Origin: Thermosulfurimonas sp. F29
GTDB lineage: Bacteria; Desulfobacterota; Thermodesulfobacteria; Thermodesulfobacteriales; Thermodesulfobacteriaceae
Length of the DNA: 64,000 bases
Reading direction: 5' to 3'
Assembly: GCF_019688735.1 (NCBI RefSeq)
Contig: NZ_JAIFYA010000001.1
Location: 372,001-436,000, forward strand
The notes under the pieces were generated by a model. It was not told the DNA's origin. It did no database searches and saw nothing but the letters and a program-made list of their open reading frames with translations. Below are positions 1 through 64,000 of this stretch, in pieces. The translations under genes and the position numbers were made by a program. Each line of letters begins with the position of its first letter. The stretch's first letter is position 1.

Positions 1-200
1 CTATCCGGACCGAAGGCCAGGCTGTAGCCGTAAACGAACCAGAGAAGGCTTACCAGCCCCAGACAGATAAAAACCTGAAGCGACACGGAAAGCACATTCT
101 TGGCCCGCACCAGCCCTCCGTAAAAGAGCGCCAGCCCCGGGGTCATCAGCATCACCAGGGCCGTGGAAACCAACATCCAAACGACATCCGCTCCTACCAT
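1..200 (-). CDS. amt: Ammonium transporter, N-terminal part (runs off the window)
   Basis: The gene starts at the ATG at 200 and is open to the window edge, giving 66 residues. Amt/MtrB/Rh-family channels import ammonium/ammonia through the inner membrane as trimers. The visible part begins MVGADVVWMLVSTALV and continues with the family signature MTPGLALFYGGLVRAKNVLS (residues 19-38), followed by a second hydrophobic segment, so two transmembrane helices are covered. An AGGAGGT ribosome binding site lies 6 bases upstream of the ATG (205-211). A longer open frame over the same bases in another register has no such similarity. Identification is from the signature alone, since the rest of the gene is missing. 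A glnK/glnB gene often sits beside amt, but that side is outside the window. Confidence 0.93.
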   Translation of the reverse strand, partial: MVGADVVWMLVSTALVMLMTPGLALFYGGLVRAKNVLSVSLQVFICLGLVSLLWFVYGYSLAFGPD

Positions 201-317
201 GCTCGTACCTCCTGTCCCCAGAGTTTCCTTTCATGCCATGCAACAGTCATACCAAAATGAAAAATTTGTGTATCCATTCTCTATCGCATTGAAAAAAGAA
301 AGCATTTCGGATATCTT

Positions 318-333
318 TTTACATTTATGTAAA
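318..333. promoter_or_regulatory. 16-bp perfect palindrome between amt and the radical SAM gene
   Basis: TTTACAT, two bases, ATGTAAA: a perfect 7-bp inverted repeat in the AT-rich spacer (201-401) between two divergent genes. The position fits a regulator binding site serving either gene. I do not recognise the motif as a specific regulator's site. Confidence 0.35.
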
Positions 334-401
334 TTCTTGGAAGACGATTTTACGGATTTGGAAGCTTGGGAAGGAGGGAAGGCGGGGTTATATTAGGAAA
401 G

Positions 402-1694
402 GTGAAGGTCTATCCTCATCCGGAGGGCCAACCCCGTCTCCTTTTTGCGGATCCGGAGGGGCGTCTTTACGACCATCCCGGGCTATGGACCCTGGGGCTT
501 TCGGGATACGAACTGTTTTTGCCGGATCGTGAGGACTTCATCTCGCTTCCGGAAGGATCCGCCCTCTATGTGCTTCCGGATCGCCATCCGGTGGGACTCG
601 ATCCGCAGACCCGCACCCCGGTGGTCCTTTACGAAAACCCCTTTCGCCCGGGAGAGCCGGCCTTTGCGGTGGCGGCCTTTCTGGCCCCGGCCCACACCCA
701 GCTCTACCTCGCCCCGTACGAGCCCGCTCGCGAGGACCTTCCCCCGCTTCCCCTGTATTCTTACGCCTGCGTGGGCTGGTGGCGCGGGCGCTTCTGGGCC
801 ACGGCCTTCCGTTCCGACTGGGACACCCGCCAGGAGGCCCGGCTGTTTTCTCCCGAGCGCATCGATAGGGCCGCTGTAGAGATACTCCGGCGTTATCCGC
901 ACAATCGCCTGGTCCGACACCTGGTGGAAAATTGCGTCCGGCGCTATCGCTGTCCGGCGGCCCGCAACTTCGTCCTAGGACGCTTCGAGGCCCCCGTCCC
1001 CGTCTCCCCGGGATGCAACGCCCGGTGTCTGGGGTGTCTTTCCGAGCAACCCGAAGACGGCCCCCATGTGGCTCAGGAGAGGATCACCTTCGTCCCCACT
1101 CCCCGGGAAATCGCTGAAGCCATGGTCCCTCACCTCAAACGCCCGGGACCGGTCATGGTCTCCTTCGGCCAGGGCTGTGAGGGGGAACCTCTGCTTCAGG
1201 CCCGGATCGTGGAGGAGGCCCTGATCCTGATCCGCGGAAGCACCCCCCGGGGCACCGTCAACCTCAACACCAACGGAAGCCGACCGGAAGACCTGGAACG
1301 CCTGGCCCGGGCGGGCCTGGACAGCGTCCGGATCAGCCTGGCCAGTGCCCGCGAGCACTACCACCGGGCGTACTTCCGGCCCGCGGGCTGGGGACTCGAG
1401 GAGGTCCGGGAAAGCATCCGGATCATGAAGAGATACCGGCGCTTCGTCTCCCTGAACTACTTCATCTTTCCGGGTTTTACCGACGAAGAGGAGGAGCTCG
1501 AGGCCCTGAGCGATCTCCTGGCCCTGGGGGTGGATTTTATTCAACTCCGCAACTTTGCCATCGATCCCCTGTGGTTTCTGACCGAAATAAATTACTCTCC
1601 CGGAAGATCCCTGGGTTTAAAAGAATTCCTTAGACTCCTAAAAAAACGCTTCCCGGGACTTCGCTTCGGCTATTTTAATCCCTACCTGAGATAA
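402..1694 (+). CDS. Radical SAM protein of unknown substrate
   Basis: A CNARCLGC motif (C-x3-C-x2-C, Cys 205, 209 and 212) provides the ligands for the [4Fe-4S] cluster that cleaves S-adenosylmethionine. The following half reads as a radical SAM barrel (FGQGCEGEPLL, NLNTNGS, SVRISLASA). The 200 residues in front of the cluster are not a domain I can name. The architecture and the PHNRLVRHLVENCVRRY segment just before the cluster recall an uncharacterised family that I associate with Desulfobacterota; the reaction is unknown. The start is uncertain: a TTG at 366 is also in frame, but the GGAGG at 373-377 would then lie inside the gene. I prefer GTG 402 (430 residues), although its ribosome binding site is weak. 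The gene stands alone, diverging from amt. Confidence 0.85.
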   Translation: MKVYPHPEGQPRLLFADPEGRLYDHPGLWTLGLSGYELFLPDREDFISLPEGSALYVLPDRHPVGLDPQTRTPVVLYENPFRPGEPAFAVAAFLAPAHTQLYLAPYEPAREDLPPLPLYSYACVGWWRGRFWATAFRSDWDTRQEARLFSPERIDRAAVEILRRYPHNRLVRHLVENCVRRYRCPAARNFVLGRFEAPVPVSPGCNARCLGCLSEQPEDGPHVAQERITFVPTPREIAEAMVPHLKRPGPVMVSFGQGCEGEPLLQARIVEEALILIRGSTPRGTVNLNTNGSRPEDLERLARAGLDSVRISLASAREHYHRAYFRPAGWGLEEVRESIRIMKRYRRFVSLNYFIFPGFTDEEEELEALSDLLALGVDFIQLRNFAIDPLWFLTEINYSPGRSLGLKEFLRLLKKRFPGLRFGYFNPYLR

Positions 1695-1705
1695 CAATAT
1701 TCCCC

Positions 1706-1731
1706 GGTCAGGACTCTAGGTCAGGACTCTA
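1706..1731. repeat. Tandem 13-bp direct repeat upstream of hisB
   Basis: GGTCAGGACTCTA occurs twice with no gap (1706-1718 and 1719-1731), just after the radical SAM stop codon and about 70 bases before hisB. Two adjacent identical sites could bind a regulator, or this may be a chance duplication. A possible promoter (TTGTCA near 1747) lies just downstream. Confidence 0.5.
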
Positions 1732-1802
1732 CGAGCGGAAAAAACATTGTCAAACCATGGTGGAAAATTTAAGCTTAAGAATATCTTTCCGGGAGGGAAT
1801 TT

Positions 1803-2378
1803 ATGGAAACAGTGGAACGAACCCGAAAGACGAGAGAGACCACGATACGGGTCAGACTAGCCCTTTCAGGGAAACCCGGGAGGATCAGTACTGGAGTGGG
1901 GTTTCTGGATCACATGCTGGAGCTCTTTTCTTATCACGGTGGCCTGGGACTTTCCGTTGAAGCGAAGGGGGATCTTCATGTGGACGCTCATCACACGGTG
2001 GAAGATGTGGGCATCACCCTAGGAGAAGCCCTCTCTGAAGCCCTGGGGGAACGGAAAGGGATCCTTCGGTACGGGGAGGCCACCATTCCCATGGAGGAAT
2101 CTCTGGCCCAGGTGGTGGTGGATCTCGCTCGGCGGCCCTTTTTTCGTTTCGAGGGGCGTTTTCCTGTGGAGCGGGTCGGATTTTTTGATCTGGAATTGAT
2201 CCCGGAATTTCTTAAGGCCCTGGCCATGAACGGAGTTTTTACCCTCCATGCCCGGCTTCTTTACGGGGAAAACGCCCATCATATGGCCGAGGCCCTTTTT
2301 AAGGCCCTGGCCTATGCCCTGCGCAGGGCACTCCTCGCCACGGAAGACGGTCCCCGATCCACAAAAGGATTACTTTAA
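1803..2378 (+). CDS. hisB: Imidazoleglycerol-phosphate dehydratase
   Basis: Catalyses the sixth step of histidine synthesis, dehydrating imidazole glycerol phosphate to imidazole acetol phosphate with two Mn ions. The 191-residue length is normal for the monofunctional enzyme; there is no phosphatase domain. Family signatures include GFLDHMLELFSYHGG (residues 38-52) and the metal-binding DAHHTVEDVG. The ATG at 1803 follows a GGGAGGG ribosome binding site at normal spacing. It is followed at short distance by a lipoprotein gene and hisA, so it probably heads a small his operon. The remaining his genes are not in the window. Confidence 0.97.
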   Translation: METVERTRKTRETTIRVRLALSGKPGRISTGVGFLDHMLELFSYHGGLGLSVEAKGDLHVDAHHTVEDVGITLGEALSEALGERKGILRYGEATIPMEESLAQVVVDLARRPFFRFEGRFPVERVGFFDLELIPEFLKALAMNGVFTLHARLLYGENAHHMAEALFKALAYALRRALLATEDGPRSTKGLL

Positions 2379-2391
2379 GGGAGTATGGCTT

Positions 2392-3033
2392 ATGAAAAAG
2401 AAACTGTGGTTTTTCGCCGTATTGATCCTGATAGGATGCACCCGTGGTCCTCTGGAAAGCACTCCCAGCGTCTCAGTCCATACCATAGCCGTACTCCCGT
2501 TTGAGGCGGCGTGTCCGGGAGGGAAAGGGGAGTACTTCTCCTGCCCGATCCAGGGACTGGTCGCCGGGGAGATTATCCCAGAGGCTCCCCGGATCATGGA
2601 CGATCTCCTGCAGGAGGCCCTTTCCGGACATCCGGGATTCCGCTTCGTGTCCCGGCGGGAATTTGAGGGTATCTGGGAGGAGGTTCTGGCCGAAGCACAC
2701 GAACCTCGCCCCGCTGATATTGTGCGGATGCTGGGAAAGGTCCTGGGAACCGAGGCCCTTCTTTATGGAAAGGTCTTTCGGTTTCGTGAAAGAAAAGGGC
2801 GTGGATACGCCGTGAAACGCCCGGCCTCGGTGGCTTTTGCTCTGGTGCTCTTTGATACGAAAAACGGTCACATCCTCTGGAAGGGCTGGTTCGACGAGAC
2901 CCAGCAACCTCTGAGTCGTAATCTCTTCAAGATCCGGTTATACGGGGGGGTGCGGTGGCTCACCGCCGAGGAACTGGCCCGAAGAGGTCTGGAAAGGACA
3001 CTTCAGGATTTCCCCTTTCCGAAAACTCCCTGA
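2392..3033 (+). CDS. Lipoprotein, CsgG/GNA1162-like, function unknown
   Basis: 213 residues beginning MKKKLWFFAVLILIGCTRG: a basic start, a short hydrophobic stretch and a lipobox LIGC, so it is probably lipidated and sorted to the outer membrane or periplasm. The mature part (HTIAVLPFEA, then FVSRREFE, GTEALLYGKV, ILWKGWFDE) resembles the general layout of CsgG/GNA1162-type lipoproteins, which I give as a tentative relation only. The start is the ATG with AAGGGAG upstream; longer in-frame extensions run into hisB. It lies between hisB and hisA, 13 bases upstream of hisA. There is no obvious link to histidine synthesis, so it may simply be an operon passenger. Confidence 0.8.
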   Translation: MKKKLWFFAVLILIGCTRGPLESTPSVSVHTIAVLPFEAACPGGKGEYFSCPIQGLVAGEIIPEAPRIMDDLLQEALSGHPGFRFVSRREFEGIWEEVLAEAHEPRPADIVRMLGKVLGTEALLYGKVFRFRERKGRGYAVKRPASVAFALVLFDTKNGHILWKGWFDETQQPLSRNLFKIRLYGGVRWLTAEELARRGLERTLQDFPFPKTP

Positions 3034-3046
3034 AAAAGGAGGTGTC

Positions 3047-3772
3047 ATGCTGCTCATTCCGGCCATTGATCTCAAGGACGGACGCTGTGTGCGCCTTTAT
3101 CAAGGTGATTACACCCGGGAGACCGTTTATGCCGAGGATCCGGTCTCGCAGATTCGGGTCTTTGCGGCTCAGGGGGCCAAAAAGATTCACATCGTAGATC
3201 TTTCCGGAGCCAGAGAGGGACACCCGGTCCATTTTGAAATTATCGTCAGGATGGCCAAGGCAGTAAGTGTTCCGGTGGAGGTGGGGGGAGGTATACGCGA
3301 TCTTGCCACCATAGAACATTACCTGGACTCGGGGGTAGCGCAGGTTATCCTGGGCACGGTGGCCTGCCGAAATCCTGAACTGGTAAAAGAAGCGGCCCGG
3401 CTTTTTCCGGGGCGCATTCTGGTGAGCCTTGATGTACGGGGGGAACGGGTGGCGGTTTCGGGCTGGACCGAGGCCGAGGATATTCATTATCTGGAGATGG
3501 CCCGGCGACTGGAAGACGCCGGAGTGGCCGGACTCATATTTACCGAGATAGAAAGGGACGGAACCGGCCGTGGAGTCTATACCGAGAGGCTGGAGAGACT
3601 CCTTGAAACCGTAAAGCTTCCGGTGGTGCTGGCCGGAGGGGTCTCCACCCTGGAGGATATCCGTCGCCTCAGGGGTCTTGAGCCCCGGGGACTTCACGGG
3701 GTTATCGTGGGACGGGCCATCTATGAAGGGACCATAAATCTTGCCGAAGCCTTGAGGGAGGTCGTGGCCTGA
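3047..3772 (+). CDS. hisA: Phosphoribosylformimino-AICAR-phosphate isomerase
   Basis: A (beta/alpha)8-barrel enzyme that opens the ribose of ProFAR to give PRFAR in histidine synthesis. The sequence starts MLLIPAIDLKDGRCVRLYQG, with catalytic Asp8 in AIDLKDG, and carries VEVGGGIRD and FTEIERDGTGRG (second catalytic Asp) plus the phosphate-binding VLAGGVST. 241 residues is the usual length. A strong AAGGAGGTG site precedes the ATG. The stop is followed four bases later by the exoribonuclease ATG. Confidence 0.97.
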   Translation: MLLIPAIDLKDGRCVRLYQGDYTRETVYAEDPVSQIRVFAAQGAKKIHIVDLSGAREGHPVHFEIIVRMAKAVSVPVEVGGGIRDLATIEHYLDSGVAQVILGTVACRNPELVKEAARLFPGRILVSLDVRGERVAVSGWTEAEDIHYLEMARRLEDAGVAGLIFTEIERDGTGRGVYTERLERLLETVKLPVVLAGGVSTLEDIRRLRGLEPRGLHGVIVGRAIYEGTINLAEALREVVA

Positions 3773-3776
3773 GTCC

Positions 3777-5768
3777 ATGGAGAACGAAAAAGAGGTGATC
3801 GGAAGGATAGTCGAAGTGATCCAGCACGGCCGGATCCTTCCGGCCTTCGTGGTGGGCACCAAAGGGAAACGCCTGCGCGTCCTCCTTCCCTCCGGAAAGG
3901 AGGAAACCGTTTCGTCCGGTCAGACCCTTCTCCTTTCCCGGAAGCGATTCCGGGAACTTTCCCGCAACGAGATCCTAAACATCCTTTCCCGGGCGGAGAG
4001 TCGCCGGGAGAGTCTGAAGGTCGAGATAGAGCTTCCCACCCTGTGGGAACTGGTGGTGGAGGAGGCCGAATCCTTCGAGCCCTACGAGCTGGCGGAGATC
4101 TACTTCGGGTCGGAAAGCGGTGATGATGAAGCAGCCGCCCTCATAAGGGCCGTACTGGAGGACAAGATCTACTTTCGGTTGCGGGACGGACGGATCTCGG
4201 TGCATCCCCGGGAGGAGGTGGAGAGGCTTCTCCTGGCCAAAAAGCGCGAGGAGGAACGCCTACAACGTCTGGCCTTAGGAGAAGTCTTTTTCGGAAAACT
4301 CATTAAAGGAGAAGAGGCTCCGGAAGTCCCGAAGGAACTTCGTGAGTATTTCCTCTCGGCCCTGCGGGATTACTGTCTTTTTGGGGACGAAGCTTCCAGG
4401 GCTAAAGAAATCAAGGAAATCCTCGCCCGCCTAAAGGCCACGGGTCCGGAGACCCCCTTTCGACTTCTTGTGCGGGCTGGCGTATTTCATGAGGATGAAA
4501 ACCTGGAAATTTTACGCTTCCGGATCCCGGTGGAGTTCCCCGAGGAAGTGCTTTCCGAGGCCGAGCATCTTACCGAAAAACCGCGATCCCGGGAGGATCT
4601 CACCCATATTAAAATTTTCACCATCGACGCGGAGGAAACCCGGGACTTCGACGATGCCCTCCATTTTGAAAGGCTTTCCGATGGATTTCGCGTGGGGGTT
4701 CACATCACCGATGTGTCCGCCCTGATCCCCCCTGATTCAGCCACCTTCAGGGAAGCCCTGCGTCGGGGACTCACCCTCTATCTCCCGGAGGGCACCATTC
4801 CCATGCTACCCCCGAACCTCTCCGAAAATCGGCTAAGTCTCCGGGCAGGGGAAACCCGCCCCGCGGTCTCCTTCCTGATCGATTTTTCCCCGGAGGGGGA
4901 CATTCGGGGGTTCCGTATTCTTTTGAGTCGTGTACGGGTGACCCGTCGTCTCACCTATGAGGAGGTAGACGCCCGGATTAAGGAAGGGGACCCCTTCTGG
5001 ACTGAATTTTATCACCTGGCCTGGGCCTTCTCCGGAATGCGCAGGAGGGCCGGAGCTTTCGCCATTACCCTTCCCGAGGTGGTGCTGCGGGTGAAGGACG
5101 GAGAGATCCACCTGGAGCGGCTGGAGTTCACCCCGGCCCGGCTGCTCGTGGCGGAATTCATGATTGCGGCCAATTTTGTGGCAGCCCGATTTCTAAATGA
5201 AAAAGGCATCCCCGCCCTCTATCGCTTCCAGAAAGAACCCCTGGAGAGGATCCTTGCCACAGGTGAGGAAAACGATCTGGTGAAGGCCTTTCAGCAACTG
5301 CGCTATTTTGTACGCGGCGAGGTGGGCTTGAGCCCGGAATTTCACCACGGATTGGGGCTCCCGGCCTATACCACCGTCACTTCCCCCATTCGCCGGGTCA
5401 TGGATCTGGTGGTTCAGCATCAGCTCTCCGCGACTCTGGCCGGTGAATCCCCTCCCTTTGACGAGGATCGCCTGAGGGAGATCCTGGTACACCTTGAGGA
5501 TCTGCAGAGCACGACCGCCCAGGTGCGTTCCCGCACGCATCGTTACTGGCTTCTCAAGTACCTGCGGCTCCACTTTCAGGGGCGGACCGTGCCGGCCCTG
5601 GTGCTTGAGGCCGGCGAGCGTCGAGCCAGGGTGTTGCTTCCGGACTTCATGCTGCCGGTGGAAATGCCCCTCTCCCCGGGTCTGCGTCTTAAAGCAGGGG
5701 ATGAAATCCGAGTCAAGATCCTTCGCATCAATCCCCGACTAGATATTATCCGGGTGGCTCCGGCCTAG
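3777..5768 (+). CDS. RNase II/R-family 3'-5' exoribonuclease (RNB domain)
   Basis: 663 residues. The catalytic RNB domain starts near residue 275 with TIDAEETRDFDDALHFE, whose aspartates bind the two Mg ions, and continues with VGVHITDVSALIPP, LYLPEGTIPMLP, RLTYEEVDA and TTVTSPIRRVMDLV. The N-terminal 270 residues are rich in Glu and Leu with no standard cold-shock signature that I can see. The C-terminal 80 residues (ARVLLPDFMLPVEM ... IRVKILRINP) look like an S1-like RNA-binding barrel. It degrades RNA hydrolytically. The gene follows hisA by four bases. Its stop overlaps the stop of the convergent receiver-GGDEF gene. RNase II, RNase R and a distinct bacterial branch cannot be separated here. 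Confidence 0.9.
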   Translation: MENEKEVIGRIVEVIQHGRILPAFVVGTKGKRLRVLLPSGKEETVSSGQTLLLSRKRFRELSRNEILNILSRAESRRESLKVEIELPTLWELVVEEAESFEPYELAEIYFGSESGDDEAAALIRAVLEDKIYFRLRDGRISVHPREEVERLLLAKKREEERLQRLALGEVFFGKLIKGEEAPEVPKELREYFLSALRDYCLFGDEASRAKEIKEILARLKATGPETPFRLLVRAGVFHEDENLEILRFRIPVEFPEEVLSEAEHLTEKPRSREDLTHIKIFTIDAEETRDFDDALHFERLSDGFRVGVHITDVSALIPPDSATFREALRRGLTLYLPEGTIPMLPPNLSENRLSLRAGETRPAVSFLIDFSPEGDIRGFRILLSRVRVTRRLTYEEVDARIKEGDPFWTEFYHLAWAFSGMRRRAGAFAITLPEVVLRVKDGEIHLERLEFTPARLLVAEFMIAANFVAARFLNEKGIPALYRFQKEPLERILATGEENDLVKAFQQLRYFVRGEVGLSPEFHHGLGLPAYTTVTSPIRRVMDLVVQHQLSATLAGESPPFDEDRLREILVHLEDLQSTTAQVRSRTHRYWLLKYLRLHFQGRTVPALVLEAGERRARVLLPDFMLPVEMPLSPGLRLKAGDEIRVKILRINPRLDIIRVAPA

Positions 5769-6688
5769 CTCCCGAGGCTTTCGGGGTCTATTTCAATGCG
5801 ATCCCCTCCGGCCTTCTTGGCCCGGTACATGGCTTCATCCGCCCTGCGCACCAGATCGTCAGCACTCCGGCGGGCGTCCCCCCGAGGAATCAATTTGGCT
5901 ATTCCAATGGAAAGGGTGGTGGGATCAAACCCCGTATCCCGAAAAGACTTAAGGATGCGTTCCGCCACCTTAAGGGCTCCCTTTATATCGGTATGCGGTA
6001 AAAGAACCACAAACTCATCGCCTCCGTAACGAAAGGACTGATCCACTCCTTCCCGGGTACAACCGCACAGGATCTCGGCCAGGGTCTTTAACAGTATGTC
6101 TCCATCCTGGTGCCCTCTGGTGTCGTTGTAAAACTTGAAGTGATCCACATCAATCATAAACAGGCAGAGAGAATACCTCTGACGAAGGGCCCTATAAGTC
6201 TCCTCTATCAAACGCTCCTCGAAATAGCGCCGATTGAAGATATCCGTTAGAGCATCCCGAATGGAAAGGGCTCGAAGTTCCTCTTTGAGCTTCCATTCCC
6301 GGAGAAGCCGAGCCAGTCTGGCCTCAAACTCTTCTAAAATAAAGGGTTTCTGGATGAGATCATCGGCACCGGCGGCCACCACATCTACATACCCGTAGTC
6401 CCTGGAGTAACCGGTCATGGCCAGAACCATGGTATCCGGATTTCTTTTTTTCACCTCTCTTATGAGAGTCAGTCCATCCAGTCCGGGCATCACAAGATCG
6501 GTAATTAAGACCTCGAAAGGTCCTTTTTCCTCAAAGATCTTAAGGGCTTCCTGCCCCTCTCGGGCTTCCTCTACATGAAGTCCGAGGGTGGTAAGATACT
6601 CTCCGAGCAGGAACCTCACATCGTCTTCATCGTCCACAAGGAGGAATTTGGGCTTGCGCGGCAGATTTTTCAACAATTCCTTTAGCAT
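5765..6688 (-). CDS. Response regulator with GGDEF output (diguanylate cyclase)
   Basis: A CheY-like receiver comes first ([10 protein letters not shown], phosphoacceptor Asp in [13 protein letters not shown], conserved Lys in LIQKPF), then a GGDEF domain ([32 protein letters not shown]). It should make cyclic di-GMP in response to phosphorylation by an unknown histidine kinase. The RxxD inhibitory site is not intact: EGVD occupies that position. I choose the ATG at 6688 (307 residues) because a GGAG lies 6 bases upstream; the ATG at 6724 has none. The start overlaps the 3' end of the upstream Nudix gene by 62 bases, which implies coupled translation or that the Nudix tail is dispensable. Confidence 0.93.
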
Positions 6689-7124
6689 CCTTAACTCCAA
6701 GATAGTCTTTAAGAATTTCGGCATGATCGAAAGCTAAATCATTCCAGGGGATCTTCTCCGGAGGGAAGACCCTGGCTTCCACGGCATCATCTCCTCCCCG
6801 CGGAGCACCCCGGGCACGGGCCACATAGACCGTGGTAATGGTGTGAAAGCGAGGATCCCGGTCCGGTCGGGAATAGGTGTAAAACTGACACAGCAATTCC
6901 ACCTCCAGACCGGTCTCCTCGAGCGCCTCCCTTCGAGCGGCCTCCTCAAGGCTTTCCCCGTAATCCACAAAGCCCCCGGGAAGGGCCCATCCGTAAGGGG
7001 GATTCTTCCGGCGCACCAGAATGATGCCCTCTCCGGTCTCAATTATTAGATCCACGGTAGGGAAGGGGTTACGGTAGCGTTCTAACCGATGACCGCAATA
7101 GGGACAGGTTAGATATTCCTTCAT
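6627..7124 (-). CDS. Nudix hydrolase with N-terminal zinc-ribbon-like motif
   Basis: 165 residues. The complete Nudix box [20 protein letters not shown] continues TGL and fits G-x5-E-x7-REUxEExGU, which binds Mg and hydrolyses nucleoside diphosphate-linked substrates. The start [15 protein letters not shown] carries a CxxC pair resembling NudC-like or ADP-ribose-type Nudix proteins with half a zinc ribbon. Substrate not assignable. The last 30 residues (after KDYLG) lie in the overlap with the receiver-GGDEF gene and look non-conserved. The start ATG shares an ATGA overlap with the stop of the upstream inositol monophosphatase gene. Confidence 0.92.
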
Positions 7125-7906
7125 TCTGGAAGGCAGTCCTTGGTTAATTCTACCATAAAATCGTGGATTTTTCCGTTACTGGCCACCACATGTTTTTTAA
7201 AGGGGTGATAGGGCTCGCCAAGATAGTCACTCACCCTTCCTCCGGCCTCTTCCACCAGGAGCACACCGGCGGCAGTATCCCAGGGCTTAAGCAGGGGTTC
7301 CCAGAATCCGTCGAAGCGCCCGCAGGCTACATAGGCCAGATCCAGGGAAGCCGCCCCGGCCCGGCGTATACCCCGTACCCGTAATAGAAAGGCCCGAAAG
7401 AGCTCGATTACCCCCGGAGGGTCCTCATGAATGGTATAAGGAAAACCGGTGGCCAGAAGGGCCCTTTCCGGAAGTACAGTATCGGAAACCCGAATCGGGC
7501 GTCCGTTAAGGGTGGCCCCCCTCCCCCGGACTGCGGTAAACATCTCCTCCTGCATGGGATGATAAACCACCCCCACAAGAGGCTCTTTATTCTCCATAAA
7601 GGCCAGAGATACCCCGAACCAGGGGAAGCCGTGCGCGTAATTGGTGGTGCCGTCCAGGGGGTCCACCAGCCAGTAAAGTCCCCGTGGCTCAGCGCGGGCC
7701 ACCTCTTCCCCCAGGACGGGAAAGTCAGGGGCCCTGGTCTGAAGGATCTCCACGATGAGTCTTTCCGCCTCCGGATCGGCCTCGGTAACCAGGTCTATTT
7801 TACCCTTGTAGCCTATGCGGTGAGGTTGGGTAAAATGTTCTCGTAGAAATATTCCGGCCCTCCTGGCGGCTTCTTCCGCCACCTCCAGGAGAAATTCGAG
7901 ATCCAC
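7121..7906 (-). CDS. suhB: Inositol monophosphatase-family phosphatase
   Basis: 261 residues with the Mg-binding signatures of the family: [23 protein letters not shown] and the C-terminal [17 protein letters not shown]. Members hydrolyse myo-inositol-1-phosphate or, in some thermophiles and archaea, fructose-1,6-bisphosphate; SuhB also acts as a host factor in transcription antitermination. The sequence does not decide between these. It starts at a GTG with a purine-rich GGGGGG stretch upstream. It is translationally coupled (ATGA) to the Nudix gene downstream. Confidence 0.93.
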
Positions 7907-7971
7907 TACCGGCCCCCCTTAATTGCAGTTTAGGGCGGCAATATACCCGGATTGAAAGCCTTTGCAAGAGG

Positions 7972-7990
7972 GGCCCGCCTCCGGCGGGCC
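7972..7990 (-). terminator. GC-rich hairpin downstream of the lipoprotein pair
   Basis: GGCCCGCC, loop TCC, GGCGGGCC: a perfect 8-bp stem in the spacer between the second lipoprotein and suhB, both on the minus strand. The U-run on the minus side is poor (CCTCTTG), while the plus side reads TTTCC. It could end the tetR-lipoprotein transcript, but efficiency is doubtful. Confidence 0.4.
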
Positions 7991-8004
7991 TTTCCGGACT
8001 AACC

Positions 8005-8385
8005 TCAGCAGGGAAATTCGTTCAAAATATATCCGTGGTTTTCCAGGACCTCGCGCAGATCTATGCGTTTGTCTTCTGGGAGACCGTAATAGGCCCGTAC
8101 GAAAGCGGCGGTGGAACGCTCGGGCCCACAGGCGGCCTCGAAAAGACGCCTCTGGGCCTCGGGAGAAAGATGGGCCTGTCGCAGGATCAAACGCAGTTCT
8201 CCCTTGAGGCACAATTTTCGGAAGAGTTTGCTCGAACCCCATTTCCGGCTGCCCACCATGATCCAGGGACGCTGAGGGGTGTCAGGGGGAATGACCGGTT
8301 CGTGAACATCCAGAAGGTAGAGCGCCTTGGGAGCACAGGAGATCAGAACCACTACCACGAACAAGAACCCAAAAATCCTTCTCAT
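8005..8385 (-). CDS. Cys-containing lipoprotein, paralogue 2
   Basis: 126 residues. The signal sequence MRRIFGFLFVVVVLISCAPK contains a lipobox (LISC), so the mature protein is probably membrane-anchored. The mature domain shares a conserved pattern with the next gene upstream (8398-8772): RPW-(I/V)-(M/I)-(V/I)-G, a Leu-Cys pair, AACGPE, a Tyr-containing YY-x-LP segment, HGY-x-LN and a C-terminal Cys. The two genes are clearly a tandem duplication. The three shared non-lipobox cysteines may form disulfides or bind a metal or haem; there is no CxxCH. I do not recognise the family. ATG chosen with GGGAGGAAACC upstream. Confidence 0.8.
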   Translation of the reverse strand: MRRIFGFLFVVVVLISCAPKALYLLDVHEPVIPPDTPQRPWIMVGSRKWGSSKLFRKLCLKGELRLILRQAHLSPEAQRRLFEAACGPERSTAAFVRAYYGLPEDKRIDLREVLENHGYILNEFPC

Positions 8386-8397
8386 GGTTTCCTCCCT

Positions 8398-8772
8398 CTA
8401 ACAGCCATAATCGTTAAGGCTGTAGCCGTGTCTTTCAAAAATTCTTTTAATTCGCTTTCGCACGGGATCCGGAAGATGGTAATAGATTTCCAGAAAGCGT
8501 TCCGCGGAGGCCTCAGGGCCGCAGGCGGCCTTAAAGAGTTTCTCCGACGGTTCGGCCGGGACCCTGGCCTCGAATAGAATAGTTTTAAGCTCCTTTTCCT
8601 CACACAGACGCTTTTCCAGTCTCGCCGAACCCGCCTTCTTGGCTCCAATAATGACCCAGGGACGATCCGGCCCACCGTAGGGATTATCCTTATTTTCATA
8701 GAGATAAACCCCCCGCCCGCCGCAGGCCACCAGCAGGATTACTATTCCCACACCCAACCAGAACATCTTCAT
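8398..8772 (-). CDS. Cys-containing lipoprotein, paralogue 1
   Basis: 124 residues with a hydrophobic leader and lipobox (LLVAC), then a domain homologous to its neighbour at 8005-8385 (RPWVIIGAKKAGS, RLCEEKELKTILFEA, KAACGPEAS, HGYSLNDYGC). Identity across the mature domain is roughly 40 percent by eye. The ATG overlaps the TGA of the upstream tetR gene (ATGA) and is preceded by GGAGG, so it is co-transcribed with tetR and probably autoregulated with it. Function unknown; the TetR context suggests an envelope-stress or small-molecule response, which is inference only. Confidence 0.8.
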   Translation of the reverse strand: MKMFWLGVGIVILLVACGGRGVYLYENKDNPYGGPDRPWVIIGAKKAGSARLEKRLCEEKELKTILFEARVPAEPSEKLFKAACGPEASAERFLEIYYHLPDPVRKRIKRIFERHGYSLNDYGC

Positions 8773-9362
8773 TGTTGACCTCCTTCATCAAAAGGTAAAA
8801 GGTTTTCAAGAATCCGGTTAACCGTACTCAGAGGGCCCCCATCCTTTTTAAGACGGGCAAGAAGGATCCCCCCCTCCAGGGCAGCGATGACAAAAAGAGC
8901 CATATCCTCCGGAGATATCTTCCGGGAAAGGCAACCCCTTTCCTGGGCCCTTCTGAATACATCGGCAAGAGCCTCCCTCCATTCCTGGAAGGTATCCTCA
9001 AGGAAGTCTCGTATGGGACCTTTCCGATTGGCGACCTCGATGGCGGTATTTCCGAAAAGACAACCGGTTCGGAAATCCCCCTCGGAAAGTCTCCGATAAA
9101 TCATATTAAGAAAATGTCCAAAAGCCCGACGAGGAGGCCCTTGAGAGAAGGCCTCCCTTAGGAAGGCAGTAAACTCATTCCGGGCCTTGGCCAGAACCGC
9201 CAGAGCCAACTCTTCTTTGCTGGCGAAATGAAAATAAAGAGCCCCCTTGCTTACCCCTGCAACCCTCTCGATATCCGCCATGCTGGTTTCCGCAATCCCT
9301 TTTTCCTGAAAGAGCCGGAGGGCCCCCTCCAGGATACGAGCTCTGGTTCGCTCCCCTCGCAT
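8769..9362 (-). CDS. TetR/AcrR-family transcriptional repressor
   Basis: 197 residues. The N-terminal helix-turn-helix has the classic TetR pattern: RARILEGALRLFQEKG, then TSMADIERVAGVSKGALYFH and FASKEEL. The C-terminal ligand domain contains FRTGCLFGN, often seen in the YcdC/NemR-like part of the family. It probably represses its own operon (tetR plus two lipoproteins). The second of two adjacent ATG codons is preferred because GGAGG lies 6 bases upstream of it. A near-perfect palindrome with core GACCGGTC lies immediately upstream. The ligand is unknown. Confidence 0.93.
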   Translation of the reverse strand: MRGERTRARILEGALRLFQEKGIAETSMADIERVAGVSKGALYFHFASKEELALAVLAKARNEFTAFLREAFSQGPPRRAFGHFLNMIYRRLSEGDFRTGCLFGNTAIEVANRKGPIRDFLEDTFQEWREALADVFRRAQERGCLSRKISPEDMALFVIAALEGGILLARLKKDGGPLSTVNRILENLLPFDEGGQQ

Positions 9363-9375
9363 CATTGTCCTCCAA

Positions 9376-9389
9376 ACCGACCGGTCAGT
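9376..9389. promoter_or_regulatory. Candidate TetR operator
   Basis: ACCGACCGGTCAGT: 12 of 14 positions are dyad-symmetric around the GACCGGTC core. It sits 14 bases upstream of the tetR start codon, overlapping its ribosome binding region. TetR-family regulators commonly bind such sites in their own promoters; the pairing is inferred from position. Confidence 0.6.
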
Positions 9390-9435
9390 CTCTTTTTCAG
9401 AATATCACAATCCTTTCATCCAGGCAAGTACCCGA

Positions 9436-9458
9436 AAAATAGGATCCGATCCTGATTT
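9436..9458. repeat. 23-bp palindromic repeat, copy 1
   Basis: Arms AAAATAGGATC and GATCCTGATTT around one central base (two arm mismatches to the consensus right arm GATCCTATTTT). It lies about 50 bases beyond the thiC stop and upstream of tetR. Two further copies occur at 16120 and 16218. On the minus strand each copy ends in five T residues. Confidence 0.75.
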
Positions 9459-9505
9459 CAAGAGGACATCAAGCGGGAAAAGAATACCTGTTAACTGACC
9501 GTAAA

Positions 9506-10813
9506 CTAATCGGTGTGTCCTTTAAGGATCCTGCGGGCCCGGGAGAAGACCTTGATGGCGCAGTATTCCCCGCACATGGTGCAGGCCTTACTCTTTGAGG
9601 CCCCACCCTCCATCCTATAACGACGGGCCTTCTCCGGATCAAGGGATAGCCTGATTTGAGCCTCCCAATCCAGTGCAGCTCGAGCTCTGGCCATCGCAAG
9701 ATCTTTTTCCCAAGACCCGGGAATTCCCTTAACCAGATCCGCCACATGGGCCGCGATCTTCGAAGCAATAACCCCTTCCCGCACATCCTCCACCGTCGGC
9801 AGACGCAGATGCTCAGCCGGCGTCACATAACAGAGGAAATCAGCCCCCGCAGCCGCCGCAAGCGCCCCTCCGATAGCCCCTACAATATGATCATAACCCG
9901 GAGCAATGTCCGTGGGAAGCGGTCCCAATACATAAAAGGGAGCACCGTGACAGAGCCGCTTTTCGATCTTGACATTGGCCTCGATCTGATCAAGCGGCAC
10001 ATGTCCAGGCCCCTCAATCATTACCTGCACCCCCGCCTCCCACGCCCTCTGGGTGAGCTCCCCGAGAACAATGAGTTCCTGAATCTGAGGACCATCCGTG
10101 GCATCCGCCAGGCAACCCGGGCGGATTCCATCCCCCAGAGAGAGCGTAACCTCATACTCCCGCGCAATCTCAAGCAGCCTGTCGAAGTACTCGTAAAGAG
10201 GATTCTCCCGGCGATTATAGATCATCCATTCCACAATAAACGAACCCCCACGGGAAACCACCCCCAGGATTCTTTCCTTCCTTTCCAGACGTTCGAGTAC
10301 GGCCCGTGTGATTCCGCAGTGAACGGTCATAAAATCCACACCATCCTCAGCGTGCCGGCGAATGGCCTCAAAAATTTCGTCCACAGTCATTTCCACAATG
10401 GACTTATGCTTGACCTCCACCGCCTCCACTGCGGCCTGATAAATGGGAACCGTGCCCAGGGGGACCGGACAGTGTTCCCGTATAAGCCGCCGGACCTCAT
10501 CTATAGGCCCTCCGGTAGAAAGATCCATTACCGTATCGGCTCCGGCAGAAAGGGCCACACGAAGCTTCTCAAGCTCCTTTTCCGGATCCGGAGCGTCACG
10601 AGAGGTGCCCAGGTTGGCGTTTATCTTGGTGCGCAGCCCCTCACCTATGGCACAGGGCTTCGCAAGCCTCACCTTCCGATTCCAGGGCACTACCACCCGC
10701 CCCGAAGCCACCCCCCGGGCTAGCTCCTCCGGCCCCACTCCCTCCTCCTCCGCCACGCGACGAATCTCCTCAGGAATCTCTCCCCGTTCCACCCTATCCT
10801 TCAGTGTCATCAT
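9506..10813 (-). CDS. thiC: Phosphomethylpyrimidine synthase
   Basis: A radical SAM-superfamily enzyme that converts aminoimidazole ribotide to HMP phosphate for thiamine synthesis. 435 residues is the short version lacking the long N-terminal extension. Signatures include RTKINANLGTS, DTVMDLSTGG, MIEGPGHVPL and LGPLPTDIAPGYDH. The C-terminal cluster motif is read here as CTMCGEYCAIK. Two ATG codons stand in tandem behind GAGGT. I looked for a THI-box riboswitch in the 160-base leader (10814-10973) and saw neither CTGAGA nor ACCTGA on the minus strand. Confidence 0.97.
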   Translation of the reverse strand: MMTLKDRVERGEIPEEIRRVAEEEGVGPEELARGVASGRVVVPWNRKVRLAKPCAIGEGLRTKINANLGTSRDAPDPEKELEKLRVALSAGADTVMDLSTGGPIDEVRRLIREHCPVPLGTVPIYQAAVEAVEVKHKSIVEMTVDEIFEAIRRHAEDGVDFMTVHCGITRAVLERLERKERILGVVSRGGSFIVEWMIYNRRENPLYEYFDRLLEIAREYEVTLSLGDGIRPGCLADATDGPQIQELIVLGELTQRAWEAGVQVMIEGPGHVPLDQIEANVKIEKRLCHGAPFYVLGPLPTDIAPGYDHIVGAIGGALAAAAGADFLCYVTPAEHLRLPTVEDVREGVIASKIAAHVADLVKGIPGSWEKDLAMARARAALDWEAQIRLSLDPEKARRYRMEGGASKSKACTMCGEYCAIKVFSRARRILKGHTD

Positions 10814-10973
10814 AGTCCAACCTCGTTACTTTTTTCACGAAATACCCCTTCCATTCGTCTTAACTTTAAATAATTTTCGAAGGCTTCGCAAGGAGAACAC
10901 ACGAAAATTGACTGCCTTAATCCGTTAAAAAACCCATCCCTTCCTCTTTAAGAAAATTTTGTGAAAAAGATAA

Positions 10974-11516
10974 CTAGTCAGAGCCGGGTACTTCCAGGAC
11001 AATGGTGTCGCGGCCATCCACCTCTTTAAGGAGCACGTTTACATGCTCCTCCGGCCGGGTGGGAATATGAAATCCCACATAATTAGGCTGAATAGGGAGC
11101 TCCCGGTGCCCCCGATCCACGAGTACGGCTAGCTCCACCCTCCTGGGACGACCGAAATCCATGAGAGCGTCCAGAGCCGCCCGCACAGTACGCCCGGTAT
11201 AAATTACATCATCTACCAGAATAACATTGAGATCATCCAGGGAGCCCGGAATCTCCGTGGCCTTGACCTCTGGATGGAAGGAAATTCGGCTCCAATCGTC
11301 TCGATAAAGACTTATATCCAGCGTCCCCACCGGAACCTGAAACCCCTCCTTTTCCTGAATCATCCTTTGAATTCGACGGGCCAGCGGCACCCCCCCGGTC
11401 CGTATCCCGATCAGAATAAGATCGCTGGCTCCACCGTACCGTTCCAGAATCTCATGGGTGAGGCGCCAAAGCGTACGTTCAATCTCCCTTTCTTCAGCCA
11501 GAACTAACTTCTTCAT
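10974..11516 (-). CDS. pyrR: Bifunctional pyrimidine regulatory protein / uracil phosphoribosyltransferase
   Basis: 180 residues with the type I phosphoribosyltransferase fold. The PRPP loop reads VILVDDVIYTGRTVRAAL, and PyrR-type features include GIRTGGVPLA and the C-terminal LPIQPNYVGFHIPT. Binding UMP, such proteins can attenuate pyr operons by acting on leader RNA; they also have weak uracil phosphoribosyltransferase activity. No pyr gene or recognisable anti-antiterminator lies next to it in this window, so its RNA target must be elsewhere, if regulation is retained. Confidence 0.93.
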   Translation of the reverse strand: MKKLVLAEEREIERTLWRLTHEILERYGGASDLILIGIRTGGVPLARRIQRMIQEKEGFQVPVGTLDISLYRDDWSRISFHPEVKATEIPGSLDDLNVILVDDVIYTGRTVRAALDALMDFGRPRRVELAVLVDRGHRELPIQPNYVGFHIPTRPEEHVNVLLKEVDGRDTIVLEVPGSD

Positions 11517-11583
11517 AATTTTCTAGTAAAAACCTTAGACCAAACTTATGCAAGAGGGGACAAGCAGATTTTGAAAACTGTGA

Positions 11584-12894
11584 TTAGAACTCTTTCACCG
11601 AACTCTCCAGAAGGCTGCCGAGCAAACGATCCAGGATGATACTGGCCGCCGAACGCACGGAAAGGTGGTTGTAGTCGCCGAAGAGGCTTCCTATGGGTTC
11701 CAGAAAGTGATCGGCCCTTTCCAGCACCTCCGGGGCGAGCCCCCAGGCCGTTCCCAGAAGGAGAAGCACCGGGCGTCCCGAGCGCACCAGCTCCGCAGCC
11801 TCCCCGCAGGAGAGCGTTGAGCGCACGGGACGGGCATCCGTGGCGAGAAGCACCGGACGCTCTCCCTCATCCCCCTCGATCTCCTCGATCACCTCCTCAA
11901 GGCCCTTCCGCACCCGCACCAGTTTCAGGGCCTCCACCCGGTCGGGATTATGCCTGGCCCCGGGGCCGGAGAGCCAGAAGCGGAGAAGTTCCTCCACGAT
12001 GTTCCTCTGATCGGAAAGGGGCTGCACCAGATAGTAAGCCCGGACCCCATAGGTGCGGGCCACGCGAGCGATGTCGTGAAGATCCAGATTGGTAAAGGAG
12101 GAAGCGATTCTGCGCCCCTCCTTGTTCACCACCGGATAATGCACCAGGGCCAGGTAAAGGCGGACCCGCTCCCTTTTTAGGGAACGAAGAAGCTCCCGGT
12201 CTTCCGGGCCAAGGCGGGCCTTTCCCAGAAGTTCCGGGCGGCGCTCTAGGGTCACCTCCAGGGCCTTCCGGCGCCGCCACCTTTCCACCTCCGCGTGATT
12301 TCCGGAAAGAAGGACCTCGGGCACCCTGAGCCCCCTGAACTCCCGCGGCCGGGTGTACTGGGGATACTTGAGAAGCCCCTCGGCAAAGGAGTCCCGGGCC
12401 ACGGAGTCCTCACAACCCACCACCCCGGGTACCAGCCGGGCCACGGTTTCGAGGACCACCAGGGCCGCGGCCTCCCCCCCGAAGAGCACATAATCTCCTA
12501 TGGAGATTTCGTCGTCCACGAAGTGTTCCCGAATGCGTTCGTCTATCCCCTCGTAGCGGCCACAGAGGAGGACCAAGCGCTCGCAGGAGGCCAGTTCCCG
12601 GGCCACCTCGTGGGTGAGGCGGCGCCCCTGGGGCGAAAGATAAACCACATGGGGCGGAGGGGGCTCTTTGCGCAGGGCCTCAAGAGCACGATAGAGGGGT
12701 TCGGGCTTGAAGAGCATGCCCTCGCCGCCGCCGAAGGGCTTGTCGTCCACGGTGCGGTGTTTGTCCGTGGCGAAGTCCCTCAGGTTGTAGAGACGGACCT
12801 TAATGAGCCCCCTTTCGATGGCCTTACCGAGGAGGCCCACTTTGAGGGGAGACTCGAAATACTCCGGAAAGATGGTGACGATGTCGAAGGTCAT
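11584..12894 (-). CDS. trmD: tRNA (guanine37-N1)-methyltransferase fused to a second SPOUT-like RNA methyltransferase domain
   Basis: 436 residues, against about 245 for ordinary TrmD. Residues 1-225 are TrmD: MTFDIVTIFPEYF, FGGGEGM, LLCGRYEGIDERI, EISIGDYVLFGGE and FRGLRVPEVLLSGNH, with the trefoil-knot SAM site. After a short linker, residues about 245-430 (YLALVHYPVVNKEGRRIASSF, LDLHDIARVARTYGVRAYYLV, LLLLGTAWGLAPEVL) match the SPOUT-like SAM-dependent RNA methyltransferase family found beside trmD in Aquifex and Desulfobacterota. TrmD makes m1G37 and prevents +1 frameshifting; the second domain's target is unknown. The ATG at 12894 lies two bases after the PIN-toxin stop, so translation is likely coupled. 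Confidence 0.93.
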   Translation of the reverse strand: MTFDIVTIFPEYFESPLKVGLLGKAIERGLIKVRLYNLRDFATDKHRTVDDKPFGGGEGMLFKPEPLYRALEALRKEPPPPHVVYLSPQGRRLTHEVARELASCERLVLLCGRYEGIDERIREHFVDDEISIGDYVLFGGEAAALVVLETVARLVPGVVGCEDSVARDSFAEGLLKYPQYTRPREFRGLRVPEVLLSGNHAEVERWRRRKALEVTLERRPELLGKARLGPEDRELLRSLKRERVRLYLALVHYPVVNKEGRRIASSFTNLDLHDIARVARTYGVRAYYLVQPLSDQRNIVEELLRFWLSGPGARHNPDRVEALKLVRVRKGLEEVIEEIEGDEGERPVLLATDARPVRSTLSCGEAAELVRSGRPVLLLLGTAWGLAPEVLERADHFLEPIGSLFGDYNHLSVRSAASIILDRLLGSLLESSVKEF

Positions 12895-12896
12895 CT

Positions 12897-13280
12897 TTAC
12901 CAAAGCCTTACCAGGCTTACCCCATAGGGTTCGAACTTTCGATCAGCCGTGATAAGTATCAAATTCTCTGCCAGAGCCTGAGCTATAAGCATCCGATCAA
13001 AGGGATCTTTATGATACCAGGGCAATTTTTCAAGATATTCCGCATGACGGAAAAAGACTGGAAGTTCAAGGAACCCCTCTTCTTCAAGAATTTCAGCCAG
13101 TTCTGTCGGGGCTTTCAGCTTGCCCAAAGCTTTTTTTATGGCTATCTCCCAGGCACTGGCGGCACTTACATAAATGGCTTTATCCGGATCGGCAATGATA
13201 TCCCTGGCCACCTTTCCGAGACGGGGGTCGTCCGAAAGCCACCATAGAAAGACCTGAGTATCAAGAAGATAACCCTTCAT
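12897..13280 (-). CDS. PIN-domain ribonuclease toxin
   Basis: 127 residues beginning MKGYLLDTQVFLWWLSDDPR. The PIN active-site acids are present: Asp7 in LLDT, Glu in SAASAWEIA, and Asp residues in HKDPFDRMLIAQA and LITADRKF. Proteins of this type cut RNA, often tRNA or rRNA, and are neutralised by a small partner. It overlaps the Phd/YefM-type antitoxin gene immediately upstream by 20 bases, a usual arrangement. The module sits between rimM and trmD inside a ribosome/tRNA-modification operon. The longer in-frame start at 13322 lies within the antitoxin gene and lacks family similarity. Confidence 0.92.
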   Translation of the reverse strand: MKGYLLDTQVFLWWLSDDPRLGKVARDIIADPDKAIYVSAASAWEIAIKKALGKLKAPTELAEILEEEGFLELPVFFRHAEYLEKLPWYHKDPFDRMLIAQALAENLILITADRKFEPYGVSLVRLW

Positions 13281-13506
13281 CCCGATCTTCAAACATCTTT
13301 GTGATTCCTTCAGAGGAATCATCGAAGTCCGGAGCGATCTCGATTTGTCCTTTTAAACGCCCGGGGACCCTCCGGCGGTCTTTCCTGTAAGGTACAAGTT
13401 TAGCTACCGGTTTCCCGGCTCTAGCAATAATAACCTCCTCCCCCTTTAAAACCAGCTCTACCAGACGAGAAAGCTGACTTTTAGCCTCGTGCATGTTAAC
13501 CTGCAT
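13261..13506 (-). CDS. Phd/YefM-family antitoxin
   Basis: 81 residues, starting MQVNMHEAKSQLSRLVELVL with EEVIIARAGKPVAKLVPY: the N-terminal DNA-binding fold of Phd/YefM antitoxins, followed by an acidic tail (PDFDDSSEGITKMFEDRDEG) that would wrap the PIN toxin. It should repress its own transcription together with the toxin. An AT-rich spacer of about 85 bases separates it from rimM and may hold its own promoter, but because trmD follows directly, autoregulation could also reach trmD. Confidence 0.9.
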   Translation of the reverse strand: MQVNMHEAKSQLSRLVELVLKGEEVIIARAGKPVAKLVPYRKDRRRVPGRLKGQIEIAPDFDDSSEGITKMFEDRDEGLSS

Positions 13507-13590
13507 AACCCCCCACCTTAAATCGTAAATTCCCCCAGAATTTTAATTAGCTAAACTTAGTCTAGTCTAAAAGAACTTGAAAAGCAAGTC

Positions 13591-14103
13591 TCAGAGCTGG
13601 CTTTCAATAAGACCGGGAGTTGGATTAACGAGGATGTAACCCTCGGAAAGATTGATCTCAAGCACTATTCCCTCCACCATGGGAAGGTAAAAGGTTTTCC
13701 GGTTCTCGGTTTCGACCTCCAAGAGATCGTAAGGGCCCACCGGCATAACCCCTTTCACCCGTCCGAGCCTCTCCCCCTTTTCGTCCTTGACCAGAAGGCC
13801 CTCTAGCTGGAAATAGTAATACTCTCCTTCCTCCGGCTCGGGGAAGTCCGCGAGTTCGGCGTAAAGGACTCGCCCTCGCAATTCTTCAGCCGCCTCGAGG
13901 TCTTCGACGCCTTCAAAGCGGAATAGAAGATCCCGACCTCCGGGAGCCTCACGAACACCTGTGGGGCGAAGACTTTCTGCGGACTCCTCCCGACCGAGAT
14001 AGAAGACAGGAATATCTTTCAATAAACTTCGATCGGAGAGGAAGGATTGAACGCGAAGTTCCCCTTTTAGACCATGGGGGCGGGTGATCCGGCCCACCGA
14101 CAC
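13591..14103 (-). CDS. rimM: 16S rRNA processing protein RimM
   Basis: Binds ribosomal protein S19 and helps mature the 30S subunit head. The N-terminal half carries VGRITRPHGLKGELRV and the C-terminal PRC-barrel reads EYYYFQLEGLLV, YDLLEV, TFYLPMVEGIVLEI. I prefer the GTG at 14103 (170 residues), which has GAGGGG five bases upstream; a TTG at 14130 is also in frame and would overlap the KH-protein gene by 8 bases. The position between khpA and trmD is the conserved bacterial order, interrupted here by a toxin-antitoxin pair. Confidence 0.94.
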   Translation of the reverse strand: MSVGRITRPHGLKGELRVQSFLSDRSLLKDIPVFYLGREESAESLRPTGVREAPGGRDLLFRFEGVEDLEAAEELRGRVLYAELADFPEPEEGEYYYFQLEGLLVKDEKGERLGRVKGVMPVGPYDLLEVETENRKTFYLPMVEGIVLEINLSEGYILVNPTPGLIESQL

Positions 14104-14122
14104 CCGCCCCTCTCTTTTGCGA

Positions 14123-14362
14123 CTATTCAATAATTTCCAGAACCGCCCTCTTGCGCAATTTGGTGGAAGCCGCGGAGAGAATGGTCCGCATGGCCCGGGC
14201 CGTGCGACCCTGTTTCCCGATGACCTTACCCAGATCCTCCTTGGCCACGCGGAGCTCTATAACCGAAGTCTGCTCACCCTCTATCTCGTTCACCTGCACC
14301 GCCTCCGGATTGTCCACCAAAGCCTTGGCCATCTGCTCCACCAGTTCTTTGAGCTTACCCAT
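14123..14362 (-). CDS. khpA: KH-domain RNA-binding protein
   Basis: 79 residues with a single KH domain; the GxxG loop reads [16 protein letters not shown]. KhpA/YlqC is a small RNA chaperone-like protein encoded between rpsP and rimM in many bacteria, as here. The sequence begins [22 protein letters not shown], matching the family start. Confidence 0.95.
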
Positions 14363-14403
14363 CTTCTACCTCCTCTCCCTCGGGAGTTTTTACCTCGTTC
14401 GAA

Positions 14404-14673
14404 CTAGGCCGCCTTGGGCATGCCAATCTGCTTGAGGATACCGGTCCGTTTAAGGAGGGCCCGAACCGTTTCCGTGGGTTCGGCCCCCCGCTCGAGCCAC
14501 TTCTTCACCTTTTCCGGGTCAACCTTAAACTCAAAGGGTTCCTTCAGGGGATCGTAATAACCCAGGATCTCCAGAAACTTACCGTCCCGCGGCGCCGAAG
14601 CCTCGGCCGCCACCACCCGGTAAAAAGGACGATTGCGCCGCCCCATGCGCATGAGCCTGATCCTTACCGCCAC
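14404..14673 (-). CDS. rpsP: 30S ribosomal protein S16
   Basis: 89 residues starting with GTG ([20 protein letters not shown]), followed by [17 protein letters not shown] and [20 protein letters not shown]: standard S16. A strong AAGGAGGTG site lies upstream. It is the second gene of the ffh-rpsP-khpA-rimM-trmD cluster. Confidence 0.97.
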
Positions 14674-14744
14674 CTTCCTTCACCTCCTTGAGAAATCTCG
14701 CTTCCACAAATTTAAACCCTTTTGAGGAAAGATCAAGCGATTTT

Positions 14745-16076
14745 TTAAAATGCGCGCAAAAGCCGTTGAGCTAGACGCTCAAGCCCCCGGGGCCCCCGGG
14801 CCTTGCGCAGAAGCTTGCGCATCTCCTCGTAACTCTTGAGGAGCCGATTCACATCCTGCACCGTGGTCCCCGAACCCCGGGCAATGCGTCTCTTGCGGCT
14901 GGCGTTTATGATGCGGGGATTGAGCCGTTCCTGGCGAGTCATGGAATTGATGATGGCCTCCATCTTGACCAGCTCTTTTTCGTCGAAGGGCATTTCCTTG
15001 ATCTTCTTCCCGATTCCGGGAAGCATCCCGAAGACCTCCTGCAGGGATCCCAGCCTGCGCACCTGGCGTATCTGCTCCCGGAGATCCTCCAGAGTAAACT
15101 CCCGACGCCGGAGTTTCTCCTGAAGCTCGCGGGTTTTCTTGAGATCAAAGGCCTCCTGGGCCTTTTCGATGAGGGTGAGGACATCCCCCATGCCCAGGAT
15201 CCGGGAGGCCAGCCGGTCGGGATAAAAGATCTCCAGGGCCTCGAGCTTCTCGCCGGTGCCCAGGAACTTGATGGGGCAACCCGTGACCTCCCGGATGGAA
15301 AGGGCCGCTCCCCCGCGGGCGTCTCCCTCCACCTTGGTGAGGATCACCCCGGTGATCCCTACCTTTTCCTGGAAACTTCTGGCGATGTTTACCGCGTCCT
15401 GACCGGTCATGGCGTCGGCCACCAGAAGGACCTCCCGGGGCTGGACGGCCTCCTTTATGGCCGCGGCCTCGGCCATCATGGCCTCGTCCACATGGAGACG
15501 CCCGGCGGTGTCGATGATCACCACATCGCGCCCCCGGGCCTTGGCCTCCGCCAGGGCCTTCCGGGCGATCTCCACCGGTTTTTCCGCCGGATCGGTGTCG
15601 TAATAGGGTACCCCAACGCTTTCGGCCAGGGTCTTGAGCTGGTCGATGGCCGCCGGTCGATATACATCCGCCGGTACCAGATAGGGTTGATGCCCCTTCT
15701 TGCGCAGGAAGAGGGCCAGCTTGGCCGCGGTGGTGGTCTTACCCGAACCCTGGAGCCCCACCAGGAGTACAGGCACCGGCCTGGGTCCCCCCAGATCCAG
15801 CGGAACCGGGGTCTCCCCCAGGGTGCGGATGAGTTCCTCGTGGACGATTTTTACCAGCTGTTGCGCCGGCGTGAGACTCTCCAGGACCTCCGCCCCCAGG
15901 GCTCGCTCCCGCACCCGCTCGATGAAGTTCTTGACCACCCGGTAGTTGACATCCGCCTCGAGCAGGGCCAGCCTCACCTCGCGAAGGCCCCGCTCCACAT
16001 CCTCTCTGGTGAGCTTGCCCTTGCCCCGGAGCTTCTGAAAAACCCCTTCCAGGCGATCGGATAAATTGTCGAACAT
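14745..16076 (-). CDS. ffh: Signal recognition particle protein Ffh
   Basis: 443 residues: an N-terminal helical bundle, then the GTPase with [43 protein letters not shown] and [15 protein letters not shown], then the Met-rich M domain near the C terminus ([35 protein letters not shown]). It binds 4.5S RNA and signal sequences and targets nascent membrane proteins to FtsY. The 4.5S RNA gene is not visible in the window. Confidence 0.97.
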
Positions 16077-16119
16077 GTCTCCATGATAATGGCCCCCCGA
16101 AACCTGTCAAGCAAAACCA

Positions 16120-16142
16120 AAAATAGGATCGGATCCTATTTT
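16120..16142. repeat. 23-bp palindromic repeat, copy 2
   Basis: Perfect 11-bp arms, AAAATAGGATC and GATCCTATTTT, around a central G. It lies 44 bases upstream of ffh. Minus-strand reading gives a potential hairpin ending in TTTTTGG. Same element as at 9436 and 16218. Confidence 0.8.
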
Positions 16143-16217
16143 CAAGCAACATTAACCTGTGTTTTCGTTAAAAATGTTTGGAATAAGGCTTTTCTACCCC
16201 CTGAGGCGGCAAGGTGA

Positions 16218-16240
16218 AAAACAGGATCGGATCCTATTTT
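16218..16240. repeat. 23-bp palindromic repeat, copy 3
   Basis: Arms AAAACAGGATC and GATCCTATTTT around a central G, with one mismatch. It abuts the stop codon of the antiporter gene. In the minus-strand transcript it would form a hairpin followed by TTTTT, so a terminator role is possible, though the GC part of the stem is short. Confidence 0.75.
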
Positions 16241-17218
16241 CTAGGGGAGGGTGAAGGTTTTGAAGGTGAGGTAAAGAAGGTACAGGGCCAGGAAGAAGAC
16301 GCCTTCCCGCCGTCGGATGGTGCCCCGCAGGGAGATCAGAAAGAGCACCACCGAGAGCACCGTCACCATCAGGAGGTCGGAGAATCCCTGGCGAGGCACC
16401 GGGACCGGCCGGATACTGGCCGTAATGCCCAGGATGAAAAGAAGGTTAAAGATGTTGGAGCCCACGATGTTTCCGATGAGGAGATCCGTTTCCCCCCGGC
16501 GAACCGCCACTAGGGAGGTGGCAATCTCGGGAAGGCTGGTTCCCAGGGCGATAAGGGTAAATCCGATGAAGGACTTGGGGAGTCCCAGGGCGAAGGCCAG
16601 CCTTACGGCGTAGCGCACGGTTATCTCCGCTCCGCCCACCAGTCCCCCCACGCCCGCTCCGAAGAGGAGAAGGGCCAGAGGAACGGAAAGGGCCCCGCCG
16701 GGGACCTCCTCGGCGGAGGCGAGGACCTCGGTTCTATTCCGCAACACCTCGAACAGGTTGTAGTAGATGAAGACCCCGAAGAAGAGGAGGAGCAGGACCC
16801 CCTCCGTACGGCCGTAAAGAGGTGGAGAGCCGGAGAGATAGGGATCCAAGGCGGCCACGAAGGCCGCGGCGGTGGCGAGCAGCATCATAGGAATCTCCCG
16901 GTCCACCACCACACTCCGGATGGAGAGGGGACGGAGGCAGGCGGCCAGTCCTATCCCCAGCCCGATGTTGGCCAGGTTGGAGCCCACGATGTTTCCGAAG
17001 GAGATCTCTCCGGCCCGGAGGGCCGCGGCCACATTCACGGCCAGCTCCGGAGCGCTGGTCCCGAAGGCCACCACGGTGAGCCCGATCACCGTGGGGGAGA
17101 TCCCGAGCCTTCGGGAGAGACCGGCCGCCCCGCGCACCATCCCCTCTCCACCGGCCACCAACACCGCAAGCCCCACCAGGGTAAAGAAAAGATCTAGCAC
17201 CACGGACATGCTCTCCAT
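16241..17218 (-). CDS. Calcium/sodium antiporter (CaCA family)
   Basis: An inner-membrane exchanger of about 325 residues with some ten hydrophobic helices in two inverted halves. Both halves carry the alpha-repeat: VVAFGTSAPELAVNV ... GNIVGSNLANIGL and LIALGTSLPEIATSL ... GNIVGSNIFNLL. The acidic and Asn/Ser residues in these repeats bind the transported ions. It resembles YrbG-type bacterial exchangers; Na+/Ca2+ is the usual assignment but K+ variants exist. Start ATG 17218 is chosen over an upstream codon at 17263, which would overlap nrdJ. ATG 17209, with GGAG just upstream, is an alternative. Confidence 0.92.
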   Translation of the reverse strand: MESMSVVLDLFFTLVGLAVLVAGGEGMVRGAAGLSRRLGISPTVIGLTVVAFGTSAPELAVNVAAALRAGEISFGNIVGSNLANIGLGIGLAACLRPLSIRSVVVDREIPMMLLATAAAFVAALDPYLSGSPPLYGRTEGVLLLLFFGVFIYYNLFEVLRNRTEVLASAEEVPGGALSVPLALLLFGAGVGGLVGGAEITVRYAVRLAFALGLPKSFIGFTLIALGTSLPEIATSLVAVRRGETDLLIGNIVGSNIFNLLFILGITASIRPVPVPRQGFSDLLMVTVLSVVLFLISLRGTIRRREGVFFLALYLLYLTFKTFTLP

Positions 17219-17231
17219 TATAATGGTAAAG

Positions 17232-20132
17232 ATGAGGCTTCCCAAAACGGAACTTCCGCTCAAACGCCCGGCCCTGGTGGTGCTTTCCTATCGCTACCTG
17301 CTCCGGGACGAATCCGGCCGGCTGCTGGAAACCCCGGAGGAGATGTTCTGGAGGGTGGCCCGTGCCGTGGCCGAGGCCGAAGCCCTCTTCGGGGAAGACC
17401 CCGAGTACTGGGCCGAGCGGTTTTATCGCCTCCTGGCCTCGCTGGAGTTTCTCCCCAACTCTCCCACCCTCATGAACGCCGGTCTCCCTCTGGGGCAGCT
17501 TTCGGCCTGTTTCGTGCTTCCGGTAGAGGATTCGCTGGAGGGCATCTTCGAGACCCTCAAGGCCGCGGCCCTCATCCACAAGTCCGGAGGGGGCACGGGT
17601 TTCTCCTTTTCCCGTCTGAGGCCCAGGGGGGACCCCGTACGAAGCACCCAGGGGGTGGCCAGCGGCCCGGTCTCCTTCATGCGGGTGTTCGACGCCGCCA
17701 CCGAGGCCATCAAACAGGGGGGCAAGCGCCGGGGGGCCAACATGGGCATCCTTCGGGTGGACCACCCCGACATAGAGGAGTTCATCCGGGTAAAGTCCGA
17801 TCCCGAAGAGCTGACCAACTTCAATCTCTCGGTGGCCGTAACCGACGCCTTCATGGAGGCTGTGAGAAGGGACGATCTCTTCCCTCTGATCAATCCCCGC
17901 ACCGGAAGGGAGGTGCGCCGGGTAAAGGCCCGCAGGATCTTTGATCTCCTGGTGGAAAACGCCTGGCGCACCGGAGACCCGGGCGTCATCTTCATCGACA
18001 CCATCAACCGGGCCAATCCTACCCCTCTCCTCGGCGAGATCGAAAGCACCAATCCCTGCGTCCCGGAAGACACCTGGGTAATGACCGCCGAGGGGCCCCG
18101 TCAGGTAAAGGATCTCCTGCACCGACCCTTTTGGGCCCGACTGAACGGAACCGATCACTTATCACCGGAGGGATTTTTTTCTACCGGCAAGAGACCCGTC
18201 CTGGAAATACGCACCAAAGAAGGCTTTCATTTAAGAGTTACGGAAAACCATCTCCTTTTACGGGTCTCCCGCCTCACGAGATACTCCATCCAAACCGAAT
18301 GGGTACCGGCTCGGGACCTTCGTCCCGGAGATCGTCTTTTGGTAAACGCCCATCTTGAAAAGGCTTCCTGGCCGGGATTCGGAAGTTTTGAGGAGGGATA
18401 CCTCTTAGGGCTACTCCTTGGAGACGGGACTTTTAAAAAGGATAAAGCGGTACTTTCCGTCTGGGCTAACGGTGCCAACGGAATACGGGGAATCTTAAAC
18501 GAGGCCCTGAAAGCCATCCAGACCCTTCCACACCGAAAGGATTTCCGTGGCTGGCAATTTCTCGCGGAAAGAAAAGAATACCGACTGGCAAGCGCCGCTC
18601 TGAGGGATCTGGCCTATTCTTTGGGACTTAAGCCCGGTTACAAAAAAATTACTCCCTTTATGGAGAAAGCGTCCAGCGAGTTCTATCGAGGACTTTTGCG
18701 CGGCCTATTTGATGCTAATGGTTCCGTGCAAGGCCATCAAAAAAAGGGCGTAAGCATAAGACTAGCCCAATCCGATCTGGGATTACTTCAGGTCGTGCAA
18801 CGGATGCTCCTTCGTCTGGGCATCTTTTCGAAGATTTATACTTATCGCCGAAAAGAAGGTCATCGGTTTTTGCCAGACGGCAAGGGAGGAAAGGCCCTCT
18901 ATTTCACCAGGGCCAATCATGAACTGGTTATCTCCGGAGAGAACTTGAAACGCTTCGAAGAAATTATCGGTTTTACCCACCAGGGTAAGGCCCGGTGCTT
19001 GCAAGAGCTTCTGGTCCGATACCAGCGTGCCCTCAATCGGGAACGCTTCCTGGTAGAAGTAACGGAAATTGTACCCGCCGGGGAAGAAGAGGTTTTCGAC
19101 TGTCGGGTGCCGGGGGTCAACGCCTTTGATGCCAACGGATTCATAGCCCACAACTGCGGGGAGCAACCCCTTCTTCCCTACGAGTCCTGCAACCTGGGCT
19201 CCATCAACCTTTCCCGTTTCGTGAAAAAGGGTCGGGTGGATTACGACCGACTCCGGGAGACCGTGCACCTGGCCGTGCGCTTCCTGGACGATGTCATCGA
19301 GGTCAACCGGTTCCCGCTGCCCCAGATCGCCCGCATGACCCGCATCACCCGGAAGATCGGTCTCGGGGTGATGGGGTTCGCCGATCTTCTAATCCGGCTC
19401 GGAATCCCTTACGACTCCGAGGAGGCCGTGCGCCTGGCCTCGGAAATCATGGCCTTCATAGAACGGGAATCTCTGGCGGAAAGCGCCCGTCTCGGAGAGA
19501 AGCGGGGAAGTTTTCCGGCCTTTCCCGGAAGTATGTGGGAAAGACGGGGATTCCCTCACCTGCGCAACGCCACCACCACCACCATCGCCCCCACCGGCAC
19601 CATTTCCCTCATCGCCGGAACCTCCTCGGGGATCGAACCCCTCTTCGCCCTGGCCTATCGGCGTCGGGCCCTGGGCGGGGTGGAGTGGGTGGAAGTCCAC
19701 GAGGAATTCCTGCGCGTGCTCGAAAAAGAAGGGCTCGCCTCTGAAAGGCTCCTCGCGCGGGTGATCGAAACCGGGAACCTTTCCGGAATCCCGGATCTGC
19801 CCGAAAGACTGCGTCGACTCTTCGTTACGGCCTTCGAGATATCTCCGGAAAGACACTTGGCCATCCAGGCCGCCTTTCAGCGCCACACGCACAACGCCGT
19901 CTCCAAGACCATCAACCTCCCGGAATCCGCGGGAAAGGAGGAGGTGGCCCGGATTTATCTCAAGGCCTACGAGATGGGCCTCAAGGGGGTGACGGTTTAC
20001 CGTTACGGCTCCCGTCCGGAGCAGGTTCTGGAGGTCCCCGGTCGGGAGGCCTGCCCGGATTGCGGGAAACGACTGGATCCCCGGGAACACTGTTTCTTCT
20101 GTGCCGGGTGCGGCTACTCGGCCTGCGGTTGA
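17232..20132 (+). CDS. nrdJ: Class II (B12-dependent) ribonucleotide reductase with an intein
   Basis: Reduces ribonucleoside diphosphates to deoxyribonucleotides using adenosylcobalamin, without oxygen. The precursor is 966 residues; removing a 366-residue intein (276-641) leaves a 600-residue enzyme. Extein signatures are [13 protein letters not shown] (first redox Cys), [55 protein letters not shown] and the phosphate loop [16 protein letters not shown]. By analogy with Thermotoga NrdJ, the Cys right after the intein is the thiyl-radical cysteine, and the Cys 11 residues later pairs with that of SACF. The C-terminus has a CPDCGKRL ... [12 protein letters not shown] zinc-type motif. ATG 17223 is an alternative start. 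Confidence 0.95.
   Translation: [966 protein letters not shown]
18057..19154 (+). mobile_element. Intein with LAGLIDADG homing endonuclease inside nrdJ
   Basis: 366 residues in frame, bounded by NP|C at the start and AHN|C at the end. Splicing block A is [20 protein letters not shown]. Block B contains the TENH motif. The C-terminal blocks read [12 protein letters not shown] and ANGFIAHN with the usual His-Asn end; the +1 residue is Cys. Two LAGLIDADG-type helices, [12 protein letters not shown] (intein residues 115-126) and [11 protein letters not shown] (around 213-223), both keep their acidic residues, so the endonuclease may be active. Base composition is visibly more AT-rich than the flanking extein, as expected for a mobile element. 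Confidence 0.95.
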
Positions 20133-20842
20133 GCCGGCCGCAGGTGCACGCAATCTCCCCAGAGTATCTCCTGTCTCCCCTCCGCGGTCTCCACAATCAA
20201 ACCCCCCCGCTCGCTCACCTCCCGGGCCACCCCCACCACCTCCCCCTCCGGAAGGATCACCCGCACCCGCTTCCCCAGGGTCTCGGCGAAGGTCTTCCAC
20301 AGGGAAACCATCCTTTCCGGGGGCAGGTAAAGGTAGGTCTCGAGGCGGGGAAGGAGAACCGATAGCAGTTCCTCCCGGGGTACGGTTCGTCCAAGGATCT
20401 CGCGGAGGGCCACCGCCTGCGGTTGGTGCGCGGAGACGGGGAGGTTCAGGTTGAGCCCCAGGCCCACCAGGACATATTCCGGCCGGTTGCCCCGGAAGGA
20501 GGCCTCAAGGAGGATCCCCCCCAGTTTGCGCCCGGCAAAGAGGATGTCGTTGGGCCACTTGACGGTGACCGGAATCCCGTATTCTTCCCTCAGGATTTCG
20601 GCCACCGCCGCGGCCGCGCCCAGGGAAAGCACCGGGAGGACCTCTCCTGGAAGGGAGGGACGCACCACCAGCGTGAGGTAAAGTCCGCCCTCGGGAGAGA
20701 GCCAGCTTCGTCCCCGGCGTCCTCGGCCGCGGGTCTGCCGGTCCGCCACCACCGCTCCGGTAAAACCATCCCCGGCCAGACGCCGGGCCTCGTCCATGGT
20801 GCTCGAAAGCTCGCGATAGTACCTGACTTCGGGGATCTTCAT
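20114..20842 (-). CDS. birA: Biotin-[acetyl-CoA-carboxylase] ligase
   Basis: 242 residues. Activates biotin as biotinyl-AMP and attaches it to carboxylase lysines. The catalytic signatures are SSTMDEARRLA, the GRGRRGRSW adenylate loop, VKWPNDILF and KLGGILLEA. It lacks the N-terminal DNA-binding domain, so it is probably not a repressor. ATG 20842 is chosen because the extension to 20929 is unlike the family. The 3' end overlaps the end of convergent nrdJ by 19 bases. Confidence 0.95.
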   Translation of the reverse strand: MKIPEVRYYRELSSTMDEARRLAGDGFTGAVVADRQTRGRGRRGRSWLSPEGGLYLTLVVRPSLPGEVLPVLSLGAAAAVAEILREEYGIPVTVKWPNDILFAGRKLGGILLEASFRGNRPEYVLVGLGLNLNLPVSAHQPQAVALREILGRTVPREELLSVLLPRLETYLYLPPERMVSLWKTFAETLGKRVRVILPEGEVVGVAREVSERGGLIVETAEGRQEILWGDCVHLRPAQPQAE

Positions 20843-20927
20843 GGCCTCGGTGTTCGGCAAGGTTGGCAAAGCGCTCCGATCGTGTTTAAGTTTAAAGTCT
20901 AAGGGGAAGGAAGGAAAGGGTGCGCCC

Positions 20928-21233
20928 ATGAGAGGATGGAAGAGGTTTTTCAGGAAAAACTGGTGCTGGCTCTGTGGAGGGGCCCTGGCCCTGCTGGCGT
21001 ATTACGCCGTGGGGCACCTTACCGAAAGGATCAGGGTGGAGCCGGAACGGATGAGTCCACTTTCTATCGAGGAGGTCCGGCTTCTCAAGGCCTATCACGG
21101 AGCCAGGGTGGTGCGGGAGAAAAACGGACGCTGGTACTTCCTCGGCCCTCACGGACGGCGCTGGTATCCGCTCACCACGCAGGCCGCCTGCCGGGACCTG
21201 AAGCTGGCCTGCACCGAAACCGCCTCTAAATGA
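20928..21233 (+). CDS. Small single-pass membrane protein, unknown
   Basis: 101 residues. A basic N-terminus (MRGWKRFFRKNW) is followed by one transmembrane helix (CGGALALLAYYAVGHL), then a soluble tail with an aromatic, basic motif (GRWYFLGPHGRRWYPL) and two cysteines near the end. The start has AAGGAAGGAAAGGG upstream. Its TGA overlaps the ATG of the tyrA-like gene (ATGA), implying co-translation. I do not recognise it. It diverges from birA, whose start is 85 bases away. Confidence 0.65.
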   Translation: MRGWKRFFRKNWCWLCGGALALLAYYAVGHLTERIRVEPERMSPLSIEEVRLLKAYHGARVVREKNGRWYFLGPHGRRWYPLTTQAACRDLKLACTETASK

Positions 21234-22072
21234 AACCCTCCCGGATCGGCATCATCGGTGGCCTTGGCAGGATGGGGGCCTGGTTCGGTCGGGTCTTTTC
21301 CGAGGCCGGCTACCCCGTGCTCGTCTCGGACCTTTCCACCGAACTCTCCAATCAGGACCTCGCCCGGCTCTGCGAGGTGATCATCGTCTCGGTGCCCATG
21401 CGAGTCTTCCCGGAGGTGATCCGGGAAATCGGCCCCCTTCTTCCGGAGACGGCGGGCCTCATCGACCTCTGTTCCTTAAAGGCCCGGGAGGTGGCCCTCA
21501 TGCTGGAGCACTCCCGGTGCGAGGTGGTGGGGGCCCATCCCCTTTTCGGACCCTACGAAAAGGGACTTTCCGGACAGACCGTGGCCCTGTGTCCGGCCCG
21601 GGGGCGGAGGTGGTACGGATGGTTCAGGGACTTCCTGGAAGACCGCGGTGCCCGCACCGTCACGGTGTCCCCGGAGGAACACGATCGGATTATGAGTCTG
21701 GTCCAGGTGCTCAATCACTTCTGGCTCATGGTCCTGGGGGAGGTGCTGGCCGGAAGCGGTCTCGACCTGGAAAGGGTGGCGGCGCTCTCCACCCCCAGTT
21801 TCCGGAAACAACTGGAGATCTTCTCCCGCCTGGCCCCTCAGGATCCCGAGCTTTACACCGCCATCCAGTTCGACAATCCCCGGGGAGAGGAAATACGGGA
21901 ACTCTTCTGGCGCCACGCCCGCAAGCTCTCCGAGCTCATCTCCCGGGGAGACCGGGAAAGTTACCTCCGGGAATTTCGGCGCATGAAAGACCTAGCCCGA
22001 AAGATAGGGACCCTTCTCCGGGGCCCCTCTTCTCACCAGAAAGAGGACCGCACCGACCAGAACCATCAGTAG
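21230..22072 (+). CDS. tyrA: Prephenate dehydrogenase family protein
   Basis: 280 residues. A Rossmann NAD(P) motif stands at the N-terminus (IGIIGGLGRMGAWFGRVF). Next come VIIVSVPMRVFPEVI, IDLCSLK and the substrate-site AHPLFGPYEKGLSGQ, then the helical dimerisation domain (QVLNHFWLMVLGEVL). It should oxidatively decarboxylate prephenate (or dehydrogenate arogenate) in tyrosine synthesis. There is no chorismate mutase domain. The 3' end runs antisense over the last 81 bases of lgt; the final residues (SSHQKEDRTDQNHQ) fall in that overlap and look non-conserved. Confidence 0.9.
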   Translation: MKPSRIGIIGGLGRMGAWFGRVFSEAGYPVLVSDLSTELSNQDLARLCEVIIVSVPMRVFPEVIREIGPLLPETAGLIDLCSLKAREVALMLEHSRCEVVGAHPLFGPYEKGLSGQTVALCPARGRRWYGWFRDFLEDRGARTVTVSPEEHDRIMSLVQVLNHFWLMVLGEVLAGSGLDLERVAALSTPSFRKQLEIFSRLAPQDPELYTAIQFDNPRGEEIRELFWRHARKLSELISRGDRESYLREFRRMKDLARKIGTLLRGPSSHQKEDRTDQNHQ

Positions 22073-22792
22073 ACAGAAAAATTGTCCCCGGGTCATCCAA
22101 CCGAAGAAGAGTCCCACCCCGGGATCCGGCTCCCTGAAGAACTCCAGAAAGAAGCGGATGACCCCGTAAAGGACCAGGAACAGGGCCAGTTTCAACCCCG
22201 GAGCCCAGTCCTTCCGGCGCACCGACCAGAGGATCAAAAAGAGGAGAAGCCCCTCCCCCAGGGCCTCGTAGAGCTGAGAGGGATGTCTGGGCACGGGGCC
22301 TCCGGCCGGAAAGACCATGGCCCAGGGCACATGGGTGGGGCGTCCGTAAAGTTCTCCGTTTATGAAATTTCCCAGGCGGCCGAGGCCGAGCCCTATGGGC
22401 GCGGTAACCACTAGAAGATCCGCCCACCAGAAGAAGTTGAGCCGCCTGCGGCGGGCGTAGATCCAGCCCGCCACCACCGCCCCGATAAGCCCTCCGTGAA
22501 AGGACATCCCCCCGTGCCACACCGCCAGGATCTCAAGGGGCCTCTTCAGGTAGTAACCCGGATAGTAGAAAAAGACATGCCCCAGCCGGGCTCCCACTAT
22601 CAATCCCACTCCCCCCCAGAAGAGCACATCCTCCAGCACCTTGACCAGTTCCGGATGGCCTCTCTCCCGGAGCTGCTTCCGGGCCAGATAGTAGGCGGCG
22701 AGAAAACCCAGAAGGTACATGAGGCCGTACCAGCGCACGGCCACCGGCCCGATGCGCACGATCTCCGGATTGATCTGGGGATAGGGAAGCAT
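21992..22792 (-). CDS. lgt: Prolipoprotein diacylglyceryl transferase
   Basis: A 266-residue inner-membrane enzyme that transfers diacylglycerol from phosphatidylglycerol to the lipobox cysteine of prolipoproteins. Family motifs: RWYGLMYLLGFLAAY, GARLGHVFFYYP, HGGMSFHGGLIGAV, GLGLGRLGNFINGELYGRPT (the Lgt signature) and HPSQLYEA. The start at 22792 (MLPYPQINPEIV) fits; the frame is open further upstream but the extension overlaps the divergent HTH gene. Several lipoproteins encoded in this window are likely substrates. Confidence 0.96.
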   Translation of the reverse strand: MLPYPQINPEIVRIGPVAVRWYGLMYLLGFLAAYYLARKQLRERGHPELVKVLEDVLFWGGVGLIVGARLGHVFFYYPGYYLKRPLEILAVWHGGMSFHGGLIGAVVAGWIYARRRRLNFFWWADLLVVTAPIGLGLGRLGNFINGELYGRPTHVPWAMVFPAGGPVPRHPSQLYEALGEGLLLFLILWSVRRKDWAPGLKLALFLVLYGVIRFFLEFFREPDPGVGLFFGWMTRGQFFCLLMVLVGAVLFLVRRGAPEKGPYLSG

Positions 22793-22856
22793 GGTTCCAT
22801 TATACTCAAAAGTTCTTATCTTTAAACGCGGAGAAAAAACTCCAGGGGGGTGAAGG

Positions 22857-23474
22857 ATGCCGCTGATCATCGTGGGAGCGGAGGAGGTAAGGGAACGGGA
22901 TGTGGACGCCCGGGCGCTGAGGGTATTTCTCAAGGCCCTGGAGATACTGGGAGGTCCGCGGAAGCTCATCGAGATGCGCAACCTCACCTGGGTGACCAGC
23001 CTCATGGAGGCCGCTTACGCCGTCGTGCTCGCGGAGGAGGGCTTCAAGACCGAAGACGACATTGCGGCTTTCCTGGGGCTCACCCGCCAGACGGTGCGCA
23101 ACATCCTCCGGGCCGACCCGGAGCTCGTCATGATGAAACTGGAGGGGGAACTGCGGGAAAAGACCCCCAAGGCCCATACGGCCGGGGGGTTGGCCAAGCT
23201 GGCCTATCGTGAGATCAAGGAGGGGCGGGACGCCCTGCTCTTTTTTTCCAGCGTGATCGAGGAGGGAGCGCGCATCCTGGGCGTGGGCTGGCCGGCGGAG
23301 GTGCTGGCCCGCATAAAGGGGCTTCGTTTTCCCGCCTCCGGAACCGAGGTGGCCGAGAGACTGCGCGGCCTCCAGGTGAGGGGCAGGGACCTCGGTGAGA
23401 TCGCCTCGGCCCGGGACAGCTACGCCCATCCCCGGGAACTGCTCCACCACCTGGCCGAGGCGATCAGGGATTGA
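22857..23474 (+). CDS. Putative helix-turn-helix regulatory protein
   Basis: 205 residues. A segment near residues 62-88 (FKTEDDIAAFLGLTRQTVRNILRADPE) reads as a helix-turn-helix. The region before it (RNLTWVTSLMEAAYAVVLAEE) recalls a domain found beside KaiC-like ATPases in archaea and thermophiles, a tentative link I cannot confirm. The C-terminal half (DALLFFSSVIEEGARILGVGW) is helical with no recognised fold. It diverges from lgt; GGGGGGTGAAGG precedes the ATG. No KaiC-like gene is visible. Confidence 0.75.
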   Translation: MPLIIVGAEEVRERDVDARALRVFLKALEILGGPRKLIEMRNLTWVTSLMEAAYAVVLAEEGFKTEDDIAAFLGLTRQTVRNILRADPELVMMKLEGELREKTPKAHTAGGLAKLAYREIKEGRDALLFFSSVIEEGARILGVGWPAEVLARIKGLRFPASGTEVAERLRGLQVRGRDLGEIASARDSYAHPRELLHHLAEAIRD

Positions 23475-23961
23475 GCTTTCGGGCCAGCTCCTTCAACCTG
23501 AAGTAGCGGAGATACTTCTGGGCCTCCGAGGGAGTAAGCCCCTCACATTCCACCATAAAGAGGGCCGGCGCGGATGCGTTCTCCCGGGAAAGGAGGATAA
23601 CCAGAGTACCTCCCTTTTCCTTTTTCCGGGTGATCCTCTTGGCCGGGAACCCTTCCACCTTGAGGCTTTCCATTCGCTCCTCGGGTGTGTCGTAGCTCAC
23701 CTGCATGGTCAGCGGAAACCACATCCCCTGAACCATACCGCCCACCGCAATGCGCACCGTGAGTCTCCTGGCTTCCGCGGTATAGGTTCTCTCCGCGGTG
23801 GTCATCTCCCCGGCCGGGGTGGTCACGGTCATCCCGGTGGGCTCTCCGGCTTTGAACCCCGGCAGATTCGGCAGGTAGGAATAGAGCTCCGTGTAATTCA
23901 ATCCCAGGGCCGGCCCCACCCACAGCCCGACAAGAATCGCCGCCAGGGCGAGTTTTCTCAT
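23464..23961 (-). CDS. Exported protein, unknown
   Basis: 165 residues beginning with a cleavable signal peptide (MRKLALAAILVGLWVGPALG, probable cleavage after ALG). The mature part is beta-rich (TGMTVTTPAGEMTTAERTY, LTVRIAVGGMVQGMW, LVILLSRE) and has one cysteine near the end (MVECEGLTPSEAQKYL). It follows rpoD closely on the same strand and may be co-transcribed. The 3' end overlaps the end of the convergent HTH gene by 11 bases. I do not recognise the family. Confidence 0.75.
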   Translation of the reverse strand: MRKLALAAILVGLWVGPALGLNYTELYSYLPNLPGFKAGEPTGMTVTTPAGEMTTAERTYTAEARRLTVRIAVGGMVQGMWFPLTMQVSYDTPEERMESLKVEGFPAKRITRKKEKGGTLVILLSRENASAPALFMVECEGLTPSEAQKYLRYFRLKELARKLNP

Positions 23962-23964
23962 CTT

Positions 23965-25296
23965 TTACCTCTCACGATACTTGATGTTTTCCTTTTCGCT
24001 CATCTGGCGCAGCCGGGCCAGGGCCTTCTTTTCGATCTGCCGGATCCGCTCCCGCGAGACCCCGAAGCGCTTGCCGATCTCTTCCAGGGTGTACTCCCCC
24101 TCCTCCCCTATACCGAAGCGCAACCGAATGATCTTTTCCTCCCGCGGGGAGAGGGTGGAAAGCAGGCTCCGGATCTTTTCGGAAAGGTCCTTGTCCTTGA
24201 CCTCCTCGTAGGGGGAGGGGCTATCCTTGTTTTCGATGAAGTCCCCCAGGGTGCTGTCCTCGTCGCCGATGGGAAGCTCCAAGGAGACCGGCTCCCGGGA
24301 GGCCTCGAAGATGGCCAGGATCTTCTCCCGGGGAAGACCGGTGCGCTCGGAAAGCTCCGCCGGGGTGGGCTCCCGGCCGAGCTCCTTGACCAGCTCGTAA
24401 AAGGCCTTGAAGAACTGACTGCGCAGCTCCAGAAAGTGCACCGGCAGCCGGATGGTCCGCGTCTTGTCCAGAATGGCCCGGGTGATGGCCTGACGGATCC
24501 ACCAGGAGGCGTAGGTGCTGAACTTGTTGCCCTTGCGGTAGTCGAACCGAAAGACCGCCCGCATCAGCCCCAGGTTGCCCTCCTGGATGAGGTCGGCGAG
24601 CGGCAGGCCCTGTCCGATGTAGCGCTTGGCGATGGAGACCACCAGGCGCAGGTTGGCCTTGACCATCTCGTCCTTGGCTTTCTCGATCTCCGCGGCCTTC
24701 TCCTGCACCAGCCTGCGGAGCTCCTGAATCTCGTTTTTTTCGGGATACGCCCGGGCGATCTCTTCGGCCTTCTTCACCAGGAAGTTGAGAAGACTCTTCT
24801 TGGGCTTGAGACCGGGATCCCGCTTGCGCCAGAGGGCGATCTCCGCCTTCATGGCCAGGATCTCCGGAAGATCCTCCGGATAGTTCTCGAAGGCCTCCAC
24901 GATGGCGTAAAAACCCTCCCGAATGATCTTGGAAAGCTCCGCCTCCCGCTCCGGGGTAAGGAGGGGGTACTTACCCATCTCCTTGAGGTAGAGACTGGTA
25001 ACCTCCTCGGACTCCGTGGTCTCGGTCTCCTCCGAGGGCTCGAGTTCGCTCTCCGAAAGGGTGGAAAGCTCCTGAATCTTCTTCTGGGCCTCCTTTTCTA
25101 CCCACTCCTCCTTCTCGTAGATCTGCTTCTCGTCCAGGATCTCTATGTTGTTTCTGGAAAGAAAGTCGAAAATTTCTTCTATCTTTTCCGGATCGTCGTA
25201 ATTCTCCGGAAGGATCTCGTTGAGGGCCTCGTAGGTGATGGCCCCCTCCTTCCCCATCTCAAGAAGCTTCTTCTCGAGTTCCTTTTTGGCGCTCAT
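23965..25296 (-). CDS. rpoD: Primary sigma factor RpoD
   Basis: 443 residues. Region 1.2 (SLYLKEMGKYPLLTPEREAEL) is present, as are region 2 with the -10 recognition helix (LRLVVSIAKRYIGQGL, DLIQEGNLGLMRAVFRFDY, FSTYASWWIRQAI), region 3 and region 4.2 (YTLEEIGKRFGVSRERIRQI). Region 1.1 is acidic, as in primary sigma factors. The non-conserved stretch between 1.2 and 2 is short. ATG 25296 is preferred over GTG 25305 from the conserved start and ribosome binding site. Upstream is a good sigma-70 promoter overlapped by a palindrome. Confidence 0.97.
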   Translation of the reverse strand: MSAKKELEKKLLEMGKEGAITYEALNEILPENYDDPEKIEEIFDFLSRNNIEILDEKQIYEKEEWVEKEAQKKIQELSTLSESELEPSEETETTESEEVTSLYLKEMGKYPLLTPEREAELSKIIREGFYAIVEAFENYPEDLPEILAMKAEIALWRKRDPGLKPKKSLLNFLVKKAEEIARAYPEKNEIQELRRLVQEKAAEIEKAKDEMVKANLRLVVSIAKRYIGQGLPLADLIQEGNLGLMRAVFRFDYRKGNKFSTYASWWIRQAITRAILDKTRTIRLPVHFLELRSQFFKAFYELVKELGREPTPAELSERTGLPREKILAIFEASREPVSLELPIGDEDSTLGDFIENKDSPSPYEEVKDKDLSEKIRSLLSTLSPREEKIIRLRFGIGEEGEYTLEEIGKRFGVSRERIRQIEKKALARLRQMSEKENIKYRER

Positions 25297-25332
25297 GACC
25301 CTCACCCACCTTCTTCATCGAGGAGTATGAAC

Positions 25333-25367
25333 TTTTGGTTTATACCAAAAAGAACCGATCTTGACAA
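25333..25367 (-). promoter_or_regulatory. rpoD promoter overlapped by an inverted repeat
   Basis: On the minus strand TTGTCA (25367-25362), 17 bases, TATAAA (25344-25339): five of six matches at each box to the sigma-70 consensus. The -10 box lies within TTTTGGT-4-ACCAAAA (25333-25350), a perfect 7-bp inverted repeat, so a repressor bound there would block rpoD transcription. On the plus strand the same -35 region reads TTGACA, possibly driving the KptA-like gene. Confidence 0.65.
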
Positions 25368-25409
25368 GTTCTTTCAATAAGGTAAACACTGAACCGTAAA
25401 AAGTCAAAA

Positions 25410-26126
25410 ATGTCCCCTGAAAGACTGACCAAGCTATTGCGCTACATCCTGGCCTATCGGCCCGACGAGTTCGGCCTCATACCAGACGAAGAGGGTTTTG
25501 TAAAGATCAAGGAGCTTCACCTGGCCGTTTCCGAGACCGAGGGGTTCCGGGGGGTCCGCCGCAGGGAGCTCGAGACGGTGCTTGAGGTCTTCGCCCGGGA
25601 CCTTTTTGAGTTTCGAAGGGAGAAAGGGCGGGTGAGGGCCAGGGAGGTCTTCTACGGCCCGCCGGAGTACGCGGAGGATCCTCCTTCCCTCCTTTTTCTT
25701 CCGGTAAAACCCCGGGCCTGGATCCATGTCTCCTGGAGGGGATGGACCCAACCCCGTCCCGCCCTTCTTTCGCCGGATCGGGACCTGGCCGAGCGGCTGG
25801 CCCGACGCCGGGGGGCCCTCCTGGTGGAGGTGGACGCCGCGAGGGCCCGGTCCGAGGGGGCCGTGTTTCTGCGCTTTCTGGAAAAACTCTACCTCTCTTC
25901 CTGGCTCCCCGCCGGGTCCCTCCGGGGGCCCCGGGTGGACGAAAGATTCCGCGCCCGCTACGCCCCCAAACCCAAAGAGGAAACCACCCCGGAACCCGAA
26001 CCCGTCATCCCCTTCCACCCCGAAACCGAACTCCCCGAAGTTCCCTACCGCAAAATCACCCGGGGAAAAAAGAAACGCATCCCCTGGAAAGAAGGGCGAA
26101 AGAAGGAGAAAAAAAGAGGTTGGTAA
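25410..26126 (+). CDS. KptA/Tpt1-like RNA 2'-phosphotransferase homologue, catalytic His missing
   Basis: 238 residues. The N-terminal winged-helix-like part (LTKLLRYILAYRPDEFGLIP, DEEGFVKIKELHLAV) aligns with Tpt1/KptA, which moves the 2'-phosphate of spliced tRNA to NAD+. In true KptA the segment reads LRH-x-P; here it is AYRP, so the catalytic Arg-His pair is lost. The C-terminal ADP-ribosyltransferase-like half (WIHVSWRGW, LLVEVDAARARSEGAVFL) is followed by a basic, Pro-rich tail ending in Lys/Arg runs. It may bind RNA or ADP-ribose without the classical chemistry. No ribosome binding site is visible. Confidence 0.8.
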   Translation: MSPERLTKLLRYILAYRPDEFGLIPDEEGFVKIKELHLAVSETEGFRGVRRRELETVLEVFARDLFEFRREKGRVRAREVFYGPPEYAEDPPSLLFLPVKPRAWIHVSWRGWTQPRPALLSPDRDLAERLARRRGALLVEVDAARARSEGAVFLRFLEKLYLSSWLPAGSLRGPRVDERFRARYAPKPKEETTPEPEPVIPFHPETELPEVPYRKITRGKKKRIPWKEGRKKEKKRGW

Positions 26127-26196
26127 AGATCGCGACCCGATAAGGGGCTTGTCAAAGTCGGAGGGGTGGTATAGGGTGAAGGGAAGGAGTGGGGCC

Positions 26197-27573
26197 ATGA
26201 GGAGGATGTTAGGGCTTATATTGACGATCCTTTTAGGGGGCTGGGGTTTTGCTCCGGCCCGGGCGGAGCGGCTCACCCTCAAGCGGGCCTACGAGCTGGC
26301 TCTGGTGCACAACCCCCTTCTCAAGGCGGCCCGTTCGGAGGTGGCCGCGGCCAGAAGCGGGGTGAGCGAGGCGCGGGGGGCCTTTCTCCCCCGGGTGGAC
26401 CTGCGCCTGGTCTACGCCCGCACGGACAGCCCCGTGCAGGTCTTCAGCTACAAGCTCGCCCAGGAGAACTTCAAGGCCGAGGACTTTTATCTGGATCGTC
26501 TGAACCATCCCGTGGACTACACCAACTGGCAGACGCAGGTGGTGGTTACCCAGCCCATCTTCAATCAGGGACGGGAGATCATCGGGTATCGCCGGGCCAG
26601 GATCGCGCTTTCTCAGGCGGAGAACTATCTGCGGGCGGTGAGGCAGCGGGTGCTTTTCGAGACGGAACGGGCCTACCTCCGGGTGCTCCTGGCCCGGGAG
26701 CGGGTGGGGGTCATGAAGGAGGCCGTGCGCACGGCCCGGGAGAACCTACGGGTGGTAGAGAGGCGTTACCGGGAGGGGCGCGCCCTCAAGTCGGATCTCC
26801 TTGAGGCCCAGGTCTTCCTCTCCCGGCAGGAAAAGGATCTGGCCGCGGCCAGGCATCGTCTGGAGGTGGCCCTTTCGGGGCTCTCCCTGGTTCTGGGAGA
26901 GCCGCTTGAGCGTCGTTTCGAGCCCGTGCCGGTGGAGGGGGTGCCCGGTCCGCCGGGGGACTTCGATAAGTGGCGCTGTGCGGCGCTCAGGATGCGTCCG
27001 GATCTCAAGGTGGAGGAACAACGGGTGAGACTGGCCCGGCTTGCGGTCAAGGAGGCCCGGTTTCGGTTCCTCCCCTCCCTTAATCTTAAGGGCATCTACG
27101 AAAAGAACGCCGAGGACCCTCTTAGCGGAGGGGCCGACGGCGACGCCTACACCATCATGGCCGAGGTCAACCTGAACCTCTTCAGGGGTTTTAGCGACCG
27201 GGCCCGTCTTTCCAGGGCCGAGGCGGAGTGGCTTGCGGCCCGGGAGCGACTGCGCCAGTATCGGAGGGAGGTGGAACATCAGGTTCGGGAGGCCTACAGT
27301 CGGTACCTCACTGCCCTCAAGGAATACGAGGTCACCCGACGGGCGGTGGCCCAGGCCGAGGAGGGCCTGCGCATCATCCGCCAGAGGTACGAGGCCGGGC
27401 TGGCCCTTCTGGTGGAGCTTCAGGATGCGGAGACCGCCCTCAAACGGGCCCGGCTCATGCGGCTTGAGGCCCTCTACGGATTGCGACTGGCCGAAAGCGG
27501 CCTTCGATTCGCCGCGGGTCTCATGGACACCAAGAGGATAGACGCCACGGAGGCCTGTCATGAGAAACCCTAG
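26197..27573 (+). CDS. Outer-membrane efflux protein, TolC family
   Basis: 458 residues with a signal peptide (MRRMLGLILTILLGGWGFAPARA). Two repeats of long amphipathic helices follow (LTLKRAYELALVHNPLLKAARSEVAAARSG ..., then a second set from about residue 260), with the beta-barrel strands QVVVTQPIFNQG and MAEVNLNLFRG. It forms the outer-membrane exit duct of a tripartite pump with the two following genes. GGAAGGAG lies 7 bases before the ATG. The gene overlaps the adaptor gene by 14 bases. Confidence 0.93.
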   Translation: MRRMLGLILTILLGGWGFAPARAERLTLKRAYELALVHNPLLKAARSEVAAARSGVSEARGAFLPRVDLRLVYARTDSPVQVFSYKLAQENFKAEDFYLDRLNHPVDYTNWQTQVVVTQPIFNQGREIIGYRRARIALSQAENYLRAVRQRVLFETERAYLRVLLARERVGVMKEAVRTARENLRVVERRYREGRALKSDLLEAQVFLSRQEKDLAAARHRLEVALSGLSLVLGEPLERRFEPVPVEGVPGPPGDFDKWRCAALRMRPDLKVEEQRVRLARLAVKEARFRFLPSLNLKGIYEKNAEDPLSGGADGDAYTIMAEVNLNLFRGFSDRARLSRAEAEWLAARERLRQYRREVEHQVREAYSRYLTALKEYEVTRRAVAQAEEGLRIIRQRYEAGLALLVELQDAETALKRARLMRLEALYGLRLAESGLRFAAGLMDTKRIDATEACHEKP

Positions 27574-28717
27574 ATGGCTGGTTCTGGCCCTGCTCTTTCT
27601 GGGGCTTCTGGCCTGCAAGAAGGAGGAGGGGGCTTCCCGTTTGCCGGAAGGGCGCACCTTTTCGGCAAGGATTTACACGGCCGTGCCGCGGAAGGCCGTT
27701 CTTTACCGGGAGTTTCCCGGAACGGTGGAGTCCCGTCAGCGGGCCCGCCTTTCCTCCAAAGTGGCCGGTTTCGTGCGGGAGATCCCGGTCCGGGAGGGGG
27801 ACCGGGTGGCCCGGGGGGCCCTCCTGGTGCGCCTTGACGATCGGGACATAAGGGCCAGGATGCGGGCTCTTTCGGAAAGCACCGAGGCCCTGCGCAGGGA
27901 GCTCGCCGCCCTTTCGGCCCGTCTGCGTTTTGCCAGGGCGGAATATGAGCGTTATCGCCGGCTCTTTAAAAATCAGGCGGCCACCGCCGAGGAATTCGAG
28001 GCCAAAAGGGCCGAATACGAAGCCCTTTCGGCGCAACGCTCCGCCATCGAGTCCCGCATCCGGGAGGTGGAGGCCCGGCTGAACGAGGTGCGGACGCTCC
28101 TTTCTTACACCGAGATCCGGGCTCCCTTCTCCGGCCGGGTGGTCCGCAAGCTGGTGGATGCGGGCACCTATGTGATGCCTGGACAGGCCCTGGTGGTGAT
28201 GGAGAGTGAGGAGGCCGGCCGGCGGGTGGTGTGTCACCCCGGTGAGGAACTCTACGGAAGAATAAGGCCCGGCACCCGGGTCTTTGCCCGCATCCCCTCG
28301 GCGCAAAAGTCCCTGGCCCTTTCCGTGTCCGAGGTGGTCCCCGAGGTGGATCCATCCACCCGAACCTTCACCGTAAAGATGGATCTCCCCCGGCGAACTC
28401 ACCTCCCCAGCGGCACCTACGCCCGGGTCTTTCTGCCGGCTGGGGAGAGAACCCTCCTTGCGGTGCCCGCGGCGTCGGTGGTGGACCGGGGCGGTTTCAG
28501 GGCGGTTTTCGTGGTGGAGGAAGACAGAAGGGTTCAGCTTCGGGTGGTGCGCGTGGGGAAGAGGTACTTTCTCTCGGGGGGAGAGATCCTTCCGGTGTGC
28601 CTAGCCGAAAGGTGTGAAGAACTGCTGGAGGTGCTTTCCGGCCTGGCTCCCGGGGAGAAGGTGGTGCTGAATCCCCCTTCGGGCCTGCGCAGCGGCGACC
28701 GCGTGCGGGAGGAATAA
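27560..28717 (+). CDS. RND efflux periplasmic adaptor (membrane fusion) lipoprotein
   Basis: 385 residues. The leader ends in a lipobox (LGLLAC), so the protein is inner-membrane-anchored in the periplasm. The barrel-sandwich lipoyl halves read GTVESRQRARLSSKVAGFV and YTEIRAPFSGRVVRKLVDAGTYV, separated by a coiled coil (residues about 95-170). Beta-barrel and membrane-proximal domains complete the MFP fold. It links the RND permease to the TolC-like protein. Substrate unknown. Confidence 0.94.
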   Translation: MRNPRWLVLALLFLGLLACKKEEGASRLPEGRTFSARIYTAVPRKAVLYREFPGTVESRQRARLSSKVAGFVREIPVREGDRVARGALLVRLDDRDIRARMRALSESTEALRRELAALSARLRFARAEYERYRRLFKNQAATAEEFEAKRAEYEALSAQRSAIESRIREVEARLNEVRTLLSYTEIRAPFSGRVVRKLVDAGTYVMPGQALVVMESEEAGRRVVCHPGEELYGRIRPGTRVFARIPSAQKSLALSVSEVVPEVDPSTRTFTVKMDLPRRTHLPSGTYARVFLPAGERTLLAVPAASVVDRGGFRAVFVVEEDRRVQLRVVRVGKRYFLSGGEILPVCLAERCEELLEVLSGLAPGEKVVLNPPSGLRSGDRVREE

Positions 28718-28720
28718 CCC

Positions 28721-31700
28721 ATGGAGACCCGCGGATTCATCGCCCGCATCGTCAATTACTTCGTGGACTCCAAACTCACCCCTCTGGTGGTGATGCTTAT
28801 GCTGGCCCTGGGGGTCTTTGCGGTGATAAACACCCCCAGCGAGGAAGAACCCCAGATCGTGGTCCCCATGATCGACATCTTCGTGGAGATGCCCGGAGCC
28901 ACGGCCAAGGAGATCGAGCAGCGGGTGATCAATCCCATGGAGAAGCTCCTGTGGGAGATCCCGGGAGTGGAGTATGTTTACTCCACGGCTTACAACGGAC
29001 GCGCCCTCACGGTGGTGCGTTACTATGTGGGGCGGGATCCCGAAAAGAGCCTGGTCAAGACCTACGCCAAGCTGTACCAGCACCTGGACTGGATTCCCCC
29101 GGGTTGCTCCCGTCCCCTTCTGAAACCGCACGACATAAACGATGTGCCCATCGTGACCCTGACCTTCTGGGGTAAGGGCTACGACGCCTTTCGTCTGCGG
29201 CAGATCGTGGCCCGGGTGGACGACGAGATTCGCAACATCCCCGGCATTTCCGAGACCTTTATCAAGGGCGGGCTCAGGAGGGAGGTCCGGATCGAGCTCG
29301 ATCCCGAGAGGATTTACGCCCTGGGGCTGGATCCGGTGGACATTGCCCGCACCATTTACGCCCAGAACCGGGCCCGGATGGTGGGACGGTATCGCCGGGA
29401 TTCCTACACCTTTGAGGTTCGTCTGGCCAACTTCTTTTCCGACCTGCGGGACCTCGAGAACACGGTGGTGGGGGTGGTGGCCGGGCGGGCGATATACCTG
29501 CGGGATGTGGCCCGCATCGTGGACGGTCCCGCCGAGCCGGACAGCTATGTCTTCATGGTTCCGGGGCCGGCGGCGGAAAAGAAGGGCATCTCCGGCGAGC
29601 CCGGGGCCCTCTATCCCGCGGTAACCCTGGCCATAGCCAAGCGCAAGGGCTGGAACGCCACCAGACTCGCAAAGAAGATCCTCCGCAAGGTCGAGCTTCT
29701 CAAGGGGGATCTCATCCCCGAGGATGTCCAGGTGACGGTAACCCGAAACTACGGAGAGACCGCCAAGGACAAGACCGATACCCTGCTCGAGCACCTCCTC
29801 ATTGCCACGGTCTCGGTGGCGGCACTCATCGCCCTTTTCCTGGGGGTGCGGGCCAGCCTGGTGGTGTTGGTGGCCATCCCCACCGTGCTGGCGGTCACCC
29901 TTCTGGTCTATTACCTCTACGGTTACACCCTTAACCGGGTCACCCTGTTCGCCCTCATCTTCTGCATCGGTATCCTGGTGGACGACCCCATCGTGGATGT
30001 GGAGAACATCGTTCGGCACCTCCACCTTCCGGAGAACCGGGGCAAGTCCTTCCGGGATGTGATCGTGGGAGCGGTGGTGGAGGTGCAGGCGCCGCTCATC
30101 CTGGCCACCCTTACGGTTATAGCGGCCATTGCGCCCATGGGTTTCGTCCGGGGTCTCATGGGTCCTTACATGCGGCCCATGCCGGTGGGGGCCTCGGTGG
30201 CCATGCTCCTTTCCATGGCCGTGGCCTTCGTGATTACCCCCTGGGCAGCCTATCACCTCCTTCCCAAGGACATAAAGCACGAGGAAAAGGAGACCCTCAT
30301 TACCCGCGTATATCGCTGGTTCATGGGGCACCTCATCCGGAGCGTGGTCTGGCGCTGGGCCTTCCTCTTCACCGTGGGGGTCCTGTTTCTCCTGGCCTGT
30401 TCGCTCTTTTACTTCAAGAAGGTCTATGTGAAGATGCTTCCCTTCGACAACAAGAACGAGTTTCAGATCATCGTGAACATGCCCGAGGGAAGCTCCCTGG
30501 AGGAGACGGCCCGGGCGGTGGAGGAGATGGCCCGGGCCCTCATGGCCGAACCCCTCATCACGGACATGCAGCTTTACATCGGCACCGCGGCCCCCTTCAA
30601 CTTTAACGGGCTCATCCGCCATTACTACCTCCGCCGGGGGGACCATGTGGCCGACATCCAGGTGAACCTGGTGGACAAGCACCACCGCCGGCTTCAGAGT
30701 CACGACATAGCCAAGCGGGTGCGGCCTTTGGTTACCGCGGTGGCCCGGAAATACGGAGCCCGGGTGACGGTGGCCGAGGTGCCCCCCGGACCTCCGGTGC
30801 TTCAGTCGCTGGTGGCCGAGGTCTACGGGCCGGATTACGAGAAGCAGATCGAACTGGCCCGAAAGATAAAAGAGATCTTCGCCCGCACTCCCGGGGTGGT
30901 GGATGTGGACTGGTACATGACCGAACCCCAGACCGAGTGGCGTCTGGTGGTGGATCGCCGCAAGGCCGCCCTTTCCGGGGTGGATCCCGCCCGGGTGATG
31001 GAGGTCATGGAAACCGCCCTCCGCGGTAAGGTCCTGGGACTCTTCCACGATCCCTCCGCCAGGGAGGATGTCTACATCCGCCTGCGTTTTCCGGAGGCCG
31101 AAAGGTCCTCCCTCCCGGATCTCTCGGACCTCAAGGTGAAAAGCATTTTCGGGCGCCTGGTTCCCCTCTCCGAAATCGCCCGCTGGGAGAAGTCCGTGGT
31201 GCCGCATCCCATCTATCACAAGAACCTCCATCCGGTGGTCTATGTGGTGGGCGACATGGCCGGCAAGGAGGAGGCACCCATTTACGGCATCCTAAAGATC
31301 AACAAAGCCCTTAAGGAACTGCGGGCTCCGGACGGAAGCCCCCTCAGGATCTACTACACCCATCTCCCCTTCTCCGCCCGGGAATGGGCGGTCAAGTGGG
31401 ACGGCGAATGGCAGGTAACCTACGAGGTCTTCCGGGATCTGGGGCTGGCCTTTGCCGCCTGTCTGGTGCTCATTTACTTTCTGGTGGTGGCCTGGTTCAG
31501 GTCCTATACCGTGCCCATCCTCATTCTCGCTCCCATACCCCTTTCCCTGATCGGGATCATCCCGGCCCACGCCCTCATGGGGGCCTTCTTCACCGCCACC
31601 TCCATGATCGGTTTCATCGCCGGGGCGGGAATCGTGGTGCGAAACTCCATCATTCTGGCGGACTTCATCGAGCTGCGCCTGAGGCAGGGCTACGAGCTGG

Positions 31701-31927
31701 AGGACGCCGTGATCGACGCCGGGGCGGTGCGGTTTCGTCCCATGCTGCTCACCGCCGCGGCGGTGGTGGTGGGAAGCTTCGTGATCCTCTTTGACCCCAT
31801 CTTCAACGGTCTGGCCCTCTCCCTCATGGCCGGCGAGGTGGCCTCCACCCTCTTTTCCAGGATGGTGGTCCCCATCCTCTACTACCTGGATCACCGGATT
31901 AAAAAGGAACGCCGCCTGGTGCTGTGA
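28721..31927 (+). CDS. RND-superfamily efflux permease (AcrB-like)
   Basis: 1068 residues with an N-terminal helix, a large periplasmic loop, a central bundle with FCIGILVDDPIVDVENIVRH, a second periplasmic loop and a C-terminal bundle: the 12-helix RND layout. The two adjacent Asp residues in LVDDPIVDVEN are the proton-relay pair (D407/D408 in AcrB). It exports hydrophobic compounds with the proton-motive force. The periplasmic parts are closer to generic HAE1-like pumps than to CusA metal pumps; I see no Met-rich copper sites. Third gene of the operon, four bases after the adaptor. No dedicated regulator is adjacent. Confidence 0.94.
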   Translation: METRGFIARIVNYFVDSKLTPLVVMLMLALGVFAVINTPSEEEPQIVVPMIDIFVEMPGATAKEIEQRVINPMEKLLWEIPGVEYVYSTAYNGRALTVVRYYVGRDPEKSLVKTYAKLYQHLDWIPPGCSRPLLKPHDINDVPIVTLTFWGKGYDAFRLRQIVARVDDEIRNIPGISETFIKGGLRREVRIELDPERIYALGLDPVDIARTIYAQNRARMVGRYRRDSYTFEVRLANFFSDLRDLENTVVGVVAGRAIYLRDVARIVDGPAEPDSYVFMVPGPAAEKKGISGEPGALYPAVTLAIAKRKGWNATRLAKKILRKVELLKGDLIPEDVQVTVTRNYGETAKDKTDTLLEHLLIATVSVAALIALFLGVRASLVVLVAIPTVLAVTLLVYYLYGYTLNRVTLFALIFCIGILVDDPIVDVENIVRHLHLPENRGKSFRDVIVGAVVEVQAPLILATLTVIAAIAPMGFVRGLMGPYMRPMPVGASVAMLLSMAVAFVITPWAAYHLLPKDIKHEEKETLITRVYRWFMGHLIRSVVWRWAFLFTVGVLFLLACSLFYFKKVYVKMLPFDNKNEFQIIVNMPEGSSLEETARAVEEMARALMAEPLITDMQLYIGTAAPFNFNGLIRHYYLRRGDHVADIQVNLVDKHHRRLQSHDIAKRVRPLVTAVARKYGARVTVAEVPPGPPVLQSLVAEVYGPDYEKQIELARKIKEIFARTPGVVDVDWYMTEPQTEWRLVVDRRKAALSGVDPARVMEVMETALRGKVLGLFHDPSAREDVYIRLRFPEAERSSLPDLSDLKVKSIFGRLVPLSEIARWEKSVVPHPIYHKNLHPVVYVVGDMAGKEEAPIYGILKINKALKELRAPDGSPLRIYYTHLPFSAREWAVKWDGEWQVTYEVFRDLGLAFAACLVLIYFLVVAWFRSYTVPILILAPIPLSLIGIIPAHALMGAFFTATSMIGFIAGAGIVVRNSIILADFIELRLRQGYELEDAVIDAGAVRFRPMLLTAAAVVVGSFVILFDPIFNGLALSLMAGEVASTLFSRMVVPILYYLDHRIKKERRLVL

Positions 31928-31989
31928 TTCCATCTACTCTACCGAAAGGCCGCACCCCGTGGGGCCCTAGAGAGCCATCTACTTGCGAA

Positions 31990-33165
31990 TTATGGACAGC
32001 GATTATTGGGATTTATATTATCGGTAATCGTTCCATTTGAATAAAAACATACCGTAGTATCGTTATTGACATCTTTCTGTACAGCTATTTCATAGGAAAT
32101 AATCGCATAGACATTACAACTAAAAAATACGCCCTGATTAGCCGCCACAACTTCACCGGGATAAATCAGTCGCTGCCCCCTGACAGGCCATCTACAACTG
32201 AGAGAACACGCACAATTCCAGTATAAAGTTCGGGAGGTCATATTTATTACCGTAATGGGAATTCCATTATTAGAATAAATGGAATTACGATAAATTGTAA
32301 GGGATAAAGTTTTCTCATCAGTATTATTTTCACTATCACAAACATAAAACTTAACACGAAAACTTCCATAGGAAGTTGCCGTACCATTCAAAACAAGATT
32401 GTCACATTGATAATAAGAGGAGCAGGGATCCACACATGGACTCAAAACATTACCGTTACACAAAATATTTATTCCTGCAAGAGATGTTGCATTATAACAC
32501 CATTTATAATGACCACCTCCGGAAAATGGGACTCCTCCTGCTGCATATATGTTGGCAGTATAATCAGAGTTTTCAAAACCAACCGGAAGTTCATTATTTA
32601 AAATACGCAGCCTTTGCTCAGAATGTTCGCAGCTCAATTTTCCCTGCAATTCATTTAAACTCACATACCTCACCATATCATCGTAAGGTTCCGGTCGATT
32701 TATGTCCCCGGGGTAATCGTCTACTGAGTCACCGGGGAGATAAATTTTTATGGTGGAATTATTCGTTTGAATGTTGAGGTTCGGACCACCGCTTATGAGG
32801 ACAAAGGCCAGATTTTCGTGGGTGGCGTTATCACTCTCGTCGGTGGCATTAAGAGAGGTAGTCCGCAGGGCACAGGCTCCGTAAGTAACCAGTTCGGAGG
32901 CGATCACGCACACGAAATCCTTGCCCCACGCGTCCTTTCTGTTTCGCAGGTAACTTTTGCACTGATCCGACGAAGGAAGCCGGCCATGATGTGTAAGAGC
33001 ATATCCAATCAGGGCCTCCACATTGGCCTCCAGACGCTCGCGGTTCTGATTATAATGGATGCGTTTTATAAGAAGCCCCAGTATCCCGGCTCCGATCCCG
33101 GCCAGCACCCCTACCAGTACCAATACTATGGCTAACTCTATTAAGGTAAATCCCCTGTTTCTCAT
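31990..33165 (-). CDS. Type IV pilin-like protein with long AT-rich C-terminal domain
   Basis: 391 residues. The start MRNRGFTLIELAIVLVLVGV is a class III (prepilin) signal: cleavage before Phe, Glu at +5, then a hydrophobic N-terminal helix. The pilin-like part continues to about residue 130 (ALTHHGRLPSSDQ). The rest is Asn/Ser/Thr/Tyr-rich with about 14 cysteines, many paired (NCACSLSC, DPCSSYYQC), suggesting a disulfide-stabilised surface domain. Composition falls to about 30-40 percent GC in the 3' two-thirds against about 60 percent around it, a sign of horizontal acquisition or fast evolution. No other pilin, prepilin peptidase or secretin gene is adjacent. The PilB-like gene at 47.9 kb could be a partner. 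Confidence 0.85.
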   Translation of the reverse strand: MRNRGFTLIELAIVLVLVGVLAGIGAGILGLLIKRIHYNQNRERLEANVEALIGYALTHHGRLPSSDQCKSYLRNRKDAWGKDFVCVIASELVTYGACALRTTSLNATDESDNATHENLAFVLISGGPNLNIQTNNSTIKIYLPGDSVDDYPGDINRPEPYDDMVRYVSLNELQGKLSCEHSEQRLRILNNELPVGFENSDYTANIYAAGGVPFSGGGHYKWCYNATSLAGINILCNGNVLSPCVDPCSSYYQCDNLVLNGTATSYGSFRVKFYVCDSENNTDEKTLSLTIYRNSIYSNNGIPITVINMTSRTLYWNCACSLSCRWPVRGQRLIYPGEVVAANQGVFFSCNVYAIISYEIAVQKDVNNDTTVCFYSNGTITDNINPNNRCP

Positions 33166-33226
33166 CTCGATCCGAAATCCGGCCTGTATCCCCTTCCTGG
33201 ATCGGGGGAACAAGATATCTCCCCGC

Positions 33227-33931
33227 TTATCGATTAAAATTTTGGGTTTGAATAAACTCTTTTGTCAAACTTTCGGGAAGGGAGAGACCCTCCTTTTCGA
33301 CGAGAGCCCGCACATAGTGCCAGTCGCCGTTCCGGATCCACTCCGGAAGGGGGGCCATGGCCAGACGCGTGAAGATTTGACGGCGCTCCTCCTCGGGAAG
33401 CCCCCGCGAAAGGATCTCCTTTCGCCAGCGGGCCATGAGCTCGAGATAGACCCCCCACTCCGGACCGAATTCCTCCTCCAGACGCTCGCGAATCCTCCGG
33501 GCCGCGGCGGGGCTTGCCCCCGAGGTGGATACGGCCAACTGCAACCGCCCCCGCCGCACCACCGAGGGCACGATAAAGGAACACAACTCCGGCTTGTCCA
33601 CCACATTGCAGAAGATCCGGTTCCTTTCGGCCTCGGAAAACACGGCTTTCTGGACCTCGGGATCATCGGTGGCGGCCACCACAAGCCAAGCCTCCGAAAG
33701 ATCCCCTTCCCGATAAGGGCGTTTCTCGAGCTCGATAAGGCCTTCCCCGGCCCAACCCTCTATCCGGGAGGTTACCTCAGGGGCGATCACCCTCACCCGG
33801 GCCCCGGCCGCCACCAGAGCCTCCACCTTCCGCTCCGCCACCTCACCCCCTCCCACCACCACGCAGAATCGGTCCCTTAGATTGAGAAAAGCAGGGTAAT
33901 AAAACGCGCCCTTTCCCATGGTAATTATCAT
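33227..33931 (-). CDS. Precorrin-2 dehydrogenase / sirohydrochlorin ferrochelatase (Met8/CysG-N-like)
   Basis: 234 residues. An NAD-binding GGGEVAERKVEALVAAGARV motif (residues 28-47) is followed by APEVTSRIEGW, VAATDDPEVQKAVFSEAE, NVVDKPELCSFIVPSVVRRG and STSGASPAAARRIRERLE, all typical of Met8p and the CysG N-terminal half. It makes sirohydrochlorin (and may insert Fe to give siroheme), the prosthetic group of DsrAB encoded 5 kb away. The start is uncertain: ATG 33931 is very close to AAGGAG, and ATG 33919 is 13 bases from it. Confidence 0.92.
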   Translation of the reverse strand: MIITMGKGAFYYPAFLNLRDRFCVVVGGGEVAERKVEALVAAGARVRVIAPEVTSRIEGWAGEGLIELEKRPYREGDLSEAWLVVAATDDPEVQKAVFSEAERNRIFCNVVDKPELCSFIVPSVVRRGRLQLAVSTSGASPAAARRIRERLEEEFGPEWGVYLELMARWRKEILSRGLPEEERRQIFTRLAMAPLPEWIRNGDWHYVRALVEKEGLSLPESLTKEFIQTQNFNR

Positions 33932-33982
33932 ACTCCTTGTAAGAACGAAAATAAAGGTTAAATTGGAGAGTTCCGAAAGGTT

Positions 33983-35110
33983 ATGGACGATTTAATTAAC
34001 CCTGCGCCTTACATAGAACACACCCTGCTTCGGCCCACCGCTACCGCCGGGGATATAGAGAAACTCTGTGCCGAGGCCCGGGAGTTCGGTTTCGCCGGAG
34101 TGTGCGTGCCCCCGGGGCATGTGCCGCTTTCCCGCAGACTCCTGGAAGGCACCCCGGTAAAGGTGATAACCGTGGTGGGATTTCCTCTGGGATTCGAACC
34201 CACCGAAATAAAGGTGGCTCAGGTGGAACTTTACACCGATCTCGGGGCCCAGGAAGTGGATATGGTTCTCAATCTCTCCCTGGTGAAAAGCGGAGCCCTT
34301 TCCGAGGCCCTCTCCGAGGTGGAAGAGATCGTTCGGGCGGCGGAACCGGTTCCGGTCAAGGTCATTCTGGAGTGCGGATATCTCACGGATCGCGAGAAAA
34401 AGGAACTGGCCCGACGGCTTCCGGAAACCGGAGCCGCTTACCTTAAGACCTCCACCGGATTCGGCCCGGGCGGGGCCACCGTGGAAGATGTGCGACTCCT
34501 GCGGGAGGCCTCCGGAGGACGCGTAAGGATCAAGGCCGCTGGGGGGATACGGACCCTGGATCAGGCCCTGGCCCTTCTTTCCGCCGGAGCGGAAAGACTG
34601 GGCACCAGCTCGGGTGCGGACATCGCCCGGGAGTTTCTGGCCCGGAGGGAGAACAAGGCCCTCCCGGAGGTGGAAATCTTCGTGGACGGAGCCTGCCTGG
34701 GGAACCCGGGACCGGGAGGGTTTGCGGCCATCCTCAGGGCCGGGGGGCGGGAAAGGGTCCTCCGGGGAGGCGAACCCGAAACCACCAACAACCGGATGGA
34801 GATCCGTGCGGCGGTGGAGGCCCTGAAGGCCCTGCGTCGGCCCTGTCGGGTCAGGATTTACACCGACTCGCGATATCTTCTCTCCGGGGCCAGGGAGTGG
34901 CTATCCCGCTGGGAAAAAAACGGCTTCCGCACCTCGGACGGAAAACCCGTAAAGAATCGGGACCTCTGGGAGGAACTGGCCCGTCTCCTCAGGGCCCACC
35001 GGGTGGAATGGGTGTGGGTGGAGGGCCACGCCGGGCATCCCGAAAACGAAAGATGCGACAGGCTGGCCAGAGAGGAAGCGAGAAAGTGGAGAAACTCCTC
35101 GTCGGCGTAA
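33983..35110 (+). CDS. Fusion: deoxyribose-phosphate aldolase (DeoC) with ribonuclease HI
   Basis: 375 residues in one frame. Residues 1-222 are DeoC, which cleaves deoxyribose-5-phosphate to glyceraldehyde-3-phosphate and acetaldehyde: IEHTLLRPTAT, VGFPLG, EVDMVLNLS, the Schiff-base Lys155 in YLKTSTGF, and IKAAGGIRT. Residues 230-375 are RNase HI, which cuts RNA in RNA:DNA hybrids, with all four carboxylates: Asp235 (VDGACLGNPGPGG), Glu273 (NRMEIRA), Asp295 (YTDSRY) and Asp359 (ERCDRLA), plus GHAGHPENE. The junction is only about eight residues. Both active sites look intact. The 3' end overlaps ubiX by 25 bases. I saw no stop or frameshift at the junction. Confidence 0.93.
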   Translation: MDDLINPAPYIEHTLLRPTATAGDIEKLCAEAREFGFAGVCVPPGHVPLSRRLLEGTPVKVITVVGFPLGFEPTEIKVAQVELYTDLGAQEVDMVLNLSLVKSGALSEALSEVEEIVRAAEPVPVKVILECGYLTDREKKELARRLPETGAAYLKTSTGFGPGGATVEDVRLLREASGGRVRIKAAGGIRTLDQALALLSAGAERLGTSSGADIAREFLARRENKALPEVEIFVDGACLGNPGPGGFAAILRAGGRERVLRGGEPETTNNRMEIRAAVEALKALRRPCRVRIYTDSRYLLSGAREWLSRWEKNGFRTSDGKPVKNRDLWEELARLLRAHRVEWVWVEGHAGHPENERCDRLAREEARKWRNSSSA

Positions 35111-35646
35111 CCGGAGCGAGCGGCGCCCCTTACGCGGTGGCCTTTCTTGAGGTCCTGCGGGAGCTCGGGGTGGAAAGCGAGGTGGTAATCACCCGTCCGG
35201 GGGAGGAAGTCCTGCGGCACGAAACCGGGCTTTCGCTCGAGCACCTCGGCCGCCTCACCCGCCGGATCTATCGGGAGGACGAAATCTCGGCTCCTCCGGC
35301 CAGCGGTTCGGCACCCTACCGGGCCATGGTGATCATTCCCTGCAGCATGGGCACCCTTTCGGCGGTGGCTCAGGGGGCGGCCAGAAACCTCCTCCAGCGC
35401 GCTGCGGATGTAATGCTCAAGGAACGCAAACCCCTTGTGCTGGTGGTGCGGGAGACCCCCCTTAACCTGATCCACCTGAAAAACATGCTCGCCGCCGCCG
35501 AGGCCGGAGCGACGATCTATCCGGCCATGCCCGCCTTTTACCATCGTCCGAAAGACCTCCGGGAGGTGGTAGAATTCTTCGTAAAGAGACTGGCAGAGTT
35601 TCTGGGTTTTGAAATCAAGGACCTTAAGAGGTGGGAGGGGACATGA
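35086..35646 (+). CDS. ubiX: Flavin prenyltransferase UbiX/Pad1-type
   Basis: 186 residues. Makes prenyl-FMN, the cofactor of UbiD-type decarboxylases, for example in menaquinone synthesis. Motifs: VGVTGASGAPYAVAFLEVL, ITRPGEE, APPASGS, MVIIPCSMGTLSAVAQG and LVLVVRETPLNLIHLKNM. The GTG at 35086 has GAGGAA 8 bases upstream and matches the family start; the open frame extends further back within the RNase HI part. It overlaps the next small gene (ATGA). Confidence 0.95.
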   Translation: MEKLLVGVTGASGAPYAVAFLEVLRELGVESEVVITRPGEEVLRHETGLSLEHLGRLTRRIYREDEISAPPASGSAPYRAMVIIPCSMGTLSAVAQGAARNLLQRAADVMLKERKPLVLVVRETPLNLIHLKNMLAAAEAGATIYPAMPAFYHRPKDLREVVEFFVKRLAEFLGFEIKDLKRWEGT

Positions 35647-35864
35647 TAAAAAAGTACAGAACGCTTGAAGAAGCTTCCACGGATCTTCCTTTTTTTATCC
35701 GAAGACTGCGCCGTAACCAGTCCATTGTAATTCGTCCTCTAATTCCCTATCCCCATGGGATTCGGCGCTTTAAAACCCTGGAGGAGGCTCAATGGGACCG
35801 GGAAAAGTTGATCTTAGAGAGGAGCTCAAAGTCCTCTGCAGAACTTTCGAAAAATACAGAGTAA
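35643..35864 (+). CDS. Small protein paired with a nucleotidyltransferase (antitoxin-like)
   Basis: 73 residues. It contains the motif (K/R)-(Y/F)-(R/K)-TLEEA twice: KYRTLEEAS at the start and RFKTLEEAQWDRE near residue 50. Small proteins with this kind of motif commonly precede nucleotidyltransferase genes and are candidates for cognate antitoxins. GGAGGGG lies upstream, and the ATG overlaps the ubiX TGA. The 3' 73 bases overlap the next gene. Its role is inferred from the pairing. Confidence 0.7.
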   Translation: MIKKYRTLEEASTDLPFFIRRLRRNQSIVIRPLIPYPHGIRRFKTLEEAQWDREKLILERSSKSSAELSKNTE

Positions 35865-36292
35865 AATACCTCCTCATAGGAGGCCTGGGAGTAATCCTTC
35901 AGGGTATCCCTCGCCATACGGACGACATAGATTTCATGCTATCTCCGGAGCCGGAAAATATCGAACAGCTTAAAAAAGCCCTTTATGAAGTCTTTCAGGA
36001 TGAGTCGGTCTGGGAAATTTCCCCTGAGGATATAAAATATGCTGTAATCCGATATGGCACCCCTAAGGAATATGCGGTGGATCTTCTCTTTCGCCTGGGA
36101 GAGGTGGCGGATTACAAGAGTTTAAAATCCTACGAAGAAACGATTCTATTGGAGGGAATCCCGGTCAAAACCCTTTCCAAGGAAGGGCTTATCTTCCTTA
36201 AAAAGGATACTCCTCGGCCTCAGGATCAGTACGATGTCTATTTACTAAAAAAACTGCTGGAAAAAGAAAAAAAAGATGTGGCGGAAGATTAA
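35792..36292 (+). CDS. Nucleotidyltransferase (MNT/AbiEii-like toxin candidate)
   Basis: 166 residues with a minimal polymerase-beta-type nucleotidyltransferase core: YLLIGGLGVILQG, then the metal-binding HTDDIDFML, and a later Asp in EYAVDLLF. The C-terminal region (LSKEGLIFLKKDTPRPQDQYDVYLL) resembles that of AbiEii/MenT-type proteins that modify tRNA or other targets. GGAGGAGG precedes the ATG. It begins inside the small partner gene and its end overlaps the start of the prenyltransferase gene by 17 bases. Whether it is a toxin or an adenylylating regulator is unproven. Confidence 0.82.
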   Translation: MGPGKVDLREELKVLCRTFEKYRVKYLLIGGLGVILQGIPRHTDDIDFMLSPEPENIEQLKKALYEVFQDESVWEISPEDIKYAVIRYGTPKEYAVDLLFRLGEVADYKSLKSYEETILLEGIPVKTLSKEGLIFLKKDTPRPQDQYDVYLLKKLLEKEKKDVAED

Positions 36293-37130
36293 GTATCTTC
36301 TCGAGATGATAAAATTCGAGCACACCATTTTTGCTCTCCCCTTTGCCTACACCGGGGCGGTGCTTGCGGCGAAGGGTTTTCCGGACCCCAGGACCGCTCT
36401 TCTCATTCTGGGTTGCATGGTGGGGGCCCGCACCGCGGCCATGACCTTCAATCGCCTGGCGGATCTCCCCTTTGACGCCGAAAATCCCCGCACCCGCAAT
36501 CGGCATCTCGTGGTGGGGCTGGTGCGCCCGGGCGAGGCCTGGGCCCTCTTTTTTGCGGCCTCCTTCCTTTACTACCTTTGCGCCGCCGGGCTCAACAAAC
36601 TCACCCTGAAGCTTTCCCCCATCGCCTACATGGTGATCCTGGGTTACTCCTACACCAAGCGCTTCACCTGGCTGTGCCATGTCTTTCTGGGAGCGGCCCT
36701 GGCCCTTGCCCCCCTGGGCGGATATGTGGCGGTGAAGGGAACCTTCGAAGAGGCGGCCATCTTCGCCCTGGCTCTCGGAGTTCTCTTCTGGGTGGCCGGC
36801 TTCGACATCCTTTACGCCTGTATGGACGAGGACTTCGACCGCCGGGCCGGGCTGCATTCCATTCCGGCCCGTTTCGGGCGTCGCCGGGCCTTCCATCTCT
36901 CCTCCCTCTTTCACCTCCTGGCCTTCCTCCTCTTCCTCTTTACCGGATACGCCTTCCGCCTATCCTGGATCTACTATGCGGCCCTCCTCCTCACCGCCGC
37001 CCTTTTCATCGCCCAGCGTCTCACGGTGAATCCGCAGACCCTGGAAGGACTGGACATGGCCTTTTTCACCTTCAACGGCGCCATAAGCGTGGTAATATTT
37101 CTGGGAGTGTTTCTGGATTTCCTAATTTGA
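36276..37130 (+). CDS. UbiA-family prenyltransferase, probably MqnP (menaquinone)
   Basis: 284 residues with about eight to nine hydrophobic helices. The two Asp-rich motifs are NRLADLPFDAENPRTRNRH (residues 51-69) and DILYACMDEDFDRRAGLHS. They bind Mg and the polyprenyl diphosphate. The latter motif and the neighbouring ubiX resemble MqnP loci of the futalosine menaquinone pathway; it prenylates an aromatic ring in the inner membrane. ATG 36276 overlaps the nucleotidyltransferase end. Confidence 0.92.
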   Translation: MWRKIKYLLEMIKFEHTIFALPFAYTGAVLAAKGFPDPRTALLILGCMVGARTAAMTFNRLADLPFDAENPRTRNRHLVVGLVRPGEAWALFFAASFLYYLCAAGLNKLTLKLSPIAYMVILGYSYTKRFTWLCHVFLGAALALAPLGGYVAVKGTFEEAAIFALALGVLFWVAGFDILYACMDEDFDRRAGLHSIPARFGRRRAFHLSSLFHLLAFLLFLFTGYAFRLSWIYYAALLLTAALFIAQRLTVNPQTLEGLDMAFFTFNGAISVVIFLGVFLDFLI

Positions 37131-37144
37131 TAGAGGGGACGAGA

Positions 37145-37615
37145 ATGGAACGGATACCTTTCACGCCGGAGGGATTCCAGCGCCTCAAGGAAGAGCTCGA
37201 ACGGCTCAAGACCGTAGAAAGACGAGATGTGGTCAAAGCCATAGAGGAGGCCCGGGCTCACGGGGACATCTCCGAAAACGCCGAGTATGAAGCGGCCAAG
37301 GAAAGGCAGGCCCACATAGAGGGGCGCATTCAGGAGCTTTCGGATCGGCTTTCCCGGGCCGAGGTGATCGAGCCCCCCAGGGAAGCCCCGGAAAAAGTCC
37401 AGTTCGGCGTGCGAGTCCGGTTGCTGGATCTCGACACCGACGACGAGGTGGTCTATCGTCTGGTGGGGCCCTATGAGTCGGATGTGGAAAAAGGGCTCAT
37501 TTCGGTCACCTCCCCGCTGGGACGGGCCCTCATCGGAAAAGAGGCGGGGGACGAAGTGGAGGTGCGCACTCCCGCGGGCGTGCGCCACTTTGAAATCCTC
37601 GCCATCGAGGTCTAA
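37145..37615 (+). CDS. greA: Transcription elongation factor GreA
   Basis: 156 residues. An N-terminal coiled coil carries the acidic tip DISENAEYEAAKERQ, which reaches into the RNA polymerase secondary channel and stimulates cleavage of backtracked RNA. The C-terminal domain has VTSPLGRALIGKEAGDEVEV. It is 14 bases after the prenyltransferase gene, and its TAA overlaps the next ATG by one base. Confidence 0.97.
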   Translation: MERIPFTPEGFQRLKEELERLKTVERRDVVKAIEEARAHGDISENAEYEAAKERQAHIEGRIQELSDRLSRAEVIEPPREAPEKVQFGVRVRLLDLDTDDEVVYRLVGPYESDVEKGLISVTSPLGRALIGKEAGDEVEVRTPAGVRHFEILAIEV

Positions 37616-38067
37616 TGCTTACGACTCTGGAACGGCACCTGCTCGAAAGACTTCAGGAGGGGCTGCCACTGGAGCCTCGTCCCTTCGCCGCCCTGGCCCG
37701 GGAGCTGGGCCTTAAGGAAAACCAGGTTTTAGAAATGCTACGCTCCCTTAAAGAGAAAGGGATCCTGCGTCACCTGGGAGCCAGTCCAGACTCCCGCAGA
37801 CTCGGTTTCGTAACCACCCTTGCGGCCACCGCCGCACCGCCGGAGAGGGCCGAAGAGGTGGCTCGAAAGATCGCCGCCCGTCCGGAGGTGACCCACTGTT
37901 ACCTGCGCCGCCACCACATGAACATCTGGTTCACCCTGGTGGCCAGGGATTTTGAGGAGATCGAAAACATTATCCGGGATATTTCCTCGGAAACCGGAAC
38001 CACCATAAAACACTTTCCCGCCCGAAAACTCTTCAAATTGCGGGCCACTTTTAAACTCCAAAAATAA
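37615..38067 (+). CDS. Siroheme decarboxylase subunit-like protein (AhbA/AhbB, Lrp-type)
   Basis: 150 residues: a winged helix (ALARELGLKENQVLEMLRSLKEKGILRHLG) and an Lrp-type ferredoxin fold with RRLGFVTTLAATA, EVTHCYLRRHHMNIWFTLVARD and IKHFPARKLFKLRA. The HCYLRRHHMNIWFT segment is typical of AhbA/AhbB, which decarboxylate siroheme to didecarboxysiroheme on the alternative haem pathway of sulfate reducers. AhbA and AhbB normally act together; only one subunit is here, so the partner must be elsewhere, or the protein could be an Lrp-like regulator. It ends before a shared hairpin facing dsrD. Confidence 0.82.
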   Translation: MLTTLERHLLERLQEGLPLEPRPFAALARELGLKENQVLEMLRSLKEKGILRHLGASPDSRRLGFVTTLAATAAPPERAEEVARKIAARPEVTHCYLRRHHMNIWFTLVARDFEEIENIIRDISSETGTTIKHFPARKLFKLRATFKLQK

Positions 38068-38093
38068 TAAGGGGAAGGCATCTAGCCTTCCCC
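38060..38093 (-). terminator. Intrinsic terminator of the dsr operon
   Basis: GGGGAAGGC, loop of five bases, GCCTTCCCC (38071-38093): a perfect 9-bp stem. On the minus strand it is followed by TTATTATTTTT, as expected for a terminator after dsrD. The plus-strand side lacks a U-run, so it would end the convergent siroheme gene only weakly. Confidence 0.75.
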
Positions 38094-38135
38094 CCTCCCC
38101 TCTCCCTCCGGTAGTTTGCGCGGAAGGCGTTATTT

Positions 38136-38369
38136 CTATTCTACCGGCTGGCCCTTGCCGGGAATCCCGTACATCACCGTGGAACCGGTGGAGAAGTATT
38201 CCAGTTTACCCTCCTGCACCAGCTCGTTGGCCGCCTTCTTGATCTCCCGCGGAGAAGCCTCCGGTATAGCCCTCTGCATGTCCTTAAGGTAAACCTTGGA
38301 CTTCGCCCCGGACTTCTTCTCCATGAATTCCATAATCTTTTTCTTGAGCTCCTCCATATCCATGGCCAT
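38136..38369 (-). CDS. dsrD: Dissimilatory sulfite reductase accessory protein DsrD
   Basis: 77 residues with the winged-helix-like fold of DsrD (ELKKKIMEFMEKKSGAKSKVY, AIPEASPREIKKAANELVQEGKLEYFSTG). DsrD is restricted to organisms that run DsrAB reductively and is reported to stimulate the reductase. Its presence argues for sulfate/sulfite reduction or sulfur disproportionation rather than sulfide oxidation. GGAGGG precedes the first ATG. Confidence 0.95.
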   Translation of the reverse strand: MAMDMEELKKKIMEFMEKKSGAKSKVYLKDMQRAIPEASPREIKKAANELVQEGKLEYFSTGSTVMYGIPGKGQPVE

Positions 38370-38404
38370 CTCTAAATCCCTCCTTATTTCTAGAATTGAA
38401 TAAA

Positions 38405-38423
38405 GGGGGGCGTTCTGCCCCCC
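38405..38423 (-). terminator. Hairpin between dsrB and dsrD (possible attenuator)
   Basis: GGGGGGC, loop of five bases, GCCCCCC: a 7-bp all-GC stem. On the minus strand it is followed by CTTTATTC, a short U-rich stretch, 13 bases after the dsrB stop codon. It could end some transcripts before dsrD, or block 3' exonucleases and stabilise dsrAB mRNA. Confidence 0.6.
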
Positions 38424-38435
38424 CTCTCATCCTCC

Positions 38436-39668
38436 TTACATGGGCTCCACATGACTGGTGAACTTGAAGTGGAGCGAGGTGCGGTAGGTATCGTAGGCCA
38501 GGCGATAATCGTCGATGCTCTTTTCGGTGAACGGAATCTCACAGAGCTCAAAGAACCGCTCCCAGCCGATCCGCTCGGCCCACTCGCCCAGACGCTCGTA
38601 CTTGCGGGCATGCTGGGCATAAGTCTCCAGAATCTTCTTCACCCATTTTACCGTGGTCGGCCACCGCGGAGGCTCATTGGGGATGAAAGGAATCACCAGC
38701 TTGGAGAACTTGGGCGGAGAAATCCGGTTGGAGATCTTACCGCCCACCAGAATGGCAATTCCATCACCCTCACCGTCGGCCAGCGGCATGGCCGGACACA
38801 TGGTGTAGCAGTTTCCGCAGAACATGCACCGTTCCTTGTTCACCCGCACCGTCTTCTTCTTCTCCCCGTCGATCTCCACGGTGGCCGGCTTGATGGCCCC
38901 GAGAGGACAGGCCGCCACCACCAGAGGAATCTCGCAGACATTCTGGAGACGATCGTCCTCAATCAGGGGCGGCTTCCGGTGGATACCCAGAATGGCGATG
39001 TCAGAGCAGTGCACCGCCCCGCACATATTGAGACAGCAGGCCAGAGCAATACGAACCTGGGCCGGAAGCTTGTGGCTTCCGAAGTACTCAAAGAGCTCGT
39101 CCATCACCGCCTTCACCACACCCGAGGCGTCAATGGCCGGGGTGTGACAGTGCACCCACCCCTGCGTGTGCACGATGTTGGTCACGGAGGCCCCGGTACC
39201 CCCCACGGGGAACTTGTAAGACCCTCCGGGGTACTTCCGCCCTTTGAGGTCGTCGAGAAGGGCCCGGAGCTTCTCCTCGTCGGTTACATGAAACTCGATA
39301 TTGTTCCGCGTGGTCCACCGAACATAACCATCACAGTACTTGTCCGCAATCTCACAAACCTCCCGGATGTAGTCCGTGGTTACCAGACGCGGACAACCCA
39401 CCCGCACCACATAAACCACATCTCCGGTCTCGCTCTTATACTTTAGAACTCCGGGCTGGACAATCTCATGACTCACCCACTTACCGTAGTTCTTCTTGAT
39501 CACCGGCGGAAAGAACTGAGCATAATGGGGCGGACCGATATCGGTGATCCGGTTCTCCATGGGCTTCTGCGGATTATAAAGCTTCTCCGCCAGCTCCGGA
39601 TCGTAAGGCTTGCTGTAGATCTCATCAAGCTGCGTATTCTGAATCTCTTCATAAACCTTATCGGACAT
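38436..39668 (-). CDS. dsrB: Dissimilatory sulfite reductase beta subunit
   Basis: 410 residues. Partner of DsrA in the siroheme enzyme that reduces sulfite with DsrC as co-substrate. It carries the siroheme/[4Fe-4S] ligand motif [16 protein letters not shown] and a ferredoxin insert ([18 protein letters not shown]) with a second CPLGAI cluster element. Other signatures are [12 protein letters not shown] and [26 protein letters not shown] lies upstream of the ATG. It follows dsrA by 44 bases. Confidence 0.97.
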
Positions 39669-39712
39669 CTCAAACCTCCTTGCGTAAAATTTTCAATCCT
39701 TTCAACCCGGTA

Positions 39713-41011
39713 CTAGGCCGGGTGACGCTTACGGAACTCGGCCACATCGCGGTCCCAGCCGCCCTCAACCTCCTCCTCCTTCCAGAACACATAGGGGTTG
39801 GCCCGCGGCTCACGCACATGCTGCGGTATGGGCTTGAGCCCGAGAATGTCCACAATGAACCGGTTAAGACCGATACGCTGAATGAGCTCACCAAGACGCT
39901 CCCGGTTCTTTCCGTTCTCCATCCAGAAATCCCAGGTCTTCTCAATGAGTTCCTTCAGATTGTCATAAGGCGGCTCAAGCCTCATGAAGGGCACGATCAC
40001 CGTGGAAAGCTGAGCCCCCTCGAGAATCGGCGCCTTGGCCCCCATCAGAATGGTGGCCCCGGTATCGGTCCCCGGACGCAGGGCCTCGGGCATCACATTG
40101 ATGCAGTGCATGCACCGATTGCACTCCTTGTTGTTAATGTAAAGCTTCTTCTCCTTCTCGTCCCAGTGCATACACTGGGTGGGACAGAGGTCGATGACCT
40201 CTTTCTTGATGTCAAAGGGACCCCAATCCCTGTCGGAATGGGCCCCGGCGTTGGGCTTTAGCTCTCCGCCCACATAGGCCCGCACCGCCTCCTGATCGAT
40301 CCGGATGTCGTCGATCCAGGTCCCGATGATGGAAAGATCGGCCCGGGCTATGGCCGCCACGCAGTCGTTGGGACAACCGGAGATCTTGAACTTGAACTTG
40401 TAGGGAAAGGCCGGACGGTGCAGCTCGTCCTGATAGGTCATGGTGAGATCGTAACAGAGAGCCTGCGTGTCGAGACAGCTCCACTCGCACCGGGCCTTAC
40501 CCACACAGCACGAAGGAGTCCGCAGATTGGACCCCGATCCACCCAGATCCATGTTCATCTGATGGGTGAGATCAAAAAAGATGGGCTCCAGCTGCTCCGT
40601 CACGGTACCCAGGAGCACCAGATCCCCGGTGGACCCGTGAGTGTTGAGCATTCCGCTTCCCCGATGGTCCCAGATTTCACAGAGCTTCCGCAGCGCAGAA
40701 GTATGGTACCACTTGGAGGCCGGCTGATTCACACGAATAGTATGAAAGGCCCAGATGGCCGGAAACTGCTCCTGCTGGTCGGAGTACCGCCCGATCACGC
40801 CTCCACCGTAACCAAAAACCCCCACGATTCCACCGTGCTTCCAGTGCGTCTCCTTGTGCTTGTAAGAAAGCTCCAGCTGCCCCATCAGATCGAAACAGGC
40901 CTGCTTCTGATGCTTCTCCGCATAGGAATAAATGTCGTCCACAAAACTCGGCCAGGGGCCACCTTTCAACTCATCAACCATAGGCGTATCATGTTTCTTG
41001 ATTTCAGCCAT
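39713..41011 (-). CDS. dsrA: Dissimilatory sulfite reductase alpha subunit
   Basis: 432 residues. Siroheme/[4Fe-4S] ligands are in RTPSCCVGKARCEWSC and ISGCPNDCVAAI; the ferredoxin domain has CPTQCMHWDEK and ECNRCMHCINVMPEAL. GYGGGVIGRYSD and HGSTGDLVLLGT are typical DsrA segments. With DsrB it forms the cytoplasmic alpha2beta2 enzyme that is terminal in sulfate/sulfite respiration. The ATG at 41011 has AGGAGG five bases upstream; an upstream start at 41050 is less likely. A promoter-like region with an 18-bp palindrome lies just ahead. Confidence 0.97.
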   Translation of the reverse strand: MAEIKKHDTPMVDELKGGPWPSFVDDIYSYAEKHQKQACFDLMGQLELSYKHKETHWKHGGIVGVFGYGGGVIGRYSDQQEQFPAIWAFHTIRVNQPASKWYHTSALRKLCEIWDHRGSGMLNTHGSTGDLVLLGTVTEQLEPIFFDLTHQMNMDLGGSGSNLRTPSCCVGKARCEWSCLDTQALCYDLTMTYQDELHRPAFPYKFKFKISGCPNDCVAAIARADLSIIGTWIDDIRIDQEAVRAYVGGELKPNAGAHSDRDWGPFDIKKEVIDLCPTQCMHWDEKEKKLYINNKECNRCMHCINVMPEALRPGTDTGATILMGAKAPILEGAQLSTVIVPFMRLEPPYDNLKELIEKTWDFWMENGKNRERLGELIQRIGLNRFIVDILGLKPIPQHVREPRANPYVFWKEEEVEGGWDRDVAEFRKRHPA

Positions 41012-41053
41012 CACTCCCTCCTTAACTAAACAATTTTTCGGCTTTTCCACCCA

Positions 41054-41093
41054 GGTAGGCTTGAGCCTACCGTAGTTCCCCCATAAATGTCAA
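41054..41093 (-). promoter_or_regulatory. Candidate dsrA promoter with palindrome over the -10 region
   Basis: On the minus strand TTGACA (41093-41088) is a perfect -35 box. Eighteen bases on, TAGGCT occupies the -10 position and lies inside GGTAGGCT-2-AGCCTACC (41054-41071), a perfect 8-bp inverted repeat. A repressor or activator could bind there, about 43 bases before the dsrA start codon. The -10 match is weak, so the promoter depends on interpretation; the palindrome is certain. Confidence 0.5.
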
Positions 41094-41158
41094 GGATCAT
41101 TTTAAAGAATTAATAGCAATTAGATCCCATAATGCCTTTTTGTACCTTTATATACTAT

Positions 41159-41186
41159 AAAAATCAGAACTTATTTTTTCTGTTCT
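41159..41186 (-). terminator. Possible weak terminator after the CheA-like gene
   Basis: On the minus strand AGAAC, an 11-base loop, GTTCT, then GATTTTTATAG. A 5-bp stem with a U-run sits 11 bases after the stop codon of the CheA-like gene and would separate it from dsrA. The stem is short and AT-rich. Confidence 0.3.
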
Positions 41187-41196
41187 TAAAAGATAT

Positions 41197-43221
41197 TTAT
41201 CGTTCCACTTGTCCCAAAAACTTTTTAAGGGCCCGGAAGCTCCGGTGGTCCAGGACGAAGGCCACCCCTCCCCCGGCAAGAAGTGCCAGTCCAAGAAAAG
41301 GCCCCAGGGTCCGTAAAGACTCGGAAAAGGGTTTTAGGGAGGCTTCCTGCTGTCCCACCACTTCCGAAACAGCCAGCCCCCAGGGAGGTTTGCCGCTCAT
41401 GATAAGCAGATAGAAAGAAGTACTCTCTAAAATTCTCGTATCCGCAACCAGGACCTCCACCGATTCTCCATGAAGATTAAAAATCCGCTCCTCCCCTATT
41501 TGTGAGAGCATCGAAGGGACAAGTTTGCGAACCTCTCGCAGGGCGTAAAGGGGCACGGCCCAGAGACTTTCTCCCGACCTTACCAGGATAACCCGATTGA
41601 GAGCCGTCCCCAGAGGAAGATAAATGGATACGCGCGTTCCCTCTCCGGGTCGAGAGAAAAGTTCCACATATCCTCGCAGGTTTTCTATCTGTTGTTTCAC
41701 TATATCCAGTCCAAAACCGCGTCCGGAAAGAGAATCGGCCTCCTCCTTCGTACTGAATCCCGGAACAAATAGCGCCTCCTCCAGGCGATCCACCACAATC
41801 CCTCGCTCCCGCACCCTCTTATCCACCTGATCCCAGTCAATACCCCGTCCGTCATCCGAAACGGTAATCTTCAGCCAGTTCTGCTCGATCTCAAAGCTAA
41901 CCATTATGCGACCCTTTTCGGGCTTTCCGGCCCCCTTCCGCTCCTCAGCAGATTCCAGTCCGTGATCAAAGGCATTGCGCATCAGATGAACCAGAGCCGG
42001 CCAGATCTCCTGAAGTAAAATCCGATCAACCCTGATATCATGCCCCTCGAAAATAAGTTCCGCCTCCTTACCGGTGGCCCTGACCAGATCCCGAAAGAGT
42101 CGTTCCACTCTCACGGCCAGAGTACCCACGGGGACCAGACGAATACCCTGGATCTCTTCGTCCATGGTACGGGTTAGAACGGAAAGGTGAAGAAGAGCCT
42201 CCTCGAGTTTGACGCGCCATTCGCGGGGAAGATACCCCCTGAGCCCCGAGGCTATATCCTGCAAACGATAGCCGAGCGCACGCAGTTCCCCAACCATGGA
42301 AGACAGTCGCTCCATACGATCCGCGTCCACCCGCAGAGAAATCTCCGGAAGTCCCTCCTCCACCTTCTCTCTCCGCGGAAGCGTATCCGGACGAGGTTGA
42401 GGTATTCCTTCGGAAACAACCAACTCTTTCTTTGCGGACTCCTCTTCAACCTCCGAGGGCCCCGAAACGGTCTCCTCACCTGGACCGGCTTCTTTCTCCC
42501 GAGAAGAAAGCACCTCTATTTCCTGAGAAAGTTCGCTCAGGAATTCCTCCAGCTCCGGGGAAGACCCCCCCCGGGGGAAAAGAGCGGAAAGAGCCTCCCA
42601 GTAAGGTCTCCATCGAGCCTCCCGCCCCTCACCGATGGCCGACAGCTCCTTCTCGAACTCCTCCAGAAAAGAAACCATCTCCTCCAGATTGAGGTATCGC
42701 GCGGAATTTTTTATTCTTTCAATATGCTCTAGGATGGCGGGGACCCTGGAGGGTTCAGGGTCTTCCTCAGACAGCATGGCCGAAAGAAGGTTAACCTTTT
42801 CTTCCGCTAGCTCCATAAAGGCCTGATAAAGATCCTCGTCTTCCTTCCGCAATTCCTCCAGCGATGCTTTCAGGCGATCTATTCGCTCCTCCGGCATTGC
42901 GTTTGAAGGTTCGGGAAGGGAACCCTCCTCGTGTAGTCTCCTGAGGAGGGCCTTTACCTGATCCAGCTTAACAAATAACTCCTCCCTATCCCGGGCCGAA
43001 ATCCCCTCTTTTTCCAGGACACTTTCCATGTCATGAGCCAGACTGGCTATGGTTTCATAGCCCATATAGGCAGAGATACCCTTGAGGTTATGGGCTGCCC
43101 GCAGGGCCTCCCTCTGGATCTCCGTTTCCACAGGATTTTTATCCAGTTCCAGAAAGAGATGCTCAAGTTCCTGTATGTACTGAGAGGCCTCGGCTAGATA
43201 TTCTTTAAGAAACTCTTCCAT
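41197..43221 (-). CDS. CheA-like chemotaxis histidine kinase with a second, degenerate HPt domain
   Basis: 674 residues. Residues 1-105 form an HPt domain with phosphoacceptor His44 (AAHNLKGISAYMGY). Residues about 112-200 read like a second HPt, but the aligned position is Glu168 (ERIKNSARYLNL). A Pro/Glu-rich linker (240-290) is followed by the dimerisation helices. The ATPase has N box HLMRNAFDHGLE, G1 DDGRGID and G2 GRGFGLDIV. A CheW-like regulatory domain (about 540-674) closes the protein. No P2 domain is seen. It is expected to phosphorylate the receiver proteins encoded upstream. No chemoreceptor or CheW gene is in the window. It follows the DUF4388-receiver gene by 9 bases. Confidence 0.92.
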   Translation of the reverse strand: MEEFLKEYLAEASQYIQELEHLFLELDKNPVETEIQREALRAAHNLKGISAYMGYETIASLAHDMESVLEKEGISARDREELFVKLDQVKALLRRLHEEGSLPEPSNAMPEERIDRLKASLEELRKEDEDLYQAFMELAEEKVNLLSAMLSEEDPEPSRVPAILEHIERIKNSARYLNLEEMVSFLEEFEKELSAIGEGREARWRPYWEALSALFPRGGSSPELEEFLSELSQEIEVLSSREKEAGPGEETVSGPSEVEEESAKKELVVSEGIPQPRPDTLPRREKVEEGLPEISLRVDADRMERLSSMVGELRALGYRLQDIASGLRGYLPREWRVKLEEALLHLSVLTRTMDEEIQGIRLVPVGTLAVRVERLFRDLVRATGKEAELIFEGHDIRVDRILLQEIWPALVHLMRNAFDHGLESAEERKGAGKPEKGRIMVSFEIEQNWLKITVSDDGRGIDWDQVDKRVRERGIVVDRLEEALFVPGFSTKEEADSLSGRGFGLDIVKQQIENLRGYVELFSRPGEGTRVSIYLPLGTALNRVILVRSGESLWAVPLYALREVRKLVPSMLSQIGEERIFNLHGESVEVLVADTRILESTSFYLLIMSGKPPWGLAVSEVVGQQEASLKPFSESLRTLGPFLGLALLAGGGVAFVLDHRSFRALKKFLGQVER

Positions 43222-43230
43222 ATACCACCC

Positions 43231-44460
43231 CTAACCCAGCCTGATCAGATCCTCTAATTTCAGGGAATCTTCTGCCAGTTTTTTAAAAGACCCGGGAAGG
43301 TCTGGAGCCGGAGAACTTTCCGGATCCCGTATCCATATCTTCCCCGGGCATACACCCTTTACATCCACCGACTTGACTCCAGAAAATACCACCGTCTCCA
43401 CGCAACCCTCCATTGCGTTCCAGAACCTTTCGGGATCTCCGTTCGGTTCAAGGACCGGACCCTTCTTAAAGGCTGGTATCCCGGAAGAAATGTATAAAGT
43501 TCCTCCCCGTACAATAGTCGTAGCCTTAACATAAACCGTCTCCCAGGGTAGCCTCTCCCGCAATACCTCGGCCAGATCCTCCGCAAGCTCTGGGCATCCG
43601 TCCACCACCCAGATGACTGCCTCCTCGGGGACCCAGGTCTTTTGTCCCAGAAATTCCAGAGCCTCCCCGAATCCCCCGATCCCGGAAAGAATTACAGTGA
43701 AGTTTCCGGGACGGGACGAGCTCTCCCGTCCGGGTTTTTCCCTCACAGGCAACCTGTAACGCCTTAACCTATTCACCCTAACACGAGCCGCTTTCTCAAG
43801 TAATTGAGCCAGATGCTCGGCCTGCCGGGAGCTCTTTTTACAGAAAGCCGTGGCTCCCAGGAGAAGAAGGGAAAGACCCTCCGGGCCACATCGAGAACTG
43901 GTGAGCACTATCGGAGCGGGATGCTGTATCATTAGATATTTGAAGGCTTTCGACCCGGTGAGCCCGGGAAGGTTGAGATCCAGAAGGATAACATCCGGAT
44001 TGTATTCCGCCGCAGCCCAGAGGGCTTCCTCACCATTGGAAAGCACCTCAAGAAGGTGTAGATTCGGTGAAGATTCTATAATTTCCGAAAGAGTCCGGGC
44101 CGCAAGGGGCGAGTCTTCCACGAGAAGTACAGAGAGAGCGTCTCCCTTCCCCTTTTCGCTTTGATGAGTGGCCGCTTCCATGAGAAGAGCCTCCACACTC
44201 CCCAGTTCACCAGTGGACAGAATCTCTTTAGGAACAAAAGAGACCTCTCCATCCTGCCAGCTCAGAATCTCGAAAAAGGCCTCCTTTCCTTGCCGTTCGG
44301 GGGTTTCGGCTCCCACCACTTTTCCCTGGCGGAAATAAATCCTTCCTTCGCGCTGGCGGAAAGATACGGTCAGAACCCCGCTCTGGCCCGAAAGAGCCAC
44401 GGCCTGAATCAAGGCTTCAGGGCTGAGCCCCTCAATCTGCCCCTTCAGCCCGGAGACCAT
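43231..44460 (-). CDS. DUF4388 - receiver - CheB-like pseudoenzyme
   Basis: 409 residues. Residues 1-105 resemble DUF4388 (LKGQIEGLSPEALIQAVALS, GVLTVSFRQREGRIYFRQGK), a domain often found in MglA/MglB-associated and Frz-like signalling proteins. A receiver follows (SVLLVEDSPLAARTL, Asp in VILLDLNLPGL, VLTSS). The C-terminal 150 residues follow the CheB methylesterase layout (VILSGIGGFGEALEFL, GGTLYISSG) but lack the Ser-Thr-Gly nucleophile loop, the catalytic His and the Asp-Gly pair. It should therefore be a signalling scaffold, not an esterase. The start at 44460 has GGAAGGAGGGG upstream. Confidence 0.85.
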   Translation of the reverse strand: MVSGLKGQIEGLSPEALIQAVALSGQSGVLTVSFRQREGRIYFRQGKVVGAETPERQGKEAFFEILSWQDGEVSFVPKEILSTGELGSVEALLMEAATHQSEKGKGDALSVLLVEDSPLAARTLSEIIESSPNLHLLEVLSNGEEALWAAAEYNPDVILLDLNLPGLTGSKAFKYLMIQHPAPIVLTSSRCGPEGLSLLLLGATAFCKKSSRQAEHLAQLLEKAARVRVNRLRRYRLPVREKPGRESSSRPGNFTVILSGIGGFGEALEFLGQKTWVPEEAVIWVVDGCPELAEDLAEVLRERLPWETVYVKATTIVRGGTLYISSGIPAFKKGPVLEPNGDPERFWNAMEGCVETVVFSGVKSVDVKGVCPGKIWIRDPESSPAPDLPGSFKKLAEDSLKLEDLIRLG

Positions 44461-45496
44461 CTTTTCCCCTCCTTCCCGGCCAAAATGAAAGAAGCTTGGC
44501 CACCTTCTCCAGGGGAAGTTCGGGATAACCTCCCCCCTCGGCAAAATAAATAGGGGCCTCCGGATAAAGACAGTGACGCCGATGGATCACCAAAACTTCT
44601 CCGCCCATATTCCGAATCTCCGCCAGCCCTACCTTACCCTTTTCAAATCTTCCCGAACCCACCAACGCCATAATTCCGGGACCGAGAAGCGTGGAAAGCT
44701 CCAGCAATAAAGCATCGAAAAGATCCTCTCCCGTAACCCCAGGAGGGATGGGTACCTTTTCCGCCTGAAGTTCGCCTCCGCCGGTCTCAAAAAAACGCCA
44801 CCAGTGCTCCGTCCCCATCAGATAAATAAACCCCTCTCTGAGGGATTCTCCCTCTTCAAGCATTTTCACCGGCAGATCGAGTCCCTCAGAAAGGTATTCG
44901 GCAAAGGCCTCGATCAGCCTTTCCGGAAGTCCCAGGCACCAGAGCTGAGCCGTTCGGATTTCTTCGAGATACTGAATAAGGCGTAAAATAAGGGTATAAC
45001 TCCCCTCTTTCCCCAGCCCTACAATCAAGCTACGGGCGGGAGCCGCGGTGAGCAGGGACCTTTTACAGAGACTCCCTCGGGGTATCAGCCGAATATTTTC
45101 CAGCTCCACCGAGGCCACCCTCTTCAACTTTTCGCAAAAAATTTTTTCAAACTCTCCACCCCTTTCCCAGAGGCCTCCAGGTTTGGGAAGAAAATCCAGC
45201 GCCCCGTAACGAAGAGATTCAAAGGCTATCCTGGAACCCTCTTTGGTCAAGGCACTCACCATCAAGACAGGCATGGGCTTTCTTACCATCAGTTTCTTGA
45301 GTAAACTGAGACCGTCCATGGCCGGCATGTTTACATCCAGGGTACAGAGATCGGGATCAACTTTTTCTATGAGATTCAACGCCTCCACCCCGTTGGCGGC
45401 CTTACCCACCGGAATAAACCCCGGAAAAGAAAGAATGGCCTTTTCCAGAAGCCTGCAGATGAGCGGCGAATCATCAATTATCAGGACCTTCTTCAC
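44432..45496 (-). CDS. Receiver - CheB-like pseudoenzyme
   Basis: 354 residues from a GTG with GGGAG upstream (an ATG at 45538 is also in frame). The N-terminal receiver is CheB-like (KKVLIIDDSPLICRLLEKAI, TLDVNMPAMDGLSLLKKLM, VSALTKEGSRIAFESLRYGALDFLPKPGG). The C-terminal half keeps the CheB outline (SLIVGLGKEGSYTL, GIMALVGSGRFEKGKVGL, then EAPIYFAEGGG), but the Ser, His and Asp catalytic positions are absent. Sequence before the CheB-like part is normal length. It overlaps the next gene by 29 bases and diverges from mglB, with 80 bases between starts. Confidence 0.87.
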   Translation of the reverse strand: MKKVLIIDDSPLICRLLEKAILSFPGFIPVGKAANGVEALNLIEKVDPDLCTLDVNMPAMDGLSLLKKLMVRKPMPVLMVSALTKEGSRIAFESLRYGALDFLPKPGGLWERGGEFEKIFCEKLKRVASVELENIRLIPRGSLCKRSLLTAAPARSLIVGLGKEGSYTLILRLIQYLEEIRTAQLWCLGLPERLIEAFAEYLSEGLDLPVKMLEEGESLREGFIYLMGTEHWWRFFETGGGELQAEKVPIPPGVTGEDLFDALLLELSTLLGPGIMALVGSGRFEKGKVGLAEIRNMGGEVLVIHRRHCLYPEAPIYFAEGGGYPELPLEKVAKLLSFWPGRRGKDGLRAEGAD

Positions 45497-45576
45497 CGAT
45501 CTCTCCCTCTCTCCCCTTGATTTTTTACCATTATCCATATTATCCTTAGCATGTCAAATAATGAGGAGGAATTTAA

Positions 45577-45960
45577 ATGAGTGTCCTCATCCTTACCCCC
45601 GAAAAGGTATCCAAACTGGAACGCCTCCTTCAGGATTATCTCATCTCCATAGGGGTTAATCTGGCCCTCCTCATAGATGAAGCCGGAAACATCCTGGTGT
45701 CTGTGGGGCAGAATGAGGATGTGGATGTCACCTCTCTCGCCGCTCTGGCTGCCGCCAATTTCGGAGCCACCAATCAGATTGCCAGGCTCTTAGGAGAAGA
45801 CGATTTTTCCATTCTCTATCACAAGGGTAAAAAAGATAATATCCACCTGAGCAAGATCGGTAAAGACATTATCCTGGTCACGGTGTTTACCGATGAGGTT
45901 CCCCTGGGTCTGGTTCGCCTCAAAGCCAGTCAGGTAGCCAAAGAAATTCAAGTGCTCTGA
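45577..45960 (+). CDS. mglB: Roadblock/LC7 protein, MglB-like
   Basis: 127 residues with the roadblock fold (RLLQDYLISIGVNLALLIDEAGNILVSVG, LAALAAANFGATNQIARLLGE, VPLGLVRLKASQVAKEI). MglB is the GTPase-activating partner of the Ras-like MglA and marks the lagging pole in Myxococcus. The next gene is MglA, one base away. AGGAGG precedes the ATG. Confidence 0.92.
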   Translation: MSVLILTPEKVSKLERLLQDYLISIGVNLALLIDEAGNILVSVGQNEDVDVTSLAALAAANFGATNQIARLLGEDDFSILYHKGKKDNIHLSKIGKDIILVTVFTDEVPLGLVRLKASQVAKEIQVL

Positions 45961-45961
45961 A

Positions 45962-46570
45962 ATGGCCCTAATAGACCTGAAGAAGAAAGAGATATACTGC
46001 AAAATCGTCTATTACGGTCCCGGACGGTCCGGAAAGACCACCAATCTTTTGTATATTTACAATGCGCTTCCGGAAAAATTCAAGGGGAAATTGCTCACCA
46101 TTGAAACCAAAGGGGAAAGGACTCTTTTTTTCGACCTGCTCCCCCTGAGCCTGGGTAAAATAAAGGATCTGGACATACGACTTCAGCTCTATACCGTTCC
46201 CGGACAGGCCATCTATAAACCGGCCCGCAAGATCGTACTCAAGGGTGCTGACGGAATCGTCTTTGTGGCGGATTCTTTACGCATCCGTCGGGAAAAAAAC
46301 AAGGAAAGTCTGGAGGACCTCCGGGAACATCTTCTGGAATGGAACATGGATATCCGGGAAGTTCCTCTGGTGTTTCAATACAATAAAAGAGATCTTGCCA
46401 AAATGGGCATCCCCATTCTTTCGGTGGAAGAACTGCAGAGGGATCTAAACAACCACCTTCAGGCTCCGTATTTTGAGGCCGTAGCCCCCAAGGGAATCGG
46501 AGTTTTTGAAACTCTGAAGGCTATAAGTAAAATGAGCGTTAGATATATAGCTCAAAAATATTTAAAGTAG
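45962..46570 (+). CDS. mglA: Ras-like GTPase, MglA-like
   Basis: 202 residues. P-loop GPGRSGKTTNLLYIYNAL (residues 19-36), switch region TLFFDLLPLSLG, G3 VPGQ in YTVPGQAIYKPARK, and G4 NKRD in QYNKRDL: the MglA pattern. It cycles between GTP and GDP under MglB control and sets cell polarity and the site of type IV pilus or gliding machinery. The neighbouring PilB-like ATPase and CheA-like kinase fit that role here. Confidence 0.95.
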   Translation: MALIDLKKKEIYCKIVYYGPGRSGKTTNLLYIYNALPEKFKGKLLTIETKGERTLFFDLLPLSLGKIKDLDIRLQLYTVPGQAIYKPARKIVLKGADGIVFVADSLRIRREKNKESLEDLREHLLEWNMDIREVPLVFQYNKRDLAKMGIPILSVEELQRDLNNHLQAPYFEAVAPKGIGVFETLKAISKMSVRYIAQKYLK

Positions 46571-46578
46571 GGGCTACC

Positions 46579-47877
46579 ATGGAAGAAAAAAAGATTGACG
46601 AACTTGAACTGGAAAAGGAAGTCGAAAAGGCGCTGGATGATATCTTTAAAGGAGCCAGAAAGACCGAGCTGAAAGAAGAAGAAATCGAGGGATATTCCTT
46701 ACTCGAACCGGTGGTGGAGGGAGAAGAAGCCTTCAAGCGAGATCTTGAGGAGCTGGTGGGGGAAATCCTTACGATTGAGTGGGAGATTATTCCTGAAATT
46801 GCCGAAAAAGCCGCCGACAAGTGCCGAAGGCTACAGCAGTATAAGCTGGATTCGGACAATCTAAAACTGATCAGACTCCTGGAAAACCTGTTAACCGAAG
46901 TTCGTTCACCGGAAAAGATTACGGCCCAGAAGCTCGAAATTCTCAAAAAGGCGGGGGATCTTCTTTATAAACACAACTTCGAAAATCTGGAAGTCTCCTC
47001 GGAGATTGCCGATCTGGAAAAGGGGCTGAAAGCTGCGGAGCAGGAAGAAAAGGAGCTGGAGCTTGAGCTGGAACTCGAAACCCAGGAGGAAGTTCCCCGG
47101 GAAGAGGTCGTGCCCACGGTTTCCCCCCCTTCGCCCGTTTCCCCTCCCTCGGAGGAACCCCGGATTTCGGTTTCTCCCCCTTCTTCTTCGACACGCCCCC
47201 CTGAAACAGAAAACCTCATAAGCCAACTCCTAAAGGACTATGAGCGCCTGGTAGCCCTCGACGAACTGGCCAGACTGGGGCGCCGTAAGGCCCTGCGTAA
47301 ACTGCTATTGAAAGCCCAAAACGAATTACGGGAAACGCTCCTCCGGGTGGACAAAAAATACGAAGCCCTTCTTTCCAAAAAAGAGGAGGAAATCCGGAAC
47401 TTTGTGGCTTCCAAGGAATCCAGAAAGACCGTGCCGGAGATCAAAGAGGCCTTCTGGTGCCGCACCTCACTGCGCGCCCTTTTAATCCCCGAGGATGAGG
47501 TGGCCTTTGCCGGTGAGATAGAAGACCACTGGCGCCCTCACCTTCTTGAGGGTATTTTTCCTTTGAGGCTTCTCAAGGGAAAAGGGCTGTGGAACAGTTT
47601 GTTCGGAAAGGTTCGCCCGAAGCTGCGGGGCTCCCTTTCGGAAAAGGAAGAAAAGGAATTGCGAAAAATGGTCTTCAAGACCAACAAACTATTAACGCAC
47701 GAAAGTAAGCTTATCCTTCTGTGGAAGGATAATCACTCGCTGGCCCTTCTGGTGGAGGACTTCAGGCTGGTTACCCTGGACTCCAATCTGGAATGGATCC
47801 CGGCTGAGCCTCCGTTTTTGGCCAAAACCAGATTCGAAGATGAGGAGGTCTATCTATTTTCGGTAACCCGGGCCTAG
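46579..47877 (+). CDS. Acidic coiled-coil protein of unknown function in the mglBA-pilB operon
   Basis: 432 residues. The N-terminal 150 are strongly helical and acidic (LELEKEVEKALDDIF, LEKGLKAAEQEEKELELELE). A Pro/Ser linker (SPPSPVSPPSEEPRI, PPSSSTRPPE) covers about residues 176-213. A basic helical segment (RLGRRKALRKLLLKAQNEL) and a mixed C-terminal domain (WRPHLLEGIFPLRLLKGKGLW, SLALLVEDFRLVTLDS) follow. It has no signal peptide or transmembrane segment. I do not recognise the family; a linker between MglA and the PilB-like ATPase is one possibility, from position only. Confidence 0.85.
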   Translation: MEEKKIDELELEKEVEKALDDIFKGARKTELKEEEIEGYSLLEPVVEGEEAFKRDLEELVGEILTIEWEIIPEIAEKAADKCRRLQQYKLDSDNLKLIRLLENLLTEVRSPEKITAQKLEILKKAGDLLYKHNFENLEVSSEIADLEKGLKAAEQEEKELELELELETQEEVPREEVVPTVSPPSPVSPPSEEPRISVSPPSSSTRPPETENLISQLLKDYERLVALDELARLGRRKALRKLLLKAQNELRETLLRVDKKYEALLSKKEEEIRNFVASKESRKTVPEIKEAFWCRTSLRALLIPEDEVAFAGEIEDHWRPHLLEGIFPLRLLKGKGLWNSLFGKVRPKLRGSLSEKEEKELRKMVFKTNKLLTHESKLILLWKDNHSLALLVEDFRLVTLDSNLEWIPAEPPFLAKTRFEDEEVYLFSVTRA

Positions 47878-47878
47878 T

Positions 47879-50200
47879 ATGCTGGACAGGGAACTCAGGA
47901 ATTACATAGAAAACCGTCTCAAGGAAGCCGAACTTTACGCCAAACAGGGCCTGGTGGACGAGGCCCTTCAGGTCTACAGGGAACTGCGCAACCTGGTCTC
48001 CGAGGAGGAGAACGGCCTGAAGCAGGAGATCCAGAAACGCATCTTCGAGCTCGAGGCCTTCAAGGGGGTGGTCTCGGAGGAAATCACGGGGGAGGAATCC
48101 CCCTTTGAGGAACGCCTGAAAAAAGCCTTCATCTTGAAGGATGGTGCCTTCTATCAGCAGGCCATAAAGATCCTGGAGGAACTCCTCGAAGAAAAACCCG
48201 CCCTCGAGGTGTATCGAGCGCTGGCGGAATGCCTAGAGGCCATAGGACATTTCGAAAAGGCCGCCAGTATTCTCAAAAAGGCCCTGAAAGAAGTCTCTTT
48301 TACACCGGAAATAAAAAATGATCTCCTAAATCTAAAGAAAAAATTGGCCGAAAACCTGGAAAAGGCTTACGAATTCGATGAAGCTCTTTTTATTTATCAG
48401 TCCCTTATCAAGGAAATTCCGGAAGAGAAAGAGGCCTTTCGGGAAAAAATAGAATTCCTGAAAGCCATCGTATCCTCCTGTGGGAGATTAAAGTTCCTCC
48501 TAAAGAAAAAGGTGGTAACCCCCTCCGTATGTAAAGAAGCTGCCGAAATCGCCAGAGAAACCGGCGAGAGTGTGGAACAGGTTCTTATAGAAAAATTTCA
48601 GATACCCAAGAGTGAAATCGGGGAGGCTCTGTCCCGGTTTTACAATTGCCCATTTTGGGAATTTTCCGGAGAACCTCCAGAGACCAAACCCCGGGCCCTT
48701 GAAGGGGTAAAGGAATCCTTTTTGCGTCAGCTGGTGGTGGCCCCCCTGGAAACCGACGAGGGAAAAATCCTTCTGGTTACCGACAATCCCTTCAATCTGG
48801 ACAAAATAGAACAGGCCAAAAAGATCCTGGAACTGCGGGACTTTGAGATTGCCGTCGGCATCAGGGAAGACATTCTCAAGCTTTTAGACTTTTACTACGG
48901 AAAATTTCAGGGTATCGAGGTCCCCTCCATCTCCGAGCTGGAAGTTGTACCCGAGGAGGAAGAGACCTCCGAGGAAGAGGAGGCCCTTCCCGAGGATCAG
49001 GAAAGTGTGGTGGTTCAGCTGGCCAATTACATCCTGGAGGAGGCTTACAACCGGGGGGCCTCGGACATCCACATTGAGAGTCTTACCGGACGCCGCGGGG
49101 CGCAGATCCGGTTCCGCATAGACGGGGAGTGCATTCCCTTCCAGACCGTGCCCTATTCTATGAAGCGTCCCCTGGTCTCCCGGTACAAAATCATGGCCGG
49201 TCTGGACATCGCCGAAAAGCGCCTCCCCCAGGACGGAAAGATCAAGTTCCGCACCCGCACCGGCAAGGTCTTCGAGGTCCGGGTGGCCACCATTCCCACC
49301 ATAGAAAACAACGAGGATGTGGTGATGCGGATCCTGGGAGGGGTCCAGGCCCGGACCCTGGAGGAGATCGGGCTGCGCCCGGAGGTGCTCGAACAGTTCA
49401 AAAAGTTACTGGAGATGCCCTACGGATTGATCCTGGTGGTGGGGCCCACGGGCTCCGGTAAGACCACCACCCTGCACGCCGCCCTGCACTACATCAACCG
49501 CCCCAGCAAAAAGATCTGGACCGCCGAGGACCCCGTGGAAATCGTGCAGGAGGGACTGCGTCAGGTCCAGGTCAAACCGAAGATCGGTCTAACCTTTGCC
49601 CGGGTCCTCCGGGCCTTCCTCCGGGCGGACCCGGATGTGATCATGATCGGCGAGACCCGGGACGAGGAAACCGCTCATACCCTCATAGAGGCCTCCCTCA
49701 CCGGGCACCTGGTCTTCTCCACCCTCCATACCAACAGTGCCCCGGAAACCGTAACCCGGCTTCTGGGCATGGGCATAGATCCCTACAACTTCGCCGACGC
49801 CCTGCTGGGGGTGCTGGCCCAGCGACTGGCCAAACGACTGTGTCCGGACTGCAAGGAGCCCTACGAACCCACCGAAAAGGACATTGAGGAACTCATCTTC
49901 GAGTACGGGAAACATCCCCTGAAAACTCTAACCGAGGAAGACATACGCCGGGCCACCCTTTATCGACCCGTGGGCTGTGGTCGTTGCAACCACACCGGAT
50001 ACCGGGGACGGGTGGCCCTCCACGAACTGCTGGTCCCCAACGACGAGGTTCGGGAACTCATCGTCAAGGCCGCCCCGGTGCACGAGATCCGGGATGCGGC
50101 CATGCGCAACGGAATGTTTACCCTCAAGCAGGACGGAATCCTGAAGGTGCTTTCCGGGGAGACGGATCTCAAACAGGTACGGGCGGTCTGCGTGCGCTGA
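47879..50200 (+). CDS. PilB/GspE-type secretion ATPase with N-terminal TPR-like extension
   Basis: 773 residues. Residues 1-190 are helical repeats of TPR character (LVDEALQVYRELRNL, AIKILEELLEEKPALEVYRALAECLE, HFEKAASILKKALKE). The N-terminal GspE domain lies at about 200-330. The ATPase core has Walker A GPTGSGKTT at 522-530, the Asp box, Walker B DPDVIMIGETRDEETAHT and the His box. It ends with the tetracysteine zinc motif CPDCKEPY ... CGRCNHTGYRG. It powers extension of type IV pili or a related machine. Four cysteines and the extension make it longer than the usual 560-residue PilB. Its stop abuts that of the convergent DUF4340 gene. Confidence 0.93.
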   Translation: MLDRELRNYIENRLKEAELYAKQGLVDEALQVYRELRNLVSEEENGLKQEIQKRIFELEAFKGVVSEEITGEESPFEERLKKAFILKDGAFYQQAIKILEELLEEKPALEVYRALAECLEAIGHFEKAASILKKALKEVSFTPEIKNDLLNLKKKLAENLEKAYEFDEALFIYQSLIKEIPEEKEAFREKIEFLKAIVSSCGRLKFLLKKKVVTPSVCKEAAEIARETGESVEQVLIEKFQIPKSEIGEALSRFYNCPFWEFSGEPPETKPRALEGVKESFLRQLVVAPLETDEGKILLVTDNPFNLDKIEQAKKILELRDFEIAVGIREDILKLLDFYYGKFQGIEVPSISELEVVPEEEETSEEEEALPEDQESVVVQLANYILEEAYNRGASDIHIESLTGRRGAQIRFRIDGECIPFQTVPYSMKRPLVSRYKIMAGLDIAEKRLPQDGKIKFRTRTGKVFEVRVATIPTIENNEDVVMRILGGVQARTLEEIGLRPEVLEQFKKLLEMPYGLILVVGPTGSGKTTTLHAALHYINRPSKKIWTAEDPVEIVQEGLRQVQVKPKIGLTFARVLRAFLRADPDVIMIGETRDEETAHTLIEASLTGHLVFSTLHTNSAPETVTRLLGMGIDPYNFADALLGVLAQRLAKRLCPDCKEPYEPTEKDIEELIFEYGKHPLKTLTEEDIRRATLYRPVGCGRCNHTGYRGRVALHELLVPNDEVRELIVKAAPVHEIRDAAMRNGMFTLKQDGILKVLSGETDLKQVRAVCVR

Positions 50201-51130
50201 TCAGAAAAGTCTTTTGAGCTTTCGCACCACCTCGGCCCTGACCCGGTAAACATAACTTCCCTTTTTTACATAGTAAAATTCCCTTCCCCCCCGGGAGAAA
50301 AGGAGTCTCCAGGGCCGGGTCTCCGTCTCCACCTCAAGGATCCCCTCCTCGGTTCCGAATTTCTGCGGAGAAACCACCTCCTCCGCGAGAAGGGGAAAAA
50401 TCCTCCGAAGACGCCTGGTTACCTCCTCCCCGGAAAGGACGCGCTTTTTGCCTCCGGCCTCAAGGGTCCAGCCCTTCTTTTCCCTTTTTAGAAGAAAAAG
50501 GGGGCTACCCCTCCAGAAAAAGGCCATCTTTCGCAGGTTCCCGGGATCGAGGCTGAGGACCGTTTTATCCACCCAGGGGTCTATCGACGGAGCAGCGGGT
50601 TTGTCGGACCAGATCTCGAAGCGGGCAAGGAGGTTCTCCGGGATCAGGTAGATTTCTTCCCGCCCGTGGAGACGCACGAAACAGCTCTCCCAGTAAGGCC
50701 CCCTCTTCCCCACCAGCAGATGGAAGAGTTCCCGGCCCTGCCGGAATCCGGCTATGTGCAGGGCGCTTTCCGGGGTGAGATCAAATCGGGCCTCGTAATC
50801 CTTTCCGCTGGCCCTCTCCTCTCCGGAAAGGGAGGAAAGATCGGAAAGAAGCCTCTCGACCAGGGCCTCCCTGGCCGGGTGAGGGAAGTTCTCCCTTCGG
50901 GAGGGTCCCCATACCTCCCACCGGCCTCCGGAAAATCTGATAACCAGTTTCCGCGTGGAGTTGCCCAGCCAGGCCCGTATCTCGTCCGCATCCTTCCAGT
51001 CCCGATGCCCCAGACGCGTGAGGAGGGCCTCTCTCATCCCTTCGGGACGCTCGGCCCGCTGAACCACCAGGTACATCACCGTGAGAATGACCAGGAGACC
51101 GAGCAAAAAGACCAGGTTACGGGGACTCAC
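50201..51130 (-). CDS. DUF4340-like protein of the Gld-type ABC operon
   Basis: 309 residues with a single N-terminal helix (NLVFLLGLLVILTVMYLVVQ) and a mainly beta periplasmic domain (WKDADEIRAWLGNSTRKLVI, RFDLTPESALHIAGF). DUF4340 proteins are regularly encoded beside GldF/GldG-like ABC permeases, as here, and may bind the transported ligand. The GTG start has GAGGAGG upstream and overlaps the permease gene by 14 bases. The function is unknown. Confidence 0.85.
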   Translation of the reverse strand: MSPRNLVFLLGLLVILTVMYLVVQRAERPEGMREALLTRLGHRDWKDADEIRAWLGNSTRKLVIRFSGGRWEVWGPSRRENFPHPAREALVERLLSDLSSLSGEERASGKDYEARFDLTPESALHIAGFRQGRELFHLLVGKRGPYWESCFVRLHGREEIYLIPENLLARFEIWSDKPAAPSIDPWVDKTVLSLDPGNLRKMAFFWRGSPLFLLKREKKGWTLEAGGKKRVLSGEEVTRRLRRIFPLLAEEVVSPQKFGTEEGILEVETETRPWRLLFSRGGREFYYVKKGSYVYRVRAEVVRKLKRLF

Positions 51131-53510
51131 CGGAGACCTCCTCGAAAAATTTCCCGCGGCGGGCCCGGCGGCGCCAGAAGATCACCGTTCCGAAGAGAAT
51201 CCAGAAAAGGGCCGGACAAAAGACCACCACGATCCGCCACAGCAGACGCTCCGAAGCGGGAATCGGAGGGAGATAACGAACCGGTTTGAGTTTGGCCCGC
51301 AGGGAGAGAAGTTCGCCGCCCAGCGCAAGGGCCTCGGCGGCGTTGGCCAGAAACAGGGCGTTGTCAAAGATGTCGATGATACCGTCCGCGAACATGGCCC
51401 CGGAACCCACCACCAGAAGCCTTCCGGAACGAGCCTCTTTTCCGGAGGCCTCCGCCCCGGACCCCTCTGCGGTCTTCTTTTTCCCGGAGGACTTTTCCCC
51501 GGGCCAGGGGGGAGCGGTGCCGTTAAAGGGGAGCGGAAAACGCCCCTCGAGAAGAACCGCCAGGGGATAGGCCCCGGTCCTGGCCGGGGGTTTCAGGTCC
51601 GCCTCCGAGAGGGGCCCCGGCTCCGCCTTCTCGGTCCAGGCCCCGGCGGAGGAGGTGAAAAGCACCGTGGCCTTGAGCCCGAGCGCCTTTATTTTTGAGG
51701 AATCCAACCGGAGCGGGCTTCCCCAGAGATAAAGCAGGGCCTCAAGCCCGTGCGTGAGAGGAGAGGTGCGATTCATCTGAGGGGGCAGGATCTGAACCTG
51801 CATGGGGAAGTTCACCGGAACATGCACCAGGGCCCGGAAAAGCCCCATTTCCCTTTCCTGGGAGATGGCCATGGTAACCATCTGACGGTCCAGGAGAAAC
51901 TCCCTGCGGATCTCCAGGCCGTAGGTGCGAAGGAGCTTGTCCAGGGAAAGGTCCTGGGGGAGCGGAGTGGCCAGGATCTCTCCGGAGGGGCCGGTCTGGT
52001 AGGAGAAACGGGCCGCGGAGGTGGCCACCAGGACGGCGCCGCCCCGATGGAGAAAACGCCCGATCTCAAACAGCTGCCGGTCGTTCAGTTTTCCCGGAGA
52101 GAGGATCACCAGGAGCCGGGTCTTTCGCGGGAGCCCCTCCTTTTGGGTGAGAGGGGTTTCCCTGACCTCGAGCCCCAGGGCCCGGAAAAGCTCACGGGCC
52201 GTGCGGAACCCCCCGGAAAGGAATTCGTTCCCGGTAAGAAGGGCCACCACGGGTTTCCGGGGAAGGGTCAACTTGTAAATACGCGATACCAAATCGTACT
52301 CCAGGGTGGAAAGGGAGTCCGGAACGATCTGAGGGATGATCTCCTCGGGTTTGTCCAGGTAGGAAATAGCGATGGCGCTATAAACCCTCCGCACGCTCAC
52401 CTTATCCCTTTCGATGGTCTGAACGGCGAAGGGTTCCACCCCGCGATCGCGGAGTTTTCTCTCCAGTTCCGGATCCCGGCCGGGATCCACCACCGCGTAG
52501 CGCACCCGGGGGTTCAGGGCGGAAAGCTCCTCCAGAAGGGCCCGCACCTCCACCGTGAGATTGCGCATGGCCGGGGGCAATTTCTCCGGGGAGGACACAT
52601 AATAGGTAATCCGCAGCGGGGCCTTAAGACGGGAAAGGACCTTTCTGGTGACCGGAGAGAGGGTGTAAAGCTTTTCCTCGGTAAGATCCACGCGGGGCAG
52701 TCGCATATCCGCCAGAATGGCGTTGGTCACCACGGCCACCCCCAGCCACACCACCACCGAGGGATAAAACAGTTTCCGCCGGAAATGGCGCAGATACCCG
52801 GCCACGGTGAAGTGGTTAAGAGTCAGGAAAACCCCCGTGTAGATCAGGAAGAAGAGGGGCTCGCGCAGGGGCACCACCCCTTTCAAAAAGGGGGAAAGAT
52901 GGGGGATTATGCCCAGGGCGTTACGCAAGAAACTTCCCGCTCCCGGAAGCCAGGAATCCAGGGAGGAGGAGACCAGATCGGTTCCGGCCAGGATGCAGGC
53001 CAGCCCGGCCACCGAGGTGATCACGAAGGAAGCGATCTGGTCCTCAAAGAGGGCGGAGACGAAAAGCCCCAGGGCCAGGTAGAAGGCCAGAAGCAGGGCC
53101 GCACCGAGGTAGCCGGCCAGCAGAGCCCCCCCGTCCGGATCTCCCAGCACCGCGAGCATCAGGGGTATGATCAGCGTGCCTCCCAGCACGGTGAGGGCAA
53201 AAAGATAGGTACCCAGGAACTTTCCCGCCACCAGGGCCCGGGTCGAGAAGGGAAAGGATAGAAGCAGGCCCAGCGTCCCGCTTTTACGCTCCTCGGCCCA
53301 TACCCGCATGGTGAGGGCGGACACGAAAACCAGGAGGATCACCGGGAAGGGCTCAAAAAAGGCGCGCATGTCGCAAACGCGCGCCAGGAAAAAGGTGTTC
53401 ATGTAAAGGCCGTTCACCACCAGCAAAAAGGCCACGGCAAAGATGTAGGCCAGAGGAGAACGCAGGTATCCCAGATATTCCTTTTTGAGGATCACCCACA
53501 CCCCGCGCAT
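51117..53510 (-). CDS. ABC-2 permease fused to a GldG-type auxiliary domain
   Basis: 797 residues. Residues 1-235 are an ABC-2-type permease with about six helices (LKKEYLGYLRSPLAYIF, WAEERKSGTLGLLLSFPFS). From residue 240 a further helix leads into a periplasmic GldG/DUF7088-like region (LRITYYVSSPEKLPPAMRNL, LPRKPVVALLTGNEFL, RLLVILSPGKLNDRQLFEIGRFLHRGG) and a C-terminal helix with a basic tail. In Bacteroidetes, GldF and GldG are separate; here they are one chain. It partners GldA-like ATPase upstream. Exported substrate unknown; no Bacteroidetes gliding genes are present. Confidence 0.9.
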   Translation of the reverse strand: MRGVWVILKKEYLGYLRSPLAYIFAVAFLLVVNGLYMNTFFLARVCDMRAFFEPFPVILLVFVSALTMRVWAEERKSGTLGLLLSFPFSTRALVAGKFLGTYLFALTVLGGTLIIPLMLAVLGDPDGGALLAGYLGAALLLAFYLALGLFVSALFEDQIASFVITSVAGLACILAGTDLVSSSLDSWLPGAGSFLRNALGIIPHLSPFLKGVVPLREPLFFLIYTGVFLTLNHFTVAGYLRHFRRKLFYPSVVVWLGVAVVTNAILADMRLPRVDLTEEKLYTLSPVTRKVLSRLKAPLRITYYVSSPEKLPPAMRNLTVEVRALLEELSALNPRVRYAVVDPGRDPELERKLRDRGVEPFAVQTIERDKVSVRRVYSAIAISYLDKPEEIIPQIVPDSLSTLEYDLVSRIYKLTLPRKPVVALLTGNEFLSGGFRTARELFRALGLEVRETPLTQKEGLPRKTRLLVILSPGKLNDRQLFEIGRFLHRGGAVLVATSAARFSYQTGPSGEILATPLPQDLSLDKLLRTYGLEIRREFLLDRQMVTMAISQEREMGLFRALVHVPVNFPMQVQILPPQMNRTSPLTHGLEALLYLWGSPLRLDSSKIKALGLKATVLFTSSAGAWTEKAEPGPLSEADLKPPARTGAYPLAVLLEGRFPLPFNGTAPPWPGEKSSGKKKTAEGSGAEASGKEARSGRLLVVGSGAMFADGIIDIFDNALFLANAAEALALGGELLSLRAKLKPVRYLPPIPASERLLWRIVVVFCPALFWILFGTVIFWRRRARRGKFFEEVSGESP

Positions 53511-54418
53511 CACGCACTCCTCACCAGCTTCAGGAATAGATCCTCAAGGGAAAGCCTTTCCGGATGACACTCCCGCACCCGCCAGCCCCGCTCGCACAGC
53601 ATACAGGCCAGATCCGTCTTCTCCTCCTCCAGGATCACCCGGTATTCCCCCTCTCTCAGGCGTTTCACCTCGCGCACCCCGGGAAGACCCTCGGTTTCCG
53701 GAGGCTCCCCGGCGGTGCGCACCCGGTAGACCGGCCGGGGATAGATCCGGCGGTAAATCTCCTCCCGGGTGCCGGAGGCCACCTCCCGTCCCTGATTCAG
53801 GATGAGAACGCGATCGGCCAGGGCCTCCACCTCCTGAAGGATGTGCGTGGAAAAAATGATCGCCTTTTCCCGGGCGAGTTCCCGGATAAGACCGCGCATT
53901 TCGGCAATCTGGAGGGGATCGAGCCCGGTGGTGGGCTCATCGAGGATCAGCACCGGAGGATCGTGGATCAGGGCCTGGGCCAGACCCACCCTCTGCCGGA
54001 ATCCCTTGGATAGCTCCCCTATGGGCCGGTGGAACACCCCCGCGAGTCCGCAGGCCTCGACAACCCACTCCATCCTCTCCCTCTTTTGACCTCCCGAAAG
54101 GCCCCGGGCCTCCGCCACGAAAGACAGGTATTCCCCCACCTCCAGATAATCGTAAAGAGGCGGATTTTCGGGAAGGTAGCCGAACCTGGATCGGGCCTCC
54201 TCGGGCCTGGCCATCACATCCACCCCGGCCAGCACCACCCTGCCGCCGGCGGGAACGATCTGGGTGGAAAGGATCTTCAGGATGGTGGTCTTTCCGGCTC
54301 CGTTAGGTCCGAGAAGGCCGAGGATCTCTCCGGAGGAGACCGTAAAGGAGACCCCTCTCACGGCGGGTCTCCCCCCGTAGGACATCTCGAGCCCCCGGGC
54401 TTCCACCAGGACACCCAT
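53510..54418 (-). CDS. ABC transporter ATP-binding protein, GldA-like
   Basis: 302 residues. Walker A GPNGAGKTT (37-45), Q-loop YLPENPPLY, signature LSKGFRQR (136-143), Walker B VLILDEPTTGLDP and the His switch in STHILQEVE. The C-terminal 80 residues (VYRVRTAGEPPETEGL) form the extra domain seen in ABC-2 exporter ATPases. The pair with the downstream permease by ATGA-type overlap indicates a cytoplasmic motor of one exporter. Confidence 0.94.
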   Translation of the reverse strand: MGVLVEARGLEMSYGGRPAVRGVSFTVSSGEILGLLGPNGAGKTTILKILSTQIVPAGGRVVLAGVDVMARPEEARSRFGYLPENPPLYDYLEVGEYLSFVAEARGLSGGQKRERMEWVVEACGLAGVFHRPIGELSKGFRQRVGLAQALIHDPPVLILDEPTTGLDPLQIAEMRGLIRELAREKAIIFSTHILQEVEALADRVLILNQGREVASGTREEIYRRIYPRPVYRVRTAGEPPETEGLPGVREVKRLREGEYRVILEEEKTDLACMLCERGWRVRECHPERLSLEDLFLKLVRSA

Positions 54419-54424
54419 TTGAAC

Positions 54425-55306
54425 CTAATTAGTAGCACTCCCCCGGGCGAAGGCAAGGGGCTCCTTCCGGAGATCGGCCAGCACTAAGGCGATGCGGACC
54501 CTCGTGCGGGAGGATACCCGTCCCCCGCGGGCCCGGTTCTCCAGAAAGGTCCGGAGGTCCTCCCGGAGTTTCTCGTCCACCGAAAGCCCCTCGCCGCGCA
54601 GCTTCCAGAGCAGCCTTTCGAGTTCCTTTTCCAGGGGACGATTGCGTTCCCAGAGTCCGGAAAAAAACCGGATGTCCGCGGGAAAACCCCTGGAAAATAG
54701 ATAATTGAAAAGGACCACCGCCCCGGGACTGCGGCGTCGGGGACGGCGGCCGAAAAATCGCTCGAGCACCTCGCTGAAGAGTTCGTTCTCCCTCAAACCC
54801 GCCCAGTGCACCAGAACCAGAAACCGCCGGGTAAGGGTCAGAAGACGATCCACCTCCCTCAAATCGTTGAGGATCGGGGTGAGGGAGACGAAGACGGTAT
54901 CAAAGGTCCCGGAGAAGGTCCACCTGCGCCAGTCGGCCTCGACTACCTCTACATTCTCGATCCCCGCCTCCCTGAGCTTTCCGCGCAGCACGGTGAGCAT
55001 CCCCGGGGAGATGTCCAGGGCCACCACCCGCCTTACCCTGGGAGCGAAACGCACGGTATAGGTGCCGGTGCCGCAGCACACATCCAGGAGGGTAAATTCC
55101 GGAGCCAGCGCCCCGACCCTTCCCATTTCCGCCACCACGCTCTCCACCATGTCCCGGTAGAAGGATTGTTTCTCCAGCTCATCGTAGGTGTCGGCCATCC
55201 GATCCCAGAAGTCGGGCTTAAGGAATTCCTCGTCCTCAGGGGTCCGGAAGGAATCCTGGTAAGCCTTCCAGAACTCGGGACGGAAGGGGTCAGGAACCTT
55301 TTCCAC
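54425..55306 (-). CDS. SAM-dependent class I methyltransferase
   Basis: About 293 residues. The Rossmann-type SAM site reads LLDVCCGTGTYTVRFAPRVRRV, then VALDISPGMLTVLRGKL and VEVVEADWRRW; DTVFVSLTPILN occupies the motif IV position. Substrate unknown. It precedes the ABC exporter genes by 6 bases, so the two may work on one product. GTG 55306 with GAGGTGG upstream is preferred to ATG 55333, which lacks a ribosome binding site and would lie further within nusB. Confidence 0.88.
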   Translation of the reverse strand: MEKVPDPFRPEFWKAYQDSFRTPEDEEFLKPDFWDRMADTYDELEKQSFYRDMVESVVAEMGRVGALAPEFTLLDVCCGTGTYTVRFAPRVRRVVALDISPGMLTVLRGKLREAGIENVEVVEADWRRWTFSGTFDTVFVSLTPILNDLREVDRLLTLTRRFLVLVHWAGLRENELFSEVLERFFGRRPRRRSPGAVVLFNYLFSRGFPADIRFFSGLWERNRPLEKELERLLWKLRGEGLSVDEKLREDLRTFLENRARGGRVSSRTRVRIALVLADLRKEPLAFARGSATN

Positions 55307-55712
55307 CCTCCACCTCGCGATGATAGATGGCATCGAGAATACCGTTTACGAAGGCCGGAGAGTCCTCGGTGCCGAACTCCTTGGCCAGTTCCACGGCCTC
55401 GTTTATGGTCACCCGGGGCGGAATATCCGGCCGGAAAAGCAACTCATAGGTGCCCAGACGGAGGATGTTACGGTCGGTGGCGAGCATCCGTTCCAGGCGC
55501 CAGTTCCGGGAATACCGCGAGATGATCTCGTCGAGAATTTCCCTCTTATCCCGCACTCCCTCCACCAATTCCCGGGCAAAGGCGAAGGCCTCAAGCGGAG
55601 GATTGAGGTGTTTAAGGTATCCGCTCAGGGCCTCCTCAAGAGAGATCCCGGCCACATCCCACTGATAAAGCACCTGGAGGGCGATCTGTCTGCCGCGATG
55701 TCTCAGACCCAT
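55290..55712 (-). CDS. nusB: Transcription antitermination factor NusB
   Basis: 140 residues, all helical: RRGQ-type start read here as [19 protein letters not shown], then LERMLATDRNILRLGTYELLF and VTINEAVELAKEFGTEDSPAFVNGILDAI. It binds boxA RNA with NusE in rRNA antitermination. In most bacteria it follows ribH; here a glycosyltransferase gene intervenes. Confidence 0.96.
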   Translation of the reverse strand: MGLRHRGRQIALQVLYQWDVAGISLEEALSGYLKHLNPPLEAFAFARELVEGVRDKREILDEIISRYSRNWRLERMLATDRNILRLGTYELLFRPDIPPRVTINEAVELAKEFGTEDSPAFVNGILDAIYHREVEGGKGS

Positions 55713-56725
55713 TCGAGTTCCCTCAAAATTTGCCTCAATTTTTCCCGGAACCGGGGGAAAACATATTCCTCCCGCAGGATCCGATGTCCGTTTTCTCCCA
55801 TTCTCCAGGCCTCTTCCTCCTGGGTTAATAATCTTCTGAGTACGGAGGTCAAGGCCTCTATGTCCCCGTAAGGCACGAGAAGACCGTTTACTCCCTGGCG
55901 CACCACCTCCGGAATCCCGCCGGCGGAGGCTCCGACCACCGGCTTTCGGAAGTACATGGCCTCGAGAAAGGAGATTCCGAACCCCTCCCCCCGGCTGACC
56001 AGAACGAAGAGGGTGGCCCCCCGGAAAAAGGGAGCCACCTCCCTCCTCTCTCCGAGAAAATGGACCCGATGCCTCAGGCCGAGCTCCTCACTGAGGCGCC
56101 GATATCGGGATAACAGGTCCCCTCCCCCTATCACCACATACTGAAGGGTGGGAAAATCCATTTGCAGTTCGTAAAGGGCCCGGATGACCAGATCCACCCC
56201 TTTGTAGGAGGCGTCTTTTGAGAGCCGGGCCACGGTGAGGAGATAGGGACACTTTATCGAAACAGAGGGAGCGGGATCCCCCGGAAAAAAGGGATCAAGG
56301 GTGGGGGGAAGGAGGTACCAGGGACGCGAAAGGGTGTTCTCACGGAAAAAACGCTCCGCGGTATAGCGGCTTACGGAAAGGAAGGCCCGGGCCTTACGAA
56401 AGACCCAGCGTGCCGGAGGGGGGTATCTCCGCCAGGCCTCAACTCCGTGAAGGACGAAGACCACCTCTTTTCCGCGGAGGAGGAGGGGCAGGGCCCACGG
56501 CCAGAGAGTGATCCGGGAAAAGATCGCCGGAGCCCGCAAAACCGGAAACGACCTTCGGCCCGGGAAAAATCTCCCGGCCGGAACATACCTCTCGTCGGTT
56601 ACCCGATCCTTCAGGGAAAAAACCTCGGCTCCGGGGACAAGTTCAACCAGCGCCCGGGCCAGGGACCGGGCGTAGGCCGCTTCTCCGCTTACCTCGGAAA
56701 AAAGGGAGGGGACGCAGAGGATCAA
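55703..56725 (-). CDS. GT4-type glycosyltransferase (group 1)
   Basis: About 340 residues starting at a TTG that overlaps the ribH stop codon (TTGA). GT-B signatures: [76 protein letters not shown] and [12 protein letters not shown], including the Glu-x7-Glu donor motif. The N-terminal acceptor domain is short but complete ([24 protein letters not shown]). The sugar donor is unknown; a cell-surface glycan is likely. Its 3' end overlaps nusB by 10 bases. Confidence 0.9.
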
Positions 56726-57189
56726 GAGAGCTGAGCCATGAGATCGGCCATCTCGATAGCGGCCATGGCCGCCTCGAACCCCTTGTTTCCGGCCTTGGTG
56801 CCGGCCCTTTCCACGGCCTGCTCGATGGTGTCGGTGGTGAGCACCCCGAAGATGATGGGCACCCCGGTTTCCAGGGCCGCCTGAGCGATCCCCTTGGCGC
56901 ACTCCGAGGCCACATACTCAAAATGGGGGGTGGCCCCGCGGATGATGGCCCCCAGGCAGATCACCGCCTGATACCGTCCGCTTGCGGCCAGCCGTTTGGC
57001 CACGAGCGGAATCTCAAAGGAACCGGGCACCCAGACCACGGTCACATCCTCCTCCCGCACTCCGTGCCGGAAGAGCGCGTCGAAGGCCCCCTTGAGAAGC
57101 TCCTTACTGATGAAGGAGTTGAACCGCCCCACCACCAGAGCGAAGCGGAGCCCCTCCCCCCGATAACGCCCCTGAATTTCCCTCACCAT
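56722..57189 (-). CDS. ribH: 6,7-dimethyl-8-ribityllumazine synthase
   Basis: 155 residues. Condenses 5-amino-6-ribitylaminouracil with dihydroxybutanone phosphate in riboflavin synthesis. Motifs: [55 protein letters not shown] and [28 protein letters not shown] 57189 follows GGAGG. Cotranscribed with ribBA, 11 bases upstream. Confidence 0.96.
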
Positions 57190-57200
57190 GACGGCCTCCT

Positions 57201-58406
57201 TCAGTAATCGAAGATGTTCAAAAGATGACCCAGCTTCTCCCTCTTGCACTTGAGATAACGGTAGTTTTCGTCGTGGGGCTTGATCTCAATGGGCACCCGT
57301 TCCACCACCCTGAGACCGTAGCCCTCAAGCCCCACTATCTTCTTGGGATTGTTGGTCATGAGACGCATGCGGCGCACGCCGAGATCCCGCAGGATCTGCG
57401 CCCCGATCCCGTAGTCCCTGAGATCGGCCTTGAAGCCCAAGGCCTCGTTGGCCTCCACCGTGTCCTTCCCCTGATCCTGAAGCACATAGGCCCGCAGTTT
57501 GTTGAGGAGCCCGATCCCGCGGCCTTCCTGGCGAAGATAGAGGAGGACTCCCCTGCCCTCCTCGGCGATCATCTCGAGCGCCCGCATGAGCTGCGGCCCG
57601 CAATCACACCGGAGCGATCCGAAGACATCCCCGGTCAGGCACTCCGAGTGAACCCGCACCAGAATGGGATCCTCGGTAACCTCCCCCTTCACCAGGGCCA
57701 CATGGGTGAAGGGATCCACCAGATTGGTGTAGGCGTAAAGCCGGAACTCCCCCCAGGGGGTGGGGAGACGGGTTTCCACCTCCCGCTTGACCAGGCACTC
57801 GTTGCGGAGGCGATAGGCAATAAGGTCCCGGATGGTGATGATCTTGAGGCCGTGTTCGGCGGCGAACTTCTCAAGATCCGGGAGCCTGGCCATGGTCCCG
57901 TCGTCCTTCATGATCTCGCAGATCACCCCCGCGGGACGCAGACCGGCCAGACGGGCCAGGTCCACCGAGGCCTCGGTGTGCCCGGCCCGCACCAGGACCC
58001 CTCCCTCCCGGGCCCTGATGGGGAACACATGCCCCGGGGTCACGATGTCCTCGGGACCGCTTTTCGGATCTATGGCCACTTTTATGGTGTGCGCCCGGTC
58101 GTAGGCGGAGATCCCGGTGGTGACCCCGTGCCGGGCCTCGATGGACACGGTGAAGGCCGTGTCAAACTGGGTACCGTGCCGCCGGGGCTGCAGGGGAAGC
58201 TGGAGACGCTCCACATCCTCCGGGGTGAGGGTCAGACAGATCAATCCCCGCCCGTACTTGGCCATGAAGTTGATGGCCTCGGGGGTCACCTTCTCGGCGG
58301 CCATAACCAGATCGCCCTCGTTTTCGCGATCCTCGTCGTCCACCACGATGACCATCCTTCCGGCCCTGATGTCCTCGATCGCCTCCTCAATGGTGGCCAC
58401 CGGCAT
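57201..58406 (-). CDS. ribBA: Bifunctional DHBP synthase / GTP cyclohydrolase II
   Basis: 401 residues. Residues 1-200 are dihydroxybutanone-phosphate synthase ([45 protein letters not shown]). Residues 205-401 are GTP cyclohydrolase II, with the zinc motif [20 protein letters not shown] (Cys pairs) and [18 protein letters not shown], ending [13 protein letters not shown]. It makes both riboflavin precursors. No FMN riboswitch is visible in the short leader. ATG 58406 has GGAGGAG upstream. Confidence 0.97.
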
Positions 58407-58476
58407 TTCGCTCCTCCACAAAAGGGTTTTTTTATTATAGCCTAACCCGAAGGAGCCGAAAGTCACGGAAACTCGT

Positions 58477-60015
58477 ATGGCCGATCGCAACGGTGCCTCC
58501 AGGATAGCCCGCCAGGCCCGGGCGGTAACCGTGGCGGTGGTGATAAGCCGTCTCCTGGGCCTGGTGCGCGAACAGGTTCTGGCCCTTCTCCTGGGGGCCG
58601 GACGGGAAATGGACGCCTTCGTGGTGGCCTACCGTATCCCCAATCTCCTTCGGGACCTCTTCGCCGAGGGGGCCCTGGGCATGGCCTTCACCAGGGTCTT
58701 CAGCGCCACCCGGGAAAGGAGGGACCCCTCCGCGGCCTTCAGGGCGGCCTCGGAGGTGCTTTCCACCTTCGGACTCCTCCTCGCCGGGGTGATTCTCCTG
58801 GGGGAGGTCCTGGCCCCGGGGCTGGTTCACCTGCTGGCCCCGGCCTTCCGGGAAGTTCCCGGAAAATTCGAACTCACCGTCTCCCTCACCCGGATCATGT
58901 GGCCTTTCCTCTTTTTCATAAGCCTCTCCGCCATACTGGCCGGGATGCTCAACGCCCTGGGGGTCTTCTTCTGGCCGGCCCTTTCCTCGGCCCTCTTCAA
59001 CGCCTCCGCCGTGGGAGTTGGGGTGGGATTATACTTTCTGGTTGCGCGGCTGGGGCTCCCCCCGGTAACGGGTCTGGCCCTGGGGGTGCTCGTGGGGGGG
59101 TTCGTCCAGGCGGCCTTCAACCTCCCCTTCCTCCGTCGAAGGGGGTTTCGATTTCAATTTCGTCCCGCCCCCCGCTCACCGGCGGTCTCGGAGACCCTTC
59201 GCCTCATGGCTCCCTCGGTCCTGGGGCTCTCGGCCATGCAGCTCAATGTCTTCCTCAACACCTACTTCGCCACCTCCTGCGGAGAGGGAGCCGTTTCCTG
59301 GCTGGCCTACGCCTTTCGCCTCATGTATGTGCCGCTGGGGCTTTTCGGGGTGGGGCTATCCCTGGCCCTTCTTCCCGAGGCCAGCCGGCGCGCCGCCCGA
59401 GAGGACTACGAAGGCCTGAGAAAGACCTTCGGCTCCTCCCTGCTGGTGGGCCTGAGTCTCTCCCTCCCCTCCGCGACGGGCCTTGTCGTCCTGGCCGAAC
59501 CCATCGTGCGGCTCATCTTCGAACACGGACGCTTCTCCCCCGCGGACACGCGCCACACCGCCGAGGCCCTGAGGCTCTTCGCCCTGGGCCTTCCCCTCTA
59601 CGGGACCACCAAAGTGGTGGTGCCGGTATTCTACGCCCTGGGCAACACCCTCCTTCCGGCCCTTTCCAGTTTACTTTCCGTGGGGGTCAACCTCACCGTA
59701 ATCCTCCTCTCCCTGAAGCACCTGGGCTTCAAGGCCGTGGCCCTCGGTACCGCCGTGGCCCTCTCCTTTCAGGGGGCCTTTCTGCTCTTCGTGCTCAATC
59801 TGCGCATAGGAGGCTTGCTTCCTTTAAGATTTTGGTTAGGATTTTTTAAAATAGCGTCCGGAACCGCTTTCATGGGAGGATTAGCCTTTATTCTCCGGGA
59901 AAAGGTCCCGATATGGTTTAATATACCCCTTTGTGGAGCCTTTTTTCTGGGTCTGATCCGTCTCTGGGGCCCGGAGGAAGCTCTTTATTTCTGGAAATTC
60001 CGGAGGCCGGCTTAA
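58477..60015 (+). CDS. murJ: Lipid II flippase MurJ (MviN)
   Basis: 512 residues with about 14 hydrophobic helices. The conserved N-terminus reads [33 protein letters not shown] with [10 protein letters not shown], and later segments are FEHGRF and [26 protein letters not shown]. It flips the peptidoglycan precursor lipid II across the inner membrane. It diverges from ribBA. The last 60 residues are encoded by more AT-rich DNA. Confidence 0.94.
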
Positions 60016-60019
60016 CTTA

Positions 60020-60706
60020 ATGCTAAGCCTTCCCGAAAAAGCCCTGCATCTTCTCAGGGAAATCCTCACCGAGGTTACCGATCCCCGGTTGCGTGAAAGG
60101 CTGGAACTTATCTGCCGGGCCTACGACATCCTTTATCAGGAATACAGCCGGGACTATCTCACGGGACTTTACAACCGGCGCAGTTTTGAGGAAAACCTGG
60201 AACGCGCCGTGGAGTTGAGCCGTCGGGAAGACAGCTCCTTTACCCTTCTCATGCTGGATCTGGATCACTTCAAGAGGCTAAACGATACCTACGGGCACGA
60301 TTTCGGAGACCGGGTGCTGGCTGCGGTGGGGCGCACCATCCTGAAAACCGTCCGCCGGGTGGACTTTCCCGCCCGTTACGGGGGGGAGGAATTCGCGGTG
60401 ATCCTCCCGGGAACCGGGTTCTACGGCGGCCTGGGCGCGGCCCGCCGCCTCAAGGAGGCCATCGAGGCCTTGAGGTTTGACACCCCGGACGGTAAGATCG
60501 GAATTACGGTGAGCATAGGAGGCGCGGTCTTCCGCCCGAATCAGCGGATCGGCACCCGGGAGCTGTTACGGGAGGTGGATCAATTGCTCTACTCCGCCAA
60601 GCGACTGGGACGCCGGACCATCGTCTTCAAACCGGAGATAGAACCCCGTCTTACGGGTCTATCGCTTGAGGAAAGAAAACTCCTTTTCGGAAAAAAGAAG
60701 GATTAA
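60020..60706 (+). CDS. Diguanylate cyclase (GGEEF) with short N-terminal region
   Basis: 228 residues. A helical N-terminus of about 45 residues (LSLPEKALHLLREILTEV) precedes the GGDEF domain: DYLTGLYNRRSFEENLERAV, LMLDLDHFKRLNDTYGHDFGD, RYGGEEFAVILPG. The inhibitory site RRVD, five residues before GGEEF, is intact, so product inhibition by c-di-GMP is expected. No sensor domain is evident. The start is four bases from the murJ stop, and aroC follows directly. Confidence 0.94.
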   Translation: MLSLPEKALHLLREILTEVTDPRLRERLELICRAYDILYQEYSRDYLTGLYNRRSFEENLERAVELSRREDSSFTLLMLDLDHFKRLNDTYGHDFGDRVLAAVGRTILKTVRRVDFPARYGGEEFAVILPGTGFYGGLGAARRLKEAIEALRFDTPDGKIGITVSIGGAVFRPNQRIGTRELLREVDQLLYSAKRLGRRTIVFKPEIEPRLTGLSLEERKLLFGKKKD

Positions 60707-61786
60707 ATGCCGGGCAACACCTTCGGGAGACTTTTCCGGGTTACCACCTTCGGGGAATCCCACGGTCGGGCCCTGGGGGCGGTTATAGACGGCTGTCCGC
60801 CGGGGATCCCTCTCTCCGAGGAGGACATTCAGGTCGAACTGGAAAGGCGGCGTCCGGGGAAACACCTCGGGGAATCGCCCCGCCGGGAACCGGATCGGGT
60901 GGAGATCCTCTCCGGGGTCTTCGAGGGCCGCACCCTGGGAACTCCCATTGCCCTGGTGATCTACAACCGGGACGCCCGCTCCTCCGCCTACGAACCTCTC
61001 CGGGAGGTATTCCGTCCCGGACACGGGGACTGCACCTACTTCTGGAAGTACGGCCTGCGGGACTGGCGGGGGGGAGGGCGCTCGAGCGGGCGGGAGACCG
61101 TGGCCCGGGTGGCCGCCGGCGCCGTGGCCAGAAAGGTACTCTCCCGCTACGGCATCGAGGTGCGGGCCTACACGGTGGCCCTGGGCGGGGTGTGGGCCCG
61201 ACGGAGGGATCTTTCCGAGATAGAACGCAATCACCTCTTCTGTCCGGATCCGGAGGCCTATCGGGAGATGTGCCGCCGGATCGAGGAAGCCCGCCGGGAA
61301 GGGGACTCCCTGGGAGGGGTGGTGGAGGTGCTCGCCACCGGGGTCCCCCCCGGGCTGGGAGAACCCGTCTTCGACAAGCTGGATGCCGATCTCGCCAAGG
61401 CCCTGATGAGTATCGGGGCGGTGAAGGGGGTGGAGATCGGGGCCGGTTTCGCCGCGGCGGAAAAGAAGGGTTCGGAAAACAACGACCCCATCACCCCGGA
61501 GGGTTTCCTCTCCAACAACGCCGGTGGGGTGCTGGCCGGGATCTCCTCCGGTCAGGAGATAGTCTGCCGCGTGGCGGTGAAACCCATTCCCAGCATCGCC
61601 AAGGAACAGGAAACCGTAAACGAAAAGGGAGAACCCGTGCGCATCCGGGTGGGGGGGCGCCACGACGCCTCGGCCATCCCCAGGATCGTCCCGGTCTGCG
61701 AGGCCATGGTGCGCCTGGTGCTGGCGGATCACCTCCTTCAGCAACTGGCCCTTAAGGCCTTCAGGGAACATGCGCAACTACCTTAG
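60707..61786 (+). CDS. aroC: Chorismate synthase
   Basis: 359 residues. Catalyses the last step of the shikimate pathway, an FMN-dependent elimination of phosphate from EPSP. Motifs: [47 protein letters not shown] shortened here to its core [32 protein letters not shown], and RVAVKPIPS. It overlaps the next gene by 17 bases. Confidence 0.97.
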
Positions 61787-62285
61787 GGTATTTATCCTCC
61801 TCTTTCTGGTCTGCGTAATCCTGATCCTGATCCTGAAGTGGACCGCGGTGCGGCGTTTTCTGGTGAACCTCCGGGGAGGATCCCGGGAGACCGCCTCCCT
61901 CATCCGGGCCCTTCCCTTCGATGTAATTCGGGAGAGGTCCCCCAGGGATCTTTACGATCTGGAAAAAAAGCTCACCCCCACCCAGATCCTGATCCCGGAC
62001 ATCGCCGCAAGCCCCAGAGGGGCTCCCGTGGGGAAGTATGTTCGGGTGAGCGTGGTGGTGGAGGCCTGGGATCGCCGATCCGCGGAGGAACTCCGGGCCA
62101 ATCAGGGACGCCTGGCCACCCTGATCCTGGACAGCCTTCAGAAGTTTCCCTACCGGAAACTGGAGACCCGCCGGGGTTTTCTGGAGCTAAAAAAGACCAT
62201 TACGCAACGGCTGGCCTTCTTTTACGGAGACAAGATCAGGGACATAAGCGTGGTTCAGTTCGAAATCCGGGAGGCGAAACGCTAG
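61770..62285 (+). CDS. FliL-like single-pass membrane protein
   Basis: 171 residues: an N-terminal transmembrane helix ([18 protein letters not shown]) and a periplasmic alpha/beta domain ([68 protein letters not shown]) whose order of strand, helix and final strand recalls FliL stator-associated proteins. There are no flagellar genes nearby, so the relation is structural guesswork. Its start lies inside aroC. Confidence 0.65.
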
Positions 62286-62479
62286 GTCAACCAGGGATCG
62301 AGGTCCCGCAGGATCCCGCGCAGGCGTTCCTCCTCGTCGGGATGCACCAGAAGTAGAACCCTCCCTTCCCGGCCGGAAAGGGTTACCGGCAGGGCCAGAT
62401 GTCCGAACCCCTCGAGGAGGAATCTCAAAAAGGAAAGGCGGCGCGGGTTTACCCGGAGCTCCACCTTTGCGCTTTCCAT
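62282..62479 (-). CDS. DUF4911-family small protein
   Basis: 65 residues: VELRVNPRRLSFLRFLLEGFGHLALPV, then GREGRVLLLVHPDEEERLRGIL. The pattern fits DUF4911, a small family of unknown function in Desulfobacterota. ATG 62479 is preferred to the GTG before it. It converges with the FliL-like gene (4-base overlap) and diverges from recJ. Confidence 0.75.
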   Translation of the reverse strand: MESAKVELRVNPRRLSFLRFLLEGFGHLALPVTLSGREGRVLLLVHPDEEERLRGILRDLDPWLT

Positions 62480-62525
62480 CACCTTGACAATTTAGTCCGT
62501 AGTCTCTAGCCTTGAAAGGACTCCC

Positions 62526-64000
62526 ATGGGGTTCGCTCAATATCACTGGATCCTGAAGCTCCCCCCTCGAGAAATCGTGGAGGAGTTGCGCCATCGCGGC
62601 GGTTTCCCGGAATTGCTGGCGGTGTTGCTGGCCAATCGGGGATTTCGGGACCCCCGCAGGGCTCACGCCTTCCTCTATCCGGAGCTTTCCGACTTCGCCG
62701 ATCCCATGACCATCCCGGAGATGCCCGAGGCGGTGAGGACGCTTGCCGAGGCCCTTACGGCCGGAGAGCCCATAGGCATCTACGCCGACTACGACGCCGA
62801 CGGGGTGACCGGGGCGGCCCTCCTCCACCTCTTTTTACGGGAGATCGGGGCGCGGACCGAGGTCCTCTTTCCCCACCGGGAACGGGACGGTTACGGTTTT
62901 CACGCCCACCTCCTCCCCTTTTTCCGGGAAAAGGGGGTGCGGGTGCTCGTCACCGTGGACTGCGGTATTACCGGTCACGAGGCCGTGATCGAGGCCCGAA
63001 GACTCGGACTTCAGGTGATCGTTACCGACCATCACGAGCTTCCCCCGCGTCTTCCCCCGGCCCGGGCCGTGATCACCGGAAAACGCCTGCCCGGGGACTC
63101 TCCCTTCCACGACCTTGCCGGAGTGGGCACCGTGCTGGCCCTGGTGAGGGCCCTCAGGCGCTACCTACTGGAAACGGGTTTCTTTTCCTCAAGGCCCGTC
63201 CCTAATCTCAAGCGTTATCTGGATCTTGCCGCTCTGGGCACCCTGGCGGACATGGTCCCCCTGCGGGGAGAGAACCGTCTCATAGCCTTCTTCGGGCTGG
63301 CCGAACTCTCCTCGAGCGAACGCCCCGGGATCAAGGCCCTGATGGAGGTTTCCGGGGTGAACGGAGCGGTGGGCACCGAGGAGGTCCTGTTTCGGCTGGC
63401 TCCCCGGATCAACGCCGCCGGGAGGCTTCGGGAGGCCCGGCTGGCCTTCGAGCTCCTGGTGAGCCACGATCCGGAAAGGGCCCGGGAACTGGCCGCCGAA
63501 CTGAATCGCCTCAACAGCGAACGACAGAGGGTGGAGGAACGGGTGCTTGCCGAGGCGCTGGCCCGGATGGAGGGAACGGATCCCCCCGCGGGAATAGTTC
63601 TTTACGGGGAGGACTGGCCCCTGGGGGTTCTGGGGATTGCGGCCGGTCGCATAGCCGAGAGGTTCTACCGCCCGGTGGTACTCCTTACCCGAAAGGGGGA
63701 GGTGCTCAAGGGCTCGGGCCGCAGCATCCCCGAGGTGGATCTCTACCGGGCCTTTCGCCTGTGCCAGCAAAACCTCCTGGCCTACGGAGGGCATCCCGCC
63801 GCAGGGGGGCTCAAGATCTCCCCGGAGGCCCTGGAGGAGTTTCAGCGGGCCTTCGCCCGGGCGGTGGAGCACCTCCTTTCCGAAAAGGGACTTCGTTCTC
63901 CGCTCAAACCCAGGCTGACCCTGGAGGGGCAGGTCCGCCTCAGGGAGGTCCTGGATCCCGAATTCGTGGAGGGCTTCCAGAGGCTCGCCCCCTTCGGACC
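62526..64000 (+). CDS. recJ: Single-stranded-DNA exonuclease RecJ, N-terminal part (runs off the window)
   Basis: 491 residues are visible. A 5'-3' single-strand exonuclease of the DHH family acting in recombination and mismatch repair. Metal-binding motifs: IYADYDADGVTGAALLHLF (residues about 80-98), VTVDCGITGHEAV, VTDHHELPP (DHH motif) and LAALGTLADMVPL. The DHHA1 domain motif GWPLGVLGIAAGRIAERF is read here with SGRSIPEVDLY and GGHPAAGGLKI. The start MGFAQYHWILK is behind AAAGGA. Confidence 0.95.
   Translation, partial: MGFAQYHWILKLPPREIVEELRHRGGFPELLAVLLANRGFRDPRRAHAFLYPELSDFADPMTIPEMPEAVRTLAEALTAGEPIGIYADYDADGVTGAALLHLFLREIGARTEVLFPHRERDGYGFHAHLLPFFREKGVRVLVTVDCGITGHEAVIEARRLGLQVIVTDHHELPPRLPPARAVITGKRLPGDSPFHDLAGVGTVLALVRALRRYLLETGFFSSRPVPNLKRYLDLAALGTLADMVPLRGENRLIAFFGLAELSSSERPGIKALMEVSGVNGAVGTEEVLFRLAPRINAAGRLREARLAFELLVSHDPERARELAAELNRLNSERQRVEERVLAEALARMEGTDPPAGIVLYGEDWPLGVLGIAAGRIAERFYRPVVLLTRKGEVLKGSGRSIPEVDLYRAFRLCQQNLLAYGGHPAAGGLKISPEALEEFQRAFARAVEHLLSEKGLRSPLKPRLTLEGQVRLREVLDPEFVEGFQRLAPFG

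Follow-up and report, generated by a model that had tools for sequence, protein, structure and literature searches.

Frz signaling employs a CheA with a fused receiver (FrzE) and a double-receiver output of the FrzZ type, and Pil-Chp signaling employs a multi-Hpt ChpA together with the single-receiver proteins PilG and PilH. Frz acts on MglA via RomR (PMC3441718), and the Pil-Chp system of Pseudomonas exerts chemotaxis-type control over pilus extension (PMC10519157). In Myxococcus, SgmX is a TPR effector of MglA-GTP that takes PilB to the pole (PMC7519303, PMC11580455); direct contact between SgmX and PilB was not detected there (PMC11580455). The part of a survey of prokaryotic small GTPases drawn on here records that some mglA genes have PATAN genes nearby and that the mglA of Myxococcus lies away from the genes of its partners (PMC4316618).

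Here we describe a locus from Thermosulfurimonas sp. F29, contained in a stretch of 64,000 nucleotides (the window), in which chemosensory genes face an mglB-mglA-X-pilB operon. With a probability of roughly two in three, we read this locus as a reduced version, of Thermosulfurimonas type, of an old pathway of the Thermodesulfobacteriota in which chemosensory signaling controls the extension of type IV pili through MglA. This reading is based on gene content, conservation, dead CheB domains, the predicted fold of protein X, and co-occurrence of genes. Full-text searches, for which subscription papers were mostly out of reach, returned no description of the array.

Organization of the locus

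The locus consists of seven intact open reading frames, with cheA and two receiver genes on one side and the divergent mglB-mglA-X-pilB on the other (Table 1), at the positions and with the protein families given in the original prediction. The genome that holds them is 2.35 Mb in size, and its close relatives include Thermosulfurimonas and Thermodesulfatator. The mglA product matches MglA proteins of solved structure at 2.5e-62, and both the arginine finger R53 and Gln82 are present in the sequence and in the alignment columns, as expected of an MglA. MglB, encoded beside mglA, has the Roadblock domain of an MglB GAP and matches the NCBIfam MglB model at 2.6e-17, below that model's cut-off.

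Table 1. Features of the locus, with positions in the window or, for parts of protein X, in the protein.
Feature	Position	Strand	Description
cheA	41197..43221	-	Hpt, HATPase, single CheW domain, without receiver (Pfam)
RR4388	43231..44460	-	PATAN (DUF4388), receiver, degenerate CheB (Pfam)
RR-CheB	44432..45496	-	receiver, pseudo-CheB; ORF extends to ATG 45538
sigma-70-like site, che half	45530..45557	-	TTGACA-16-GATAAT, 11/12 consensus match only
mglB	45577..45960	+	Roadblock GAP; Robl_LC7 2.2e-12
mglA	45962..46570	+	small GTPase, Arg53 and Gln82 kept
protein X gene	46579..47877	+	predicted kinase-less CheA-like (AF2 and Foldseek/VIA; family HMM)
X N-terminal motif E..aIDdiF	about residues 12-25		
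X pseudo-Hpt/P1 bundle	about residues 46-160		starts with ILtIEWEI
X coiled coil	about residues 208-280		
X CheW/P5-like domain	about residues 287-432		
pilB (whole)	47879..50200	+	TPR, MshEN and T2SSE
PilB N-terminal TPR region	47879..48480	+	first ~90 aa with invariant E16, A17, Y20, E28
PilB core	48481..50200	+	MshEN without RLG/Q c-di-GMP residues, and T2SSE ATPase

For RR-CheB, the GTG at 45496 is most likely the start rather than the ATG at 45538, and a purine-rich, Shine-Dalgarno-like run stands in front of it. The GTG lies 80 bases from the mglB start, and if it is used, the spacing of 80 bases claimed originally is correct. The sigma-70-like site of the che half lies directly upstream of this GTG, and such sites number 5 in the region versus 4.2 expected by chance. 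The che half and the mgl half likely have separate promoters.

Beyond the cluster, dsrAB (38436-41050, minus strand) is a constant neighbor, and it also adjoins pilB in genera that lack MglA. Positions 50201-54418 (minus strand) hold genes for a DUF4340 protein, a long ABC permease, and an ABC ATPase. In most relatives these genes and pilB are arranged tail-to-tail; the set resembles a Gld-type ABC operon.

Conservation across the Thermodesulfobacteriota

The order mglB-mglA-X-pilB was found in the MglA-positive Thermodesulfobacteriales searched, wherever the contig was long enough, flanked by dsrAB and, in most relatives, by the ABC/DUF4340 operon. A divergent che set opposite mglB recurs in four families, f49 (L153/L171), f84 (L159/L173), f56 (L161/L175), and f62 (L154/L177), where the order from mglB is HDOD, two receiver-CheB genes, PATAN-receiver-CheB, a CheY-like receiver, and CheA. 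The CheY-like ORF is seen in f49, f56, and f84 and is unclear in f62; in the latter (L177), dsrAB (7627-10161) comes after cheA, as it does in the window. Compared with these four families, the window keeps two receiver-CheB proteins and CheA in unchanged order and is without HDOD, the third receiver-CheB, and CheY. The cluster is not a local one, and the window has a reduced copy of it. Since gene order and content are repeated in other families, the arrangement is not due to chance, and the colinear sets in f49, f56, f62, and f84 led us to reject the idea that the che half is a genus-specific add-on. A gene set that fell apart in related genomes had been considered as a possible refutation of the original prediction; both the set and the packing of signaling, MglA/MglB switch, and pilus-extension ATPase into one locus proved to be conserved.

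The mgl-X-pilB genes are also found without che genes in many lineages, and for this reason the che half can be modulatory at most. In Thermodesulfatator and family f89 only an HDOD gene stands opposite mgl-X-pilB, HDOD being the commonest divergent partner, and in T. dismutans S95 the che genes next to mglB have decayed to remnants of RR-CheB and of the CheA P5 domain, interrupted by stop codons. The pairing of the two halves recurs in four families, but they are separable in Thermodesulfatator and T. dismutans S95. Natural experiments are available as well: where mglBA is missing, X is missing too, along with the first TPR of PilB, and in a single species the che half and the receptor were lost together.

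The chemosensory half and its probable receptor

In motif alignment, the cheA product has an intact Hpt histidine and intact N and G boxes, which together with its CheW domain identify it as a CheA kinase. It sits on a long branch that the tree cannot place with other cluster CheAs, and its orthology consequently rests on position and architecture; the cluster CheA of f49 has the same domain set (one CheW domain, no receiver). The canonical CheA of the genome differs from both in its domain set, and the canonical che cluster (CheA-CheW-CheR-CheB-CheY) lies separately on contig C3 among flagellar-looking genes.

Across families, the receiver-CheB proteins fall into three types, each forming a separate clade. 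RR4388 joins the PATAN-receiver-CheB clade of other families (94/89), whose members have a recognizable CheB domain, and its own C-terminal tail has a very weak CheB likeness. RR-CheB was assigned to type II by motif only and is not firmly placed in the tree. In alignment to Salmonella CheB, Ser164, His190, and Asp286 correspond to Gly, Gly, and Lys in RR-CheB, which does not have the Ser-His-Asp methylesterase triad. By this alignment its CheB domain is a pseudoenzyme, which along with the degenerate CheB of RR4388 bears out the earlier suggestion. The catalytic His is missing in every cluster homologue aligned, and loss of the enzyme activity therefore probably dates back to the ancestral cluster.

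The genome encodes 11 MCP domains. A lone cheW-mcp-PhnD-like operon lies on contig C2 (L131; MCP at 693738-695261 of C2 in the window genome, G000), unlinked to cheA, and the same operon is found in all five genomes that have the cluster cheA (G000, G247, G248, G250, and G251); its CheW was seen in none of the other relatives searched. In f49, an MCP and a CheW are encoded immediately beside pilB, and in f62 an MCP is. In each of these five genomes, all from the genus of the window, the f49 MCP matches the lone-operon MCP at 1e-59 to 1e-61, with the next-best MCP at 1e-20 to 1e-23, and the BLAST similarity (26-30%) extends over the full length, including the sensor region. Searches for the f49-type MCP in T. 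dismutans, Thermodesulfatator, and f89 gave weak matches only (1e-21 to 1e-25), and T. dismutans S95 has no receptor operon between nikR and the gene that follows it. The assignment of the lone-operon MCP as the putative receptor for the cluster CheA is well supported, and the joint presence of MCP and cheA in five genomes, all from one genus, may go back to a single event. The claim that receptor, CheW, and CheR are lacking is thus right for the locus but wrong for the genome, which has the lone operon and the che cluster on C3, and a likely cognate CheW-MCP operon in trans speaks against the proposed self-contained switch.

Protein X

Sequence-only matches for protein X were meaningless, while a fold search gave a clear result. 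Modeled with AF2, the window protein has a pLDDT of 79, and this model and that of a 24%-identical homologue have pTM values of 0.35-0.39. The first 18 Foldseek matches of the window model are all CheW or CheA P5 domains (best E 1.5e-4), and CheA P1 domains come next, mixed with other helical bundles. VIA comparison with CheA P5 gave a Z of 9.9 and an rmsd of 2.5 over 106 residues; the alignments to the helical bundle by itself carry little weight, because unrelated designed bundles score equally. For the homologue, the first 17 matches are CheW or P5 and CheA P1 appears again, although the two models draw on a common alignment pool and are not fully independent. Weak matches to CheW came from one distant homologue, with a Pfam hit at the expected place (E 0.018), and from hhalign (probability 25%). 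Neither Pfam nor the AF2 model contained a kinase domain, and the alignment of the bundle had no conserved His that could be phosphorylated. X therefore looks like a kinase-less CheA-like protein, with a predicted CheW/CheA-P5 domain and a CheA-P1-like bundle. The original label of unknown coiled coil has to be revised accordingly, and an orphan coiled coil without known fold was rejected.

A family profile was built from the N-terminal half of 17 sequences, its motif having been spotted by eye beforehand. The 2252 genes of the fetched loci gave 84 matches, of which 78 lie directly downstream of mglA, in counts where loci fetched twice count twice and loci had been chosen for containing mglA or pilB. 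One of the 6 matches not directly after mglA is a CheA, at 2.7e-4. The family signature is E..xIDxLF, then ILSLEWEI, and an X-type gene is present in 29 of 80 named mglA loci. In family f39, the X-type gene adjoins pilB several kb from mglA (L164 10069-11451, L165 5318-6937, and L167 5975-7441), with PATAN-like and other genes between mglA and the X-type gene.

PilB and its TPR region

In a sample of 247 genomes from across the phylum, 22 encode a PilB with an N-terminal match to the TPR profile over its full length. MglA is present in 20 of these 22 versus 118 of the 225 others (Fisher p 5e-4, a guide only because the genomes are not independent). In 19 of the 20 genomes with both, mglA shares contig and strand with pilB and lies within 9 kb upstream of it; the distance is within 2.3 kb in 13 genomes. 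The two genomes with TPR-PilB and no MglA are G205, which is cut by a contig edge, and G074, a complete genome in which the exception looks real. G231 has no MglA, and its PilB is without the first ~60 positions of the TPR profile. PilB is about 670-695 aa long in the MglA-less genera g2, g3, and g172. The match of the six g2/g3 genomes in the sample starts only at profile position 87-99, which means that their PilB is without the first ~90 aa and thus without the first TPR, where the invariant E-A-Y-E residues lie. In some MglA-less genomes pilB still adjoins dsrAB, so mglB-mglA-X was probably lost or never gained there; only one or two events may account for its absence.

The c-di-GMP-binding motif of MshEN domains is RLGxx..Q (PMC5013675). 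In the window PilB, the Gly and Gln residues are missing from both copies of this motif, which makes control by MglA rather than c-di-GMP plausible. Besides PilB, the genome encodes two PilT-type ATPases as well as PilM, and a retractable pilus is therefore likely. T2SSE-type ATPase matches number 15 in this genome (contigs C2, C4, and C5) versus 4-7 in most relatives, and some of them may belong to conjugation systems or mobile elements. A frameshift or sequencing error divides the pilB of T. autotrophicus S606 (L039 10824-13171) into two ORFs, and in G204 (L044) pilB is followed immediately, to about 16503, by genes for another CheA-like kinase, of 644 aa, and for a receiver protein of 472 aa.

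A proposed pathway and its alternatives

In the pathway that we favor, a membrane dCache MCP would act with its CheW and a PhnD-like binding protein, all three from genes elsewhere in the genome, to set the activity of the cluster CheA, which would phosphorylate the receiver domains of RR4388 and RR-CheB. The dead CheB domains may then serve as binding modules, making the receiver-CheB proteins phospho-controlled. X would couple the receptor array, through its CheW-like end, to MglA and PilB, through its N-terminal motif and pseudo-Hpt end, and MglA-GTP, limited by MglB, would recruit or activate PilB via the TPR of PilB. Phosphotransfer, every binding step, polarity, and the motility output are what we infer from the genomic evidence. 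As the TPR lies within PilB and its presence follows that of MglA, it may do an SgmX-like job in one chain.

That the two halves are neighbors by descent only, with the che genes serving swimming or another output and mgl-X-pilB working independently, would fit the occurrence of mgl-X-pilB without che in Thermodesulfatator and T. dismutans and the likely separate promoters. We nonetheless judge this improbable, given that the canonical che cluster sits separately on C3, that divergent pairing with colinear genes is found in four distant families, and that X itself is predicted to be CheA/CheW-like. PATAN regulators are reported to act directly on PilB in cyanobacterial phototaxis, and this parallel, together with a PATAN-receiver architecture beside pilB, raises the prospect that the PATAN-receiver protein acts directly on PilB with MglA as a parallel input. 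TPR-PilB covaries with MglA, however, and relatives that retain mgl-X-pilB either lack PATAN genes or have them unlinked, so that we regard direct PATAN action as unlikely.

The output may also be something other than motility, namely piliation tuned for adhesion, DNA uptake, or signaling, possibly with HDOD-type regulation. Pili of thermophiles serve DNA uptake too, and HDOD is the partner most often found opposite mgl-X-pilB in relatives; the likely retractable pilus weighs against this reading, though it does not decide the output, and we consider such an output rather doubtful.

For the MglA-dependent pathway, the presence of switch, adaptor, and motor in one operon makes the MglA-PilB link testable with few purified thermostable proteins. 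Only tentatively do we propose that X is the founder of a group of kinase-less CheA-like adaptors, with genes placed directly behind mglA in many lineages, that join chemoreceptor arrays physically to a Ras-like GTPase and to a PilB whose own TPR would be the MglA effector, without a relay of the SgmX/RomR type. If this is true, receptor, GTPase, and motor would form a direct complex.

Comparison with known systems

The locus shares with the MglA-SgmX-PilB system of Myxococcus the MglA/MglB switch, a TPR element, and PilB as the putative target (PMC7519303, PMC11580455). None of SgmX, FrzS, and SopA is encoded at the locus; instead of the stand-alone 14-TPR protein SgmX, the TPR here is fused to PilB as its N-terminus, in a single operon with X in between. 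CheA-type signaling into an MglA/MglB module would be common to this locus and to Frz (PMC3441718). The Myxococcus mglA lies away from its partner genes, whereas here they are together, and the outputs are receiver-pseudoCheB proteins, the likely receptor a dCache MCP, and the CheA one without a receiver, none of which corresponds to Frz. Chemotaxis-type control over pilus extension would likewise be shared with Pil-Chp (PMC10519157), from which the locus differs in domain content, having a one-Hpt CheA, an MglA module, and no single receivers of the PilG/PilH type. The part of the small GTPase survey drawn on here does not describe the CheA-receiver-MglBA-X-PilB array, the dead CheB set, or the X family (PMC4316618). 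Finally, X resembles FrzB, a divergent CheW, in being a CheW-type protein with a putative non-coupling role (PMC6952110), and it adds to this a P1-like bundle and an MglA-linked motif.
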